Origin: Persicaria tinctoria | Taxonomy: Eukaryota > Streptophyta > Magnoliopsida > Caryophyllales > Polygonaceae | NCBI GenBank assembly: GCA_037127255.1 | Contig: JBANSL010000008.1 | Span: 36,469,373-36,533,372, forward strand | Direction: 5' to 3' | Length of the DNA stretch: 64,000 bases | Shown here: positions 1-64,000 of the stretch, piece after piece | Numbering within the stretch: the first letter of the stretch is position 1 | Layout of the letters: each line of letters opens with the position of its first letter | Notes under the pieces: model-generated | What the model was told of the DNA's origin: nothing | Seen by the model: the letters and a program-made list of their open reading frames with translations, nothing else | The model's database searches: none | Translations under genes and position numbers: made by a program

Positions 1-147
1 ATGTGGCATTCAAGGGTGAACACCCGCCACGAAATTTGCCACGGTCAAAAATAATCGTCGCCAATGTCATTGCTATTGGCTACGAAAACAGCGTCGCCTG
101 ACATTCGTGGCTAAAAATCCGTAGCTATTTCCTGCTTTTTAGTAGTG
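1..147. mobile_element. CACTA (EnSpm/CMC) right terminus, first copy
   Basis: The segment ends at 147 with CTTTTTAGTAGTG, the mirror of a CACTACTAAAAAG terminus. It is preceded by alternating GCCACGAA / GTAGCTA subterminal motifs, which are typical of CACTA elements. The next three bases are ATA, a candidate 3-bp target-site copy. The left end lies before the window, so element length and coding content are unknown. Confidence 0.7.
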
Positions 148-289
148 ATATTAACTTTTTTTATTATTATTTGTCTATAATTTATTATCAAAAAATATTA
201 AGTTGTAAAAAAATAATTTTAAAAAGTTGATATTTTATATAGTTTTTAACTTATTAAAATACGTGTTAAAAAGTCAAACAACACGTAAT
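1..289 (+). repeat. Direct repeat, copy 1
   Basis: These 289 bases recur at 3018-3306 with the same length and only about ten substitutions by eye (about 97% identical). The repeat includes both the CACTA terminus (to 147) and 142 bases of its flank, so it cannot be explained by two independent transpositions. A segmental duplication of about 3 kb is the simplest reading. Confidence 0.85.
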
Positions 290-2412
290 AAGAATTTATT
301 AGTTAATAAAAGGTTTTATCAAACATTTATTCCTTACTTATATGAGCTTTTCACAAAACATTCATTTATAGTATTATAATAAGAATTTATTAGTTAATAT
401 AAGGTTTTATTAAACATTTAGTCATTACTTATATAGCATTTCCTCAAAACATATTCTTATGGTATTCTAATAAGAATTTATTACTTAGTATAAGGTTTTA
501 TTAGCTACTTATATGAGTTTTTCTCATAACATAACCTTATAGTATTATAATACGAATTTATTACTTAGTATAAGGTTTTATTAGTTATTTATATGAGTTT
601 TTCTCATAACATAACCTTATAGTATTATAATAAGAATTTATTACTTAGTATATGGTTTTATTAGTTACTTATATGCGTTTTGTTCAAAACATAACCTTAT
701 AGTATTATAATAAGAATTTATTACTTAGTATAAGGTTCCATTAGTTACTTATATGAGTTTTCCTCAAAACATTACCTTATAGTATTATAATAAGAATTTA
801 TTACTTAGTATAAGGTTTTATTAGTTACTTATATGAGTTTTCTTCAAAACATAACCTTATAGTATTATAATAAGAATTTATTACTTAGTATAAGGATTCA
901 TTAGTTACTTATATGAGTTTTCTTCAAAACATAACCTTATAGTATTATAATAAGAATTTATTACTCAGTATAAGGTTTCATTAGTTACTTATATGAGTTT
1001 TCCTCAAAACATTACCTTATAGTATTATAATAAGAATTTATTACTTAGTATAAGGTTTTATTAGTTACTTGTATGCGTTTTCTTCAAAACATAACCTTAT
1101 AGTATTATAATAAGAATTTATTACTTAGTATATGGTTTTATTAGCTACTTATATGAGTTTTCCTCAAAACATAACCTTATAGTATTATAATAAGAATTTA
1201 TTACTTAGTATAAGGTTTTATTAGTTACTTTTATGAGTTTTCTTCAAAACATAACCTTATAGTATTATAATAAGAATTTATTACTTAGTATAAGGTTTTA
1301 TTAGTTACTTATATGAGTTTTCTTCAAAACATAACCTTATAGTATTATAATAAGAATTTATTACTTAGTATAAGGTTTTATTAGTTACTTATATGAGTTT
1401 TCTTCAAAACATAACCTTATAGTATTATAATAAGAATTTATTACTTAGTATAAGGTTTCATTAGTTACTTATATGAGTTTTCCTCAAAACATTAGCTTAT
1501 AGTATTATAATAAGAATTTATTACTTAGTATAAGGTTTTATTAGTTACTTATATGAGTTTTCTTCAAAACATAACCTTATAGTATTATAATAAGAATTTA
1601 TTACTTAGTATAAGATTTCATTAGTTACTTATATGAGTTTTCCTCAAAACATTACCTTATAGTATTATAATAAGAATTTATTACTTAGTATAAGGTTTGA
1701 TTAGTTACTTATATGAGTTTTCTTCAAAACATAACCTTATAGTATTATAATAAGAATTTATTACTTAGTATAAGGTTTCATTAGTTACTTATATAAGTTT
1801 TCCTCAAAACATAACCTTATAGTATTATAATTAGAATTTTTTACTTAGTATAAGGTTTTATTAGTTACTTATATGAGTTTTCCTCAAAACATAACCTTAT
1901 AGTATTATATTAAGAATTTATTACTTAGTATAAGGTTTCATTAGTTACTTATATGAGTTTTCCTCAAAACATTACCTTATAGTATTATAATAAGAATTTA
2001 TTACTTAGTATAAGGTTTTATTAGTTACTTATATGAGTTTTCTTCAAAATATAACCTTATAGTATTATAATAAGAATTTATTACTTAGTATAAGGTTTTA
2101 TTAGCTACTTATATGAGTTTTCCTTAAAACATAACCTCATAGTATTATAATAAGAACTTATTATTTAGTATAAGGTTTTATTAGTTGCTTATACGAGTTT
2201 TCCTCAAAACATCTTCTTAGAGTATTATAATAAGAATTTCTTACTTAGTATAAGGTTTTTATTAGTTACTTATATGAGTTTTACACAAAACAAAACCTTA
2301 TTGTATTATAATAAGAATTTATTACTTAGTATAAGGTTTTATTATCTACTTATATGAGTTTTCCTCAAAACATACCATTATAATATTCTCATAAGAATTT
2401 ATTAATTAGTTT
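290..2412. repeat. 80-bp tandem satellite array (about 26 copies)
   Basis: An 80-bp unit repeats head to tail, with a core reading ACTTAGTATAAGG, TTAGTTACTTATATGAGTTT, TCAAAACATAACCTTATAG and TATTATAATAAGAATTTATT. Central copies are nearly identical, while the first units (290-480) and last units (after about 2200) are more diverged. That pattern is expected of an array homogenised by unequal exchange. The unit is very AT-rich and has no open reading frame. Confidence 0.95.
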
Positions 2413-2469
2413 TTTTTTGGTATAAATTTATTAATTAGTTAAAATATGCTTATTTTCAACACTTATAAT

Positions 2470-3164
2470 TTATATAAAAAAAACATTCATAGTCATATTT
2501 GGGCTCGTCAATGGGTAAATCGGGGAAAGTATAGTCATATTTGGGCCCATAATAAATTAAAGCCCATTTGAGTTCAATCGTAATAGCAACGGATTTAGCC
2601 ACGGACCGAGTCGTTGCTAAATCCACATTTCATTCTACGGGCTAATAAAGTAATTGGGCCGATCATATCTAATGGGCTTTTGATCCAAGTCGATCCCATA
2701 ACATTTGTTCTTCTTTGTTGGTCACGGATTCAGCTACAATTCAAGTCCACTAACCTCATGTCCGACCCGGCTACAAAAACCGATAAAAACCGATCCAAGG
2801 CCACTCACCTCGTGTCCATTCCATCGTCGGAATTCTGAAGCTGAATAGCCACGGATTTAGCCACGAAGTTGATGTTGTTGCCAGATCAGCATCAAATACA
2901 GCCACGGAATATGCGTTCGTAGCTAATGTCGTGGCTAATTACCACTACCATCCGGTTTTTCAGCCACGAACCCAGCCACGGACAGTGTATTCGTTGCTAA
3001 CAGCAACGAAGTTGATGACGTGGCATTCTTGGGTGAACACTCGCCACGAAATTTTCCACGGTAAAAAATAATCGTTGCCAATGTCATTGCTATTGGCTAC
3101 GAAAACAGCGTCGCCTGACATTCGTGGCTAAAAATCCGTAGCTATTTCCTGCTTTTTAGTAGTG
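2470..3164. mobile_element. CACTA terminal fragment, second copy
   Basis: From about 2583 the sequence is dense in subterminal motifs (GCCACGGA, GCCACGAA, CGTTGCTA in both orientations). It ends at 3164 with CTTTTTAGTAGTG followed by ATA. No CACTACTAAAAAG left end is visible between the 80-bp array and this terminus, so the copy is truncated on the left. The frame at 2614-2838 is incidental. No transposase was seen. Confidence 0.7.
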
Positions 3165-3306
3165 ATATTAACTTTTTTTATTATTATTTGTCTATAATCT
3201 ATTATCAAAAAATATTAAGTTGTAAAAAAATAATTTTAAAAAGTTGATATTTTATATAGTTTTTAACTTATTAAAATACGTGTTAAAAAGTCATACAACA
3301 CGTAAT
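3018..3306 (+). repeat. Direct repeat, copy 2
   Basis: Second copy of 1-289. It runs through the CACTA terminus into identical flank and stops at the same base where copy 1 gives way to the 80-bp array. Here it continues into unrelated AT-rich DNA. Confidence 0.85.
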
Positions 3307-3805
3307 TTGGATCGGAGAGAGCATTTATTTCTTTCTTTTTAATATAGACATTTAACTTTCAGATGGAATATAAAATACTCAGTATAAAATATGGTAATTA
3401 AACTCCCATTGTAATTTCCCCCACAAAATTATCAATAAACGAATATTTTGACCTCATATCCATTCACTCAACTCAAAATTAGAATAAATCAATACTATTA
3501 ATAATTATCTATATCTATATCAAGAAGTATATATATTTTTAATTAAAGAAAGTGTGTTAATTATATAAATAAAATTATTCATAATTATTATTAATAATAT
3601 TAATTATAATGTGTATTTCCGTTTAAGGTTGATCTAAGCTTTGGAAAATCTGTCATATATTTATAAACTTGTTAAAATTAAATCAATTTTTTTAATAGTT
3701 ATTTTTTTTTTCAAATTCAGTACAGATGTATAAAGAATTAAAGACGCGTATAGACATATAAAGATGGTTCCTGGAGTGTCGGTCGCGCAGACCGGGATTT
3801 ATAAT
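3307..3805. other. AT-rich intergenic DNA
   Basis: Very AT-rich stretch between the CACTA copy and the first foldback MULE. No coding, RNA or repeat feature was recognised apart from simple TA runs. Confidence 0.6.
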
Positions 3806-3814
3806 TTAATTTAA

Positions 3815-3990
3815 CGGAAATTTCGCGAGGTGCCCTCGTGGTATTGCAATTTTCGTCGGGTGTACAGAAGTTTGACATATTTCGCGTGGTACCCCTGACG
3901 TTTGGGTTGATTTTGCCTCGCGCCCTTAGGGGTTAAAATTGACGGAAGAAAGATGGCTCCGTTTGATTTGAATTAAGAAAACAAGAAAAG
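3815..3990 (+). repeat. MULE-1 left terminal inverted repeat
   Basis: It matches the inverse of 8262-8439 with only a few differences. Inside it a motif of about 15 bases (TTTCGCGAGGT / TTTCGCGTGGTACCCC) recurs, so the TIR is itself built from short imperfect repeats. Confidence 0.88.
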
Positions 3991-4059
3991 AAAGAAACAA
4001 AGCGAGAAAAGAAAGAAATAGAGACGAACGAAGGCAGGAGGGAAACGACTCACAGTCTG

Positions 4060-4700
4060 AAGGAGGACGAAGGCAGAAGGAGTTAGAAGTGGCCGCCGGC
4101 AAATCCATCTCGTGGTGATGGAGGACGTCGAGCATATGGGGGACGCCGTGCAGAGAGGGGGACCAACCTACAATCGGGCAGAAAATCTTGTGGTGATGGA
4201 GGCAATCGACAAGGAAGGTAACCACGACCGGACTTCTAGGCCGCTGACCGGAGTTATAGTTGGCGGTGGTATGAGGTTAGTGCTGGAAATTTCTCCCCTT
4301 TCCTAAAATTACAAGGGTTAGGTTGAATTTTCTTTAACACTGTTAGTTTGTCATAGAAATTGGGGGCTAGGGTTAGTGCTGGAAACTTGTTCGTTTGTCA
4401 TGGAAATTGGAGAAGTTTCATTGTGTGAATTGTTATTTTTTGAACATGGAAATCAGAAATTGAGAACTTGGACTGTGGAAATGGAAAACGCTGAAACAGA
4501 AGTCGATGTGTGTGACCATGATGGGTTATAATCAGTGAGGTCCCCTTACTAAATGCTGACTTTAATTGCTTCTTCATTGGGTTAACCATTGCTTGATTAT
4601 TTCAGCAGGTGTTCTTCGACTTCTTGTACTATCATGCTTCCTTGTTCTATTTATCATCATCAGCTTCTTTTAAATCGAAACTCTAAAGCTCAGTTACCTT
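4060..4700. other. MULE-1 left-arm interior, exon-like GC-rich segment
   Basis: A GC-rich purine-biased stretch (about 4020-4270) follows the left TIR and holds a 64-codon frame (4112-4306). A GTGGTGATGGAGG motif occurs twice, near 4112 and 4190. The corresponding right-arm segment carries a splice-donor-like sequence, so this may be an ancient captured 5' exon. No protein family was recognised. Confidence 0.35.
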
Positions 4701-4779
4701 ATGACAAGCTCAGTTAGTTGGTAAAGAATTTTTCGTTGTTCAATTGGATGTGGTTTTGAATGTAAGGAATTATGACAAC

Positions 4780-5370
4780 ATAAGTCTTAATGGCTACATA
4801 AGTTATGTCAGAAAGTGAATCAAGGTTGCAAAACAAGCTGAATGGAATGTACAAAACTGAAAACAAAAATACAGAAATCAGATTACATATAAAATTGAAT
4901 GCACAGACTGAAATTGATGCAAACTGAATGCAGGTTAGAAAGCTGAGTATGAATACAGAAATAACATAATGCAGAAACTGAAATTGATGCAAAAATACAG
5001 TGTACAGAAGCTGAATACAGAATACATAAAAATAATACAGAAAAACATAATCTGAAATACAGTATATAGAAGCTGAAGTATAGAATACATAAAATCTGAA
5101 ATACAGAAAATAATGCAGAACCTGAAATACAGAAAATCAGAAATTCAGAACAGATAAAATCTGAAATACAGAATACATAAACTAAAACACAGAATACAGA
5201 AAAAACAAAAAATCTGTAAAATTCATGCAAAAACTAAAATATAGAAAATCTAAAATACAGAATACATAAAATCTGAAAAATTGAAATACAGAATGCATAA
5301 ACTAAAATACATAAAACAGAGAAAACTAAAAATCTGAAAAATTAATGCAGAAACTGAAATACAAAAAAAA
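4780..5370. repeat. Low-complexity ACAGAA / CTGAAATACAGAA repeats
   Basis: Dozens of short degenerate repeats (GAAATACAGAA, AAAATCTGAAA, ACATAAA). They keep long spurious frames open on the minus strand (for example 4714-4992 and 4883-5230), which I do not regard as genes. Confidence 0.8.
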
Positions 5371-5408
5371 ATTGGTTGATATTTTACGAAATGACTTTAT
5401 TTTATTTT

Positions 5409-5478
5409 GGCCTATTAGCTCAAATGGTAGAGCAATGTGTTGTACACATTGATGTGGGTTCAAATCCCACATAGGCTA
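5409..5478 (+). tRNA. tRNA-like sequence T1 (not a canonical tRNA)
   Basis: Acceptor strands GGCCTAT and ATAGGCT pair. The D arm is GCTC/GAGC and the T arm is GTGGG/CCCAC with loop TTCAAAT. Box A (TAGCTCAAATGG) and box B (GGTTCAAATCC) each miss the polymerase III consensus by one base. The anticodon arm is short: the 6-bp stem AATGTG/CACATT closes a 5-base loop, and forcing a 7-base loop would give a UGU anticodon. A TTTTTT run at 5484-5489 could terminate polymerase III. It is probably a tRNA-derived module rather than a working tRNA. Confidence 0.6.
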
Positions 5479-5489
5479 CAATCTTTTTT

Positions 5490-6850
5490 AGTGATTGTAA
5501 TCTCGCATTGAAAGTGTGTAGTTTTAATGTTTGCAGATCATACGTCATATATATAAGGTTTATTTAGTTATCTAGGTGGTTTAATCAGTTCAAAAAAGGG
5601 AAAAGCAAACCAAACTTTACCCTTTTCACAAAACTAGAGCAGGCAAACTTCATTTGGGACGGATTTGTTTATAGAGATTAGAGACCTACCAGTAATAAGC
5701 TCAAAGAAAATGAAATTGAAGGTTTCTGAAAAATGGATCTTAGTAAAGTATAAGATGTGCATTCCAATTTTTTTTGTTAAACCATGGTCTTCAATTATTT
5801 TTATTAAACCATGGATCTTTAATTTTCATTAGAGTATCTATTGTTATCTAGATTGCAAATAGCAATAATATTTACGATTATGACAACATACATAATGAGC
5901 AAACATGACAAGTGAGAATAATATCACTCTCCCATAGCAAATTATAGACATAAAAAATTGTAACGGTATGATATTAAAGCCTATGTGGGATTCGAACCCA
6001 CACCATGTGTATGAGAACACGTTGCTCTTCCAATATTTAAGCTAATAGGCTGAAATCATTATCTCTCATTCACTTGAGTATTCAACATATAAGCACAAAG
6101 CACAATCAATCACAATGTGCAAATCAGAGACGAGCCTCAAATAATTGGCTGATTGAGAGTCAAGAATGCAAAATTTAAGAGATTACACACCCATTTGCTA
6201 TAACACTGAAAATCAAATCAATTCACCTCCTCAAATGTGCTTATACACTTTATATCAAGACCTAGCATCTTCCACATTAGTACTTACAACTGACTGATTT
6301 TTTAGTGCATGAAAAAACAGAATTGAATTGAATTGCTTACCTTGTTAAACTGATACAAATGTACTTACCAAGAACATATTGCTTACCTTGTTGAAGAATA
6401 TAAAGGTTGCCCATTGGCTTAATATTGAGGTGTCAAAATAGTGCATTAAAATTCATTCACATACAAACTGACTATAGCAATTTCACATGTAACATTTCAG
6501 TAAAGGAATGTTTGTAGCAATTTCACATCAAAACCCCCAATGCCACATCACAAGAAAACACCCCAATTTCAAATTGACTTCACCAATTTCACATCACAAG
6601 AAAACCCCAATTTCAAACTGACTGCATCAATTTCAACCTAAACCCTAAATTTCAGTAAAGGGGAAATATGTCAAGCACTAACCTGAATATAATATCTAAA
6701 TTTGCAAACCAACAATGTCAAAAAGAATATAAAGTCTAAATGCTCACTGAATATAATAGCTAAATGCCCACTGCAATTTGCAAATTCTCACTGAATATAA
6801 TAGCTAAATTCTAACATTTACAAAAATGCAAATGCCCATCTAAACACAAA
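5490..6850. other. MULE-1 centre and right-arm interior
   Basis: Apart from T2 this part has no credible coding content. The 6500-6680 portion, with several CACATCACAAGAAAA and CCCCAATTTCAAA repeats, is partly the inverse of left-arm DNA near 4270-4420, supporting a foldback structure well inside the obvious TIRs. Confidence 0.5.
5977..6052 (-). tRNA. tRNA-like sequence T2, convergent with T1
   Basis: On the minus strand it has the same GCCTATTAGCT start, ATAGGCT end and GTGGG/CCCAC T arm, with a perfect box B (GGTTCGAATCC). Box A is disturbed by a few extra bases in the D loop. The anticodon arm is irregular (stem GTGT/ACAC) with CTCAT in the loop. A minus-strand TTTTTT lies about 25 bases downstream. 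Its 3' end faces that of T1 across about 500 bp, inside the same MULE. Confidence 0.6.
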
Positions 6851-6854
6851 GTCA

Positions 6855-7735
6855 GGGCTTGTTTGGGATGGGTATATAGATATAGGCTATGGGTATAGAA
6901 AGCCCAATATCTATATACCCTGTTTGGTATATTTAGTCAAATTAGTATATGGATATGGATCCTATATCTCCTATCTACTTATTCAAGGGTTTTTCTCACA
7001 TTTGGATATCTATCAAATTTGGGGGATATGGGGATATAGGAAAAAGACGCTTTTGCTCGCTCGCTTCCATTGCCGGGTACTGAGCAGATACAATTTCTTC
7101 TCCTTCTTCTTCTTCTCTAGAGATCTGCTCACTATTACAACTGGTCAAACTTGCATCTGTGTTAAGTGCTGTTCGAATTTGTTTTAGGGTTCGATTTTTT
7201 TTTCCGCTTGCATCCGTTCTCCTTCTCTATGCTGTTCGAAATTGCTGCTCGAATTTTATGCTGTAATCACTTGTATCTGCTCGACTTTATGCTGTGTGAA
7301 ATCGATTCGAATCAATTTCTGTTCGAATTTTTTTTTTCAAACGAATGTCACTTGTATTCTGTTCGAAGGAGGGTTCAAAATTTATTTTTTTTCGCTTGCA
7401 TAGTTGCATCTGATATTCTCTATGCTGTACGAAATTAAAATGGTCCTAATTATTTTGTTGTTCTCTAATTTGTTCGAACATTGACCATTAGGGGTTTGAA
7501 ATTTATTTTTTCACCTGTATGTTGTTTGAACATGTCGAAAGTTACAAGGTTTTTGGTTCATTTTGATTACATTTTCTCTTTTTGTTTTATTTTGATATCT
7601 ATATACCCTTTCCAAACGACAGATATAGGATATAGATATCAATCTCATACCCATACCCAATACCCATAGCCTAACATCTATATCTCATACCCATAGCCTA
7701 TATCCTATATCTATATACCCTTTCCAAACGGGCCC
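6855..7735. mobile_element. PIF/Harbinger-type (Tourist-like) element nested in MULE-1
   Basis: The termini GGGCTTGTTTGG and CCAAACGGGCCC are inverted. They are followed inward by matching GGGTATATAGATATAGG / CCTATATCTATATACCC, and flanked by the 3-bp target copy TCA (6852-6854 and 7736-7738). The T-rich interior has short open frames (for example 6924-7187 and 7166-7438) with no recognisable DDE transposase. The GGGCC-GTTTGG terminus with a TNA target fits the Harbinger group. Confidence 0.75.
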
Positions 7736-7739
7736 TCAG

Positions 7740-8261
7740 TTTGATAGATAGATAAATAACCAATTTCGTCCTGCAACAAACAAAAGCATCCATTCAATTT
7801 CGTCCTGCAACAAAAGCATCAAGACATGCACCCAATTCAACAAAAGCATCAACACACCTAATTCGTCCTGCAACAAACAACTAACCCCTAAATTCGTCCT
7901 GCAATTTTTTTTCAATGAAGCTTTGTGGACGATTCGGCACCGATTACTAACCCCTAAATCTCAAAACCCTAGATTAAATCGGGAGATACTCAAGAGTTCG
8001 AATCATCCATTCAATTTCAACAATTCGAATCCTCACCCGAACCCCTAAATCCCCAAACCCTAGATTAAAGTAAGAGATACTCACCTGTCTCGCCGTTGCC
8101 CTCAGTCTCCACCGCCGCCCTCTAGCAGCAACTTCGTTCGTCGACCTTGGCACTTCTCTCGAGCTTTCTTCGACCTTCGTCTTCCTTTCTCTCGACCGTT
8201 CTTTCCTTCGCACTTCTCTGGTCTTCTGTCTGGTTGCGTTCCTTTCTCTCGACCTTCGTCT
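7740..8261 (-). other. MULE-1 right-arm exon-like segment with splice donor
   Basis: On the minus strand a GC-rich leader (8261 to about 8085) ends in CAGGTGAGTA, a near-perfect plant splice donor, followed by AATCTAGGGTTTGGGGATTT. The left arm of the second foldback MULE has the same arrangement near 54255-54290, so this is a conserved part of the element. At 7760-7910 there are short direct repeats of AATTCGTCCTGCAACAAA. No protein family was recognised in the 79-codon minus frame. Confidence 0.45.
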
Positions 8262-8439
8262 TTCTTTTCTTTTTTTCTTAATTCAAATCAAACGGAGCCA
8301 TCTTTCTTCCGTCAATTTTAACCCTTAAGGGCGCGAGGCAAAATCAACCCAAACGTCAGGGGTACCACGCGAAATATGTCAAACTTCTGTATACCCGGCG
8401 AAAATTGCAATACCACGAGGGTACCTCGCGAAATTTCCG
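8262..8439 (-). repeat. MULE-1 right terminal inverted repeat
   Basis: Inverse counterpart of 3815-3990, immediately followed by the TTAATTTAA target copy. Confidence 0.88.
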
Positions 8440-8448
8440 TTAATTTAA

Positions 8449-9248
8449 TTATTCTAATCAAAACTATTATATTAATGAATTAAAAAAATAATTAACACCT
8501 GCACATTTTTGGTTACGTTTACAGACTGGTGTGGTGTCGATGGCACGTGGTTTTGTATTGTTTTGACCTCCGGAGGTTTAAGACTTGTTAAAATGAACAT
8601 GTGTTCTTAAACATAATTAAATTACAATGAATTGAAAGCAATTGCAAACTTTTCCATCAAAATTAGTAAAGAGGTTCTCTTTTGAAAACTCAATCAATCT
8701 GGAAAACTTTTTGCCTAAATATTAACAGTTAATTTAAAAATTGAAACAAGCCCAAAAAAAAATATTTTGAGGTAGTAAGAAGAAGTAGCCATTTGTACAA
8801 GTTTTAATAAAATATTCTACTTTAAAAAAATATCAATATAGATCATTATAAACATCTACCTAGAAAATAAAAAAACTCATTTACTTTTAAAACAAAAAAT
8901 ATCATTTAAAAAAACCATTTTATTTTAGAACATGCGTGTAATTAAGCGTAAATGTGACAACATCATGTATAATTCTATTCATGTGGCATCTATGTGCTCC
9001 ATTTGTGCAAGTCAATTCAATATAGAGTAGGCACAATCATCCTTCTTACATGCACTTTACCTTGGGCTTGGCCCATAAGTTTTGGGTCATGTACAGTTAA
9101 TTAATAAAATCACCAATCAAAATCATGTGTAAAAGGTAGGTTATATGACATACTACTAGTAGTTAGTAGTTACCTATTTGAGGTAGATGGTACGTACGGT
9201 TAAGCATTGCCATAGGGTTCATACAAATAAGTGCAATAGAGTATATAT
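8449..9248. other. Intergenic DNA without recognised features
   Basis: AT-rich sequence of about 800 bases. No coding, RNA or transposon end was recognised. Confidence 0.5.
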
Positions 9249-9281
9249 GCGCGCGCACACACACACAAAAAAAAAAAATCC
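9249..9281. repeat. GC / CA microsatellite followed by poly-A
   Basis: A GCGCGC run grades into (CA)n and then an A run. Confidence 0.85.
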
Positions 9282-9312
9282 TGGGCGACAACCGCGACAT
9301 GAAGTTGCTCTC

Positions 9313-9818
9313 CTAAAGAGCCTTCAAAAGTGGGTATTCTTCGACAAGTTCTAGCTCTAATAATGTATTGTATTCATCCTGTGGTGTCCAAAGAACCTCG
9401 ACACCCTGCAAAAGACGACATTATAGCAAGATATAACTCAGAACCCTGTTATACTTATATTGTAGTAACCGCAATGTACAAGTTTAGAACTCGATTCAAC
9501 GCTTACATACCCTGATTCGACTACAAGGGAGACATCCCAGCTTTTCTAGTGCAATTTTCAAGTCCTTACTTCCATTTATGATGGGCAACTTATGTACATT
9601 TTCAACCGCCACCAATATCGTAACCTGAAATAGTACTAGTAACCTTATATAAATATATAAGGTTTGGTAAGCTATTCGTCTACATACTGCAAAATGAACG
9701 AGCTCAAATTCAAACTTTGTTTAAAGCATCAACCAACAATGGTTGCCGTAAAACTTACATATGAATAAGCAGAGACACAATAACTTGGATGGCGCAACAA
9801 CGCAATTAATAGTTGTAT
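9313..9818 (-). pseudogene. DUF1517-type gene fragment, three C-terminal exons
   Basis: Three minus-strand exons have good GT-AG borders: 9818-9759 (ALLRHPSYC-like), 9624-9511 (LVAVENVHKLPIINGSKDL, then ALEKLG) and 9405-9313 (VEVLWTPQDEYNTL to EYPLLKAL and a TAG stop). Their order and wording match the C-terminus of plant chloroplast DUF1517 proteins (relatives of FLAP1). This family call rests on remembered motifs. The middle of the gene appears missing: only about 400 bp separate these exons from a possible first exon at 10268-10490. It could be a decayed host gene or a transposon-carried fragment. Confidence 0.6.
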
Positions 9819-10267
9819 CTGCAACATATATGGATTGGAACAACATACGTAATATATTCAATGGATGATAAGAAGCTACTGAAGTTGTACGTAAGAGATG
9901 ATGGTATTGTTTGAAGAACTACTAAACGTACATGGAATATATAAATTCGGTCATGAAATACGTACAATTGGTCTTACCTGTCAACACATAACTCATTCCT
10001 TTAGGAGTACCTGAAGCTTGAGCACACTCATCATCTGAGATCTCCGCGAGTCAATCAAATCAACCAGTTGGAGGGCTAAGCCCATTGAAAGGGCCAAACC
10101 AATGATCAGCAAGGAGGAACCATACCCATACCATTATACCAATGCAATCATAATCATTGACAGGGTCATGCATGCTAATACAAATTCCATGCATTGAGGA
10201 TGGCATACCCATTATTGCCCGCCCAATTAGTCCGATTCGGGTCGGGTATCCGCATTGAATGCGGGCT
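9819..10267. other. Spacer within the DUF1517 remnant
   Basis: No exon with family motifs was recognised here. A donor-like CAGGTAAGA occurs on the minus strand near 9977-9985. Confidence 0.4.
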
Positions 10268-10490
10268 TTAAAGAGGCTTTGGCGCTGCATTTGAGGGAGT
10301 ACCACGGAGGCCCCCATTTGAGGGAGTACCACGGAGGCCGCCGGAGGGTGAGGTTGGTAGAGGGAAGGGTTCTTCGACAGTGGTGGTTACATGAACTTCT
10401 CCGCCATTGGAGGAGGTGATGAAGCGGTGGATGTGTAGTGGTGGTGGATCCGGCCACCAAAAGGGCATTCGCCATCATATCCCCAACCCG
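10268..10490 (-). pseudogene. Possible first exon (transit-peptide-like), DUF1517 remnant
   Basis: A minus-strand frame starting near 10480 encodes MANALLVAGSTTTTHP followed by a Ser/Arg/His-rich stretch without acidic residues, which resembles a chloroplast transit peptide. It lies upstream of the DUF1517-like exons on the same strand. Near 10290-10340 an imperfect direct repeat of about 26 bp (TTTGAGGGAGTACCACGGAG) duplicates part of the frame. Linkage to the downstream exons is an inference. Confidence 0.35.
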
Positions 10491-10689
10491 ATGTATATTA
10501 TAAACAAGGTTAGGGTTAATGGTAAGTATTAGATGAATGCAAAGCATATATAAATAAGGTTAGGGTTGCTTCCAATATTTCTTCTTCTCCTTACCCGGTT
10601 CAGAGTCCAAGCTCTTGTCCTATAGGCCCATATATGTTTTGGGCCTTGTCCGGTTTATTCTTGCTTTGCTTTCATTTTTTTTTAAAGGG

Positions 10690-10861
10690 GAACTAATTAA
10701 AATACCCCTACCTTTTGGGGTATGGTAACAATATATCCTCAATTTTCAAATGTAATTAAAATATCATGACCTTTTGAAGGTAGTGATAACATATTACCAC
10801 GAGTTTTCTCATGGGTCAAAAAATATGAATTTGGGGTGTATTTAACAACACCTATTTAACA
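10690..10861. repeat. Repetitive sequence at the start of accessory block A
   Basis: Imperfect internal repeats (TTAAAATACCCCTACCTTTTG, later TTAAAATATCATGACCTTTTG) resemble the phrase-like ends of plant MULEs. The stretch 10828-10858 (TTTGGGGTGTATTTAACAAC, then ACCTATTT) recurs almost unchanged at 27703-27729. No inverse partner or target duplication could be fixed. Confidence 0.45.
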
Positions 10862-11270
10862 ACAACATGCACCGGTGGCAGAGGCGGAAGGGAAGCTCCG
10901 GACTTAGAGCGGTGGTGGGGGAGGAGATTGGGGAGAAGGAGGAGACCGTCGGCGCCATGGACGGGCTCTCGACTGCACGGTTGGAGGGAGAGGCGACGGA
11001 AGGCTTGAGGACCGGTGGATAGAGAGGACATCGATGGGGAGGGAGTTGAGGAAGAGGTCTCCGGCGGGAAGCTTCGGGTGGCCGGGAAGGCGGAATCGGT
11101 TGCATCGTCGGCGTTGTAGGCCGGGGCCTGTCACGGCCAGGAACTGAGGGGGGAGTCGATCAAATCGAGGCAGTGAGCGGGGGTTGGATGCAGCGGGAAG
11201 CAGGGTGAGCAGGGTTGTCGGAGGATGCTGTGGAGCGGCGGCCTGAGGACTGAAGTTCATGTTGTGGCGG
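10862..11270. other. GC-rich gene-fragment-like segment
   Basis: Abruptly GC-rich (GGAGG/CGGCGG) DNA in AT-rich surroundings, open on the minus strand as Pro/Arg/Ser-rich frames (10842-11105, 10904-11260). The composition suggests a captured 5' exon or leader, but the protein is low-complexity and no family was recognised. Confidence 0.35.
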
Positions 11271-12760
11271 CTAGGGTTAGAGAGGAGAGTTTTTTGGAAA
11301 GTTTTTTGTGGTTCACTTCCCTACTGTATCAATTTTTCGACAAGGCAGTCTATGTTGATTTTGTTTTTGACAAGGCAGCCTGCGTGGAAGCCTTTTTACA
11401 AATTAGTAATAAAATCGGGTTTTCTTAAACGGTCTCCTTAGGGGAAAAAATGCACCGACAACAAAATTAAACTCAAACAAATGAATTTGATTAACCGGCT
11501 CTGATGCCAATACGCTGCGCCTCCTGCAGAGGTAACTTCTCTCACTCTTCTTCTCCAATCGATCTCTTCACTGTGTTGTCATCTATGGAATCTCTCTTCT
11601 TCCACCTCTGCATCTTCATTGCTGACAGCATATTGAAGCTTTGTTTTCTTGCTGTTGCAACTGCTTGCAATCGGTTTTTGATGATGCTGGAGTTATTTTG
11701 TGCTTGTTTTTCTGGATCGGGAATGAATTCGAGTTCAGCATAGGCTTTCTGTTACCTCTTGATTCTATTATGCTCCTTTGTTCGATTTTGGTGGATTGCT
11801 GATGGCCTTGTGTATTTTTACAGTCTTCTCTTCACAATACCTCCAAATTTGGGATATGAACAAAATCCATTGAGTTTGTATTACTTCTATGAACTAGATG
11901 GCTCCAACAGCTACCTGATGAAGTGCATTGCTGAGGTGTGTCAGCATTCAATCTTTTCACCAGTGATTTCCACGGATGTTGAATTGGAGCGAAAGACGAG
12001 ATTGTGTTTGAATTGCTGTCCAATTTGAAAGGAATGTGAGGTAATGCTTGTGTATATGTGTCTCTTTGTTTATATGTTTTTCATTTTATCTATTTGACGT
12101 TTGTAGTTACTGAATACTGATTCATGAGTCTGTCATAAACATCAATGTGACATTCATGGTTGAATTTGCTTTTGATTTTCTTATTTATATGAATTACATA
12201 TTTGTGACATTCATGGTTGAATTTGCTTTTCTCAGATCCAGTTGAGGAGAAAATTTGCTTTTGATTTTCTTGGATATCCTCTAAAAAAGGATTACAGTTC
12301 TGGCTTTCTTGGTTGTTTAAGTACTTCTAGTGATGTCCCTTCAAGGTTCTCTTCCTTGTGGTTTGAATATTAAAGTGAATCACATAATTTCACCTTCCTG
12401 CATCCTTATCCTTTATATAAATATTTCGCAAAATCTTTGTTTACTATTTTATATCTTTCGTGAGCTATTGAATGGCTTAATATTATATGAAATATTAGAA
12501 TCCAGGTGTAGGTCCTCATGAATTTTAATTGTTAATGGCTTCTGATGCTACTTTAGCTACTGTTGAATTTGCTACTGTCATATATGATGGTTAGTAATGG
12601 GGGTTAGGCTTTAAATTAATTATTTTTACCCACTATTTGATAGAGTATACATGTATAATGAATTGAAAAATGAAAATCAAGTGGGTCTCAGGGGACAAAA
12701 CCCATTAACTTTGGTATATAGATCAATTTATGTAAGTACAATAGGTTTTATGTTTGTCCT
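11271..12760. other. Accessory block A interior
   Basis: Small frames only (for example 11504-11743 and 11759-12028, plus strand), interrupted and unrecognised. A phrase TGACATTCATGGTTGAATTTGC is repeated near 12145 and 12205. Possibly intron and exon debris of a captured gene. Confidence 0.35.
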
Positions 12761-12775
12761 TAAAAATTGGTTAGT

Positions 12776-13510
12776 GCTGACATAATTTTTATGCGTATTT
12801 TTTAGTCCTGACATCGTTTTTAATTTGATATTATATACATAAGTATATATGTATGCTTGAGTCCTTAAAAATTGGTTTATTTCTTAGTGCTGACATCGTT
12901 TTTATACGTATTTTTTAGTGCTGACATCGTTTTCATGCATATTTTTGTGTAGGTATATATTTGCTGACATCGTTTTTGCAATATAAGAGATGGATGGGGA
13001 AAGAGGTCAGCATTGTCGGCGTCGAAAAATTCTTTGTTTTAATTGTCTACCGTTATTCTTTGTTTCTCACTACCAAAAATAAAATAAAATATTCGTTTTT
13101 TTTTTTGTAGAACATTCCTTTGTCTCTTTGTTCTCCCCTTTTTATATTTTTAATGACTTAATACGTCAAATATATTGATCTTCGATGTCATCATTGTCGG
13201 CGTCAGCATTTCCGACGTCATTGTTGTCGGCGTCAGCATTCTCGTAGACGACGTCAGCATTGCCGATGTCAACATTCTTGTCGTCGGCGTCAGCATTGAC
13301 GCGTGGAACAAAAAAACTTCCTTGTAAACGGTGTCAGCATTGACGCGCGAAAAAAAAAAAAACAAAAAAACCTTCCTTGTAAACGGTGTCAGCATTGCTG
13401 ACGTCAATATTCCCGACGTCGGCGTCATCATTGGCGCACGGAAAAAAAAACCATCCTTGTAAACGGTGTCAGCATTTCCGACGATGACGTCAGCACTGAC
13501 GCGCGAAAAA
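12776..13510. repeat. GCTGACATCG / GACGTCAGCATT repeats
   Basis: Between 12776 and 12975 the phrase TAGTGCTGACATCGTTTTTA recurs about five times. From 13160 to 13510 GTCGGCGTCAGCATT, GACGTCAGCATTG and TTCCTTGTAAACGGTGTCAG recur many times, separated by A runs. TGACGTC/GACGTCA cores are frequent. The minus frame 13150-13548 is a by-product of the repeat. Confidence 0.8.
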
Positions 13511-13514
13511 AAAA

Positions 13515-13670
13515 AAAAAACGGGCGGGGGGCACAGAGGGGGGCACACGGGGGAAGGGGGGCAAATTGGGATGTATAGTTTTGCAAAATTCCTAAAATCT
13601 TGTATATTTGGCTAATTTAGCCTTCATATTTGTATATTTGGCAAATCCTCCCTAGAGTTAATGGTTGGGT
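13515..13670. mobile_element. Terminal region of accessory block A
   Basis: A G-rich run (GGGGGGCACA...GGGGAAGGGGGGC) is followed by phrases TTTTGCAAAATTCCTAAAAT, TTGTATATTTGGCTAATTTA and ATATTTGGCAAATCCTCCC. The same sequence of motifs closes the block at 27375-27510, so both are probably copies of one element end. The inverted partner on the left was not located. Confidence 0.45.
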
Positions 13671-14945
13671 GGTGCTTTGTTGACCGAAGGTATATATTTA
13701 GTGGGTGATTTTGTGTAACTTGAATTATAATGGGCAGTTAAGTGAAATATATGGTATTTAGTAGGCGATTTTGTGTGATTTACCCTGAAAAGTATTAATT
13801 ATATAGGTATGGCGAAGATAAATAAAATACAATAAATAGTTGCGAAATTTATAGTCATCTATATAGCGATACTTTCTATATGACGACATCATCACATGAC
13901 GTCAAGTTAATTGTAAGAAAATTGTGACCAATGTCAGCCGCCCTAATTAACAACCGAAGTCATGATCAACTCTTTTTTTTTGGGTTAATAATCAGGGTGG
14001 AATAATCTTATTCATTTCAGCGGAATAATAAAAAACTATCCGAATTTTATAAAATATCTATTTTTTTATAAATATTTTCATAGTTACCGTAATAAGTACA
14101 TAATTGTTTTAAAAAATTATATAAAATTTTTTTGAAAAAAATTATATAAAACTTTTTAAAAAAGTTATAAAAAAAATTGGTATTTTATCTAGTTTTTATT
14201 ATTGTAAAAATATGTGTGTGAATAATAAATAATATGTTTTCCAAATGAAGATAATATTAAATTATCTTCTTTTCTTAAAAAATTGAAAAAAAAAAGTGAA
14301 AAAGTTATGGTACATTTTAATTATAATGTAGTTATAATTATAAAATTTTGAATATATTTAAAATAAAATAAATTTTAAATAAAATATATTATTTAATTAT
14401 ATTAAATTTATAATGTAAATTTTATGTTATTTTAAATATATAAAAAATACTAATTATGAATTATTTAAATATTTATAATTATAATTGTATTATAATTAAA
14501 ATGAATACACACCCCTATATTTGGGTTCGGAATGGTTTGAATATTGGAAAGGAGATAAAAGTATAAAAGTATTAAAGCGTGCAATAATGTAGAATGGTGG
14601 TGGAGGTGAAGGGTTTGATACGACATTGGTGTGGTATAACTAAGCTTTCCTTTTATGGTAATGACATTTAAGTCCCTTACCACTATTAAGACTTTAAGAG
14701 TGATTCAATTCAACGATTTTTCGAACCATCACATATCAAGATAGTAAGATTGCGACGAATAAGTAAAAGAAAGGGATTGCTCTATGTTTATTTGTCCAAT
14801 TATTCATGCATCTATATGTCTTATCCGTTTGGCACGAGTTTAAACCTCATTAGTATTGGGTTCGTGCTTCGAATCAAAAAAAAAAAAAAGTATTGGGTTC
14901 GTGCCTTAAACTTAGGCTAATTACTTAAAAAAAAAAGAAAATTTC
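13671..14945. other. AT-rich spacer with MITE-like remnant
   Basis: No coding content was recognised. Around 14110-14240 the phrase TTGGTATTTTATCTAGTTTT then AAAATATGTGTG resembles sequences at 210-289, 3230-3306 and 29735-29800, a dispersed AT-rich repeat. Confidence 0.4.
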
Positions 14946-15009
14946 AGCCTAAGGCACAAATTTTTGTCTTAATTACAGGAACATCCTAGCTTTTGTAAAA
15001 CTTACTAGA

Positions 15010-15570
15010 GTGTCCACCTTTCTAATTTCGGATGTTTATTTTTCGATATTACCCTTCTTCTATTATACGGTCAAAATCCCTAACCCCATTGCCGCACAAG
15101 CCGATGCCCCAATTTGTAAAAGAGAGAGAAGAGCTCCGCCTGAACAAGGACGAAGAGGAGGAGATCTCGATGCTGAATCTCGCCGTTGCCTCACCGTCGT
15201 CGCCGAGATCTTCTGTTGATTCTCCCACTCTCGAATCGTTCAGGCCACCGCAACCATCATCAGCGGGATACAGAGGAGAAGGAGCGGCCAACCTCGAACT
15301 GAAGCGGGACGACGGCCTACCTGGTAGGAGCCCAAATTGAACGACGGAGTGAACACACCATCAACGGCGGCGACATCGTTGATGATCTCGCTCCGAACCC
15401 TAGCACCATCAATGGCGACGCCGCAGCCTCGCCCGCTGTTGTTACGCCGTCTATACCGCCGACCTCCTCGGCCACGGCCGCTCCGCAGCGCCCGCTGCTA
15501 CCTCGGCTGCTTCGAGGACGAGGTCGCCCCGCCTCCCTCTGTTTCTTCTCCGTAGATTGTAGATCCATCA
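15010..15570. other. GC-rich gene-fragment-like segment in block B
   Basis: GC-rich stretch open in several frames (for example 15032-15340 plus, with an acidic LNKDEEEEISMLNLAV segment; 15317-15571 minus). It begins just after the block's left edge, the usual place for a captured 5' exon. No family was recognised. Confidence 0.3.
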
Positions 15571-16586
15571 TGTAATGTGCAGGTATTGCTCATTCTCCTT
15601 TACTAGTTGTGATTTTGGCCTGTAATTTGGTAGAGTAAAAATTGAAGCAATGGGATTTGAACTTCCTGTATGATCAACTTTGTTTTTATATAGTCATGAA
15701 CTCTGAATCGAACGATCAAATAGCTATTAATTAATTGTTTATAAAATTGATTACAAATAATTAGGGACAGCTTGTGAATAATTTAGTTTATAGATTCAAA
15801 CGGGGTAGCTGGCATTTTGGATTTGGCCGGCACTTGCATCCCAAAGTCCAACAACAATTCGTCTTTGTATCTTGGATGTTCGAATTCCAGTATCACCTCT
15901 TTAAGATTTCAATATTGTGGTGCTTTTCATTCACTGGAAAAAAATCAAATACATTCTGATTCAACTAATTAAAGAAACTGAATTCCAGTATCAAAAAATA
16001 ATTATAACTTATAACTGAATTCCAGTATCACCTCTTTGAATGTGAGGAATTGCTCCTAACTATAAGTTTTTAGTTGACTGTGTTATAATTTAGAAATACT
16101 CTGTAGTATTTACCTGATTCATTTGAACTAAAATGCTGCATTATGGCTACTTTGTGAATGTGTGAGCAACTCCTCCTTTATGCATCTTTCTTTACTTTCT
16201 CTTGATGGGGCATGATATTCAATTTGCAGGGGAGATCAAATGTGTGAGGTCTCTTAACCATGGGTAATAGCGTCAGGCATTAAAGGTTACATTTTCTCTT
16301 ACCCATGGATAATGATTATGTTTCTTTGGGGCCTTAAGGTTACACTTTCTCTTTTATTAAATGCTAACATCTTCTGAAAATTTTAGAAATTTATTAAATG
16401 GAGATGATAAACCAGTGGCTGTGATTGTTCCCAGAAAAACATTGCAGCCAGAGACGAAAGGTTGCTAATCAGTCTACTCTTTATCCTTACTACCTGTGTT
16501 TCTGTGACGACTGGTGTATTCTTGTCGGCGTCTCTGTTTCACTTTATGTAACTCGCTTGTTCTAACCCACTTTTCCATCTTGTCAG
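15571..16586. other. Intron-like DNA
   Basis: T-rich sequence without coding frames. A phrase GAATTCCAGTATCACCTCTTT occurs twice (about 15883 and 16017). Confidence 0.35.
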
Positions 16587-16680
16587 CGGTCCCTGAGTGG
16601 TTTGCTGCTGGATCCTTTGGCTTGGTGACAATCTTTACCTTACTTCTCCGAAATGTTCCCGCACTCCAGTCAAACTTATT
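16587..16680 (+). pseudogene. Captured exon, hydrophobic peptide
   Basis: TTGTCAG before 16587 and GTATGT after 16680 form splice borders around an open 94-base exon encoding a membrane-like segment (VPEWFAAGSFGLVTIF, then TLLLRNVPALQSN). The exon looks genuine and conserved, but I could not assign the protein family. Neighbouring exons were not found. Confidence 0.4.
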
Positions 16681-17883
16681 GTATGTTACTTCTGAAATTG
16701 GGATGTGAAACCATTGATTGTGAGTGAATCTGAGGGGGCTCTTTTGTAGCTTGGAATTGCGTATATGATCATCATAGGTATTCATTTCCTCTCTCTTTAA
16801 ATTGCGAATTATGACTTTTTAGCTGCCTTTTGTTATATGATCTGTCACTTTTTGATGCAAAATTTTTGTGACAATGTGACTTAGCTCTCTTCTTGGCGCT
16901 CATAGTTTTTAGGGGGTGGATTAGGGGCTGTTTTGGAGCTTTATTGGGACTCGGGAGTGATTTTTGTGTTGTTGTCGGGATTAGGGGTGGGTTAAAAGAT
17001 GGTGAATTTAGATGAGCTCACTAAAACTTAAGGTACAACCAGAGCAAAGACGGGGCTGCTGACGCCGATGAGTCTGCTTATTTGATGCTGACATCTAATA
17101 ATTAGAATATTTGATGCTGACATCTTCGTGTGTTGAACTGTCTTGGCTGCTATGCTGACATCTAATAATTTTTATAGTTGCTATGCTTCCATTCTATTGC
17201 TTTTGAATATATATATAGAAAATATACCTTTTTTCATATGAATTTTCGTGTGTTAAGTATGCTAAATCTTAAATATATTCAGTGTGTTTTTTCCATAAGC
17301 TGTTCTTTATCCTTTTGTTTTCACTTTCCATTTTTTTTTATGTTTCTTGTGCTTTCCCTCTCCTTTTCCTTTCATGTTTTTTGGCTTCTGCAATGAAATT
17401 GGACATTTGGAAAGGGAAGGTTTCTTTTGTATGGCCTATGAAGGGTTAATTGTGCTATTTATGCTTCTCATGCATCTGCAAAGTGAGGCCTACAAATGGC
17501 ATATAAGCTGAACACATTTGGAAAGGGATGGTTTCTTTGTTTTGTCTTGTTAGGTATTCTAGACTTCTAGTTTGGAAAGACTGATATAATAATATCAATC
17601 ATTGTAATACTAATATTTGAAGGTAATTAACCATAGAATTCCATATATAATGACTTCTTCCTGATTTTCTTTTCTTTATGGTTTGGGGAAAACTAGTTTG
17701 GATGTAAAATATTTTCTTTTCTTGTTTTATACTCTTTTATAGAATTCCATATATATAGAGTTCTCCTATGAAATTATCCTGCAATTGTCCTAAATCTATC
17801 TCGCTTTAAGGTTTTCAATTATATTATTAACGTGAATACCAATCTCGTTATAGTCCTGATTGTGCAAGGACGAAGAAATTTAA
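16681..17883. other. Intron-like / spacer DNA of block B
   Basis: T-rich DNA with three TGCTGACATCT phrases near 17093-17165 and no recognised exon. Confidence 0.35.
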
Positions 17884-18884
17884 GGCTATAATCTGAATGC
17901 AACAACAACTACAACAACTACTACCCAGTATATCCCGCCAAAGCAGGGTCTGGGGGGTCAGGATGTACGCACTCATTCCCCGAATAAGTCGAGAGAGTGT
18001 TTCCGAAAGACCCTGAATAATAGAAAACTAGAATTGTGGGCGAGCGAGACTCATACAAAGGAAGCCTAAACATAGACGAAGCAAGGGAAAGGTAAAAGGA
18101 CGCAAGGGCAAAAGGCCAAACATAATAGCACGAAACACTATCCCTCCGCAACCCGAATGCACCGCCTCCAGTGGTCCCTATCTGAAGTGAGATCTTCCGA
18201 CAGATTTAGAAGGTTAAGATCCTTACGAATAACCTCCAACCAGCTCTTCCGTGGTCTACCTCTCCCTCTACAAATAACTCCGAGATCCAAACTCTCGCAC
18301 CTGCGAACCGGGGCCGAAGACGGTCTCCTGCATACGTGTCCAAACCAACGCAATCTGCCCTCCCGCAGCTTGTCCACTATACTCGCCACTCCAACCTTGC
18401 TCCTGATGTCCTCGTTTCTGATTTTGTCCAGTCTTGTGTGTCCACTCATCCAGCGCAGCATTCTCATCTCAGCCACTGACAGCTTATGCTCTTGAGCTTT
18501 AGTTGTCGGCCAACATTCCGAGCCGTACAGAATAGTCGGTCTAACAACCATCCTGTAGAATTTCCCTTTTAGTTTTGCCGGAACTTTTCTATCACATAAC
18601 ACTCCCGACGCTCTTCTCCATCTTAGCCAACCCGCTTGAATTCGATGATCGATGTCCCTGTCTATACCCCCATTGCTTTGAACGAACGAGCCAAGGTACC
18701 TGAAAAACTCTTTTCTGGGGACTAGCTCTTCCCCCAATAAAACCGAATCCCCTGCATCCCTGCCCTCTCCAAAGCAGAACTGGACATACTCGGTCTTGGT
18801 CCTACTCAGTCTGAAACCCTTCGACTCCAACACACTTCTCCATCTTTCAAGTCTGCGAGCCAATCCATCTCGGTATGCATTGAT
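17884..18884 (-). mobile_element. 5'-truncated RTE-clade LINE
   Basis: The insertion is flanked by the 9-bp target duplication GAAATTTAA (17875-17883 and 18885-18893). On the minus strand it ends in short GTTGTTGTAG-type repeats (17899-17923), as RTE elements do. It carries only the C-terminal part of the reverse transcriptase protein, and the 5' end is lost at 18884. Confidence 0.85.
18138..18863 (-). CDS. RTE LINE reverse-transcriptase C-terminal region (partial)
   Basis: The 241-codon minus-strand frame is open to its stop. It holds markers of the region downstream of the catalytic RT core in RTE-type LINEs: SRTKTEYVQF near residue 20, FRYLGSFVQSNGGIDRDI near 55-75, LYGSECW near 113, LSVAEMRMLRWMSGHTRLDK near 130, and LRWFGHV with RGRPRKSW near 175-205. 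The endonuclease and catalytic RT domains are absent because of 5' truncation. The first Met is internal, not a native start. The uninterrupted frame suggests a fairly young copy. Confidence 0.85.
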   Translation of the reverse strand: MARRLERWRSVLESKGFRLSRTKTEYVQFCFGEGRDAGDSVLLGEELVPRKEFFRYLGSFVQSNGGIDRDIDHRIQAGWLRWRRASGVLCDRKVPAKLKGKFYRMVVRPTILYGSECWPTTKAQEHKLSVAEMRMLRWMSGHTRLDKIRNEDIRSKVGVASIVDKLREGRLRWFGHVCRRPSSAPVRRCESLDLGVICRGRGRPRKSWLEVIRKDLNLLNLSEDLTSDRDHWRRCIRVAEG

Positions 18885-18893
18885 GAAATTTAA

Positions 18894-19480
18894 ATCTACA
18901 AGCCAATCATGTAGGCCACAAACTTTATTATCTAATACAGAAGTGGATTAATTTTTTCTTGGTATGCAAATGCAGGAATGGACCCGGAAGATTAATTATT
19001 GTCAATCATCAGAAGATCTGGCCTGGCTTGCTGGGGAATAATTTTAACTGTTCAAATTTCTCATGTCCTTCAAATGAACTGTAGATGCGTCAAAGGCCTA
19101 AGCTAAAAGCTCTTCAAGGTTCGGTACAAGTATGTATCCTTGCCCTATAATTTTTTTTTAAAAAAAAAATCAATTTATTCAAATAAGATTAATTCCTGTA
19201 TGCTTGTCATTCTTGCCAGAAAAGGACCTGATTTAAGGTTATAAAGCAACTAGCACCACAATTCACAAGTGTTAATTGGGAAATGGTATTAATAAACATC
19301 AGAATAGTGCTTACCATCTATAAATCCAGAAGGTTTAACACAGTGTTAGAAAGATTCTAGCACAATTGGATTTGATTCATGGGAAAACTTGGTGCGCTAC
19401 TCTTGCTTGGACTTTGCATTTGTTTTTTAATGTTCATCACTTATGTTGGCAGTTAATTTATGTTTCTTCTTGATTTTTAG
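18894..19480. other. Intron-like DNA of block B
   Basis: No exon, RNA or repeat was recognised. An acceptor-like TTGATTTTTAG ends it at 19480. Confidence 0.35.
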
Positions 19481-19739
19481 GTGCAAACTAGGCAGGCCTG
19501 AATCAATCAAAATCAAGGAGTGCCCCATCTTCGAGCAACTATGCACAATCTTCACAGACAATGTTGCTGCTGGCAAATACGCCCAATCAAGCCATTACGA
19601 AGATTTAGAAAACAGGTCCAATGTTGCAGACACGGCTGGATTAGCATCCTGCAATGGCAGTGAAACGCCACGTTCTGAAGCCCCGTCATCATCAAGATCT
19701 CTTGAGGACAAACAGACACTCACAAGTTACAACATATGA
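19481..19739 (+). pseudogene. Captured terminal exon, Myb/SANT-like protein
   Basis: After a clear acceptor (TTTTTAG at 19480) a frame runs from CKLGRPESIKIKECPIFEQL to a TGA at 19737-19739. The segment CTIFTDNVAAGKYAQSSHYE resembles the end of the Myb/SANT-like domain in plant L10-interacting-MYB-type proteins (linker and ELC-FxD-xATG-like motif), followed by a Ser-rich tail. Upstream helix-turn-helix exons are not present nearby. The family call is tentative. It lies on the same strand as the AP-4 epsilon-like exon, as expected of sequence carried by one element. Confidence 0.4.
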
Positions 19740-20008
19740 ACAAATCTGTTAAAGGTGCTCGAGAACTTGAATGTTGTTTTTCGTCTTACTACCTCTGGCT
19801 TTACAAGTTGTTACTTGAAACGACCTGTAACAAAATGGTACATGGAAGTAGGCCCAGGGATGGGATATATAGATAGTGTATGTTTTAAACATGAATAAAA
19901 TAAAATGTTCAAGTATGATCTTACGCTACTTATGCAAGTACAACCTTGCAAAAGAACTTTGTATTGTGCTTCTCATACTAATAAAATTTGGTTGCTCATT
20001 TCTCCCAG

Positions 20009-20152
20009 TGTCAGTCATTGATTGAAGAGTTGTCAGCGTCCCATTCAACAGATTTGCAGCAACGAGCTTATGAAGTGCAAACACTCGTTAGCTTAGATTC
20101 TCAGGCAGTTGCAAGTGCAATGCCATTTGATGCTAGCTGTGAAGATATTGAG
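20009..20152 (+). pseudogene. Captured exon of AP-4 complex epsilon-like adaptin
   Basis: CCCAG precedes and GTGTGA follows an open exon containing DLQQRAYEVQTLVSLDSQAV and PFDASCEDIE. This resembles the large-subunit adaptin segment just before a conserved VDKNLSFL-type motif in plant AP-4 epsilon. AP-4 sorts cargo at the trans-Golgi network. Only this 48-codon exon was found; it cannot make a functional subunit here. Confidence 0.55.
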
Positions 20153-21339
20153 GTGTGAGCTCTACTATTTCAGTTGCATCTGTTGCTTGGCTAATTGCAT
20201 CTGTTGCTTGGCTACTGACAGATAGCGTTTAAGTTCTCACACGAGGTTCTCCCCTTCTCTCTGAAGTTGATTTACTTGTTCAATTCGAATCAGTTTTAGC
20301 TATATATTGGTGTTACGACTGCGTTTGAGTTCAAATCCATCTGAATCTTTGAATCGATCCTGGATTTCTCCCTGATGCCTCATAATAAACTTTAAGTTTT
20401 TTATATTTATAATGATTGTTCTTCTTATGCCAGATGTTGATGACTTCTTCAACCAGTACGATCCTGGTTAGGGCTTTCTCTTTCCCTCTGTGTCATATAA
20501 AAGGGCCAAAATGCTAAATTCTGTCAGTTGGACGCTATTTGCTAATCCTTATCATATTGAGTTATTTTTTTGGTACTTCAGCAAACAACTGTATTCTTAA
20601 TCTTAGTTTTTCCTTCTCTGAAAATGTCACTTTTGTTGATTATTGATCTTGATTTTTGGACTTGCAATTTGCTCGAATATGAATTTAGGGATCTGAATTT
20701 AGGCCTTTGCTCGAATTTAAAGTCTACATATTTAGATCTGAATTTGGTTTTTAATTAAAAAGATGTAAAAGAAGCTGCTGACATCTTCAATGCTGACATA
20801 TTTAGATCTGAATTTGGTTTGTAAAAGAAGCTGCATATTTAGATCTGAACTTGCATTATTTAGATCTTCAACAAGGAATTGCAAATCCAAACCCTAGGTT
20901 CTTCGAAAATCTCTTGTGCTCAAATTGACAGATTATTTGATTGCAAGTTGTGCTTGATGATGTGCGTCTTTTGCATCTGATTTGATCATTTCTACATATG
21001 CATTTATCTGTCAATATGTGCGTCTTTTGCATCTGTCAATATGTGTATTTATCTGTCAATATATGCATTTATCATTTTCATCAGTACAACTCCACAAATC
21101 TGTCAATATGTGCGTCTTTTGCATCTGTCAATATGTGCATTTATCAGTTTCATCAGTACAGCCCCATGAATCTGCGATTACTTTATAGGAATGGGAATTT
21201 TCATAAGAAAAAGAAAGAAAGAAGGGTTAATCAGTACAGCTCCACGAATTTGTCAATATGTACATTTATCAGTTTCATCAGTACAGGTTGAGATGCTAAA
21301 AGTTGTGCACTTATCTAAATGAAGGAATTTTCCTCTTCT
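20153..21339. other. Spacer of block B with short repeats
   Basis: No family was recognised. Between 20982 and 21290 the phrase CTGTCAATATGTGC with CATTTATC and TTTCATCAGTACA repeats several times and keeps spurious small frames open. Confidence 0.4.
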
Positions 21340-22470
21340 TCTCTGTACTTCCTCTTCGTTGCTATAGACATAGGAAGACTTTGATATCCATAATCATTAC
21401 AAGTTAGAAGCACACCATCTCAGTGCATTTTAGCATTAAAATTCACATATCTAATATCTTAGATGTGGTGGAGTCGTTATATATATCACATGTCAGCAGA
21501 GTAGCATATTGTTATATTAATTCAATCCATTTAAAGGTGGGAAAGGAAACTTTTGATGTGTATCATCATTACAATCTTTTAGGACATCACCTTGCATTTA
21601 GGCATTAAAAATCAGTAACTTAATATGTTAGATTTAGCTAAGTCTCTATATGTCATCAGTATCAACTTATGCATATAATAATCTTAATTTTGCATATCAG
21701 TCATATGGGGTTGCATATCAGTCATATGGGGTTGCATATCAGTAAAATGTAGTTGCATATCATAATTTTACACTTGTACAAAATTAATTTAAGTTAGTTG
21801 CACATCATCCTATGCATATTTTGGATGTGTATACTCATATCAAGCCAGTAGCAAAAATATTCACTGCATTTTAGCATCAAATTTCACAAATCCAATACCT
21901 TAGATTTAACCTAGTCTCTATATGTCAACATCATTAATTTTTTGCATAAGTGACATAGGTTCTAGATTGATCCGTTTTAATTTCTTTTAATATTGGTTTT
22001 AAACAGCAGTAACTTTATTAAATTGGATCTAAATTCTTGGCTTTTGGCACTAATTATTAATTTTCAATTAAAATGTCAACAGAGTAACAGATCCTTATAC
22101 TAATTTAATTCATTATTAGAGCCAAAGCAAGGCTTTGATGTCCATAAACATGACAACTTATAAGCACACCATCTCAGTGCATCTTAGAACTAAAATTCAC
22201 AAATATAATACCTTAGGTGTAGTGCAGTGTATATTTGTCAACAGCATCAAAGTTTTGCATAAGTGTTACAGGTTTTAGTAGCATACCTACTTTTTTTTTA
22301 TGTTGATCACTTTTAAATTCTTTTTATTTTGGTTTTAAAGAGCAGTAACTTTATTAGATTGGGTCTAAATTCGCACCTTTGGCAGTAATTATTATTTTTA
22401 AGGTAAGATGTCAGCAGAGTAACAGATTGTTACAAAATTTCAATTCATTATTGGAGAGAACATAGCAAAG
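21340..22470. repeat. Degenerate outlying copies of the 330-bp repeat
   Basis: About three diverged units (near 21380, 21820 and 22130) share the order: CATAATCATTACAAGTTAG, CTCAGTGCATTTTAGCA, CCTTAGATTTA, GTCAACATCA, TTTTGCATAAGTG, AGTAACTTTATTA, GTCAGCAGAGTAACAGAT. At 21692-21765 a 23-bp unit GTTGCATATCAGTCATATGG is tandemly repeated about three times. Confidence 0.7.
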
Positions 22471-23063
22471 GTTATATTTGCACAACATAAACTTCTTAAT
22501 TTTCACTTTTTTTTTAATTAACTTCCTCTTTTTTCTTTTTTCTTTTTTTTGGTTATATGAGAACATAGCAAAGGTTTTGTGATCTGTTTTGCTAGTTATG
22601 CTATATTTATCTCATTCTCCCTTATGAAGTATGAATTTTCTTACTAGTTATGCTATGTTTTATATTGATTTGATATTTATTGTTCACATGTTATTGCTCT
22701 TGCTAAAAGTTACTCATATACTGTAGAATTTGTTAACTATGCTGATTTGAAAATAGATAAACAGAAAGAAGAGATACATGTGCTGACATGATCTCTTTTT
22801 GTGCAATTCAAGTTCATGTGTATGTTTTTTCTCTATATTTCTATTTGTGTGCTGACATGGTCTTTTTTTGTGCAATTCAAGTTGATGTATAAGTTCTTTT
22901 TTATTTCTAATTGTGTGCTAAAATGACCTCTTTTTGTGCAAATGTGTATACAAATGTGTACTGTTTATTAGGTGTTCCTACTCTTTTTTTTCTCCTTTTT
23001 TGGTTGTGGCGTGAACATAACTCTTACTTGTTTGTTTGAATGTTATCTTATAATATAATTAAA
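22471..23063. other. Spacer of block B
   Basis: AT-rich DNA with a few duplicated phrases (GTGCTGACATG...TCTTTTTGTGCAATTCAAGTT at about 22780, 22850 and 22915). No gene was recognised. Confidence 0.35.
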
Positions 23064-23133
23064 AGCCTTCTAGCTCAATGGTAGAGTGATGTGCTTATGC
23101 GCAAATATGTGGGTTCGAATCCCGCATAGGCTA
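23064..23133 (+). tRNA. tRNA-like sequence T3
   Basis: AGCCTTC/GCATAGGCT-type acceptor ends, D-arm core CTAGCTCAATGGTAGAG, T arm GTGGG/CCCGC with a perfect box B GGTTCGAATCC. The central hairpin TGTGC/GCGCA has a 4-base loop, too short for a normal anticodon arm. It is clearly related to T1, T2, T5 and T6 in the foldback MULEs. Confidence 0.55.
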
Positions 23134-23149
23134 AAATTTATAATAATTC

Positions 23150-23534
23150 TAGTAATTTACAAAATTTTCTAATAATTGTTCAATAATAAGATATATTAGT
23201 GTAATTTTCTAGTTGCATATTATACGTTTACATTTGCATATCATACTTTCACATTTGCATATTTTAATCTTATATTTGCATATCATCAATTTATAACTGC
23301 ATATCATACTTTTACATTTACACACCATCAATTTATATTTGCATAGTATAATCATACATTTTCACAACATCAATTTGTATTTTCCCAACTTATTTTTATT
23401 TCCCCAACTTATTTTTATATTTGCATATCATCAAGTTATAATTGCATATCATTAACTTATATTTGCATATCATCAATTTATATTTGAATATCATCAACTT
23501 ATATTTGTATATCGTCAATTTTTATTTGCATATC
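23150..23534. repeat. TTGCATATCAT short tandem repeats, left side of array
   Basis: About a dozen imperfect 22-30-bp units built on TTTGCATATCAT or ACATTTGCATATC. A related set occurs at 27160-27275, so this motif follows a tRNA-like sequence on both sides of the 330-bp array. Confidence 0.8.
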
Positions 23535-26500
23535 ATACTTAACTACATCAAATGTCAGCACTATAACAGATTTTTACATTAATTCAATTTATTCTAAAAT
23601 CAAAAATCAGATTTTGGTTGTGCATAATCATTACAAGCTAGTAACACAAAATCTCATTGCATTTTAATATTAGAATTCATTCAACCAACACATTAGACCG
23701 AGCTCAACAATCACTTCAACAACACCAGATTTTTGCATAAGTAATAATTAGTAGTAGCACAACTATTCTTTCTTTTAGACTTATCACTACTAATTTATTT
23801 TTAGTTTCAATACAAAGAGTAGTAACTTCATAAATTTCACTTCATTATATCAAACGTCAGCAGTGTAACAGATTTTTACAGTAATTCAATTGGTTTTGAC
23901 ATCAAAATCAGATTTTGGTTGAGCATAATCATTACAAGCTAGTAACATAATATCTCACTACATGTTAGCATTAGAAGCCATTCAACCAACACATTAGACC
24001 GATCTCAACTATCACTTGTCAACAGCACCAGATTTTTGCATAAGTATTAATTAGTAGTAGCACAACTATTCTTTCTTTTATACTTATCATTACTAATTTA
24101 TTTTTAGTTTCAATACAAAGAGTAGTAACTTCATAAATTTCAATCTAAATTTGTGCCGAAGGCACAAATTTTACTTCATTATATCAAACGTCAACACTGT
24201 AACAGATTTTTATAGTAATTCAATTAATTCTAAAATCAAAATCAGATTTTGGTTGTGCATAATCATTACAAGCTACTAACACAACATCTCACTGCATTTT
24301 AGCATTAGAAGCCATTCAACCAACACCTTAGATTGAGCTCAGCTAATACTTGTCAGCATCATCCGAGGTTTGCATATGTACTACATAATAGTAGCACAAC
24401 TGGTATTTCTTTTATACCGATCACTATTAATTTCTTTTTAGTTTCAATACAGAGAGTGGTTACTTCATAAATTTCAATCTAAATTTGTGCCGAAGGCACA
24501 AATTTTACTTCATTGCATCGAATGTCAGCACTATAACAGATTTTTACATTAATTCAATTCATTCTAAAATAAAAAATCAGATTTTGGTTGTGCATAATCA
24601 TTACAAGTTAGTAACACAATATCTCACTGCATTTTAGCAGTAGAAGCGATTCAACCAACACATTAGACCGAGCTCAACTATCACTTGTCAACAACACCAG
24701 ATCTTTGCATAATTATTAATTAATAGTAGCACAAATATTCTTTCTTTTAGACTTATCAGTTCTAATTTATTTCTAGTTTCAATACAAAAAGTAGTAACTT
24801 CATAAATATCAACCTAAATTTGTGCCGAAGGAACAAAATTTACTTCATTATATCAAACGTCAGCAGTGTAACAGATTTTTACAGTAATTCAATTCGTTCA
24901 GACATCAAAATCAGATTTTGGTTGTGCATAATCATTATAAGCTACTAACACAACATCTCACTGCATTTTACATTATAAGCCATTCAACCAACACATTAGA
25001 CCGAGCTCAACTATCACTTGTCAACAGCACCAGATTTTTGCATAAGTATTAATTAGTAGTAGCACAACTATTCTTTCTTGACTTATCACTACTAATTTAT
25101 ATTTAGTTTCAATACAAAGAGTAGTAACTTCATAAATTTCAATCTAAATTTGTGCCGAAGGCACAAATTTTACTTCATTATATCAAACGTCAGCACTGTA
25201 ACAAATGTTTACAGTAATTCAATTAATTCTAAAATCAAAATCAGATTTTAGTTGTGCATAATCATTACAAGCTACTAACACAACATCTCACTGCATTTTA
25301 CATTAGAAGCCATTCAACCAACACCTTATATTGAGCTCAACTAATACCACTTTTCAGCAGCATCCGAGGTTTGCATATGTACTACATAGTAGCACAACTG
25401 GTATTTCTTTTATACTGATCAATATTAATTTCTCTTTAGTTTCAATACAAAGAGTAGTAACTTCATAAATTTCAATCTAAATTTGTGCCGAAGGCACAAA
25501 TTTTACTTCATTGTATCAAATGTCAACACTATAACAAATTTTTACATTAATTCAATTCATTCTAAAATCAAAAATCAGATTTTGGTTGTGCACAATCATT
25601 ACAAGCTAGTAACACAATATCTCACTGCATTTTAGCATTAGAAGTCATTCAACCAACACATTAGACCGAGCTCAACTATCACTGGTCAACAACACCAGAT
25701 TTTTGCATAAGTATTAATTAGTAGTAGCACAACTATTCTTTCTTTCAGACTTATCACTTCTAATTTATTTTTAGTTTCAATACAAAGAGTAGTAACTTCA
25801 TAAATTTCCACCTAAATTTGTGCCGAAGGCACAAATTTTTGCCGAAGGCACAAATCAAAATCAGATTTTGGTTGTGCATAATCATTACAAGCTAGTAACA
25901 CAACATCTCACTGCATTTTAGCATTAGAAGCCATTCAACCAACACCTTAGATTGAGCTCAGCTAATACTTGTCAGCATCATCCGAGGTTTGCATATGTAC
26001 TACATAATAGTAGCACAAGTGGTATTTCTTTTATACTGATCAATATTAATTTCTTCTTAGTTTCAATACAAAGAGTAGTAACTTCATAAATTTCAATCTA
26101 AATTTGTGCCAAATGCACAAATTTTACTTCATTATATCAAACGTCAGCAGTGTAACAAATTTTTATAGTAATTCAATTCATTATGAAATCAAAATCAGAT
26201 TTTGGTTGTGCATAATCATTACAAGCTACTAACACAAAATCTCAATGCATTTTACATTAGAAGCCATTCAACCAACACCTTATATTGAGCTCAACTAATA
26301 CTTGTCAGCAGCATCCGAGGTTTGCATATGTACTACATAATTGTAGCACAACTGGTATTTCTTGTATACTGATCACTATTAATTTATTTTTAGTTTCAAT
26401 ACAAAGAGTAGTAACTTCATAAATTTCAATCTAAATTTGTGTCGAAGGCACAAATTTTACTTTATTATATCAAACGTCGGCAGTGTAATAGATTTTTATA

Positions 26501-26690
26501 GTAATTCAATTCATTCTGACATCAAAATTAGATTTTGGTTGTGCATAATCATTACAAGCTACTAACACAACATCTCACTGCATTTTACATTAGAAGCCAT
26601 TCAACCAACACCTTAGATTGAACTCAACTAATACTAGTCAGCAGCATCCGAGGTTTGCATAGGTACTACATAATAGTAGCACAGTTGTTC
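23535..26690. repeat. Tandem array of about 330-bp units (about 10 copies)
   Basis: CAAACGTCAGCA(C/G)TGTAACAGAT and its variants recur at about 23541, 23852, 24185, 24519, 24853, 25183, 25517, 26139 and 26470, spaced 311-334 bp, with one truncated unit near 25830. Most units contain a perfect hairpin: AAATTTGTGCC, loop GAA, and the inverse arm (near 24150, 24483, 25148, 25482 and 25814; decayed near 24818, 26102 and 26434). No frame spans a unit. Confidence 0.92.
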
Positions 26691-26704
26691 TTTCTTTTAT
26701 ACTG

Positions 26705-27080
26705 ATCAGTATTAATGGCAGCAACGTCAGCATCTCCGATGTCGGCGTCAGCCACAGTGTCAGCAGTGTCAACAATATTAGTGCTTACACGAAAAAAGAA
26801 GCGTTGGCACAAAAAAAAAGCATATTCGACGTCGGCGTCAATTGTGTTCGCAACATCGATGTTGGCGTCAACCGACCTCTCCGATGTCAGCGTCAGTAGC
26901 GGCAACATCTCCGATGTCAGCGTCAGCTGACATTAACGTAAACGCTAATACGGAAAATGTTGGTTGTGTTCGCAACGTTAGTGGTGACAGTGTCAGCAGT
27001 GCCAGCAATGTTAACAATGTCAGTGTCAACGGTGTCAGAAATGTTGGTGTTAGCAACATCGGGTTTGACATTAATGCAAT
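26705..27080. repeat. GTCAGC / GATGTCGGCGTCA repeats, block B right side
   Basis: Short units such as CTCCGATGTCAGCGTCAG, GTGTCAGCAGTGTCA and CAACATCGATGTTGGCGTCA recur. They give spurious Ser/Ala/Val-rich frames on both strands (26666-26908 minus, 26842-27144 plus). The same unit type lies next to the block A end at 13160-13510. Confidence 0.8.
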
Positions 27081-27085
27081 TTTAA

Positions 27086-27140
27086 AGCCTCTTATGTCAA
27101 TAAATGGTAGAGCGATGCGCTTATGTGAAAATAAGATTTA
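27086..27140 (+). tRNA. Degenerate tRNA-like sequence T4 (5' half)
   Basis: AAGCCTCTTATGTCAATAAA followed by TGGTAGAGCGATGCGCTTAT keeps the 5' acceptor, D arm and part of the central hairpin of T3, but the T arm and box B are lost. It is followed, like T3, by TTGCATATCAT repeats. Confidence 0.45.
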
Positions 27141-27154
27141 TTAATGCAATTTTA

Positions 27155-27280
27155 AAATACATATGGATTTGCATATTCTTCTCATAAGGTTTTTTAAGCT
27201 TGCATAACATAGTATTATATTTGCATATCATAATATTATATTTGCATAACATCGGGTTATAGTTGCATATCTTATAGTGC
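27155..27280. repeat. TTGCATATCAT short repeats, right side of array
   Basis: About five imperfect units (ATTTGCATATCATAATATTAT and variants) matching the set at 23150-23534. Confidence 0.7.
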
Positions 27281-27329
27281 TGACATGAAATTTTTTTTTT
27301 TTAAAAAAAAAAACAGAAAAAAAGAAAAA

Positions 27330-27512
27330 AAAAAATATCCGAAAGACTTGGTCAACGTTGACCGGTCAATGGTCCAGCGAGGGGGGGGGGGGGCGCCGAG
27401 GGGGGCAGAGGGGGATGGACACTTTTGTAAAATTTTCAAATACATGGATACTCTTGTAATTTGGCCAATTTTTATGGATATTTATGTAAAGGCCCCTACT
27501 TAAAATTGGACC
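27330..27512. mobile_element. Terminal region of block B, with poly-G run
   Basis: A run of about 14 G near 27379-27392 and further G-rich sequence precede GGACACTTTTGTAAAATTTTC, ACTCTTGTAATTTGGCC and TATGGATATTTATGTAAAGGC. This is the same motif order as 13515-13670. Confidence 0.45.
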
Positions 27513-27724
27513 TTCATCTTAGGGTCTTTATTCCTTTCCGTTTTTAACGCGGAAACTAAATATACTGCAAATCATGATTTATGACACTATATCGATATGA
27601 ATGTAGTGCACGTTAATATGAACGTATGTGGTATCCTAAATCCCGGTTTGCCAGTGTCCAACTATACGTCAATAAAAAAGTGGCATTTGCTAATCTGAAT
27701 TTGGGGTGTATCTAACAACACCTA
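27513..27724. other. Spacer with copy of a 10.8-kb repeat motif
   Basis: No gene. The stretch 27703-27729 repeats 10828-10858 and is interrupted by the MULE insertion that follows. Confidence 0.4.
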
Positions 27725-27733
27725 TTTTTAAAA

Positions 27734-28472
27734 GGACAAATTGTGAAAAATAGCATGAACTTTAGGGGTAGTTGCGTTTAATGGCATGAACTTTCAAAAT
27801 TTTAAAAATAATCACCAACTTTGGTACTGGTTGCAATGAGTGGCACATCTATTGTTTTTTTAATATCACCTCTTATTAACCTTCTTTGTAGAAAAAAAAA
27901 ATCATCCAATTTTCAATTTTAAAAAAAATGCTCATATTTCATTTTTTAAAATAATCCATTTTTATTTTTAATTTTTAAAAATATAATTTATTTTATAAAA
28001 CACTACTTTTTCCCTTTTTTCTTAAAAGAATACACTAATTACTTACACCCGGTTAAAAAAAAGAACTAATTTGATTTTATCCATAAACTCGTTTTTTTTT
28101 CAAAAAATTAAATAATAAGTAATGTCTTTAAAATGAAAAATGAGTGTCTTAAAAAGATACCAAATAATACCAAAATTATATTTTTAAAAAAATGATGTTT
28201 TTTGAAAAATTAAAATTGAGTTTATAAAGATGAAAATTATTTTTATTTTTTTTTAAAAAAAAGAAGAAAATTGTGAGTGGGTTAAAAAACAATAGAAAAA
28301 TGTGATTTTTTTGTAAAAAAAATGTTAATTAGAGCTGCACTTTTAAAATAAAATGGTTGTGCTACTAACCACAACCACCCTTCAAAGTTGGTGATTATTA
28401 TAGAATTTTTGAAAGTTGGTGTCACCGAACGCAACCACCCCTAAAGTTCGTGTTATTTTTTACAATTTGCCC
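27734..28472. mobile_element. Short MULE (MULE-3), 739 bp
   Basis: Flanked by the exact 9-bp target copy TTTTTAAAA (27725-27733 and 28473-28481). The ends GGACAAATTGTGAAAAATAG and its inverse (..TTTTTTACAATTTGCCC) start TIRs of roughly 110 bp that share GCATGAACTTTAGGGGTAGT and ATCACCAACTTTG phrases. The AT-rich interior has no coding capacity, so this is a MITE-like MULE. Confidence 0.88.
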
Positions 28473-28481
28473 TTTTTAAAA

Positions 28482-30243
28482 TATAGGTAGATAGGTTGGT
28501 GGGGACACTTAAATGTGTAGGGTATTTAATAATTAAATGGCTTGATGACTTAGTGGCTTGGTGACTTATATGACTTTTTAGAGTTACTCAAAATCTAGTT
28601 TACATAACATACCTTTTATTCGAATAGTAAAATCTCGCCACCCAAACGGTACGGGTATCGACTTCGTAGGTCGATAAGGTGAAAGGAGATGGTGGCTTCC
28701 TGGGTTGGTAGTCTTAGTGCTGACTCAGACTTCCCAAGTCGGCTTCATGTGGTAGGTACTGGCGCCTAAACAAACCTCTATAAATAGGGGCTTGGTAGGG
28801 GACTAGGGGTGTGAATTAAAATGAGCTGGAACAACCTCCGAAAAGAACCGTATTCATCATCCAAATCACCCGTTTACATATGGGAAGAAGATCGAGTTAA
28901 GCTACCATTCGACATTTACAGTTATATTGATCTGGAGGAGCTAGCGACGAATCTCGAGATAAAGTATTCATATAGCGTTAATTTTTTTTTATAACTATAT
29001 AGCTTTCTTGTGACTAATCTCGAAATAAGTTGTTCATATAGCGTGAATGTTTTTATAGCTATGACTTTGTTGTTTGAATGGTTGTGGTATAATTTGAATG
29101 GTGATAGATTGGGGAATCATAATAGAATGTTTACCTAATCTGAATTATAATCATATTAAATATAGCGCTAGTTGCCCATATTGTGAATTTCAATATAGTT
29201 TATTTTCCCAAGGCAATTTGCTTAGGACAAAAGTTATATTATGCAGGAACAAAACTAACGTCCTTTGAATATGGATATGGATTATAGTACGATGTTTCAA
29301 CTTGATGGGTTCTGGGCCGATCAAGTTAACATGAAGACATGGGCTAGATATATAGGGAAGGTAAAGAACATGGTATTTGTAATCAATCGATCATGGCAGA
29401 TCACAAAATGACTTGATCGGGTACCATATTCATTTAGTGTGCGATAAGTATGGAGGGTCTTAGGAGAGTTGTGATGTTGACTGTCTCTTGAATCGCACAT
29501 CTATGACTCAAGAGGCATAAGGTTTATTTAAAAGAAAATTTCCTTTAAAAAGTGATTTCATAATTATAATATATTACTGCAGTTCTTAATGTATTGGAGT
29601 ATGTTTACTTTTTTTTGTTGTTGTCTAATATGTACTAATGGATACACGTAAGTATGAAATTATTTTTAAAAATTAGAATAATTATAAAATATAAATAACT
29701 GAAATAAGTATGAAATTATTTTTAAAATTAATTTAAAAAATTGATATTTTATACAGTTTTTATCATGTCAAAAAACGCGCATAAGTTGTAATTAACGACA
29801 TGTTTTACAAAATAGAGGGAGGGTCAGGGAGTATATAACACTATTCTAGATAAACCCTACTTCATTTTCTTGATTGTACTTTGCTTCACTTCATAAGCAA
29901 CCATCGAATTATTTTGAGTTTATGACCACCAAAAAAGAAAAGCCCACGGAAAGAAAGAAATGAACATGAATCTACTATTCTTCTGTACTGAAATAGCGAT
30001 TAAAAAAAAGTTAGGGAATATATCATCACCTAATGAGTTAACATTAAGGGTTAAAGATTAGGACACATTTGAAATATTGATAAAAGAGTTTGGAATACAT
30101 TATACATATAATATATTTTCTTGAATTTTGTTGAGAATAATTAATATTTTTGAGTTTTGCTGATAATATGATTATTTCATATCCAAAATAATGAACGTTG
30201 TTAAAGAATATATCTAGGATTTAGGGGTGCTTGTTTGTTAGTA
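28482..30243. other. Intergenic DNA with MITE-like remnant
   Basis: No gene was recognised. Around 29640-29850, ATTGATATTTTATACAGTTTT and the inverse of a CTCCCT-type end (AGAGGGAGGGTCAGGGAGTA) look like remains of a Stowaway-type or related MITE. Confidence 0.4.
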
Positions 30244-30255
30244 CTAGGTAAAGAG

Positions 30256-30272
30256 GCCGTGCTACGCACGGC
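30256..30272 (-). other. Helitron 3' terminal hairpin
   Basis: Seven perfect base pairs with a 3-base loop, 8 bases before the terminal CTAG. Such hairpins act as the rolling-circle terminator. Confidence 0.85.
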
Positions 30273-30495
30273 TTCCGACTTGTATCGAACTTAGGCAATG
30301 TAGGATTTATAACTCTAGTTTGAGCATCAGTTTTTGACAATGTTCAAGAATTGCTTTTGGAGGCCTGAAGATAACCTGCAGAACCCAAACAACTGAAACA
30401 AGTTTCATAAGTTGTCAAAATAGGTGATGCATTGCATCCCAAGACTACGCCTCCAGTTGACAAAACAAGTTTCTTTGAGCAAAGTCTTATAGAGG

Positions 30496-30837
30496 TTTTA
30501 ACAAAATATTCTTGCTAACAAAGCTATAAAGTTTGTGAAAAGGCTAGATTGAGTACGCCTTCAGCCAGAATCCAAAACTGTTAGTAAACAAATTCTCGTC
30601 TACTTCTGTCAAGAAGCATCAAAACCATATTTCAGGGAGTACCTAACAAAGAGTACGTATCAAAATTAACCATAGATGATTAACAAAATATTATTGCTAA
30701 CAAAGCTATAAAGTTTGTGAAAAGGCTCGACCGAGTACGCCTCCAACCAAAATCCAAAACTGTTAACAGACAAAGTCTCGTCTACTTTAGTCAAGAAGCA
30801 TCAAAACCATATTTCAGTGAATACCTAACAAAGAGTG
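30496..30837. repeat. Tandem duplication of about 155 bp inside the Helitron
   Basis: 30496-30653 and 30685-30837 share AACAAAATATT-TTGCTAACA, CTATAAAGTTTGTGAAAAGG, CCAAAACTGTTA, TCAAGAAGCATCAAAACCAT and ACCTAACAAAGAGT. No frame is preserved. Confidence 0.85.
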
Positions 30838-32818
30838 GAATTTATGCATAAAGAGGTATAAAATGTACGATGGCATGATTTAAATAAACACTTGCCTTCT
30901 TCATGTGTCGCTCTTCAAACTTTAGCCGCTCAATTCTGAGGGGAGAAAAGAAAACAATAATGGTTCAGACTAAACAAAAGATTAATAAGTGGAAAGCCAA
31001 TATTAATTTGATTCCATGAAATTGAAGTTCAAGTACACACCAACCAGCATGTAAAAACACAAATTTGATTCCGAATATTAGGTAACAACACATTATGGGC
31101 ATCTAAATTTAGTAAAAAAAAAAAAGTAAAACCAAATCTAGATACAGCAGACATAAATTACAAACTACATGCGATATCCCGGAAAGCAATTTGTCATCTA
31201 CGGTTGGCTTGAAAATGATTTGGCTCCTTATCATCCCTGTCATAAAACGAAAATGATCCATCTGTTCTTGCCTTGTAAAACAATTCAATGCAGACATATA
31301 AAAAAATATTTACCTAAAAACAACTCTATTCGATAAGATGATAAAAAGAAATGTAACTTCACATCAGCCAACATACCACATCCTTCTCAATAAGGCCTTT
31401 CCTCTCTCCGAACTTTGTAAATCGTTTGGCATGGTCAGGTTGTATACTCTGCAGAAGAAGGATACTGAATGCATCATAGACATGCTTGAACTAAGCATAA
31501 AGATTACATATCAAAGACCATGAAATCAATTAAGTTTAATAAAAAATTGTTGATCTTGTCAATCGTAAGTCATAACGTTCAACTATCAGGAATTTAGATG
31601 ACAACGTAACCCTTTGATCACCCATTTAGCTTACAATTTTTAGATATTCTCTTTTTTTATCCAATGCATTTAGATACTTGTTAAACTAAGTATTAGAGGT
31701 TGCTCAAATTTGATCTGATTTTACCAATTAAGTTGCAAATTGTAGTTAAAGAAAGCAAAAAAAAAAAAAATACCCAATGAGCTTACGGATGCATAAGTAT
31801 TAATTTTGTATCGTCAATTTAATGTTGCACCTATCTGACATGTCTATGCTTGTTTGGAGGAAGATATGGATGTAGAAGGATGCCATATAATAGGAAAATG
31901 ACCCAGGTGGGGGCGAACTTGAAAAACATATGCAGGACGCATTGTCCCTGAGAAAAGACTAATTTTTATGCATTTCTATGCTTGTTTGGAGGGAGAGGCG
32001 AGGGTAGAAGGATGCCATATAATATGAAAGCGATCCATGCTACAAGGAATAAACATAATAAAGTGTACTTGACATGAATAAATTCATACCAACATGAACT
32101 ACTTAATCAGTTTAGGAAGTCAATAAGCATGTCTACAAGGTTATAAACTATTTAGTAGTAGGTACGGACTTGCCATTGTCTCTTTATTGTCTCAAATTCT
32201 TTTTTCTTCATGGACCTACTGTACTCCCTCTCATTAACATTTCCAACAAACATAACTTGATCTCCATTCTAAGTAGATAAATGAATTTCGAACGGAAGGG
32301 ATACTAAAATTTCACACACATGGGAATCACGTATTTACTCTTTATCCCCTCTACATATTGCTAATCTTTTTTTTTTTAATAAACTTTAGCCAGCTTAAAC
32401 TTAAATAGAGTTATAAATATTATTGGACCGAAGCAAATACAACAACAACCAACTACCACCCTTGGGGGGGGGGGGGGGAGAGGATCATTCTTCTTGATAA
32501 ATCATGTGGGAGATCGGTTTAAACTTTTTGGTTTAGAGAATCAGCATGAAACTTCATGCTTTAAAAGAAAGCTAATAACAAACAAAACCATTGCAGACAT
32601 GCTCACTTGATCATCTATTCGGTTTTTGCAGTTGGGTATTCCCTAGTTTCTCAATCAACATAAAAGATGCATACTTTGCACCAAGAAAGCGTGATTTTCT
32701 GTTGTTCTTTGATACTCATACCAAGGCCTACAAACATACATCCACTATAATCTCAATTAGAAACAAATAAAGTCAAATCCTTTGAATTTGCGGATTCAAG
32801 TAGTCTAAGATGAAGTAT
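30838..32818. other. Helitron filler with possible small exons
   Basis: A short minus-strand exon-like piece (about 30940-30895, IERLKFEERHMKK before a donor-like site) is the only coding hint. At 31841-31905 and 31976-32040 a TATGCTTGTTTGGAGG...GAAGGATGCCATATAA segment is duplicated. A G run of about 14 occurs at 32465-32478. Confidence 0.4.
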
Positions 32819-32824
32819 CTATAG

Positions 32825-33230
32825 ACTCACTTTTATAAGAAATCCACCCAACATCATGAAAGTCATAAGGATTACTGAGGAAGCGTCATAGCTTTCTTCA
32901 CATCTATAAATGTTGCACCTATAGTTTGTCCCATGCCCTGTGAATTGAAAGTAAATGCAATCAATCCTTATGTCCCTTGAATAATGTCGGTTGCCAATGT
33001 GACCCAACGATCAGAAAACGAAACTTGTACCTGGGTGACTGTAATGCTAAAGAATATAGTGAGCATATAGTAAGCAAAAATGCAGAAAAGCTTGGCTTCA
33101 AGCCTGCCATGAAGTAGACGATCAACATGAAGAGTATTTTCATCTTGGTGGATTTTATAAACCAATCAAATTCAATCCAAATAGCGGTGCCTGCCGATCC
33201 TGCAACACCCGCGGATCTATTTGATGACAT
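32825..33230 (-). pseudogene. Captured ABCG (WBC) half-transporter fragment
   Basis: Minus-strand exon about 33230-33031 encodes YFMAGLKPSFSAFLLT, matching the membrane-domain segment (Y-MAGLKPS--FLLTL) of plant ABCG half-transporters. After an intron with GT-AG borders (33030-32938), the second exon encodes GMGQTIGATFIDVKKA and, in another frame, MTFMMLGGF. Both belong to the adjacent conserved stretch. Frameshifts interrupt each exon, and a TAA follows the second motif. The ATP-binding domain is absent. Intact relatives export hormones, lipids or wax precursors; this piece cannot. Confidence 0.6.
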
Positions 33231-33776
33231 GATATGCTCTTAAATGAACCATAATTTGTTGTCTGGTCTCATACCCCTATTTGATACCCAATCAAACCTA
33301 GTAGATAAAGTCCTAGAATTTCGCAATAAAAAAAATGAAGACACTGAGACAAAAACCCCAATTATCACAACTATCTTTAGTAAAAATCACCTGAATTGAT
33401 CTTGCCAACATGGTGAAATTTAGTAGTTGATCCTTCTTTGCCACACTCCTTCACTACTTCCTTCACACCACTCCCTCTTCCTTATATTGGAAGGTCCAAA
33501 GCATCTAAAGCAATCGGCCATATAACAAAGGCAAAGATTACTCATTGTAAACTCTAGAAGGACCTATATCAAGCCAAGGCAGTAATGAAGCAAAATAGAG
33601 GTAGCGTATAAACAATATGATGAACAACAAGATGGTTAGGAAAGAACTCGAACCTAAACTTCGTGGACGCTTTGGGGCATTGCAACGTGATCCTTGGCGT
33701 GGCGCGCCTTCTGCGTGCCAGTGCAGGCTTCATTGCCCCTCTCCCGCACCAACAACTGGCTAGAGTTGATTAATTG
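33231..33776. other. Helitron spacer
   Basis: No coding content was recognised between the ABCG and eRF1 fragments. Confidence 0.4.
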
Positions 33777-35085
33777 TCATTCAGAGTCTTCATATAATTC
33801 CCCATCATCAGAAAAGTCGTAAAAAGTCCTCATATCAAGCTGGTAGCGGAGAATGCCTCAAATTCCACCAAATCCACACCAGAACTGTGAACCCTCTTGG
33901 TTACAAATTCAAGTACACACCAAACTTCCGATAGTTATTCGCAAACCACTCAAGCAGGGACATCTGCTCCTGAACCTCCAGCTCAGCATTTGAGACAAGG
34001 TCCCGGAAATTGTTCTGATCAGCCGCTTGTTCTTTGTTCAAATGTTTTATCACAATCTCACCAGTGACACGATTTTTCAGCTCCTATTTGGCAATATCCA
34101 GATTTTCCCATACAATAAGTGTTTTAACAACGCCCATTTCCAGAGCTTTGAGCGTATCCTCCACACCAAAAACATACTTTCCAGTATCCTGACTTATCTC
34201 TTCAAAGTACTTTCCGATCAACTTCTTCTCCTGAATAAACTTCACATAGGCAAGGATCTCGGCAGATAGTTCAATTGCCTGATTGAAACCATTTTCAACT
34301 CCATAAGAAACATCTACCACATTCAGTATCTTTGGCTGAAGACGGGGATCAAACATGTCTGACTCACTGAGTTCAGTCTTGAAGTCTGCCGAACCAACAA
34401 GTATGAGTCCAGAAACATTAGGCTGACTGGTGGCAGGATTGATGAAGAATTGTGTGGTAAGTTCAGCCGTCTTCCTGACATAGTTATGGCGCTTTTCCAT
34501 TCTAAAACGAGCAAAATGCAGAGCTGATTGTCCTCCTCTTCCGTGCTTCTTAGGAAGGTCAACAGAGAATTTATGAAGTACCTCTCTTGTGTTGCCACTG
34601 AGAGTTCCAAAAAGGGTGTCATTACCATCCATCACAATGAAGCCAAATTTATCATCAGATTCTAGCAGTTCATTCAGAGCTTCAGTGTGAAACTTGTTGT
34701 CACAGAGGTAGAGAGACGCATTGATAGGCTTGAACGGCTCAAAGTCGATAGTCACCTTCTTTTCCTTCCCATCGCCAGTCACGATGGTTCCAGTGTACAG
34801 AACAAGCCCATTAGGAGGTGTCTTTTGTTGTACAGCTTCAGCCTCTATTGTGCAGATGTGATTGCACCAAGCACAGATTGGCGATTAACCCTGCTCTTTA
34901 TGTTGGAAGCAGTGCCAAATTCATCTCCCAGCATTTTTGTTATTTGGGATATCTGATCACGTGGAGGAATAATGACAGATATCATGCTGGTTCCATTTCC
35001 CCAAGCAGCTTCCAAGCCTTTGATCAACTTCTTGATCTTCCATATCTCAATGTTCTTAATTGTCAGTTTCATGAGCATCAGCCAT
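33777..35085 (-). pseudogene. eRF1: Full-length disabled copy of eukaryotic release factor eRF1
   Basis: The minus strand reads from an ATG (35085-35083; MADAHETD) to a TGA (33779-33777), about 436 codons, the usual length of plant eRF1. Domain 1 has [30 protein letters not shown] and [20 protein letters not shown]. Domain 2 has the catalytic GGQ within [20 protein letters not shown]. Domain 3 has [20 protein letters not shown]. Damage includes a 4-base insertion after codon 8, a TAG at 34844-34842, a frameshift near 34825, a TAG at 34083-34081 and a TGA near 33820. Plant eRF1 coding regions normally lack introns, so intron absence does not prove retroposition. It lies inside the Helitron in the Helitron's orientation, so it was captured rather than native. 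Confidence 0.92.
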
Positions 35086-36640
35086 TGGACCAGATCAAGT
35101 GCCTTGTTGAACTGATAATTAAAAAAAAGAAAAGTTTTTTGTGCTCCTTAAAGTTTTCTTCTCATTTTACATAATGAAAAGTAGTTGGCAACAGGGTAAA
35201 ACATAATGAAACTAACAACCATTCAAATATGCTTGCATGCATCATATTCCAAATGACCCGGACAATTCAACAAAGCCAAAGAAAAATATGAAAATAAGGG
35301 CCTCCGTTCATAAAATTTGTGAAAAATGTCAACTAATTCATAGGGAATGTGCTCAGTCATGATCAAGAAGACCAAACAAAAGGGGCATGCACAAATCAAA
35401 TCTAAAATATATACAGAAAATGCTAAAAGCACTTCAATGCTTGAGTTAAAAGTTGAAAAGAAGATGTTGCATTATCCTTGATTAAGAGTGTAAGTCCATG
35501 ACTCTTGTTTCCTTGTCTTTGACCCTCTCAATATTTTTACCCTTGATGGGGTGATTAGTGGAAATCACCTCGGCAAATGCAACAGGAATTTCTAAAAGGG
35601 AAAATTGACACCTTAACCGCATCAAGCGTCCTTTGCTAACCATCAATATGACTCCCTACAAACACAACACGATAATACGAAAATAATCAATGAGAACGAT
35701 TAGTGTGGGAACTTTACCTGAAAAATACATGTAGCATTTCAAGTAGAACAAGAAAAATAAAACAACTTGTAAGAACACTTGATTACCATATTGATTGCTT
35801 GTAGGATGACAACTCTAAAATGAAAAGGGGGGTCTTTATTATGAGTAGACTCTTTCAAAACTGAACACACATATCAGTTGTTAATATGGACATCGAATCG
35901 TACACCAATATAATGTATTGAAAAAAATACAATTTCTGAGCATTAAGCTACATAAATGGCTAAAACAGGAAAGTATTTTGCCCATAAAGCTTTTCTCCAT
36001 CGTTATTATTTTTTTTTAAACAAAGGTAAGCAACAAGTGTTCGGTAAAGTAAGTCGGAAAAAAAAACTGCACGTATGAAATTACCAAGATCACATTAGGA
36101 ACATAAATAACATCAAAGGATATCACAATAATGAATAGGCATAAAGGATGAGAAAAGCCTAGTGAAATCAACGTTTTCTTAATGAAAACAATATCACAAT
36201 AATGAACAGGCGTAAAGGATAAGAAAAGCCTATAGAGGACAACAATAAAAGGTGCAGAATCCCTCCTTGTCGTCCAAGATCATAACATCACAAGAGCTAT
36301 AAATTACAGCTTATGATCTAACGAATAGTTAGGCATAAAAATCCATTGTTGAGATGGTACTCACCACTTGGTTTGAGGAATTTTGTGCCCTTGCAAATTC
36401 TGAACTGTTATTTTGGTTGCCGAGTTTGGAGTCAGCTCTTCCAAACTCTCTATTATCTCCTATTGATTCCCAAGACTTCTCTTCTGAAGCAGGAGAAAAC
36501 TGTGCAGATCGACCACGCCTATCACGATTGTCCCCATCGTATCAGCTTGGTGGTTGAACTGGCGCTTGAAGAATAAAACTGATTAGCTCTTTCCCTAAAA
36601 AATAGAAAAAGAAGGAAGTAAAAGAGCATATCTATATAAA
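35086..36640. other. Helitron spacer with a local duplication
   Basis: No recognised gene. 36117-36163 and 36187-36236 share ATCACAATAATGAA-AGGC and AAAGGAT-AGAAAAGCCTA. The 67-codon plus frame at 36354-36557 could be an exon but matches nothing I recognise. Confidence 0.35.
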
Positions 36641-36657
36641 GCGCTGAAAAAGGCGAG

Positions 36658-37170
36658 CTAAAAGAGGATGGTGCAACCAATGGTTCGGTTCAACAAACAG
36701 ATAATGTTGCGAATGAGAGTACTTGTGCCACTGCTGGGGAAGTTACTGAAAAATCAATAGAGGCGGAATGTGTTCATAAGGATGTTGAGCTTTCCTCAGA
36801 AAACAAGACTGAGGAGGAGAAACAGGAGATGAAGGTAACAGCTCCTATTGAAGACAAGCAACATGGCCACTTGGAGACCTGTGAGGAGACTAAGGAGTCA
36901 GAAAGCAAAGAAGAGAAGATATCCATGTGAGGCAATAAAGGAAAGGGAAGTAGAAGAGGTGAAACCCGAAGAGAAGAGTGCCAAAGATGCAGACGAGACA
37001 AAAGACGCGCAGGATCAGCCAAAGGAGGAAGCTCCGGCCAAGCCTGCTTCGAAGCAATTCAATAACAACATGTCAAAGGTGAAACAAATTAAAAGTCGAA
37101 ACGGTCATCAGGAAATCTACAAGCTCTAAATCAATTTCTACTGATATCAAAGGCAATATCAAGGTCAAGT
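36658..37170 (+). pseudogene. Captured 3' end of an acidic Glu/Lys-rich protein gene
   Basis: The plus-strand frame from 36658 is rich in Glu, Lys and Ser (for example VELSSENKTEEEKQEMK) and stops at 36928. The coding sense continues after a frameshift with KPEEKSAKDADETKDAQ and SKQFNNNMSKVKQ. After another shift it ends with STDIKGNIKVK and a TAG at 37167-37169. The basic C-terminal motif order resembles a small family of uncharacterised plant proteins. It runs opposite to the other captured genes. Its 3' untranslated DNA is interrupted by the hAT at 37322. Confidence 0.45.
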
Positions 37171-37321
37171 AGCGTAGTGGAATCTTGAAGAAGATCTCTG
37201 TGCTTGGCTGCTAGCTACATTGCACCAATTTCCATATGTAATTTGTTGGAGTCTAAGTTTTTGGTGTGTTTTGTAACTTTCGTTTCCGGTTTGATTGATG
37301 AATTTATAGCACAGGTGTGCA

Positions 37322-38420
37322 CAATGTTCTAAAATTCGGTCTTGGCGGCCGCCAAGACGGCGCCAAGACGGTTGGCGGTGCCCTCCCGCTACGAAATGAG
37401 GCTTGGCAGAGCGTTCTTGGCGGAAAGAGGCCTTGGCGGCCATGAAAGGAGAGCTTGGCGGGCGCGGAACGGCCCTTGGCGGCCGTGGCGGCTTTTGCGG
37501 ATTAAAAAAAATCGAGCCTTTTTCTTCGTCTTTGGCGTTCTTGCGAATTGTGATTTGTGAATCTTTCAATTCGTTCGTTGATCATCTTTGGCGTCTCTAG
37601 TGCTTGACTTCTCCGGCGGTGGACTGGTGGTGTTGAACTGCTCTCGATGTCTCTCTCCCTCTCTCACTCGATTTCACGGTCTCTCTCTCTATCTCCCTCT
37701 CTCGCTCGATTTCACGGCCGGAAGCCTGGAACAAGTTGCAGACTTGCTTGCAGTTGCAGAACGAACAGTAGAAGAAAAACAATTGCAAATTTGTGAACTG
37801 TGAATTGTAATTTCTTGATTACGAACAACTGGGGTGGTGCTTTGTTTGTGATTTGTTTGTTTCTAAAATTGATTAGTATGACAGTAACTTAGTTGATCCC
37901 TCGATTAGTTGATTTTCCAATGAACGGAGTTATCAGATTATCACTATATTTCGATAAAAAAAAAAGATTATCACTATATGTATATTTAAGTATTGATTGA
38001 ATCGATCAATTTGCTTTGTTTAATTGTTTTTGTTTAATACTAACATACTCTTTATTTGACTTGTTTAATAAATTGGGAGATAAATACTCAAACAGCAAAA
38101 CGTATATTTAAGTATTGATTGGATTTGGAGTATACTAACATGATGAATTATTAGAATTTGCCTTTGAGTTCGACAAGGAGATTGGTTCCAACTAATACGG
38201 AAATGAAGACATATAAGTTTATATGACATGGATTAGGTTTTTGTTTTTCAACATATATGTTTATATCATATGTATTCTAGTCTTAATATAGGGGTAAATA
38301 TAATAAAATATTAAGAAAACGTTTTGTCCGCCAAGAATCCGCCAATAAGGCCGCCGAACCGTCTTGGCTCTTGGCGGTACTTCTCCGCCGAGCATCCGCC
38401 GAGCGTTTTTTAGAACATTG
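37322..38420. mobile_element. hAT-type element inside the Helitron, 1.1 kb
   Basis: The ends CAATGTTCTAAAATTCGG and its inverse (..TTTTTTAGAACATTG) are flanked by the exact 8-bp target copy GGTGTGCA (37314-37321 and 38421-38428), the hAT signature. Subterminal regions are GC-rich arrays of CTTGGCGGC / GCCGCCAAG (37340-37500 and 38325-38405), in contrast to an AT-rich centre. No transposase frame was recognised. Confidence 0.85.
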
Positions 38421-38428
38421 GGTGTGCA

Positions 38429-39040
38429 TAAATGAGGTACAAGTTTTAGTTTTTTTTTTCTCAAGACATTTCAATTTGTTTCTCTATTCAAAGACTAAAA
38501 GAGTAAGAAAGGAGGTTAAGTTCCATTACATTATGAGAGTTATTTTGCACAATATCAAAGACTCATGCGGTTGCAGCTCAAGCACAGAAATGGCCGGGTC
38601 AGAACGCAATATCGGTCTTCTGAAAGGTTCTCTTAAGCGGAACTTTGCATATAGTGGCTCCCTGTGGAATTCCTTTTTTTTCAGATATAAATCACCAATG
38701 GATATAGATACCTGCAAGACCACAACAAGATTCCTTTTAACTGTCATGAACCTCATATTGTTTACATCAAACAAACACCATAACATAATGTATTTTCCCT
38801 GATCAAAGAGAATTTAGAAAGGCGTGACTCGGATCCAAGGTGCCCATTATTACAAAATGTGTTTTAAACTGTATAAATTAATGGAATGTTGTATAAACTT
38901 ATAATTGTATATTATGATAAAAAGAGCAAGAATATTAGCTATGTACTATATGAAACATATAGGCGTAGGTGCAAACCCAGTAAAAAATTAATAAATTGGG
39001 AGATAAATACTCAAACAGCAAAACATCAAATAACGAAAGC
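38429..39040. other. Helitron spacer with unassigned exon-like piece
   Basis: On the minus strand near 38715-38545 an acceptor-like site is followed by a frame with SISIGDLYL and [17 protein letters not shown] could not assign a family. Confidence 0.3.
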
Positions 39041-39690
39041 TTAAGTTTCTAAACGGCTAGTGGTTTCTGTTTGATAGCGTAACAAGGTTGGATAGTAAAT
39101 GTGAAGAGAAGAGTTCATACATCGGGGTAACAGGTCATCTGCCTCGAGCATGTGGATCACATGCCCCATCTTGGGCCTTTTATGAGCATCAGGATCAACA
39201 CATCTAAGAGCGACTAAGAGCACTCGTTTGAGGGCTTTAGAAGCTGGCTTCTTGGGCAATTTAAGATCGATTACCTCCACAGATCTTCTGTTGCTCACCA
39301 TTGTCTTCAACCAATCTACCAAGTTCACCTACAATCAGTTTCCCGATTCGAATTTCCGGTTGTGTGGAAAAGAGAGAAAGATGTAACAAGAAAGACAAGA
39401 AGGAAATTGAATCTACCTCTCTAAGCTGCCTGTTGTAATCAACGAGTGATCTATCCGAAATGATCTCCATGATTCGTATTCCAAAGCTATAAACATCACT
39501 CTTTTCGGTCAACATCCCTGAATAAGCATACTCTGGTGCCACATAACTGCAAAAATGGTCCAGTGTGATTTAATGATCAAAACGAGTCAATAAACGTGCC
39601 TAGCAAAGCTCAGAAGTAAGGACACTCACCTAAAGGTCCCCATTACACGAGTTGTGACGTAACTGATATCATGCTTCAATTCAGTAGCAT
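39041..39690 (-). pseudogene. Captured receptor-like kinase fragment B (3' half of kinase)
   Basis: Three minus-strand exons. About 39690-39630 has ISYVTTRVMGTF. 39546-39417 has [20 protein letters not shown] (kinase subdomain VIII-IX, APE and DVYSFG), then IMEII and [10 protein letters not shown]. From 39328 there is [35 protein letters not shown] (subdomain XI arginine) and [13 protein letters not shown]. The wording fits the Arabidopsis At1g01540/At4g01330-type receptor-like kinase group. The ATP-binding lobe and catalytic loop exons of this gene are absent. Confidence 0.75.
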
Positions 39691-39764
39691 ATATTAAGAA
39701 CTTTTATAATATAGATCCTAACCCAGAGTCATGATGGTAAACTTCGTGAAGAGTCTATGTTTAC

Positions 39765-40453
39765 CTGCAAGAGCTTTTGAATCTCATTATGGCTCATCAT
39801 TGCCATTGCCATCCCAGGAATCTGATAACCAACATTAGGCCAGTTTTGAGCAGCTACATTGGCTCCGTTTGCCCCACGTTGTGGCAAATTGATCGGAGCT
39901 TTTGAGGCTCCATTGGATTGAGGTGCTGCAGCCATGAGAAGAGCCTGCTGTTGCACAAGCATGACGAGTTGTTGTTGATTTAAAGCAAATGGTGTTGCCA
40001 TGTTGGACTGCACATGGAGATTAAATGGTATAGGATGAATGAAACATATCACATAGCAACAGCTAAAAGAGCATTGTCGCAGAATCGCTAACATATGAAG
40101 TTAAAAGGGATCTAATTCCTTAACCAACGAAAACCCAAAAACGAAAATAATGGAACCATAGAATCACTGAACAACCAGTAAAAGCAAACAACAAAACACT
40201 ATCTACAAAGAAAGGACGGTAGAGTCAGGGACAGTATTTCAGTTAGGTTATAGTTGAAAGCAAAAAATCAGACAAACCTTCTCAAAGAGACTCATAATAT
40301 CAGACTTCACATCTTTCTGCGGTTTTGCTGGGGCTGAAGGTTCAAGTGAGGGTGAATCACTAAATAGGTCCTCAATTCCTGTAGTGGGTGGGTTGCTGCC
40401 ATCCACTGTCTTTGTTGAGTCAGTTTTTGCAGATGTTGATGCCTGATCAACCA
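39765..40453 (-). pseudogene. AGD5: Captured AGD5 (ARF GTPase-activating protein) fragment, two exons
   Basis: Exon 40453-40278 encodes STSAKTDSTKTVDGS, TTGIEDLFSDSPSLEPSAP and KPQKDVKSDIMSLFEK. Exon 40007-39765 encodes NMATPFALNQQQLVMLVQQQ, ALLMAAAPQSNGASKAP and NWPNVGYQIPGM. Both have clean GT-AG borders and are open throughout. They correspond to the C-terminal, non-catalytic part of plant AGD5/NEVERSHED; the zinc-finger ARF-GAP domain is missing. The fragment sits between the two receptor-kinase halves in the same orientation, so a transcript across the region could be chimeric. Confidence 0.8.
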
Positions 40454-40599
40454 CTGTTAAGTTTTAAACATGAAATAAATACAATGAGAAGATACAATGA
40501 TACATGGCCCATCTAAAAGTTCCATAAAATTTAGCAGCTAACTGGGCAGGGAAGATAGCATAAAAACTTGTTTGAGAGACGGTATCACTCGATTTGAAT

Positions 40600-41618
40600 A
40601 GATTCGTGCTTCCCATGTGCGTACACCATGTTCACGCATACCGCCATGAAGCCATTGTGCCAAGTTTCCATTGTTCACATATTCATACACCAATAGTATG
40701 TTACAAGGTGGAGCCAAAAATAAGTTCAATAACTCCCCGTTATTGGAGTGAATAAATGGAGGAACAGAAGAAAGATACAAGCAAAAAGCATCTTCCTAAA
40801 AGAACTGTTATAGTGATTGATAATCGATCAAAGGAAAAGACTATAGTAAAGCGTAAATTTCAGGAATACGAATACAAGTATACGACAAAAAAAAAGGAAG
40901 AATAAACCATATTATAAAACTTCTACTTCATTCCAACATCAGTGAGGAACATCAAGTATTCAAGTGTATGGCATACAACAACACAAGTATGGAAACAATT
41001 TGCAGCAGACAATTGTGATGCAACCATAGATGTAGAAGGGTTATCTAGAGTAGGATAAAAGGAAGGAAAATCAGTCTGACCTATGAACTCCTTCCACACA
41101 ATAACCCAAAAGCCGCACTAAATTCTTATGTTGAACATGACCTATTGCTTCCACTTCAACCCTAAACTCTTTCTCAACTTTGCCCCTGCAAAAACCATAA
41201 CAAATAACCAAATAAGTTAAAATATAAAGATAATGTACAATCAATCATAAAATACAGAAGGTTTGATTCCTCTTACGAGTTGTTAAGAAGTTTCTTCACA
41301 GCTATCTCACTTCCATTGATCAGTGTGCCTTTGTAAACAACACCATATCCACCTTCCCCAATAATATTCTCCGAGGAAAAACGGTTAGTTGCAATATCAA
41401 GATCCCGAAGTGTGAACCAATGACCTCATCCAAGATGTGACATTTCAGGCAAACCAACCAACGGGGAGGCTGAAGCAAGTCCATTTGAAGACGAAGACTG
41501 CTTTCTAGGAGAGCCAGAGCTTCCTTCCTCCCCGTAATGTGAACTATAAGTCCTCTCATGATGATTAATAGAGCTACATTGGCTCAAGGTATCGGCATCA
41601 CCGGATTTGTTGTCAAAA
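40600..41618 (-). pseudogene. Captured receptor-like kinase fragment A (5' half of kinase)
   Basis: Three minus-strand exons. 41618-41277 has a Ser-rich linker, then GLPEMSHLG, a TGA in place of the expected Trp, [17 protein letters not shown] and [11 protein letters not shown] (glycine loop) with AVKKLLNN (catalytic lysine). 41185-41081 has [20 protein letters not shown] and [11 protein letters not shown]. About 40705-40600 has LLVYEYVNNGNLAQWLHGG and HGVRTWEARI. The series resembles the At5g18500/At3g17420-type group rather than the group of fragment B. The catalytic-loop exon is absent; AGD5 exons follow instead. The frame is broken by at least the TGA. Confidence 0.8.
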
Positions 41619-41779
41619 CTGTAAAACTCATAACAAGGAAAAATAGATTAATACAGTAAATCAAAATAAAGAAGAAAAAAAAGGAACATAAAATTAAAAA
41701 AGGAATTAAGCAGGTTCATTAACAATAAGAAAGATCACAGGGGCATTAGAGGAGAGAGCTAGTGGGTATGACCACCTCT

Positions 41780-42213
41780 TGCAACTTACAATAATCCAAT
41801 TTTTGGTAGCTGAAAAAGGTCAAAATTCCTACATATTGCTGAATAAAAGGTTATGTACCTACTCAAAGACAAGAGATGATAAATTACCCTCAGGATTCTC
41901 GAGTTCTTGGTTATTTCTACGGAAAAAAAATATGAGCACTACCAAAGGCAGAAACCACACACAGATACAAGTGCAAAATGCTAAGAGATGCTCTGAAATA
42001 AATAAGGCAGTCGAGGTTTTACCATGCTTTGAGATGGAGGGAGACCACAAAACCACACACAGATACAAGTGCAAAATGGTAAGAGATGCTCTGAAAAATC
42101 CACAAAAAGATGCAGAACTGTTAAAACAACTAAAGACGAACAAACTCTTGAAATTACAAATCATGCAAAGGAAATTGGATCAATTAGATGGTTGCATACA
42201 AACGGAATCTTAA
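41780..42213. other. Helitron spacer with local duplication
   Basis: 41944-41997 and 42045-42096 share AAACCACACACAGATACAAG and AAGAGATGCTCTGAAA, which produces a 144-codon plus frame I do not regard as a gene. On the minus strand a hydrophobic run near 41990-41930 could be a transmembrane exon of a kinase, but this is weak. Confidence 0.35.
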
Positions 42214-42266
42214 AATTTCGGAAAACCTAGATTAAAATTCGGAATGGAAATCGAAAATTTGCTCAC

Positions 42267-42850
42267 CTGAGTCAAAACGATAAAGAAGCCACAGAGGAAC
42301 CTAATGACCGTATAAAATGTAGAAGCTGCTGTTTGAGCGCATGGTTTGCTTTGTCGGGCAAAATCACGGGCTCCAATGCTCTGAAGTATACACAATAATA
42401 TATACTGGCATATATTGGGGTGATAAAATCTATACTTCTTTCTTGTATACTTTTTAGGAAATATAATAGCAAGTCAAACATCGAATAGATGTTTTATGCA
42501 TAAACTTGAGACTACCTGAATATAAGGATGGTTCCAATCCATAGAAGCAAAGGTTGAACATATGAGCTAGTGATAAAGTAAGTGCTACTCATGTTCGATA
42601 TAGTATCCTTTTTGTGGATGATGAAGATATCATTAATGAAAGCACAATAATAAAGATCAGCGCTGATACATAAATTGGAGGGTATAGAATCATATAATGA
42701 AACAATACCTGAAGGAAAATGTTCTTGATCAGCCGAATAAGTGGTTTAAGACCCCATATTGAAAAGGCTATGACACATATGGAAGAGGCCAATTTAAATA
42801 CCGCTAAGCTCACAAATGCAGTGTTGAATGCCCTATCATTACAATATTGC
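42267..42850 (-). pseudogene. Captured MSL2/MSL3-type mechanosensitive channel fragment, three exons
   Basis: Minus-strand exon about 42850-42709 encodes NDRAFNTAFVSLAVFKLASS, then ICVIAFSIWGLKPLIRL. Exon about 42595-42516 encodes SSYVQPLLLWIGTILIF. Exon 42380-42267 encodes ALEPVILPDKANHALKQQLL, then HFIRSLGSS. All have GT-AG borders. These are consecutive membrane-region exons of plastid MscS-like channels that adjust organelle osmotic state. The pore and soluble domains are absent. The last exon ends out of frame with the expected continuation. This is the first capture after the Helitron 5' end. Confidence 0.8.
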
Positions 42851-44092
42851 ACTTGCATCACTACTACTTATAGATTTTGACGGAAGAAAAATATCCAGAA
42901 GGTACCAGTAATCGATGTACCACCAGTGTGTTACTATAAACCACTGTTAATAGTGAACTACCACTATATCACACAAGGCAACTGTGGATATGTGTCAAAT
43001 AATGCACATAGGTGTCCATCCAGAGGCATCAAACATGGACTTGTCTCGGTAGAAATTGTAGGATATATACTAATGTTCAATCATGTCAAACACGTTTCAT
43101 GTCATACTATATTTGATCACTTGATCTAGCAAAAAGATAGACAACCTATGTTGGAAACAAACTTTAAATTTGGGTGCAGAACTGCAGATGCAGGGATTCA
43201 ACAACAATCCAGGAAGATCCAAAACAATTATAGAATAATTTAGAATTATAATTTTTCAATCGTCATAAGTGAGTAAATTTAGTCGAATTAAGCACCCAAG
43301 AGGAATCGACTTCTCCTTAATCGAAAAAGAAGAACCTCAAATCCCCTAAATCGAAATCAAAACAACAATAGCAAACAAAAAGAGGAATCCTAAATAGATT
43401 AGAGAGGTCGGGTCAGTGGCGATCAACCAGTCAAAAATCTCTTCGAGAATTAAGCGGCAGTAGAAAAGACGAGTAAAATTAGGGTTTAAAAAAATTAACC
43501 TGTGAACACCGATGGAGAAGGAGATGGAGGCCAGCAGGAAATCCGAAGGAGTCACCGCCGGCATCGGAAGAAGGGTAAGATGACCCGTCGGGAAGTGGCG
43601 GCGCAATCAAGATAAGGATTTGAAAGGAAAGACGAATAAAAGAAGAAGAAGAAGAAAGCGGTATGTAGTGGCGACGGAGCTCGAAGCAAAACAAGTGAGA
43701 AGAGAGAGCCCTGGCCTTGATTTCTTCGATTTCGAACGGATGGAGATGGCGCAGATGAGAAGAGAGAGCATAGACGGTCGGAGAAGGAGACCAGAGGCGG
43801 TAGGGAGAGTTGAGAGAAGGGGAGGGTTTAGGAATTACAGTATAAAATTACTGAAACGTCCCCCTAAATAAAAAAATCAATATTTTAAAATGCAAACATT
43901 GAGGGGTGAGGTGGTAAATTAGACTGAAAGTGATCTGGGCTGTCCATAAGTTTATAAAATTGCAATCGGACGGCCCAAATTCGACCTGAAATTCTAGTAA
44001 AAGCTGGAGCACTCAGATGGATTTCTGGCCGTAGATAATTATAAGACTAACGGTCCGGATTAAAATCTGCCTACACCTTTATAGTAGTAGGG
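42851..44092 (-). other. Helitron 5' region with leader-like exon
   Basis: Near the Helitron 5' end a GC-rich segment (43500-43850) ends on the minus strand in a donor-like GTTCACAGGTTAAT. It may be the untranslated first exon of the captured channel gene. No protein family was recognised in its frames. Confidence 0.35.
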
Positions 44093-44295
44093 ATATATGC
44101 CTAGAGAGCTATAGGTTGGTGGTTTGAATCCTTCCTTTCGGGTGGATTATTCTTTTGAATTAAAGATATCTACTACTTTTACACAAAAACAAAAGGCAAA
44201 TTACAATTAAGTGGATTTGAACTTCTAAGAACATCAAATTGTGATAGTCAAATTGAATTTATTAACTATCTTTTTTAAAAGAATGTCAATAAATG

Positions 44296-44831
44296 ACACT
44301 AGCTTGAGATTCCAAATTGGGCAATTGTGAACTGAAAAACTTCAGGCTTGCTTATCAACATCCATTGTCAAAAATATTCTCGACATTCAGTTACCTATTA
44401 ACCAAATTGAGGATCGGATTTACTAGTGGTCCGATATACAAGGTTGGTTCACAAGAGTGTCGGCCTACAAACTTACCTCTTTCCAAAATCACCTTGAGAT
44501 TGATAACAACACTTGGATTTGGAATCTCAACTCTCCTTAAGAATTTTATTTGGAAGATCACTCAGAATGGCCTATCGATTGCTGACAGGCGTTGTCAACG
44601 TGGTGTGCATATTCCGAGTACTTGTTGTCTATGCAATTCTGCTATCGAAGACGACACCTACTTGTTAATCATATATCCTTAATGAATCTACTACAATCCT
44701 TCCCACCAAATATTCGTAGAACAATTTCCGATTCAATTGTTAGATCACGCGATTTCAAGCCCATCCTAGATATCCTTGCGAACACATTCACCAAAAAAAA
44801 AAAAAAAAAAAAAAGATAAAGCACAAAGTTG
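44296..44831 (+). pseudogene. LINE reverse-transcriptase zinc-binding (zf-RVT) region, split part 1
   Basis: The plus frame 44317-44682 contains FIWKITQNGLSIADRRCQRG, then IPSTCCLCNSAIEDDTYLL. This has the layout of the zf-RVT domain of plant L1-type LINEs (W-hydrophobic, RG-x3-P-x-C-x-LC, E-D-x-HLL-like). An A run follows at 44793-44814. The continuation of the same element lies beyond the two copia insertions at 58425-58478 and from 63784. Confidence 0.65.
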
Positions 44832-46279
44832 TATGGAGAAGATGGTTCACATTATGTAATTTTCTTATTGTTATGTTCACTTGGTCAAGCCATTTTATGT
44901 AATAAGGCAAAAGACATTCATGTGCAAGGCACATATGAGCTAGTTGTAAGCTGTTTTGGCAGACTATTTAAGGCCAATCTCTTCTCTCCCAAAATAGTAG
45001 GGTTTGGGGATTGATGCCTCTCATTATGGCAATGAATGTCACTTTTCTTAAATGGCTCATTCTCCCCATTTGAATGCAGGGCCGACCCCGGGCAAGTGCA
45101 AAGTGTGCACTTGCACAGGGCCCTACATTTCGTTGGGCCTCACATATCTCAGGCCCAAGGTATACCTCTGTTTAAAAAAAAAAATTGTCTTGTACTCCAA
45201 TTTGCACGCTTCCTGGTGAATTGAAAGCAGGGAAGAGAAACCGAGAAAGGGCACGCGGCACGCCTCCCTCCCTTGCCTCTTCATCTTCTCGATCCATTTA
45301 ATTTCTCATATTCTCAAGAATACCTCTTCAATCTTCTTCCTTTCTTCAAAATTTCTCGAAATCTAAGCCCAATTAATGGTTGTTCACGCTTCTTCTCTAC
45401 AAATTAATCTTCTTTCGACTGTTGCTTGTTGGGGTCTGATTTGTTCTTCCGGCAGTTGAAGGTTTAAGGTACTCAATGCATTGCAGCAGGTCACCCACTA
45501 TTGGAGGTTTTGGTCCGGCTTCTTCTTCCTACCATTGCAGCAGGTCGCCGACCATTAGAGTAGGTCGCCCGTCGCGTGCTGTTTAAGCCTTTTTTGTGTT
45601 CCTGTAGGTATTCCGACCATGTTCAATTGTTTCCCCTCTTTTAGAATTGATAAAGTTAGTTTAGGGTTTGTTAATTGTGTTCATGTAGGTTACTGGTTTA
45701 GGGATTGTTGAGTAATTTGACTTTTAACCCCTCTTTTAGTGTTGATAAAGTTCCTGTAATTTGCACTCTAATTTTTTTGTGGCCTTTTGTAGTTGTGAAT
45801 TAAACTACAAATTGTGAATTAAACTACAAATTGTGATTACTGGTGTTGGACGAGCAAGAAATTAATTTCAAACTCGATCTATTCATAAACCAGTAACCTG
45901 CATTGAAAATCCTGTTATTGATGTGGATACTCGTGGGTATGATGACATTGAAACTAATGGTGGTGAAACCGAAACTATTTGATAAGTATTGTTTTGGTGT
46001 TATTTTGATTAATAATTATTTGGCAAGTATTTTGTTGTTATTTTGAATAAGAACTATTTTCTTACGTTGTGTTTCCTCCTCATATGGATAAAAGTAGATA
46101 AACGGGAATTATGTAAATTTCATCTAAAAAATTTGTCGAATACTATCACATTCAAGGTTTTGCACAGGGCCTCCGAAATCCATTGGCCGGCCCTGTTTGA
46201 ATGCAATAGTAAAGCTCTATTTTCATCACTTTATTTTGGTTGTTGAACCCACATTTGAGACACTTGTCTCGTTTTTACA
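44832..46279 (+). repeat. 5' LTR of copia-1 (interrupted by hAT)
   Basis: Removing the hAT and its extra target copy leaves about 321 bp, matching the 322-bp 3' LTR. The LTR ends TTTTACA, directly before the primer-binding site. Confidence 0.9.
45077..46195. mobile_element. hAT element in the copia-1 5' LTR, 1.1 kb
   Basis: Starts CAGGGCCGACC, ends GGCCGGCCCTG, and is flanked by the 8-bp target copy TTTGAATG (45069-45076 and 46196-46203). Both ends share TGCACAGGGCC phrases. The interior has leader-like pyrimidine-rich DNA and no complete transposase frame. Confidence 0.9.
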
Positions 46280-46291
46280 TGGTATCAGAGT
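46280..46291 (+). other. Primer-binding site of copia-1
   Basis: TGGTATCAGAGT is complementary to the 3' end of plant initiator-Met tRNA except the last base, and abuts the LTR. Confidence 0.85.
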
Positions 46292-46322
46292 TGTAAGGTG
46301 CGACTTTCATTGCTTCTTCATG

Positions 46323-47500
46323 TTGAGCCCAACTCGTAGTGAAGACTCTACACAACGACCATTGGACAATATGAACAATCAAGGTAACCTCAGGGATCCT
46401 TTAATTTTGTCTAATTCTGATCATTCGGGAGCTCAACTTGTTGTTGTGCTCTTTGATGGATCAAATTATATGACATGGAATATAGGCGTTATGATGGCAC
46501 TTGGAGCTAAGTGCAGGCTTGGGTTTGTGGATGGTTCATGTCCCAAACCAACTACATATTCTGTTGATTTGCAGAGGTGGATTCGATCTGATTTTACGGT
46601 AAGATGCTAGTTCTTGAACTCTATAAACAAAAATGTTGTTGAAGGGTTAATTTTTTTTCGAACCATCTAAGCACTCATGGGATGAAATAGTTGAACGATT
46701 TGGTCAATCAAATGTTCCACTTATTTATCAGATTAGGAAAAAACTTGGGAACATATCCCAGGGGAACATGTCTATTGATGAGGTTTATAATGCTTTTAAA
46801 CGGTAATGGGATGAGTTACATGTCCTTGGAAATCTTCCTGAGTGTTGTTGTGGTACTTTGTCTAAATGCTAGCTCTTCTGATTTAAAACGGAAGATCTCA
46901 GAAATTGAGTCCTGGAACAGATTGATGCAGTTGCTTGTGAGATTGAATGACAACTATAATGCAGCAAAGAATCGGATCCTTGCTATGGATCCTCTTCCTA
47001 CTCAATAGAGCCTATTACATTCTTCATCACGTAGAAATTGGGAATGATGCTTCAAGTGGGTAATTAGGGGATCAAGGGATCACACCTAATTCTAGTGTTA
47101 TGGCTGCAGACAGAGGTGGAAATGGTTTTCAGTACTCTAGAAGGAATACCAATCCTGGATTCAAGAAGGATTGGAAGGAATTAAAACGCTTGAAATATAA
47201 GAAGAAATGCTATCACCGCAACTATAGAGGGCACACAACTGAGCAATGCTTTAAGCTTCATAGGGTTTCATAATGGTTTAAGGAGCTGAAGGAGAAGGAT
47301 AAAGGCAATATGGGCACTAAGGGTTCAACTAATGCAGCTGGATCAGTGAAGTCTTATGTGCAAGGCAATCCTCTAGAGGACAAGTTTAGTGAGGGACAGG
47401 CAGATTCAGCTATGGTGAATGTTGTGTATCAAGAAATCATGAAGAAGATGAGGGGAAAGGCCCCTGTTGAGAACTCATTTGCGAATTTTGCAGGTAAACT

Positions 47501-47537
<37 letters not shown>

Positions 47538-47560
47538 TCATGCTAATGTTGTTTCAAAAG
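46323..47560 (+). pseudogene. copia-1 gag region
   Basis: The N-terminal gag motif (ILSNSDHSGAQLVVVLFDGS, then YMTWN) is at about 46405-46480. A W-x6-D-x-VRC motif lies near 46577-46607, with a TAG just after it. Several frame changes and stops follow up to 47280. The zinc knuckle near 47208-47250 has lost its second cysteine (Arg at that place). A (CT)n tract at 47503-47531 lies between gag and protease. Confidence 0.8.
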
Positions 47561-49510
47561 AAAGTTTTCCTGTTCAGTGGATTATAGATACTGGAGCAAT
47601 CGATCACATGATGGATGAATCTAGTGGCTTATTGAATAAAGTAAACTTGAGCAAGCCACCTTACATTGGTTTGCCAGATGGTTATGTTAAATCTGTTACA
47701 GAGATGGGGAAATCGTAGTTTACAAATCTTGTTATGCTTAATGATGTGTTTCTTTTACCTGACTTCAAGCATAGATTATTGCCAGTGGGTAAGATCCTTG
47801 ATGATAGTAATCTTATAGCTCTTTTCACCAAGACTCACTGTTATTTCCAGGACCCTGTGACTAAAGAGGCGGTGCTATCAGGACCAAGGAGGCATGGACT
47901 TTACCAGGTGTTGTCAGGAGGATCACGATCAAAATCTAATCATTTGATGACTAAGAGTTGTAATAAAGTTAGTGTTAGTTTGGATGTTGCTCATGCCAGA
48001 CTAGGACATACTTCCATCTCTAAATTGAAACATTTGCATCAATTCAGTTCATATTAGACCTGTCAAAACATAACCCGACCCGAAAACCCAACCCGACCGC
48101 CCGGAATGTTTTGGGTCACGACCCGAAAATTATGACCCGGAAATTTTTTTCGACTAAAACCCGAAAACTCGGAAATTTTCCAGGTAATCTGGGTTTCGAC
48201 CCGGTGACCCGATTGACCCGGTAATTTTGACCCGATTTACCCGGTGACCCGATTGACCCGGTTGATTTATAATTAAATATAATTAATTTTTTATATATAT
48301 AATTAAAATTTATTGTAAAATTATCAAATCATTATTTTTTTTATTTAAAAAATAAAAAATTGACAAACCCGAAATCGACCCGAAATGACCCGAAACCCGG
48401 TCAAACCCGGGTTCTAATCAACCCGGAAATACCTGGAACCCGTTTTACCCGAGACCCAAAGTGACCCGACCCAAACCCGACCTGAATGACCCGACGTTTG
48501 ACAGGTTTAGTTCATATGTTTTGGATAATTTTCATTGCGAATCTTGCTCCTTAGCTAAACATCATAGATTGCCATTTGAGAGAAATCTAACTATTGCCAT
48601 TAAGGCTTTTGATTTAATCCATATGGATTTATGGGGCCCTTATAAGGTAGCATCCTATAATGGTTGTCATTATTTCTTGACTGTGCGTGATGATTGCACC
48701 ATGATTACCTGGACCTTTATATTGAGAAACAAATTGCAGGTGCTCAACTCCATATGTGATTTTATTGCTTATGAAAAGAACTAGTTTGAGTGCAATGTTA
48801 AGTGCATTAGGACTTACAATGGAACAAAATTTGCTCAAAGAAAATGCACATATGTCTTGGCCTCTGAAGGACTTATTCATCATAAATTTATGCCTTAGAC
48901 TCCACAAAAGAATGGAAGAGTGGAGAGGAAGCATAGAAATCTTGTTGAGACTACAAGATCAATCAGAATCCATGATGGAATTCGTGTTAAATTTTGGGGA
49001 GAATGCTTGCTAGCTGCAACCCATGCGATCAATAAATAGCCTACAGAAGTGTTGAATTGGGAAACTCCTTATGAGAAGTTATTTGGGAAACCCGGCACTT
49101 ATGGTGAGCTCAATGTCATTGGTTGTCTATGTTACATGCATGTTGCACGTGATCAGAAAGACAAAATGGGGCCTAAGGCTAGGAAGGGAGCTTTGTTTGG
49201 TTATCCTTATGGTCATAAGGGGTACAAAATTTGGGATCTAAGTGCAAGTAAGGTTGTTATTAGCAGCGATTTCATTTTCAAGGGAGATATCTCACCTTTT
49301 AAATTGTCATCACGAAACCTCAATGATGATCATGATCTTGCTCATAACTCTTTGCCTCTTGTGAATCCTGCACCAGATGAATCCATTCAGCAATATCCAC
49401 TACCTGGTGATCATTTTGTACCACTAAACACATTACCCTCACCATCAAACACATTATCTTCACCATTAACCAATGCCTTACACCCACAAACAGATTCATC
49501 CTAAGTTATT
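47561..49510 (+). pseudogene. copia-1 protease and integrase region
   Basis: The aspartic protease motif WIIDTGAIDHMM is at 47579-47614. The gag-pre-integrase zinc motif (HARLGHTSISKL near 47992, and HCESCSLAK near 48534) is split by a hAT at 48055-48509. The integrase core (IHMDLWGPY near 48617) is followed by broken catalytic-core segments with an early TAG at 48781-48783. The C-terminal integrase segment is open at 49049-49504. Confidence 0.8.
48055..48509. mobile_element. hAT MITE rich in ACCCGACCCG repeats
   Basis: Starts TAGACCTGTCAAAAC, ends CGTTTGACAGGTTTA, and is flanked by the 8-bp target copy GTTCATAT (48047-48054 and 48510-48517). Both subterminal regions consist of ACCCGACCCG / GACCCGATTGACCCGG-type repeats around a short AT-rich core. 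It interrupts the integrase zinc region of copia-1. Confidence 0.9.
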
Positions 49511-49779
49511 CCTTCTTATATATCTTATTCACTCCAGTCAGATGGCCATACTGCACCTGCATAAGAGATCCCTTTACATGATTTACATGAATTTCCTCCT
49601 TTGAGGAGGTTTGTTAGGGAGAGATCATGATCTACAAGACTTCAGGATTATGTATGCAAGGATTCTAGAGAAAGGAATTCTATGTCACAGTCATTCCTGG
49701 CTACTTGTCTTGGTCAAATAGATGATGTTGATTATGACTTTGCATAGTCTTTTGCTTGTATGGCCTCTGACCTGGAACC

Positions 49780-51151
49780 TTATCAGTATCATCAGGCGGC
49801 TAGAAATGAGCAATGGGTTGCAGATATGAATCAAGAAATTCAGACCGTAGAGAATAATAAAACCTAGGAGCTGACAAATTTACCTTTTGGTAAGAAGGCA
49901 ATAGGCAGTAAATGGGTGTACAAAATTAAGTACAAGCCAGATGGGACTATTGAAAGGATAAGGCAAGATTGGTGGCAAAGGGTTATAATTAGATTAAAGG
50001 AAAAGATTATAAACATACATTCTCACTAGTGGTTAAGTTTGCACCAGTGAGAATTCTTATAGCAGTGGCAACTATGAAGAATTTATATTGGAATTTGCAT
50101 AAGTTAGATGTGAATAATGCCTTCTTGCATGGATTGCTTGATGAGGAAGTATACATGGAGCCTCTAGAGGGTTACACCATTGCTAAGCCATACCAAGTTT
50201 GCAGACTTCGAAAGTCAATTTATGGTCTAAATCAAGCTTCAAGACAATGGAACACTGGCAAATTCTTCACCAGAATGGGTTATACTCAGTCTCGTGAAGA
50301 TTACTCCATGTTTATAAAGTCAGCCCCAGGAGGTCTTGTTGCTGCTTTGGTGTATGTTGATGATTTGTTAATTATTGTTGATGATGAAAGTGTTATACAA
50401 GCTACCAAAGATGCTCTTCACAGGGCATTCACAATTAAAAATCTAGGGAAGGCAAGATACTTCTTGGGACTTGAGATTTTGAGATCTCATAAAGGAACAA
50501 TGTTGCATCAAAGGAAATATATTGTGGACATACTTGAGGACTGTAAAATCACATATTGTAAGGCTGATGTATTTCCTCTTCCTAGAGGACTTAAATTATC
50601 AACAAATAGTGGTCCTAATATGGAAGATCAAGAGAGATACTAAAGGATAATTGGTAGACTGTTATTTCTCAACTTAACTAGATCAGACATTACATATGTT
50701 GTTTAACATCTAAGCCAGTTTATGCAAGAGCGGAAGAGCCCAGATAGCCACATTTTGATGCCGCTATGCATGTGATTAGGTACCTATAAAGGGTACAATA
50801 TATGTTTGTCTATTCTATTCTTCCAATTCTGCTTTGACAATATCATTATTTTGTGAGGCGGATTGGGGGAAGGGGGGGCATGCCAGTTTAGTGACAAATC
50901 ACTCACTGGATATTGTGTGTTATTTGGCCACAATTTAGTTTCCTAGAAGATCAAGAAGTAGAATACAGTATTGAAATCGTTATCAGAAGCAGAATGCAGG
51001 AGTACGTCCACCACTAGCAGTGAACTTATGGGTTGAAGGGGTGTTGAGAAGGTTCAACATTGTTATGCCCATGCCCATACCCCTTTATTGTGACAATAAA
51101 GATGCAATGCACATTGTTGAGAACCTTGTTTTCCATGAGAGAACAAAGCAT
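49780..51151 (+). pseudogene. copia-1 reverse transcriptase and first part of RNase H
   Basis: RT begins near 49790 (QWVADMNQEIQ, KAIGSKWVYKIKYKPDGT). The longest open piece, 50029-50643, has LDVNNAFLHGLLDEEVYMEP, SIYGLNQASRQWN and the catalytic YVDD (50353-50364). A TAA at 50641 and further breaks follow. RNase H motifs run to VFHERTKH at 51151, where the CACTA inserted. Confidence 0.85.
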
Positions 51152-51499
51152 CACTAGTACAAAAATACTCATTAAGAGCGGTTATTTATAGGGAAGGACA
51201 GCGCTTATTGATGTGATGTTAATCAAAGCGCCATGAGTATCGGTAAGAGCGGAAAATCAAAAGCGTTGTTAAAATGGGAAGGACTGCGGTTTTTAGTGTA
51301 AAGCGCTGTTAAACTTGTTTTTTTTATTTTTGTAAAAAAAAATTATAGAAGACAGCGGTTTTTAAAAAAATCGTTGTTACAATTACAAGGATAGCGGTTT
51401 TTTACAAAAAAAACGTTATCATTCTTCTTTTTTAAAAAAAATTAATTTTTTCGCTAAAAGACAGCGGTTTTTCTAAAAAACCACTGTCTATGCATATTT

Positions 51500-53183
51500 T
51501 TTTTTCCGCCAGCTGAAATTAATATATTCATCCAGAAATCCCGGTTAATAATGTGAACAATCGACCATATCCAGATTCAAATGCACAAATGAACCCAACA
51601 ATATCATTTCACACACAAAGAGTACCAAATACTTGAATTGTCATAACAAAGTCAAAAATGTTAAATTCATGCATCAAAATGAAAACGAAATGTCTAATAT
51701 GTTTAAGTACAAAAAAGTATTTCCTAGATAATCATACTAATTCCTAGATAATCAAAATGATTCCCGTCTACCTTACCCACGAGTCGCTTCCTACTATCGG
51801 TAGTCGAAACACACCTAAATATTCACATTCAGTCGAAGAAACGGTTCCAGAAATTCAAGCCATTCTTCCTTTACCTCATTGATTTGACTTACTGTAAATG
51901 AGGAGCCTGAACTTGGAAAGTACTACAAAAGAGTTTGTTAAACCAAAATCAGTCAGTTTATATTCATGCATTTAATATTTAATATATAAAGAGAAGAACA
52001 CTAAACATTTAGACATACCGACTTGGGGATAAAGTCGACACCTTGTTATATAATGTCTCTCATGTATCGACATATGTAAAACCCACATTACTCATCATTT
52101 GGTTGAAGAGGACACTAGTTAGAAAAAAATAAGAGTTGAGCATCGTATTGGAGATCATTTCATCATTATATACATACAACGAAAGTAAATGAATGAATGC
52201 AATTTATATTATACATAAAAATGCAATATTTAAATAAGGATATGAATGATATTATTGAACAAAAGAGAGTTGTATTACAGAATGATATGGATTGCACAGG
52301 AAAAATCAAGTCTCCAACAAACATGGAGAAATTCAAATTACTCTAGATACAAGCAATCATTGAACTTGTAACATTCACAAAAATAGATTAAATGATACAC
52401 AAGAATTGACTGTGGTTAAGAAGTAGTACAACTTACTTGCTCCGACGTGCCTTTTTTCTCTAGAAAACAATGGGGCATGCACCACTGGACAAGAGGGAGC
52501 AACCCAACTATTAGAATGACTTTGATCTAAACACTTATCATGATATATAATCAATGAAATAATAAATTTGTTTGATCTCATCGTATATATAACTGGCTTT
52601 TAAAAGAAGTTGATGGACATCTTGCTCATTCATTCATCTCGACTATAATACATCTCTTTATTCGCATAAGTTTGAAATGCAAAAAATGGAATGGCATAAG
52701 ATTATTCCGAGTCCCTGACTGTAATAGGTTTTAGGAGTGTGCAAGTCACAACTAGACAATAAATATCAACTCAAAAAAGGAAATCGGAAGTCACTTGTTT
52801 GATTTAAGATACTTGTTTGGTTTGCATCTATGGGGTGCTACGTATGAATTCTCTGCAACAGTTCAGTACTTTGAACAACCTCATACTCGAAATCATGAAT
52901 CACCTCCAGTTAACGGTTAAACAAAGCAATAGGAAAAGACAAACAAGCAAGATAAATTGGACCAAGTTCTTGCTCTTTGTAACAGGTAAGCTGCCCCACA
53001 TTAAACAATGGGATATTGTATTGACCTTATCTTGAAAAAAAAAACAGCAAATGAAATAGTAATATCGATCTTTACACCTCTAGGCCTCTAGGGAAACATA
53101 CAGTAGAAGACTAGAAGGGGATGTAAACATATAGTAGAAGGGAAACATATGGTAGAAGGGGACCAAGTTCTGGCTGCATAAAG
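51500..53183. other. Non-coding interior of the CACTA element
   Basis: AT-rich DNA with only short frames (for example 52375-52581 minus). No transposase or captured gene was recognised. Confidence 0.45.
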
Positions 53184-53588
53184 GTGAAGCACTGCTTGTG
53201 CTGGTTTAGACCGAAACTGATGGAAATCGAGCACGGCTGTTCACAAACCAGTAGAAGGCGGGATGATGAAGCGCAGAACCGAGGAAGAATGTCAAAATCA
53301 AACTCAAATAAAACTCAAATTCCGCTCAATCTAGTGCTTACCTTGAAGCGTTTGATCGATGACGATGGAGATTGGCAGGACTGTGGTGAGCGTCTCGACA
53401 GGACTGGTAGGTGCTCGTCGGCTCGACAGGACTGTTGGAGATCGACAGGACTGGTAGGTGCTCGCCGACGGTTGGAAGGGCGGTCGGAAGTAGCCTCGTC
53501 GACGGCGCCGGTGATGTCGACTGCAGGCACGACAACAATCGATCGGCCGACAATTCGAGATTTCGCGGAATTAGGGCTGCCTGATTGA
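53184..53588 (+). other. GC-rich exon-like segment of the CACTA element
   Basis: A 134-codon plus frame, Arg/Asp/Ser-rich, contains tandem phrases around CGACAGGACTGGTAGGTGCTC (near 53396 and 53445). All frames are partly open because of composition. It may be a captured leader or first exon. No family was recognised. Confidence 0.3.
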
Positions 53589-53924
53589 GATTTTGGGGCA
53601 AAGCAAATTTGCGGTTTCCTTATAAAAATAATTCACATGTTTTTTTTTTCAAACTTAATTTGGTGCAAAAAAATTTCACGATAGAGCTAGGCAGGCAATT
53701 CAAGATTTGGCGGGTTTTTCTTTTGGACAACGTTTTTATTAAAAAAAACGCTAAGGAAGGCTTTACTTTAATAGCGCTTGTTTTATACAAGCGCTATTGT
53801 ATAAAAAATAATTTTTTTAAAAATAGTTTAAATACATTCTCAACGCTTTTTTGAAAAAAACGTTGTGCTTTCCTTATATTAATAGCGCTTGTTTTATACA
53901 ACCGCTATTGTCTAAAAAAATATA

Positions 53925-54011
53925 CGGAAATTTCGCCATGCACCCCTGGGATATTGCAATTTTCGCGAGGTATACAACTCTTTTGCCTCGTGCCCTTGTC
54001 TGTTAAATTGA
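53925..54011 (+). repeat. MULE-2 left TIR (internally deleted)
   Basis: Inverse of 57525-57657, but an internal stretch of about 45 bp (the TTTCGTGTGGTGCCCCTGAGG part) is missing here. Confidence 0.8.
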
Positions 54012-54239
54012 ACAGGCTTGTGTGTCCTCCGTTAGTTTGTAATTTAAAAAAGAAAAGAAAAGAAAGCAAGCCAGAGAACAGACGACTGAGACGATAGAGC
54101 GAAGAAAGGGCGACAACACGAAAAAGACCAGCGCTGCCGCCGGGAGGAGAAGTTGCTGCTCGCTTGCTCGGATCCGGTGCTCGAAGGCCAGGTCGCTGCT
54201 GCTGTGTCTAGGAAGAACATTGTTGCTGCTGCTCGAAGG

Positions 54240-55350
54240 GCATCCGGCGCTGCCAGGTGAGTACCATAATCTAGGGTTTGGGGATTTGGGGGTTAGGGGT
54301 GAGGCAGGTGAGGATTTGGGTGCATAATCCGGCGCTATTGTTGTTGCTCGAACGTCGTTGCTGCTGCTTGAAGGGTCTCTTTTTGTGTTCAAATTCAGGA
54401 ATTTGGGGTTCTGATTTTCTATTTAATCGTTGCTTCTTGTTTATGTGTGCAATTGGAATTGGATATGAAACTGAGGGTCTGTTTGTTTATGCAATTGGAA
54501 ATGGATTTGAATCTTTGCTTGTTTATGAAACTCTGTTTGTTTATGAAACTGAGGGTCTGTGCAATTGTTTGTTTCTGTGTGCATAGGGTCTGTTTGTTTA
54601 TGAAACAGATGGTCTGTTACTCTGTTTGCTTCTTGTGTTTCGAACTTTCGATTGAATGCGGTTCTCAGTGCATTTGCTAAATCTTCTAGCTTCATCTTGT
54701 GTGAAAGAACAAATCATAGTTTTCAGATTTTGTCCATTTATCAAGCAGATGAGGTGAACATCAACTTTTAAAGACTTTCCCGATTTCTATTGCTTGTTTG
54801 AACTTTGAATTTCACTTCGTTTATAATTGTTGTTACATATAAGAACCTTGCATTGCTTTATCTTCTGAACCAATATAAAGTGCATGCATTTGCGAGGAGG
54901 AAAACATTGATTTGATCAAGTGCAACTGGTGAGTGGCAAATCCCTTGGGGTGGTTGAAGCCCCTCCTTGCCCCGCTGCATACAGCACAAAGGAACTTGTG
55001 GTGATCCGTTAGTGCTACCTGGTCTATGAATCTATGATAACTATTGATACACTGTAACAGTTTATTTCTTCTATCTCTTTCCCCTTCTTCTTTTTTCAAT
55101 TTTCCTACCTCAACTTTTGGCCAAGGTATTTTCAAAAGGAACTTTTTCTCTGAATCCCGATGAAGATCAATATCTTACTAGTGGCTAGTCAGAACTAGGG
55201 ATGATTCTCTTTCGGCTCCTCTCGTAACTCTTACCTTCTACAAAAATGAACACACTAAGAATGAATTTACTTATGTTAAAGATAGTTTGATTTTCCTGAA
55301 TTGTAATGTTATATATGTACTATTGGATTGTAATTTTTCCCCCCTAAAAT
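54240..55350. other. MULE-2 left-arm interior with low-complexity repeats
   Basis: A splice-donor-like CAGGTGAGTA at 54255 is followed by intron-like DNA. At 54430-54640, TCTGTTTGTTTATGAAACTG and ATTGGAAATGGATTTGAAT phrases repeat and keep small frames open. No family was recognised. Confidence 0.45.
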
Positions 55351-55355
55351 TTTTT

Positions 55356-55425
55356 AGCCTATTAGCTCAACCGGTAGAGCAATGTGCCTAGACACAAGGT
55401 GTGGGTTCGAATCCCACATGGGCTA
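55356..55425 (+). tRNA. tRNA-like sequence T5
   Basis: AGCCTAT/ATGGGCT acceptor, D arm GCTC/GAGC, T arm GTGGG/CCCAC with loop TTCGAAT. Box A (TAGCTCAACCGG) and box B (GGTTCGAATCC) both match the polymerase III consensus perfectly. The anticodon arm is abnormal: TGTG/CACA with a 6-base loop CCTAGA. It faces T6 across 162 bp. No T-run terminator lies just downstream. Confidence 0.6.
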
Positions 55426-55587
55426 TATAGATCAATACCGTACATGTTACATAAAGTGATATGGATGTTTCAATAATTTGTTTATGACAACAACTCACGT
55501 CTTTGTGTATGAATCCATATCTAATCGATCATGAGTTCAAAGATACTATTTTTAGTGACATGGTGAACAACCGAGTAAGTTCAAAGT

Positions 55588-55660
55588 TAGCCTACATGGG
55601 AGTCGAACCCACATCCTTGTGTATGAACACATCGCTCTTCCAATTGAACAAATAGGCTTA
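55588..55660 (-). tRNA. tRNA-like sequence T6, convergent with T5
   Basis: On the minus strand AGCCTAT/GTAGGCT acceptor strands pair, the D region reads TTCAATTGGAAGAGC, and the T arm GTGGG/CCCAT contains box B GGTTCGACTCC. The central hairpin TGTGT/ACACA has a 4-base loop TCAT, too small for a functional anticodon loop. Same family and orientation rule as T2. Confidence 0.6.
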
Positions 55661-56389
55661 TACAAATGCAAAACGATTATTAATGTTTAGAGTTGATAAG
55701 CTTATCTAAAGCATTTTAAATCCATTATACCTGAAAATCACAATTTGACAAATGACCAGAGTACATCCAATAGTACTAACAAACATGACATAAACCGCTT
55801 ATCTTCATCAATGCACATAAATATAAGTTCACAATTTGACAAATGACCAGAGTTCACCAGAAGGCTTCGCAGATTGCTTACTTGGATTTTACATGACCTC
55901 TCACCATGTAACCACCTCAAGTATGATAAATGCAGAGGTAATAATTACAACCTTTAAACGTTAACTAAATAGAAGAAACCTCTATGTATACAAATAGAGA
56001 AAGTATACAATAAAGTGTATTGAAACAAATTCAGAAGTGATAAGCATCTTGGAAAGTGGGTTCCTTTACATATTGTAGGAATTTGAGGCGAGTATGGGTA
56101 ATTTTTCTATGGGTTACCTAGTTTTTAGTTTGATTATGCATATAAAACAACCTAGCTGATCAATCAAGGCAACAACATAAAAGACTAACATCTATTAGTT
56201 TTAAATAGCTAAACATCTCCAATTAAATAGCTACACTCCTAAACGGAATCACTTAGTAAAACTGTACCTCCTAATAAATAAATAAATCAAAGCCATTGAG
56301 CAAATAAATAACTATAAAACCAAACAAATGTGCACCAGTTTATTTTCAAAGCTTATAAAGAAGATGGGTATAATGAAAATATAATTCAC
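55661..56389. other. MULE-2 right-arm interior
   Basis: No gene. The phrase CACAATTTGACAAATGACCAGAGT occurs twice (55739 and 55831). Confidence 0.4.
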
Positions 56390-56515
56390 CTTTTTGTATA
56401 ATGAAAGAATATCTTTTTCTTCAAATGGGAGATAACCTGCCATGAGAACATAAAGAATCACACCACAAGACCAAACATCTGCAGCATCACCATTGTATCC
56501 CTTTCCAGTTAAAAC
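56390..56515 (-). pseudogene. Captured CIPK (CBL-interacting protein kinase) exon
   Basis: A 42-codon minus-strand exon is bounded by an acceptor before 56515 and a donor GTGAAT after 56390. It encodes [20 protein letters not shown] and [12 protein letters not shown], the kinase subdomain VIII-IX segment characteristic of plant CIPKs, which act with CBL calcium sensors. The exon is uninterrupted and in good condition, but the ATP site, catalytic loop and NAF regulatory motif are absent. Capture of a single exon between TIRs makes MULE-2 a Pack-MULE. Confidence 0.85.
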
Positions 56516-56809
56516 CTGAAGAGTTGCTTTAGAAGAAAGAATTAGAGAAAGCAAGATGTGGTTCTTTCAGATTTATCCAGATTAAAAAATCTAATTCCTA
56601 TTGCATGGCATAAACCAAACAATTCGACAAATTTGAAACATAATCCACAAGGTATTTAATTGATAAACTAAACTAATAAGAATAGCTGTGTGGGATATCT
56701 ACTGTATTTTATCAAAGAAAATAATGTTAAGATCAGATTGATCAATCAGGAGAGAGCTACAAGCACATCTTTTGCCTTTTCTTAATTCAAAATTTTCCGC
56801 CGATAAAAC

Positions 56810-57035
56810 TACATAATTTGAAACTCAAACTCACAAATTCAATCAATCTTGCACAGACACAAATTCAACTTTGCACGTCTTTAAGTGATTCCCAATTCAG
56901 TCTCATTCACAAACTTCCTAATTTGAAACTCAAACTCACAAATTCAATCAATCTTGCACAGACACAAATTCAATGCTTCCCAATTCAGTGTCATTCACAA
57001 ACTTCCTAATTTGAAACTCAAACTCATAAATTTAA
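56810..57035. repeat. Direct repeats of about 105 bp in MULE-2
   Basis: AATTTGAAACTCAAACTCAC, AATTCAATCAATCTTGCACA and GACACAAATTCAA occur at 56816-56870 and again at 56921-56974. A third partial copy is at 57008-57035. Confidence 0.85.
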
Positions 57036-57524
57036 GATAACTATTTTGATAGGTAGTTTTATCTGCAACCTTGATACTCAATTTCACAAGCTGACATTAG
57101 AAATCCCAATTTCGAAACCTTAATTTTCGAAAATTTTGAAAGACCACATACCTCCTTTATATAGCCCAGCTCCAGTTGCCCCTCCTCTCTAGTAGATTTC
57201 GGCGCGGCCAAGCTCCAGTCGGTGTAGCCGGTGGGCGTGTGTAACCTTCCCCTTTCTTCCTCGCCTTCTACTACCCATGTTCCTTCCTTCCTCTTCCATG
57301 TATCTTCTTTCCCTTCTTTCTTTCTTTGTTCGCAGCTCCGACCTGGCGCACAAGCAGCAGCAGCTCCAATCGGCGGCGTTCTTACCGACCCCGTAGCTCC
57401 GACCTGGCGGCCGGCCTTCGTGCTCTCTCTGGTGCGAGCATCGTGTGTCTCTCTCTTTTCGCTTCCTTCTTCTTCTTCTGTCCGTTCTTTTTTTCTTCTT
57501 TCAAAATTAACGATGTTAACCCCG
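57036..57524. other. MULE-2 right-arm leader-like segment
   Basis: A GC-richer stretch (57170-57440) that on the minus strand precedes AT-rich intron-like DNA. Frames are low-complexity and no family was recognised. A CTCCGACCTGGCG phrase is repeated at 57336 and 57395. Confidence 0.35.
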
Positions 57525-57657
57525 CCCGGTTAAGTTTAATAGGGAAGGGCACGAGGCAAAAAGTTTCAAAACCTCAGGGGCACCACACGAAATATGCAAA
57601 TGAGTTGTATACCTCGCGAAAATTGCAATACGTCAGGGGTACCTCGCGAAATTTCCG
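57525..57657 (-). repeat. MULE-2 right TIR
   Basis: The more complete of the two TIRs; it ends in the inverse of CGGAAATTTCGCGAGGT, directly before the target copy. Confidence 0.85.
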
Positions 57658-57911
57658 AAAAATATATTAAAAAAAATAAATAAATAAATACATTCTCAGC
57701 GCTTTTTTGGAAAAAGCACTGTGCTTCCCATATATTAATAGCGCTTGTTTTATACAACCGCTATACTTGACAAAATTATATTTAAAAAAATAAACTAAAT
57801 ATATTCTCAGCGCTTGTTTAGAAAAAGCGCTATGCTTCCCATACATTATAGCGGTTTTGAATAAGCGCTTTTAAATTTTCGCTATTAATGACTAAATTTG
57901 TACTAGTGCAT

Positions 57912-58086
57912 CTAAAGATTGATTGTCATTTCGTACGAGAGAAACTCCAAGAAGGTTTTCTACAACCTATTCATGTGAGAACAGAAGCTCAATTGGCTGA
58001 TATTTTTGACAAAATCACTATGTGAAAAGCATCACTTATTCCTCTCTTCCAAGTTAGGTCATGTTGGATTCTCCCCAAGGCTAACT
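57912..58086 (+). pseudogene. copia-1 RNase H, part after the CACTA insertion
   Basis: The reading continues from 51151 with KIDCHFVREKLQEGF and a decayed end-of-polyprotein segment, then the purine tract at 58087-58096. Confidence 0.8.
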
Positions 58087-58097
58087 TGAAGGGGGGA

Positions 58098-58419
58098 TAT
58101 GGAGAATATGGTTCAGATTATATAATTTTCTTATTGTCATTTTCACTTTGTCATGACATTTTATGTAATAAGGCAAAAGACACTCATGTGCAAGGCACAT
58201 GTGAGCTAGTTGTAAGCTACTTTGGCAGACTATTTAAGGTCAATCTCTTCTCTCCCAAAGTCATAAGGTTTGGGGAATGATGCCTCTCATTATGGCAATG
58301 AATGACGCTTTTCTTATCTAGCTCATTCTCTCCGTTTGAATGCAACAAGAAAGCTCCATTTTTATCACTATATTTTGGTTGATGGACACGGATCTGGGAG
58401 ACTTTGTCTCGGTTTTACA
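58098..58419 (+). repeat. 3' LTR of copia-1
   Basis: 322 bp, TATGGAGAA...TTTTACA, following the purine tract GAAGGGGGGA. It shows roughly 10% divergence from the 5' LTR by eye. Confidence 0.9.
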
Positions 58420-58424
58420 AGTTG

Positions 58425-58478
58425 ACTTTCCCTGGTAGAGAATATATGGTATACTAGAAACCAACATCTCTTTAAACA
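58425..58478 (+). pseudogene. LINE fragment between the two copia elements, part 2
   Basis: About 54 bases separate the copia elements. They encode a peptide with IWYTRNQHLF, the I-W-x-x-RN-x-x-x-F motif that plant LINEs carry between zf-RVT and RNase H. Confidence 0.6.
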
Positions 58479-58725
58479 TATGGGTTCATGTGGTCTAAGT
58501 GGCTTAAGGGCAATTCTGTAATTTTGGTGAGGTTGTTTTACAACCGAAACCAAACAGCTCAAATAGAGCATTTTGGCGCCAATTTCAGTTGTGTAACAAA
58601 CTGAGTTTGTGTGTGAAAACCGATATGGGTTTTCACTCTCTTTTCCTCATGTAAAGAACAATTTCCGACATTTTTATTGGAGTCTTCGTTTTCTTCCATT
58701 TTTCTCCGATTTGTGTTTGTCAAAA
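58479..58725 (+). repeat. 5' LTR of copia-2
   Basis: 247 bp beginning TATGGGTTCATG and ending GTTTGTCAAAA, followed at once by the primer-binding site. Confidence 0.92.
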
Positions 58726-58737
58726 GGGTATCAGAGC
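58726..58737 (+). other. Primer-binding site of copia-2
   Basis: GGGTATCAGAGC matches the initiator-Met tRNA primer complement except its first base. Confidence 0.85.
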
Positions 58738-58839
58738 GCATGGATTTGATCTGATTTGATTGAGTTTGAGTTCTGTATCTTCGATTCAAATTGATCCAAG
58801 AAGATACTGAGATTTTATGAGTTTTTTTTTTCGACGACA

Positions 58840-60240
58840 ATGGTGGGACGAGGATCCAATTCTCAACAAGGACAAGGTTCTGGCGAAGGAGCAGGAGCTG
58901 GTAGGGGATTTGAGAATGGAGCTGGCAGAGGATTTGTTTCTGTCACCCCTCCTGCACCTGGAAGCACAGGAATCGGGCGTGGATGGAATCTTGGAAATCA
59001 GAATATGCAATTTGGAGATATTACGCAAGGTATGAACACCGTGCACATAAATCCTTACTTCTTATCAAATTCAGATCATCCTGGGATGAATCTCGTATCT
59101 GTTTTGTTCAATGGCAAAAACTTTGTGAGCTGGAGTAGAAATGTTCGAATGGCTTTGGGTGCCAAGGCCAAATTGGGATTTATTATTGGTAGCTGTGTGC
59201 GTCCTAATGAGGATAGTGAGGATTTTGAGAAGTGGTTAAGGGCAGACTACATGGTTAGATGCTGGCTAGTGAATTCAATGAATAGCGAGATTGGGGAAAG
59301 TCTCACCTATGTGCAATCATCAAGATAACTTTGGGATGAGATTAAGGACAGGTATTATGAATCAAATGATACTTTGGTGTATCAACTGAAGAGGGATTTA
59401 AGCAATCTAAAGCAGGAAAACATGTCTGTTGGGGCATACTTTATGAAATCAAAGAAGATTTGGGATGAATTACAGATGCTGGATCCAATTCCGACTTGCG
59501 GCTGTGGTGGATTGAATCAGTGCTCTTGCAGTTTATTGAAGAAATTTGTTGAAAGGGCTGAGAAAGCTAAAGTCATGCAGTTCCTATTGGGATTGAATGA
59601 TGTGTTTGAGCACCTACGAGGCAATGTGCTATCAAAGGATCCAGCTCCTGGTTTGCACAAGGTATATCAGATGGCAGTTCAGATAGAGAGGTCTAAAGGC
59701 ATGACTTCCTTTGCTCAAGGAGAGAACAATGTACTGTTGGCAAATAGGGATGATAATTTTGATAGTGAAGCAAATGCTTTAGCAAAGCAAAGATTTAATG
59801 ATCAAAATAGATTTGATGATCAAAACAGGTTTGGTGATCAGGGAAAACAATTTGATCAAGCAAGAAGGGCCTATAAGAGGGCTACGCTTGACAGGAAATG
59901 TGATCACTGTGGTGAGCGTGGTCATACTAAGGATTACTGTTTTAAATTGATTGGGTATCCAGAATGGTTTAGAGGACCAAAAGAAGAAGACAAGCCTAAG
60001 TATAGTGGGAGATTTGCTGCTCAGTTTGACAGTAGCCAACAAGACAGTCCTTTTGATCAACACTTTGAGCAGAGTCAGAGTGTTGGGAAGCCAGACCAAG
60101 GCATGGTCAATGCAGTGTTCAGTGAGATAATGAAGATGATGAAAGGGAAAGCTTCCTTGGAGTCAGTGGATAGCTCAGTTAACCAAGCTATGACTCACTT
60201 TGCATGTACCTTAAATGTCTCTTTCCTTATTGGTGTTAAC
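58840..60240 (+). pseudogene. copia-2 gag region
   Basis: It starts at ATG 58840 with a Gly-rich leader, then NPYFLSNSDHPGMNLVSVLF and FVSWSRNVRMALGAKAKLGF (retrotransposon copia gag N-terminus). A TAA at 59326-59328 interrupts the frame, which otherwise continues unchanged from 59374. A second gag block (ETLVYQLKRDL-like) lies near 59370-59700. A short tandem FDDQNRF / FGDQGK repeat is near 59805-59860, and a complete CCHC zinc knuckle (CDHCGERGHTKDYC) is at 59899-59940. Confidence 0.88.
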
Positions 60241-62045
60241 AAGGGTGATAATGATACATGGATTGTGGATTCTGGTGCTACAGACCACATTGCCTTTGAC
60301 ACAAATATTTTCATAGAAGTTCGTGATTTGCATACAAGTGTGAATCTTGGATTGCCTAATGGAAGTAGTATTGTGGTCAACAAGAGTGGTACAGTGGCAT
60401 TAAGTGACAGCTTTGTTTTGAAAAATGTTTTACTGGTGCCTCAGTTTAGGCACAACTTGCTTTTTGTTTCTAAAATTGCCTTTGATCAGAGGTTGAGGGT
60501 CACATTTGATGATATATCGTGTTGGCTACAGGACCCTATAACTAAGAAGGCGCTGGCTACAGGATATGAGAAGAGAGGTTTATACATGTTGAAGGCTTCA
60601 ACTTGCCAGAGTGGCTGTAAGAATTTCTCTCATTCTCTTAGTCAAGTTGTTTCTGGTTGTAATAAGCTTGATAGAGCACATTTGATTCATGCCAGACTTG
60701 GGCACATGTCTTTTGCCAATTTACATCACTTGCCAGAGATTCATTGCAGTGATCTTAGAAACATGCATTGTGATACATGCTCTTTGACCAAGGCTCACAA
60801 GTTGAGCTTTGATAGAAGTGATTCTCTAGCTGAATTTCCTTTTAAGTTGGTTCATATGGATGTTTGGGGACCTTACAGGACCACTGCTTTGTGTGGTGCT
60901 AGATATTTTCTTACCATAGTTGATGATCATACTAGATCTACATGGGTCTATTTGATGCAAGATAAACTGCAGGTGTTAAGGAACATTACTGGGTTTCTTA
61001 ACATGGTTAACACTCACTTTCAAACATCAGTTCAGTTCATTAGATCAGATAATGGGACTGAATTCACTCAAAAAGGATGTGCAGATCTGTTCAACTCTGG
61101 GGTACCATCCATCAAAGAACAGCTCCAGGAGTTCATGAGCAAAATGGGCGTGTGGAAAGGAAACACACGCACCTAATTGAAACTGCTAGAGCAATTAGAG
61201 TTCATGTTGGATTGCCCATCAAGTTTTGAGGGGAGTGTGTCTTGAGTGCTACTCATATCATTAATAAACTGCCATCTGCTATCCTTCATTGGAAATCTCC
61301 ATTTGAGATGCTTTATAGGTCTCCTCCAAGGTATGATCAGCTTCGAGTAACTGGATGTCTATGCTATGTAGTCCAACCTAATGATCATAGAGACAAGCTG
61401 GGAATGGTGGATAGGAAGTGTATATTCCTTGGCTATCCAGTTGCTCAGAAAGCCTACAAACCGTATGATCTGACTAGGCACACCATCATAATCAGCCGTC
61501 ATGTGAAATTAGAAGAGCACATCTTCCCTTTCAAAACACCTGCTATTGTTGCAGATCCTCATAAGGTTGCTGGTGCTCCTCCCTTAGTATCTTTTGATGA
61601 TGATTATCCTGCCTTCCTAAACAACCAATCATGTCCTTCTCACACTGATCATAGAGGTTCTCCCATTCATGCTCATTCCTCACATCCTTCTCCACATGAC
61701 AATGCTACACCCAGGGCCTCAACTCCAATTCCAAGTCAGGTTTCAGATTCTCCTAACTTAGGCAGTCCAGTTGAGGATTCATCCTCATCCATCAACAACT
61801 CACATGTTCCCATCATATCTCATGGACTTAGAAGTCATATTCATAGGCCTGCAAGGTTTCAGGATTTCATCTGCAAGAATATCCCTTCTAAAGGCCACAT
61901 AGACACATCTTCTGATTCTGAATCCTTTGTAGTGTTTTCTACTACACATCTCTCTCATTTGTCTCCACAATACATCCATTCACTCATAAACATGTGCAGT
62001 ACTTTTGAGCCTAATTCCTACAGCCATGCCAAGGGAATTTCATAA
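60241..62045 (+). pseudogene. copia-2 protease and integrase region
   Basis: The protease active site WIVDSGATDH is at 60259-60288. The gag-pre-integrase zinc motif (HARLGHMSFANL and HCDTCSLTKAH) is at 60688-60800. The integrase core has VHMDVWGPY (first Asp near 60860) and IRSDNGTEF (second Asp near 61046). A frameshift lies at about 61090-61110 and a TGA near 61227. The C-terminal integrase part is open at 61242-62045 (CLCYVVQPNDHRDKL, FLGYP) and ends at a TAA, 62043-62045, that interrupts the polyprotein. Confidence 0.88.
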
Positions 62046-63526
62046 TGGGAAAAGGCCATGACTTTGGAGCTTGATGCTCTTACCAGTAACCACACTTGGC
62101 ATGTTCTTCCTCTCCCAAGTGGCAAGAAGGCTATAGGTTGTAAGTGGGTGTTCAAAATCAAGTACAAGCCTGATGGAAACATTGAGAGATATAAGGCTAG
62201 GCTAGTAGCTAAAGGGTATAATCAGGTAAAGGAAAAAGACTATAAATAGACATTTTCCCCAGTAGCCAAACTATCTACAGTCAGAATTATTCTTGCTCTT
62301 GCAGCTAGTAAGGGTTGGTCTCTTCACCAACTAGATGTGAACAATGCTTTCTTACATGGTTATTTAGAAGAAGAGGTTTACATGCACCCTCCTCCTGGCT
62401 ACTCAGTTCCTGCTGGGCATGTATGCAAGCTTACTAGATCTCTATGTGGCCTTAAACAGGCTAGTAGGCAATGGAATTCTGAGCTCACAAAGTTCATGGT
62501 CAGGATGGGGTTCACTCAGTCCTCTCATGACTACTCTTTATTTGTCAATGAAGCTGGTTCCTATATGACCATTGCTTTGGTCTATGTAGATGACATGCTC
62601 TTACTAGGGAATTCTTCAGAAGAAATTGCTTCCACAAAACAGGCTCTACACAAAGTTTTCACCATCAAAGACTTGGGAATTGCTAGATATTTCTTAGGAA
62701 TGGAAATTTCCAGATCTTCTCATGGCATTCTCCTTAACCAAAGGAAGTACATTCTTGATATTCTCAGGGATGCAAATATGGAAAATTGCAAATCCACTGA
62801 CTTCCCTATGCAGCATGGAACAAAGCTTTCTCTTCATGATGGGGATCCCATCTCAAGACCTGAGGATTACAGAAGATTAGTGGGTAGATTGTTGTACCTC
62901 ACCCTTACACGCCCTGACATTGCCTTTGCTGTTCAGCAATTGAGTCAATTCCTTCTTAATCCATTGCAACCTTACTGGAATGCCATGGTATACTTGCTCA
63001 GATATCTCAAAGGGTCCTTCAATCTAGCTCTCTCCTACTCTAGCAGTTCATGCCTATACAGATGCAGATTGGGGTAATTGTGTGGATACAGGAAGGTCTC
63101 TATCTGGGTATTGTGTGTTTCTAGGATCATCACTTATCTCCTGGAAAGCCAAGAAGCAGAAAGTTGTTTCTAAGTCTTCCACAGATAGTGAATATAGAGC
63201 TATGTCTATAGCTGCCAGTGAACTGGTGTGGGTTTAGGGTATTTTAGCTGATCTTGGCATATCAGTGACTCTCCCTGTCACCTTATTTTGTGATAACAAG
63301 AGTGCACAACAGCTTTCTCTCAATCCTGTCTTCCATGATAGGACAAAACACGTCAGAATTGACTCTCATTTCATCAGAGAAATGGTGACACAAGGGTTCA
63401 TTTCCACCAGATATGTTGCCTCCTCTTTACAGCTTGCTGACATTTTGACCAAGGCCTTGGGAGCTCATCAGCATACCTTTCTTCGTGCCAAGCTTGGTCT
63501 AGTGGTCCCTATGGCTAGTCCAGCTT
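62046..63526 (+). pseudogene. copia-2 reverse transcriptase and RNase H
   Basis: RT starts near 62058 with LELDALTSNHTWHVLPLP and GCKWVFKIKYKPDGNIERYK. A TAG at 62247-62249 interrupts it. The catalytic YVDD is at 62583-62594. The piece 62337-63077 is open. A frameshift near 63050 moves RNase H to another frame. RNase H motifs include YTDADWGN near 63055-63078, SSTDSEYRAM near 63178-63205 and, after a TAG near 63235, FCDNKSAQQLSLNPVFHDRT and HIRxDxHFIRE-like at 63265-63395. Disabling changes are few for its length. Confidence 0.88.
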
Positions 63527-63536
63527 GAGGGGGGCC

Positions 63537-63783
63537 TATGGGTTCATGTGGTCTAAGTGGCATAAGGGCAATTCTGTAATTTTGGTGAGGTTGTTTTACA
63601 ACCGAAACCAAACAGCTCAAATAGAGCATTTTGGCGCCAATTTCAGTTGTGTAACAAACTGAGTTTGTGTGTGAACACAGATCTGGGTTTTCACTCTCTT
63701 TTCCTCATGTAAAGAACAATTTCCTACATTTTGATTGGAGTCTTCGTTTTCTTCCATTTTTCTCCGATTTGTGTTTGTCAAAA
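63537..63783 (+). repeat. 3' LTR of copia-2
   Basis: 247 bp, about 97.5% identical to the 5' LTR by eye, followed by the AAACA target copy. Confidence 0.92.
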
Positions 63784-64000
63784 AAACAGATACCCATTCT
63801 CTGCTCGCAAAAAACATTAGAGCTGATACAAACTCATATTGAGAACTGGAAAAAAAATCTCTATGTTCGATGAGAATTTCGGAAAAACCCCAAACAGCTA
63901 AGACACAAATCTAAGAAAACCATTTCCTAGCAAAAACCACCCAAAGGGACTTTCAAACTAAATTTCGACGGCTCTACTCTTCCCAACAATGACAATTCGA
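63784..64000 (+). pseudogene. LINE RNase H (RVT_3-like) region, split part 3, running off the window
   Basis: The reading resumes with QIPILCSQKTLELIQTHIEN and, near 63937-63998, PPKGTFKLNFDGSTLPNN. This is the P-x-G-x-KLNFDGS start of the RNase H-like domain that follows zf-RVT in many plant LINEs. A TGA near 63871 interrupts it. The remainder lies outside the window. Confidence 0.65.

What the first reader, a model, noticed from the sequence alone, without database searches (positions are those of the whole stretch)
3815..8439. A Mutator-like foldback element with convergent polymerase III tRNA-like modules at its core
Seen: exact 9-bp target copies, about 175-bp near-identical TIRs, weaker inverted similarity deeper in the arms, and two tRNA-like sequences (5409-5478 plus, 5977-6052 minus) pointing toward each other across about 500 bp. 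Each keeps a T arm and box B close to consensus. The outer arms are about equal (about 1.6 and 1.5 kb) once the nested Harbinger is removed. Known: MULEs capture host DNA between TIRs; a symmetric tRNA-like pair built into the arms is not something I know as a standard MULE feature. Inference: the modules are a heritable part of the element, perhaps a polymerase III promoter, insulator or integration-site mimic.
Basis: partly seen in the sequence, partly recalled or inferred. Interest (0 to 1): 0.82.

Follow-up and report, generated by a model that had tools for sequence, protein, structure and literature searches.

The report
Transposon carrying paired tRNA-like modules
A family of plant jumping genes carries, near its middle, two inward-facing copies of a tRNA-shaped sequence that has been kept in its folded form while most of the sequence around it changed, which suggests that the tRNA shape does a job for the element.

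Summary
In a 1.68-Gb genome (plant inferred), 3815-8439 is a Mutator-type element with 9-bp target copies, about 200-bp TIRs and a nested insertion. Inward-facing tRNA-like modules lie at 5409-5478 and 5977-6051. A second element (53925-57657) has its own pair. Of 32 TIR-first loci (the 40 scored places), 23 have the pair in the same element, 3 one module, 6 none. Six of six loci chosen by module have a partner. All 30 strong pairs converge. Between 11 subfamilies, TIRs with subterminal stretches and the modules are the main shared islands. The cloverleaf is 96.5% paired with compensatory changes in 8 of 21 pairs; G-U exceeds A-C; elbow bases are near-invariant while the anticodon loop is eroded; Pol III terminators are scarce. 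This points to selection on a tRNA-like RNA, not a tRNA gene, SINE or foldback. Likeliest mechanism (inferred, 0.4): one RNase P/RNase Z-type processing module per strand, cutting transcripts that enter the element. Main rival: Pol III/TFIIIC function. I found no published description in the library searched.

The parts
3806..3814 (.). left 9-bp target-site duplication TTAATTTAA
3815..4015 (+). left terminal inverted repeat of element W1
5409..5478 (+). left tRNA-like module, pointing to the core
5977..6051 (-). right tRNA-like module, pointing to the core
6856..7735 (.). nested insertion, Harbinger-like by eye (3-bp target copy TCA); not part of the family design; absent from L009, L011, L012 and L013
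8244..8439 (-). right terminal inverted repeat of element W1
8440..8448 (.). right 9-bp target-site duplication TTAATTTAA
53925..54060 (+). left TIR of second element W2, same TIR family but another subfamily (inner limit approximate); target copy AAAAATATA outside
55356..55425 (+). left tRNA-like module of W2
55588..55658 (-). right tRNA-like module of W2
57521..57657 (-). right TIR of W2 (inner limit approximate)
23064..23133 (+). lone tRNA-like module of the same kind; no TIR of this family in the window near it and no partner at 15000-34000

Best explanation
The region is a non-autonomous Mutator-type DNA transposon of a lineage whose design includes two inward-facing tRNA-like modules, one in each arm, besides the TIRs. 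Shown: the pair, its orientation, its recurrence across subfamilies, and constraint on the cloverleaf of the sense-strand RNA. Inferred: each module acts inside transcripts as a substrate for the nuclear tRNA-processing enzymes (plant protein-only RNase P at the 5' end, RNase Z at the 3' end). With one module sense on each strand, any transcript entering from either flank is cut in the first arm. This would end the transcript and keep the two complementary TIRs from sitting in one RNA, where they could form a hairpin that feeds siRNA silencing. The released tRNA-like RNA may be only a by-product.
For: All 30 elements with two strong modules have them convergent. Modules are islands: in six reference elements each is matched by 7.9-9.0 of 10 other subfamilies, while the stretches 20-170 bp away are matched by 0-2. 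In 46 aligned modules (42 distinct; 46 of the 53 strong ones then in hand, 7 near-duplicates left out) 96.5% of cells pair; 41 cells have compensatory change against 12.5 shuffled, and 8 of 21 pairs are compensated (9 of 500 shuffles reach 8), including acceptor and anticodon stems outside boxes A and B. Changes from Watson-Crick to G-U outnumber those to A-C by 36 to 16 on a tree, p=0.004, which marks the tRNA-sense RNA strand. T8, A14, G18, G19, T55, C56 and A58 are in 41-42 of 42; G18 and C56 are named as essential PRORP contacts, and plant PRORPs mature mitochondrial mRNA ends at tRNA-like structures (PMC10941002, passages). Anticodon-loop identity is 60% and 46 of 55 ARAGORN calls have no three-base anticodon. 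A T4 run lies within 50 nt downstream in only 6.9 of 25 flank lineages. Left and right modules do not co-evolve (77.3% within an element, 77.2% between subfamilies), which is against a duplex role.
Against: No transcript, small-RNA or cleavage data were available. Boxes A and B are largely intact, so Pol III binding is not excluded, and the lineages with a nearby T run include this window's left module. The cloverleaf tests count related sequences from one genome; the count of further pair types is not remarkable (134 of 500 shuffles reach it). Within subfamilies the modules diverge as fast as their near flanks (2.7% each, 28 comparisons), so individual copies decay neutrally and constraint is seen only between lineages. 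Six of 32 TIR-first loci have no module in the hit element. Divergent modules would also part the TIRs, so strict convergence is not fully explained.
Confidence: 0.4

Rival explanations
1. The modules are internal RNA polymerase III promoters or TFIIIC-binding sites. Facing inward, they transcribe the core or keep the element's chromatin open or insulated, which helps transposase access.
For: A-box and B-box positions are mostly conserved; 5 of 5 modules in the window pass RF00005 gathering. T-rich 5' leaders are common, and plant tRNA genes have A/T-rich upstream regions (PMC11700998 section 3.2). CAA occurs within 50 nt upstream in 16.2 of 25 lineages (78-82% in plant tRNA genes). Most modules meet some T4 run before the partner (56 of 60, median about 58 nt), so short Pol III RNAs are possible.
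Against: T4 within 50 nt in 6.9 of 25 lineages and CAA within 10 nt upstream in 4.7 of 25, below its TTG control of 7.0, against 67-73% and 36-45% of plant tRNA genes. A promoter does not need acceptor and anticodon stem pairing, yet both are paired at about 96%. The first G of box B is A or T in modules of L018, L019, L023, L024, L034 and L039.
Confidence: 0.3
2. Passive hitchhiking: the founding element captured tRNA-derived DNA in both arms and all descendants merely inherited it.
For: Individual copies decay at the same rate in module and near flank (2.7% each). MULEs are known to capture DNA (recalled).
Against: Arms and core have largely lost detectable similarity between subfamilies while the modules keep it, and the substitutions that did occur keep the stems and prefer G-U over A-C.
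Confidence: 0.12
3. The two modules matter as an inverted repeat: they pair with each other as DNA cruciform or RNA duplex, giving a foldback function.
For: They are inverted copies at 66-94% identity in 30 elements.
Against: Left-right identity within elements (77.3%) equals that between subfamilies (77.2%); L044 alone stands out with a recent palindromic copy.
Confidence: 0.04
4. The modules are independent SINE or tRNA-gene insertions, or working tRNA genes.
For: tRNA-like sequence scored by Rfam and ARAGORN.
Against: No excess of direct repeats round modules or pairs, no shared SINE body in flanks, pairing in 6 of 6 module-first loci, and no three-base anticodon in 46 of 55 ARAGORN calls.
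Confidence: 0.02

Closest known systems
Mutator-like elements (MULEs), non-autonomous and Pack-MULE types
   Same: 9-bp target duplications, long TIRs, variable interior, many copies; MULE-family transposases are present in the genome
   Different: A conserved pair of tRNA-like modules as a second conserved island; no paper in the held library has both 'Mutator-like elements' and 'tRNA-like'
mascRNA-type and plant mitochondrial t-element tRNA-like structures cleaved by RNase P and RNase Z
   Same: Cloverleaf with intact elbow and acceptor arm and a free anticodon arm, lying within longer sequence; plant PRORPs mature mitochondrial mRNA ends at tRNA-like structures (PMC10941002 passages; mascRNA and the name t-element recalled)
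   Different: Sits in a nuclear DNA transposon, twice, convergent; cleavage not shown
tRNA-derived SINEs
   Same: tRNA-like sequence with boxes A and B, repeated
   Different: No shared body or target duplication found; occurs inside the DNA transposon
Foldback elements
   Same: Inverted symmetry
   Different: In W1 only TIRs, one small patch and the modules are inverted copies; the arms are not

Membership tests
Mutator-like element | 9-bp (8-11) target-site duplication | tested here: met
   Perfect copies of 9 bp or more in 20 of 23 elements bounded by two TIRs; none found in L021 and L036, one mismatch in L013; in L020 the copy lies 7 bp off the left end; several are T or A runs, where chance matches are easy
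Mutator-like element | long terminal inverted repeats | tested here: met
   181-201 aligned bp in W1, L009, L013, L030 and L032; 281-522 in L022, L023 and L034; 702 columns at 77% in L018; shorter in W2 (62 bp at 89% plus 41 bp) (10 elements)
Mutator-like element | MULE transposase in an element with the same ends | tested here: inconclusive
   No transposase domain in 14 open frames of fetched loci scanned with Pfam (4, 10; chosen by eye from the survey). MULE transposases occur in the genome and two lie 2.1 kb from a module, but without a match to this TIR in the 2.3 kb read beyond the module
Foldback element | arms inverted copies over most of their length | tested here: not met
tRNA-derived SINE | own target duplication | tested here: not met
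   65 modules and 30 pairs, no excess over mismatched controls
tRNA-derived SINE | shared body and tail after the tRNA head | tested here: not met
   Between-subfamily similarity mostly ends at the module edges
Nuclear tRNA gene | cloverleaf with tRNA covariance-model score | tested here: met
   RF00005 above gathering for 5 of 5 window modules
Nuclear tRNA gene | anticodon loop with a three-base anticodon | tested here: not met
   9 of 55 ARAGORN calls only; the left module of W1 is one of the 9
Nuclear tRNA gene | downstream T4 terminator at the usual frequency | tested here: not met
   6.9 of 25 lineages against 67-73%
RNase P/Z-processed tRNA-like structure | intact elbow and acceptor stem | tested here: met
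RNase P/Z-processed tRNA-like structure | cleavage at the module ends | not testable with these tools
   Needs RNA end mapping or an enzyme assay

The most novel reading that the evidence does not exclude
A DNA transposon lineage has evolved a two-strand transcript-cutting device: convergent tRNA-like modules that recruit the host tRNA-processing enzymes to sever read-through RNA, so the complementary ends never form the hairpin that triggers silencing. The same module may also be carried by transposase-coding MULEs with unrelated ends.
Probability: 0.2. Interest if true: 0.92.

Novelty: new variant of a known kind. Interest (0 to 1): 0.76.

Why it matters
DNA transposons of this type are usually described as needing only their ends and a transposase (recalled). 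A second, RNA-level conserved part kept in pairs across many subfamilies implies an unknown step in their life cycle, such as transcript control, silencing escape or chromatin access. It is directly testable in one plant by mapping RNA ends. It would also warn genome annotators that many tRNA-like calls are transposon parts: one exact 25-mer of the module occurs 387 times in this genome, and 0 times when read backwards as a control.

Tried and rejected
Independent SINE insertion: rejected. Foldback relic: rejected for W1, and a left-right duplex role. Working tRNA genes: rejected for most modules. A 3' splice-site reading of the T-rich leader plus AG at the module start was considered on the flanks printed and dropped by eye, because the base before AG varies; it was not tested. 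Within-subfamily rates give no sign of constraint on modules relative to near flanks, reported as a negative.

A partner for the lone module at 23064 was sought at 15000-34000 with filters off and not found; likewise second modules in L026, L028 and L037 and any module in L010, L014, L015, L017 and L038. L028 lost its second module by a deletion of about 355 bp relative to L025. L010 and L017 look like half-kilobase deletion forms and L038 is 1.2 kb.

Parent tRNA: not identified; a DNA search with a recalled plant tRNA-Ile sequence did not complete. A viral-contig scan with the module's 24-mer gave 0 matches. Whether other plants carry this family could not be tested, as no plant collection is held here.

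Autonomous partner: the MULE transposase search (7504 candidates, 150 scored and listed) was intersected with 140 listed module places (100 of 387, 40): 1 pair within 15 kb, 0.37 expected by chance. The sister copy on another chromosome has the same module at the same offset, so the association is probably real, but the left module and the ends were not seen. A pattern search for a guessed end of that element did not complete.

Literature: ten searches. Read: passages of PMC11700998 and its section 3.2 in full; passages of PMC10941002 and of PMC3072357 (its 'Mutator-like' is in the abbreviation list and its 'tRNA-like' is about SINEs, so it is not on this subject). Other papers were seen only as search listings. 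mascRNA, t-elements, Pack-MULE capture and hairpin silencing of Mutator are recalled, not looked up.
Full report
OBSERVATION. Element W1 (3815-8439) has 9-bp target copies TTAATTTAA, TIRs of 205 nt at 94% or 181 bp at 97%, and tRNA-like modules at 5409-5478 (+) and 5977-6051 (-), both above Rfam's tRNA gathering score. A nested insertion, Harbinger-like by eye, occupies about 6856-7735; relatives L009, L011, L012 and L013 lack it. The arms of W1 are not inverted copies of each other: outside the nested insertion, blastn at E 0.01 finds only the TIRs, one 57-bp patch and the modules. 'Foldback' is therefore not apt.

A SECOND CASE IN THE SAME WINDOW. A different subfamily, W2 (53925-57657, target copy AAAAATATA), shares the TIR end and has its own convergent pair at 55356-55425 (+) and 55588-55658 (-). 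At E 1e-4, W1 and W2 share only the TIR regions, a 38-bp subterminal patch and the modules.

RECURRENCE. The genome is 1.68 Gb in 221 contigs; the window is C8:36469373-36533372. The left TIR had 1937 first-look candidates, of which 40 places were scored; these make up 32 loci: W1 and L009-L039. Of the 32, 23 carry a convergent pair in the element whose TIR was hit; L020 is counted with a weak left copy (E 3.5e-4) and L029 with its pair about 7 kb inside. L026, L028 and L037 have one module. L010, L014, L015, L017, L038 and the hit element of L016 have none; L016 holds a pair in a neighbouring element. Of 23 elements with both ends in hand, 20 have two strong modules, L020 one strong and one weak, L028 one, and L038 (1.2 kb) none. 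L028 lost its second module by a deletion of about 355 bp relative to L025. As a check not chosen by TIR, 6 of the 40 places scored by a probe from W2's left module were fetched: 6 of 6 have a convergent partner 104-589 bp away, and 5 of 6 show a TIR match of about 100 bp or more; L042 has only 22 bp. L040, L041 and L042 are close to W2, so these six are not six independent subfamilies. All 30 elements with two strong modules are convergent, gap 104-955 bp with one at 3187 bp. Genome-wide, 730 TIR ends lie within 3 mismatches of a 41-mer, and one exact module 25-mer occurs 387 times, 0 reversed.

CONSERVED ISLANDS. The 23 two-ended elements were clustered by mutual coverage over 60% into 11 subfamilies. 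In six reference elements from six of these, each module is matched by 7.9-9.0 of 10 other subfamilies, the stretches 20-170 bp beyond its edges by 0-2, and TIR positions by up to 10; subterminal sequence to about 400-500 bp is also shared by several. L038 has no modules.

CONSTRAINT IS ON THE RNA FOLD. Of 53 strong modules then in hand, 46 were aligned (7 near-duplicates left out); 42 are distinct. The tRNA cloverleaf pairs in 96.5% of cells, against 93.5% in shuffles and 17-61% in slid versions; 8 of 21 pairs have compensatory changes (mean 4.5, 9 of 500 shuffles reach 8) and 41 cells change on both sides against 12.5 shuffled. The count of further pair types is not remarkable (24 against 22.7; 134 of 500 shuffles reach it). 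Acceptor and anticodon stems, which lie outside boxes A and B, are as well paired as the D and T stems. If the pairs were selected only as DNA, G-U and A-C departures should be equally common; parsimony on a tree of 58 distinct modules (of 65) gives 36 against 16 (p=0.004), and 28 against 11 when each column and type is counted once per 85% cluster of the 46. These tests lean on related sequences from one genome. T8, A14, A15, G18, G19, T54, T55, C56 and A58 are in at least 41 of 42; the anticodon loop is at 60%. Folding nine modules gives z-scores of -2.1 to -4.4; the D arm of the lone module at 23064 does not fold as a standard one.

NOT TRNA GENES. 46 of 55 ARAGORN calls have no three-base anticodon; W1's left module does have one. 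By 25 flank lineages of 65 modules, T4 within 50 nt downstream occurs in 6.9, CAA within 10 nt upstream in 4.7 and within 50 nt in 16.2; published plant figures are 67-73%, 36-45% and 78-82% (PMC11700998 section 3.2). Instead a T-rich tract sits at -3 to -5 (18-20 of 25) and G is absent at +1 to +4; both are unexplained.

NOT SINES, NOT A DUPLEX. Direct repeats round 65 modules or 30 pairs are not above mismatched controls. Left and right modules of one element are not sisters in the tree, many forks of which are unresolved; L044's two, 94% alike, may be an exception. Left-right identity is the same within elements (77.3%, n=30) as between subfamilies (77.2%) (left and right as they lie in the record). 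The pair therefore seems to predate the sampled radiation and is not maintained by copying one arm onto the other.

AGAINST. In 28 within-subfamily comparisons module divergence (2.7%) equals that of the near flanks (2.7%) and is below that of arms (4.5%), so inserted copies simply decay. I have no expression data.

AUTONOMOUS LEAD. Of 150 listed MULE-transposase places, one (C3:1560721, 758-aa frame) lies 2.1 kb from one of 140 listed modules, 0.37 expected by chance. The sister frame at C6:27538195 has the same module at the same offset, 99.7% identical over 327 bp. L046, which reaches 2.3 kb beyond the module, shows no match to the W1-type TIR. A transposase-coding relative with other ends probably carries the module too, but its left module and ends were not seen. 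Fourteen open frames of the fetched loci gave no transposase in Pfam.

MECHANISM. Shown: an inherited convergent pair and RNA-fold constraint without the usual tRNA-gene hallmarks. Inferred: with one module sense on each strand, any transcript entering the element meets a sense tRNA-like module in its first arm. Plant RNase P binds elbow bases that are kept here and acts on tRNA-like structures (PMC10941002 passages). Cleavage would end the transcript and part the two TIRs, so no hairpin RNA forms. This is the best single reading (0.4); Pol III/TFIIIC function follows (0.3).

NOVELTY. Ten searches of the held library listed no paper on tRNA-like modules in Mutator-like elements; in the last, 0 papers hold both 'Mutator-like elements' and 'tRNA-like', and the one paper is not on this subject. 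Listings were judged by title and abstract start. The library lacks most subscription journals. I rate it a new variant of a known kind.

Noticed in passing
L046 (C3:1562700-1565200) and L047 (C6:27540150-27540500): A tRNA-like module 2.1 kb from MULE-transposase frames in two near-identical dispersed copies, with no match to the W1-type TIR: a possible autonomous relative with unrelated ends.
   Followed up: partly
window 23064-23133 (+), array 23547-26716: A lone tRNA-like module beside a tandem array of about 334 bp units; no partner or TIR found.
   Followed up: partly
window 1-3310: An 80-bp tandem array (425-2410, 24.8 copies) flanked by a 287-bp direct repeat at 97% (3-289 and 3020-3306).
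   Followed up: no
window 34087-34884 (-): An open frame covering parts of all three eRF1 domains; possibly a retro-copy or pseudogene of the translation release factor (Pfam).
   Followed up: no
flanks of 65 modules: T-rich tract at -3 to -5 and no G at +1 to +4 of the module across 25 flank lineages.
   Followed up: partly
L044 649-1377: A recent palindromic duplication: the two modules are 94% identical inside a 178-bp inverted repeat at 92%.
   Followed up: no
just downstream of modules in L022, L027, L033 (flanks printed) and L043 1220-1255: Partial second tRNA-like copies in tandem with the module, seen by eye in the first three.
   Followed up: no
L025, L028, L029 and L032, inside the elements: A shared open frame of 112-136 aa with no Pfam match (L028 copy scanned), possibly captured host sequence.
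   Followed up: partly
L014 1548-2528 (-) and 6585-7385 (-): Two frames with DUF1985 near a lone TIR of this family; DUF1985 is recalled as common in plant transposons that carry captured genes.
   Followed up: no
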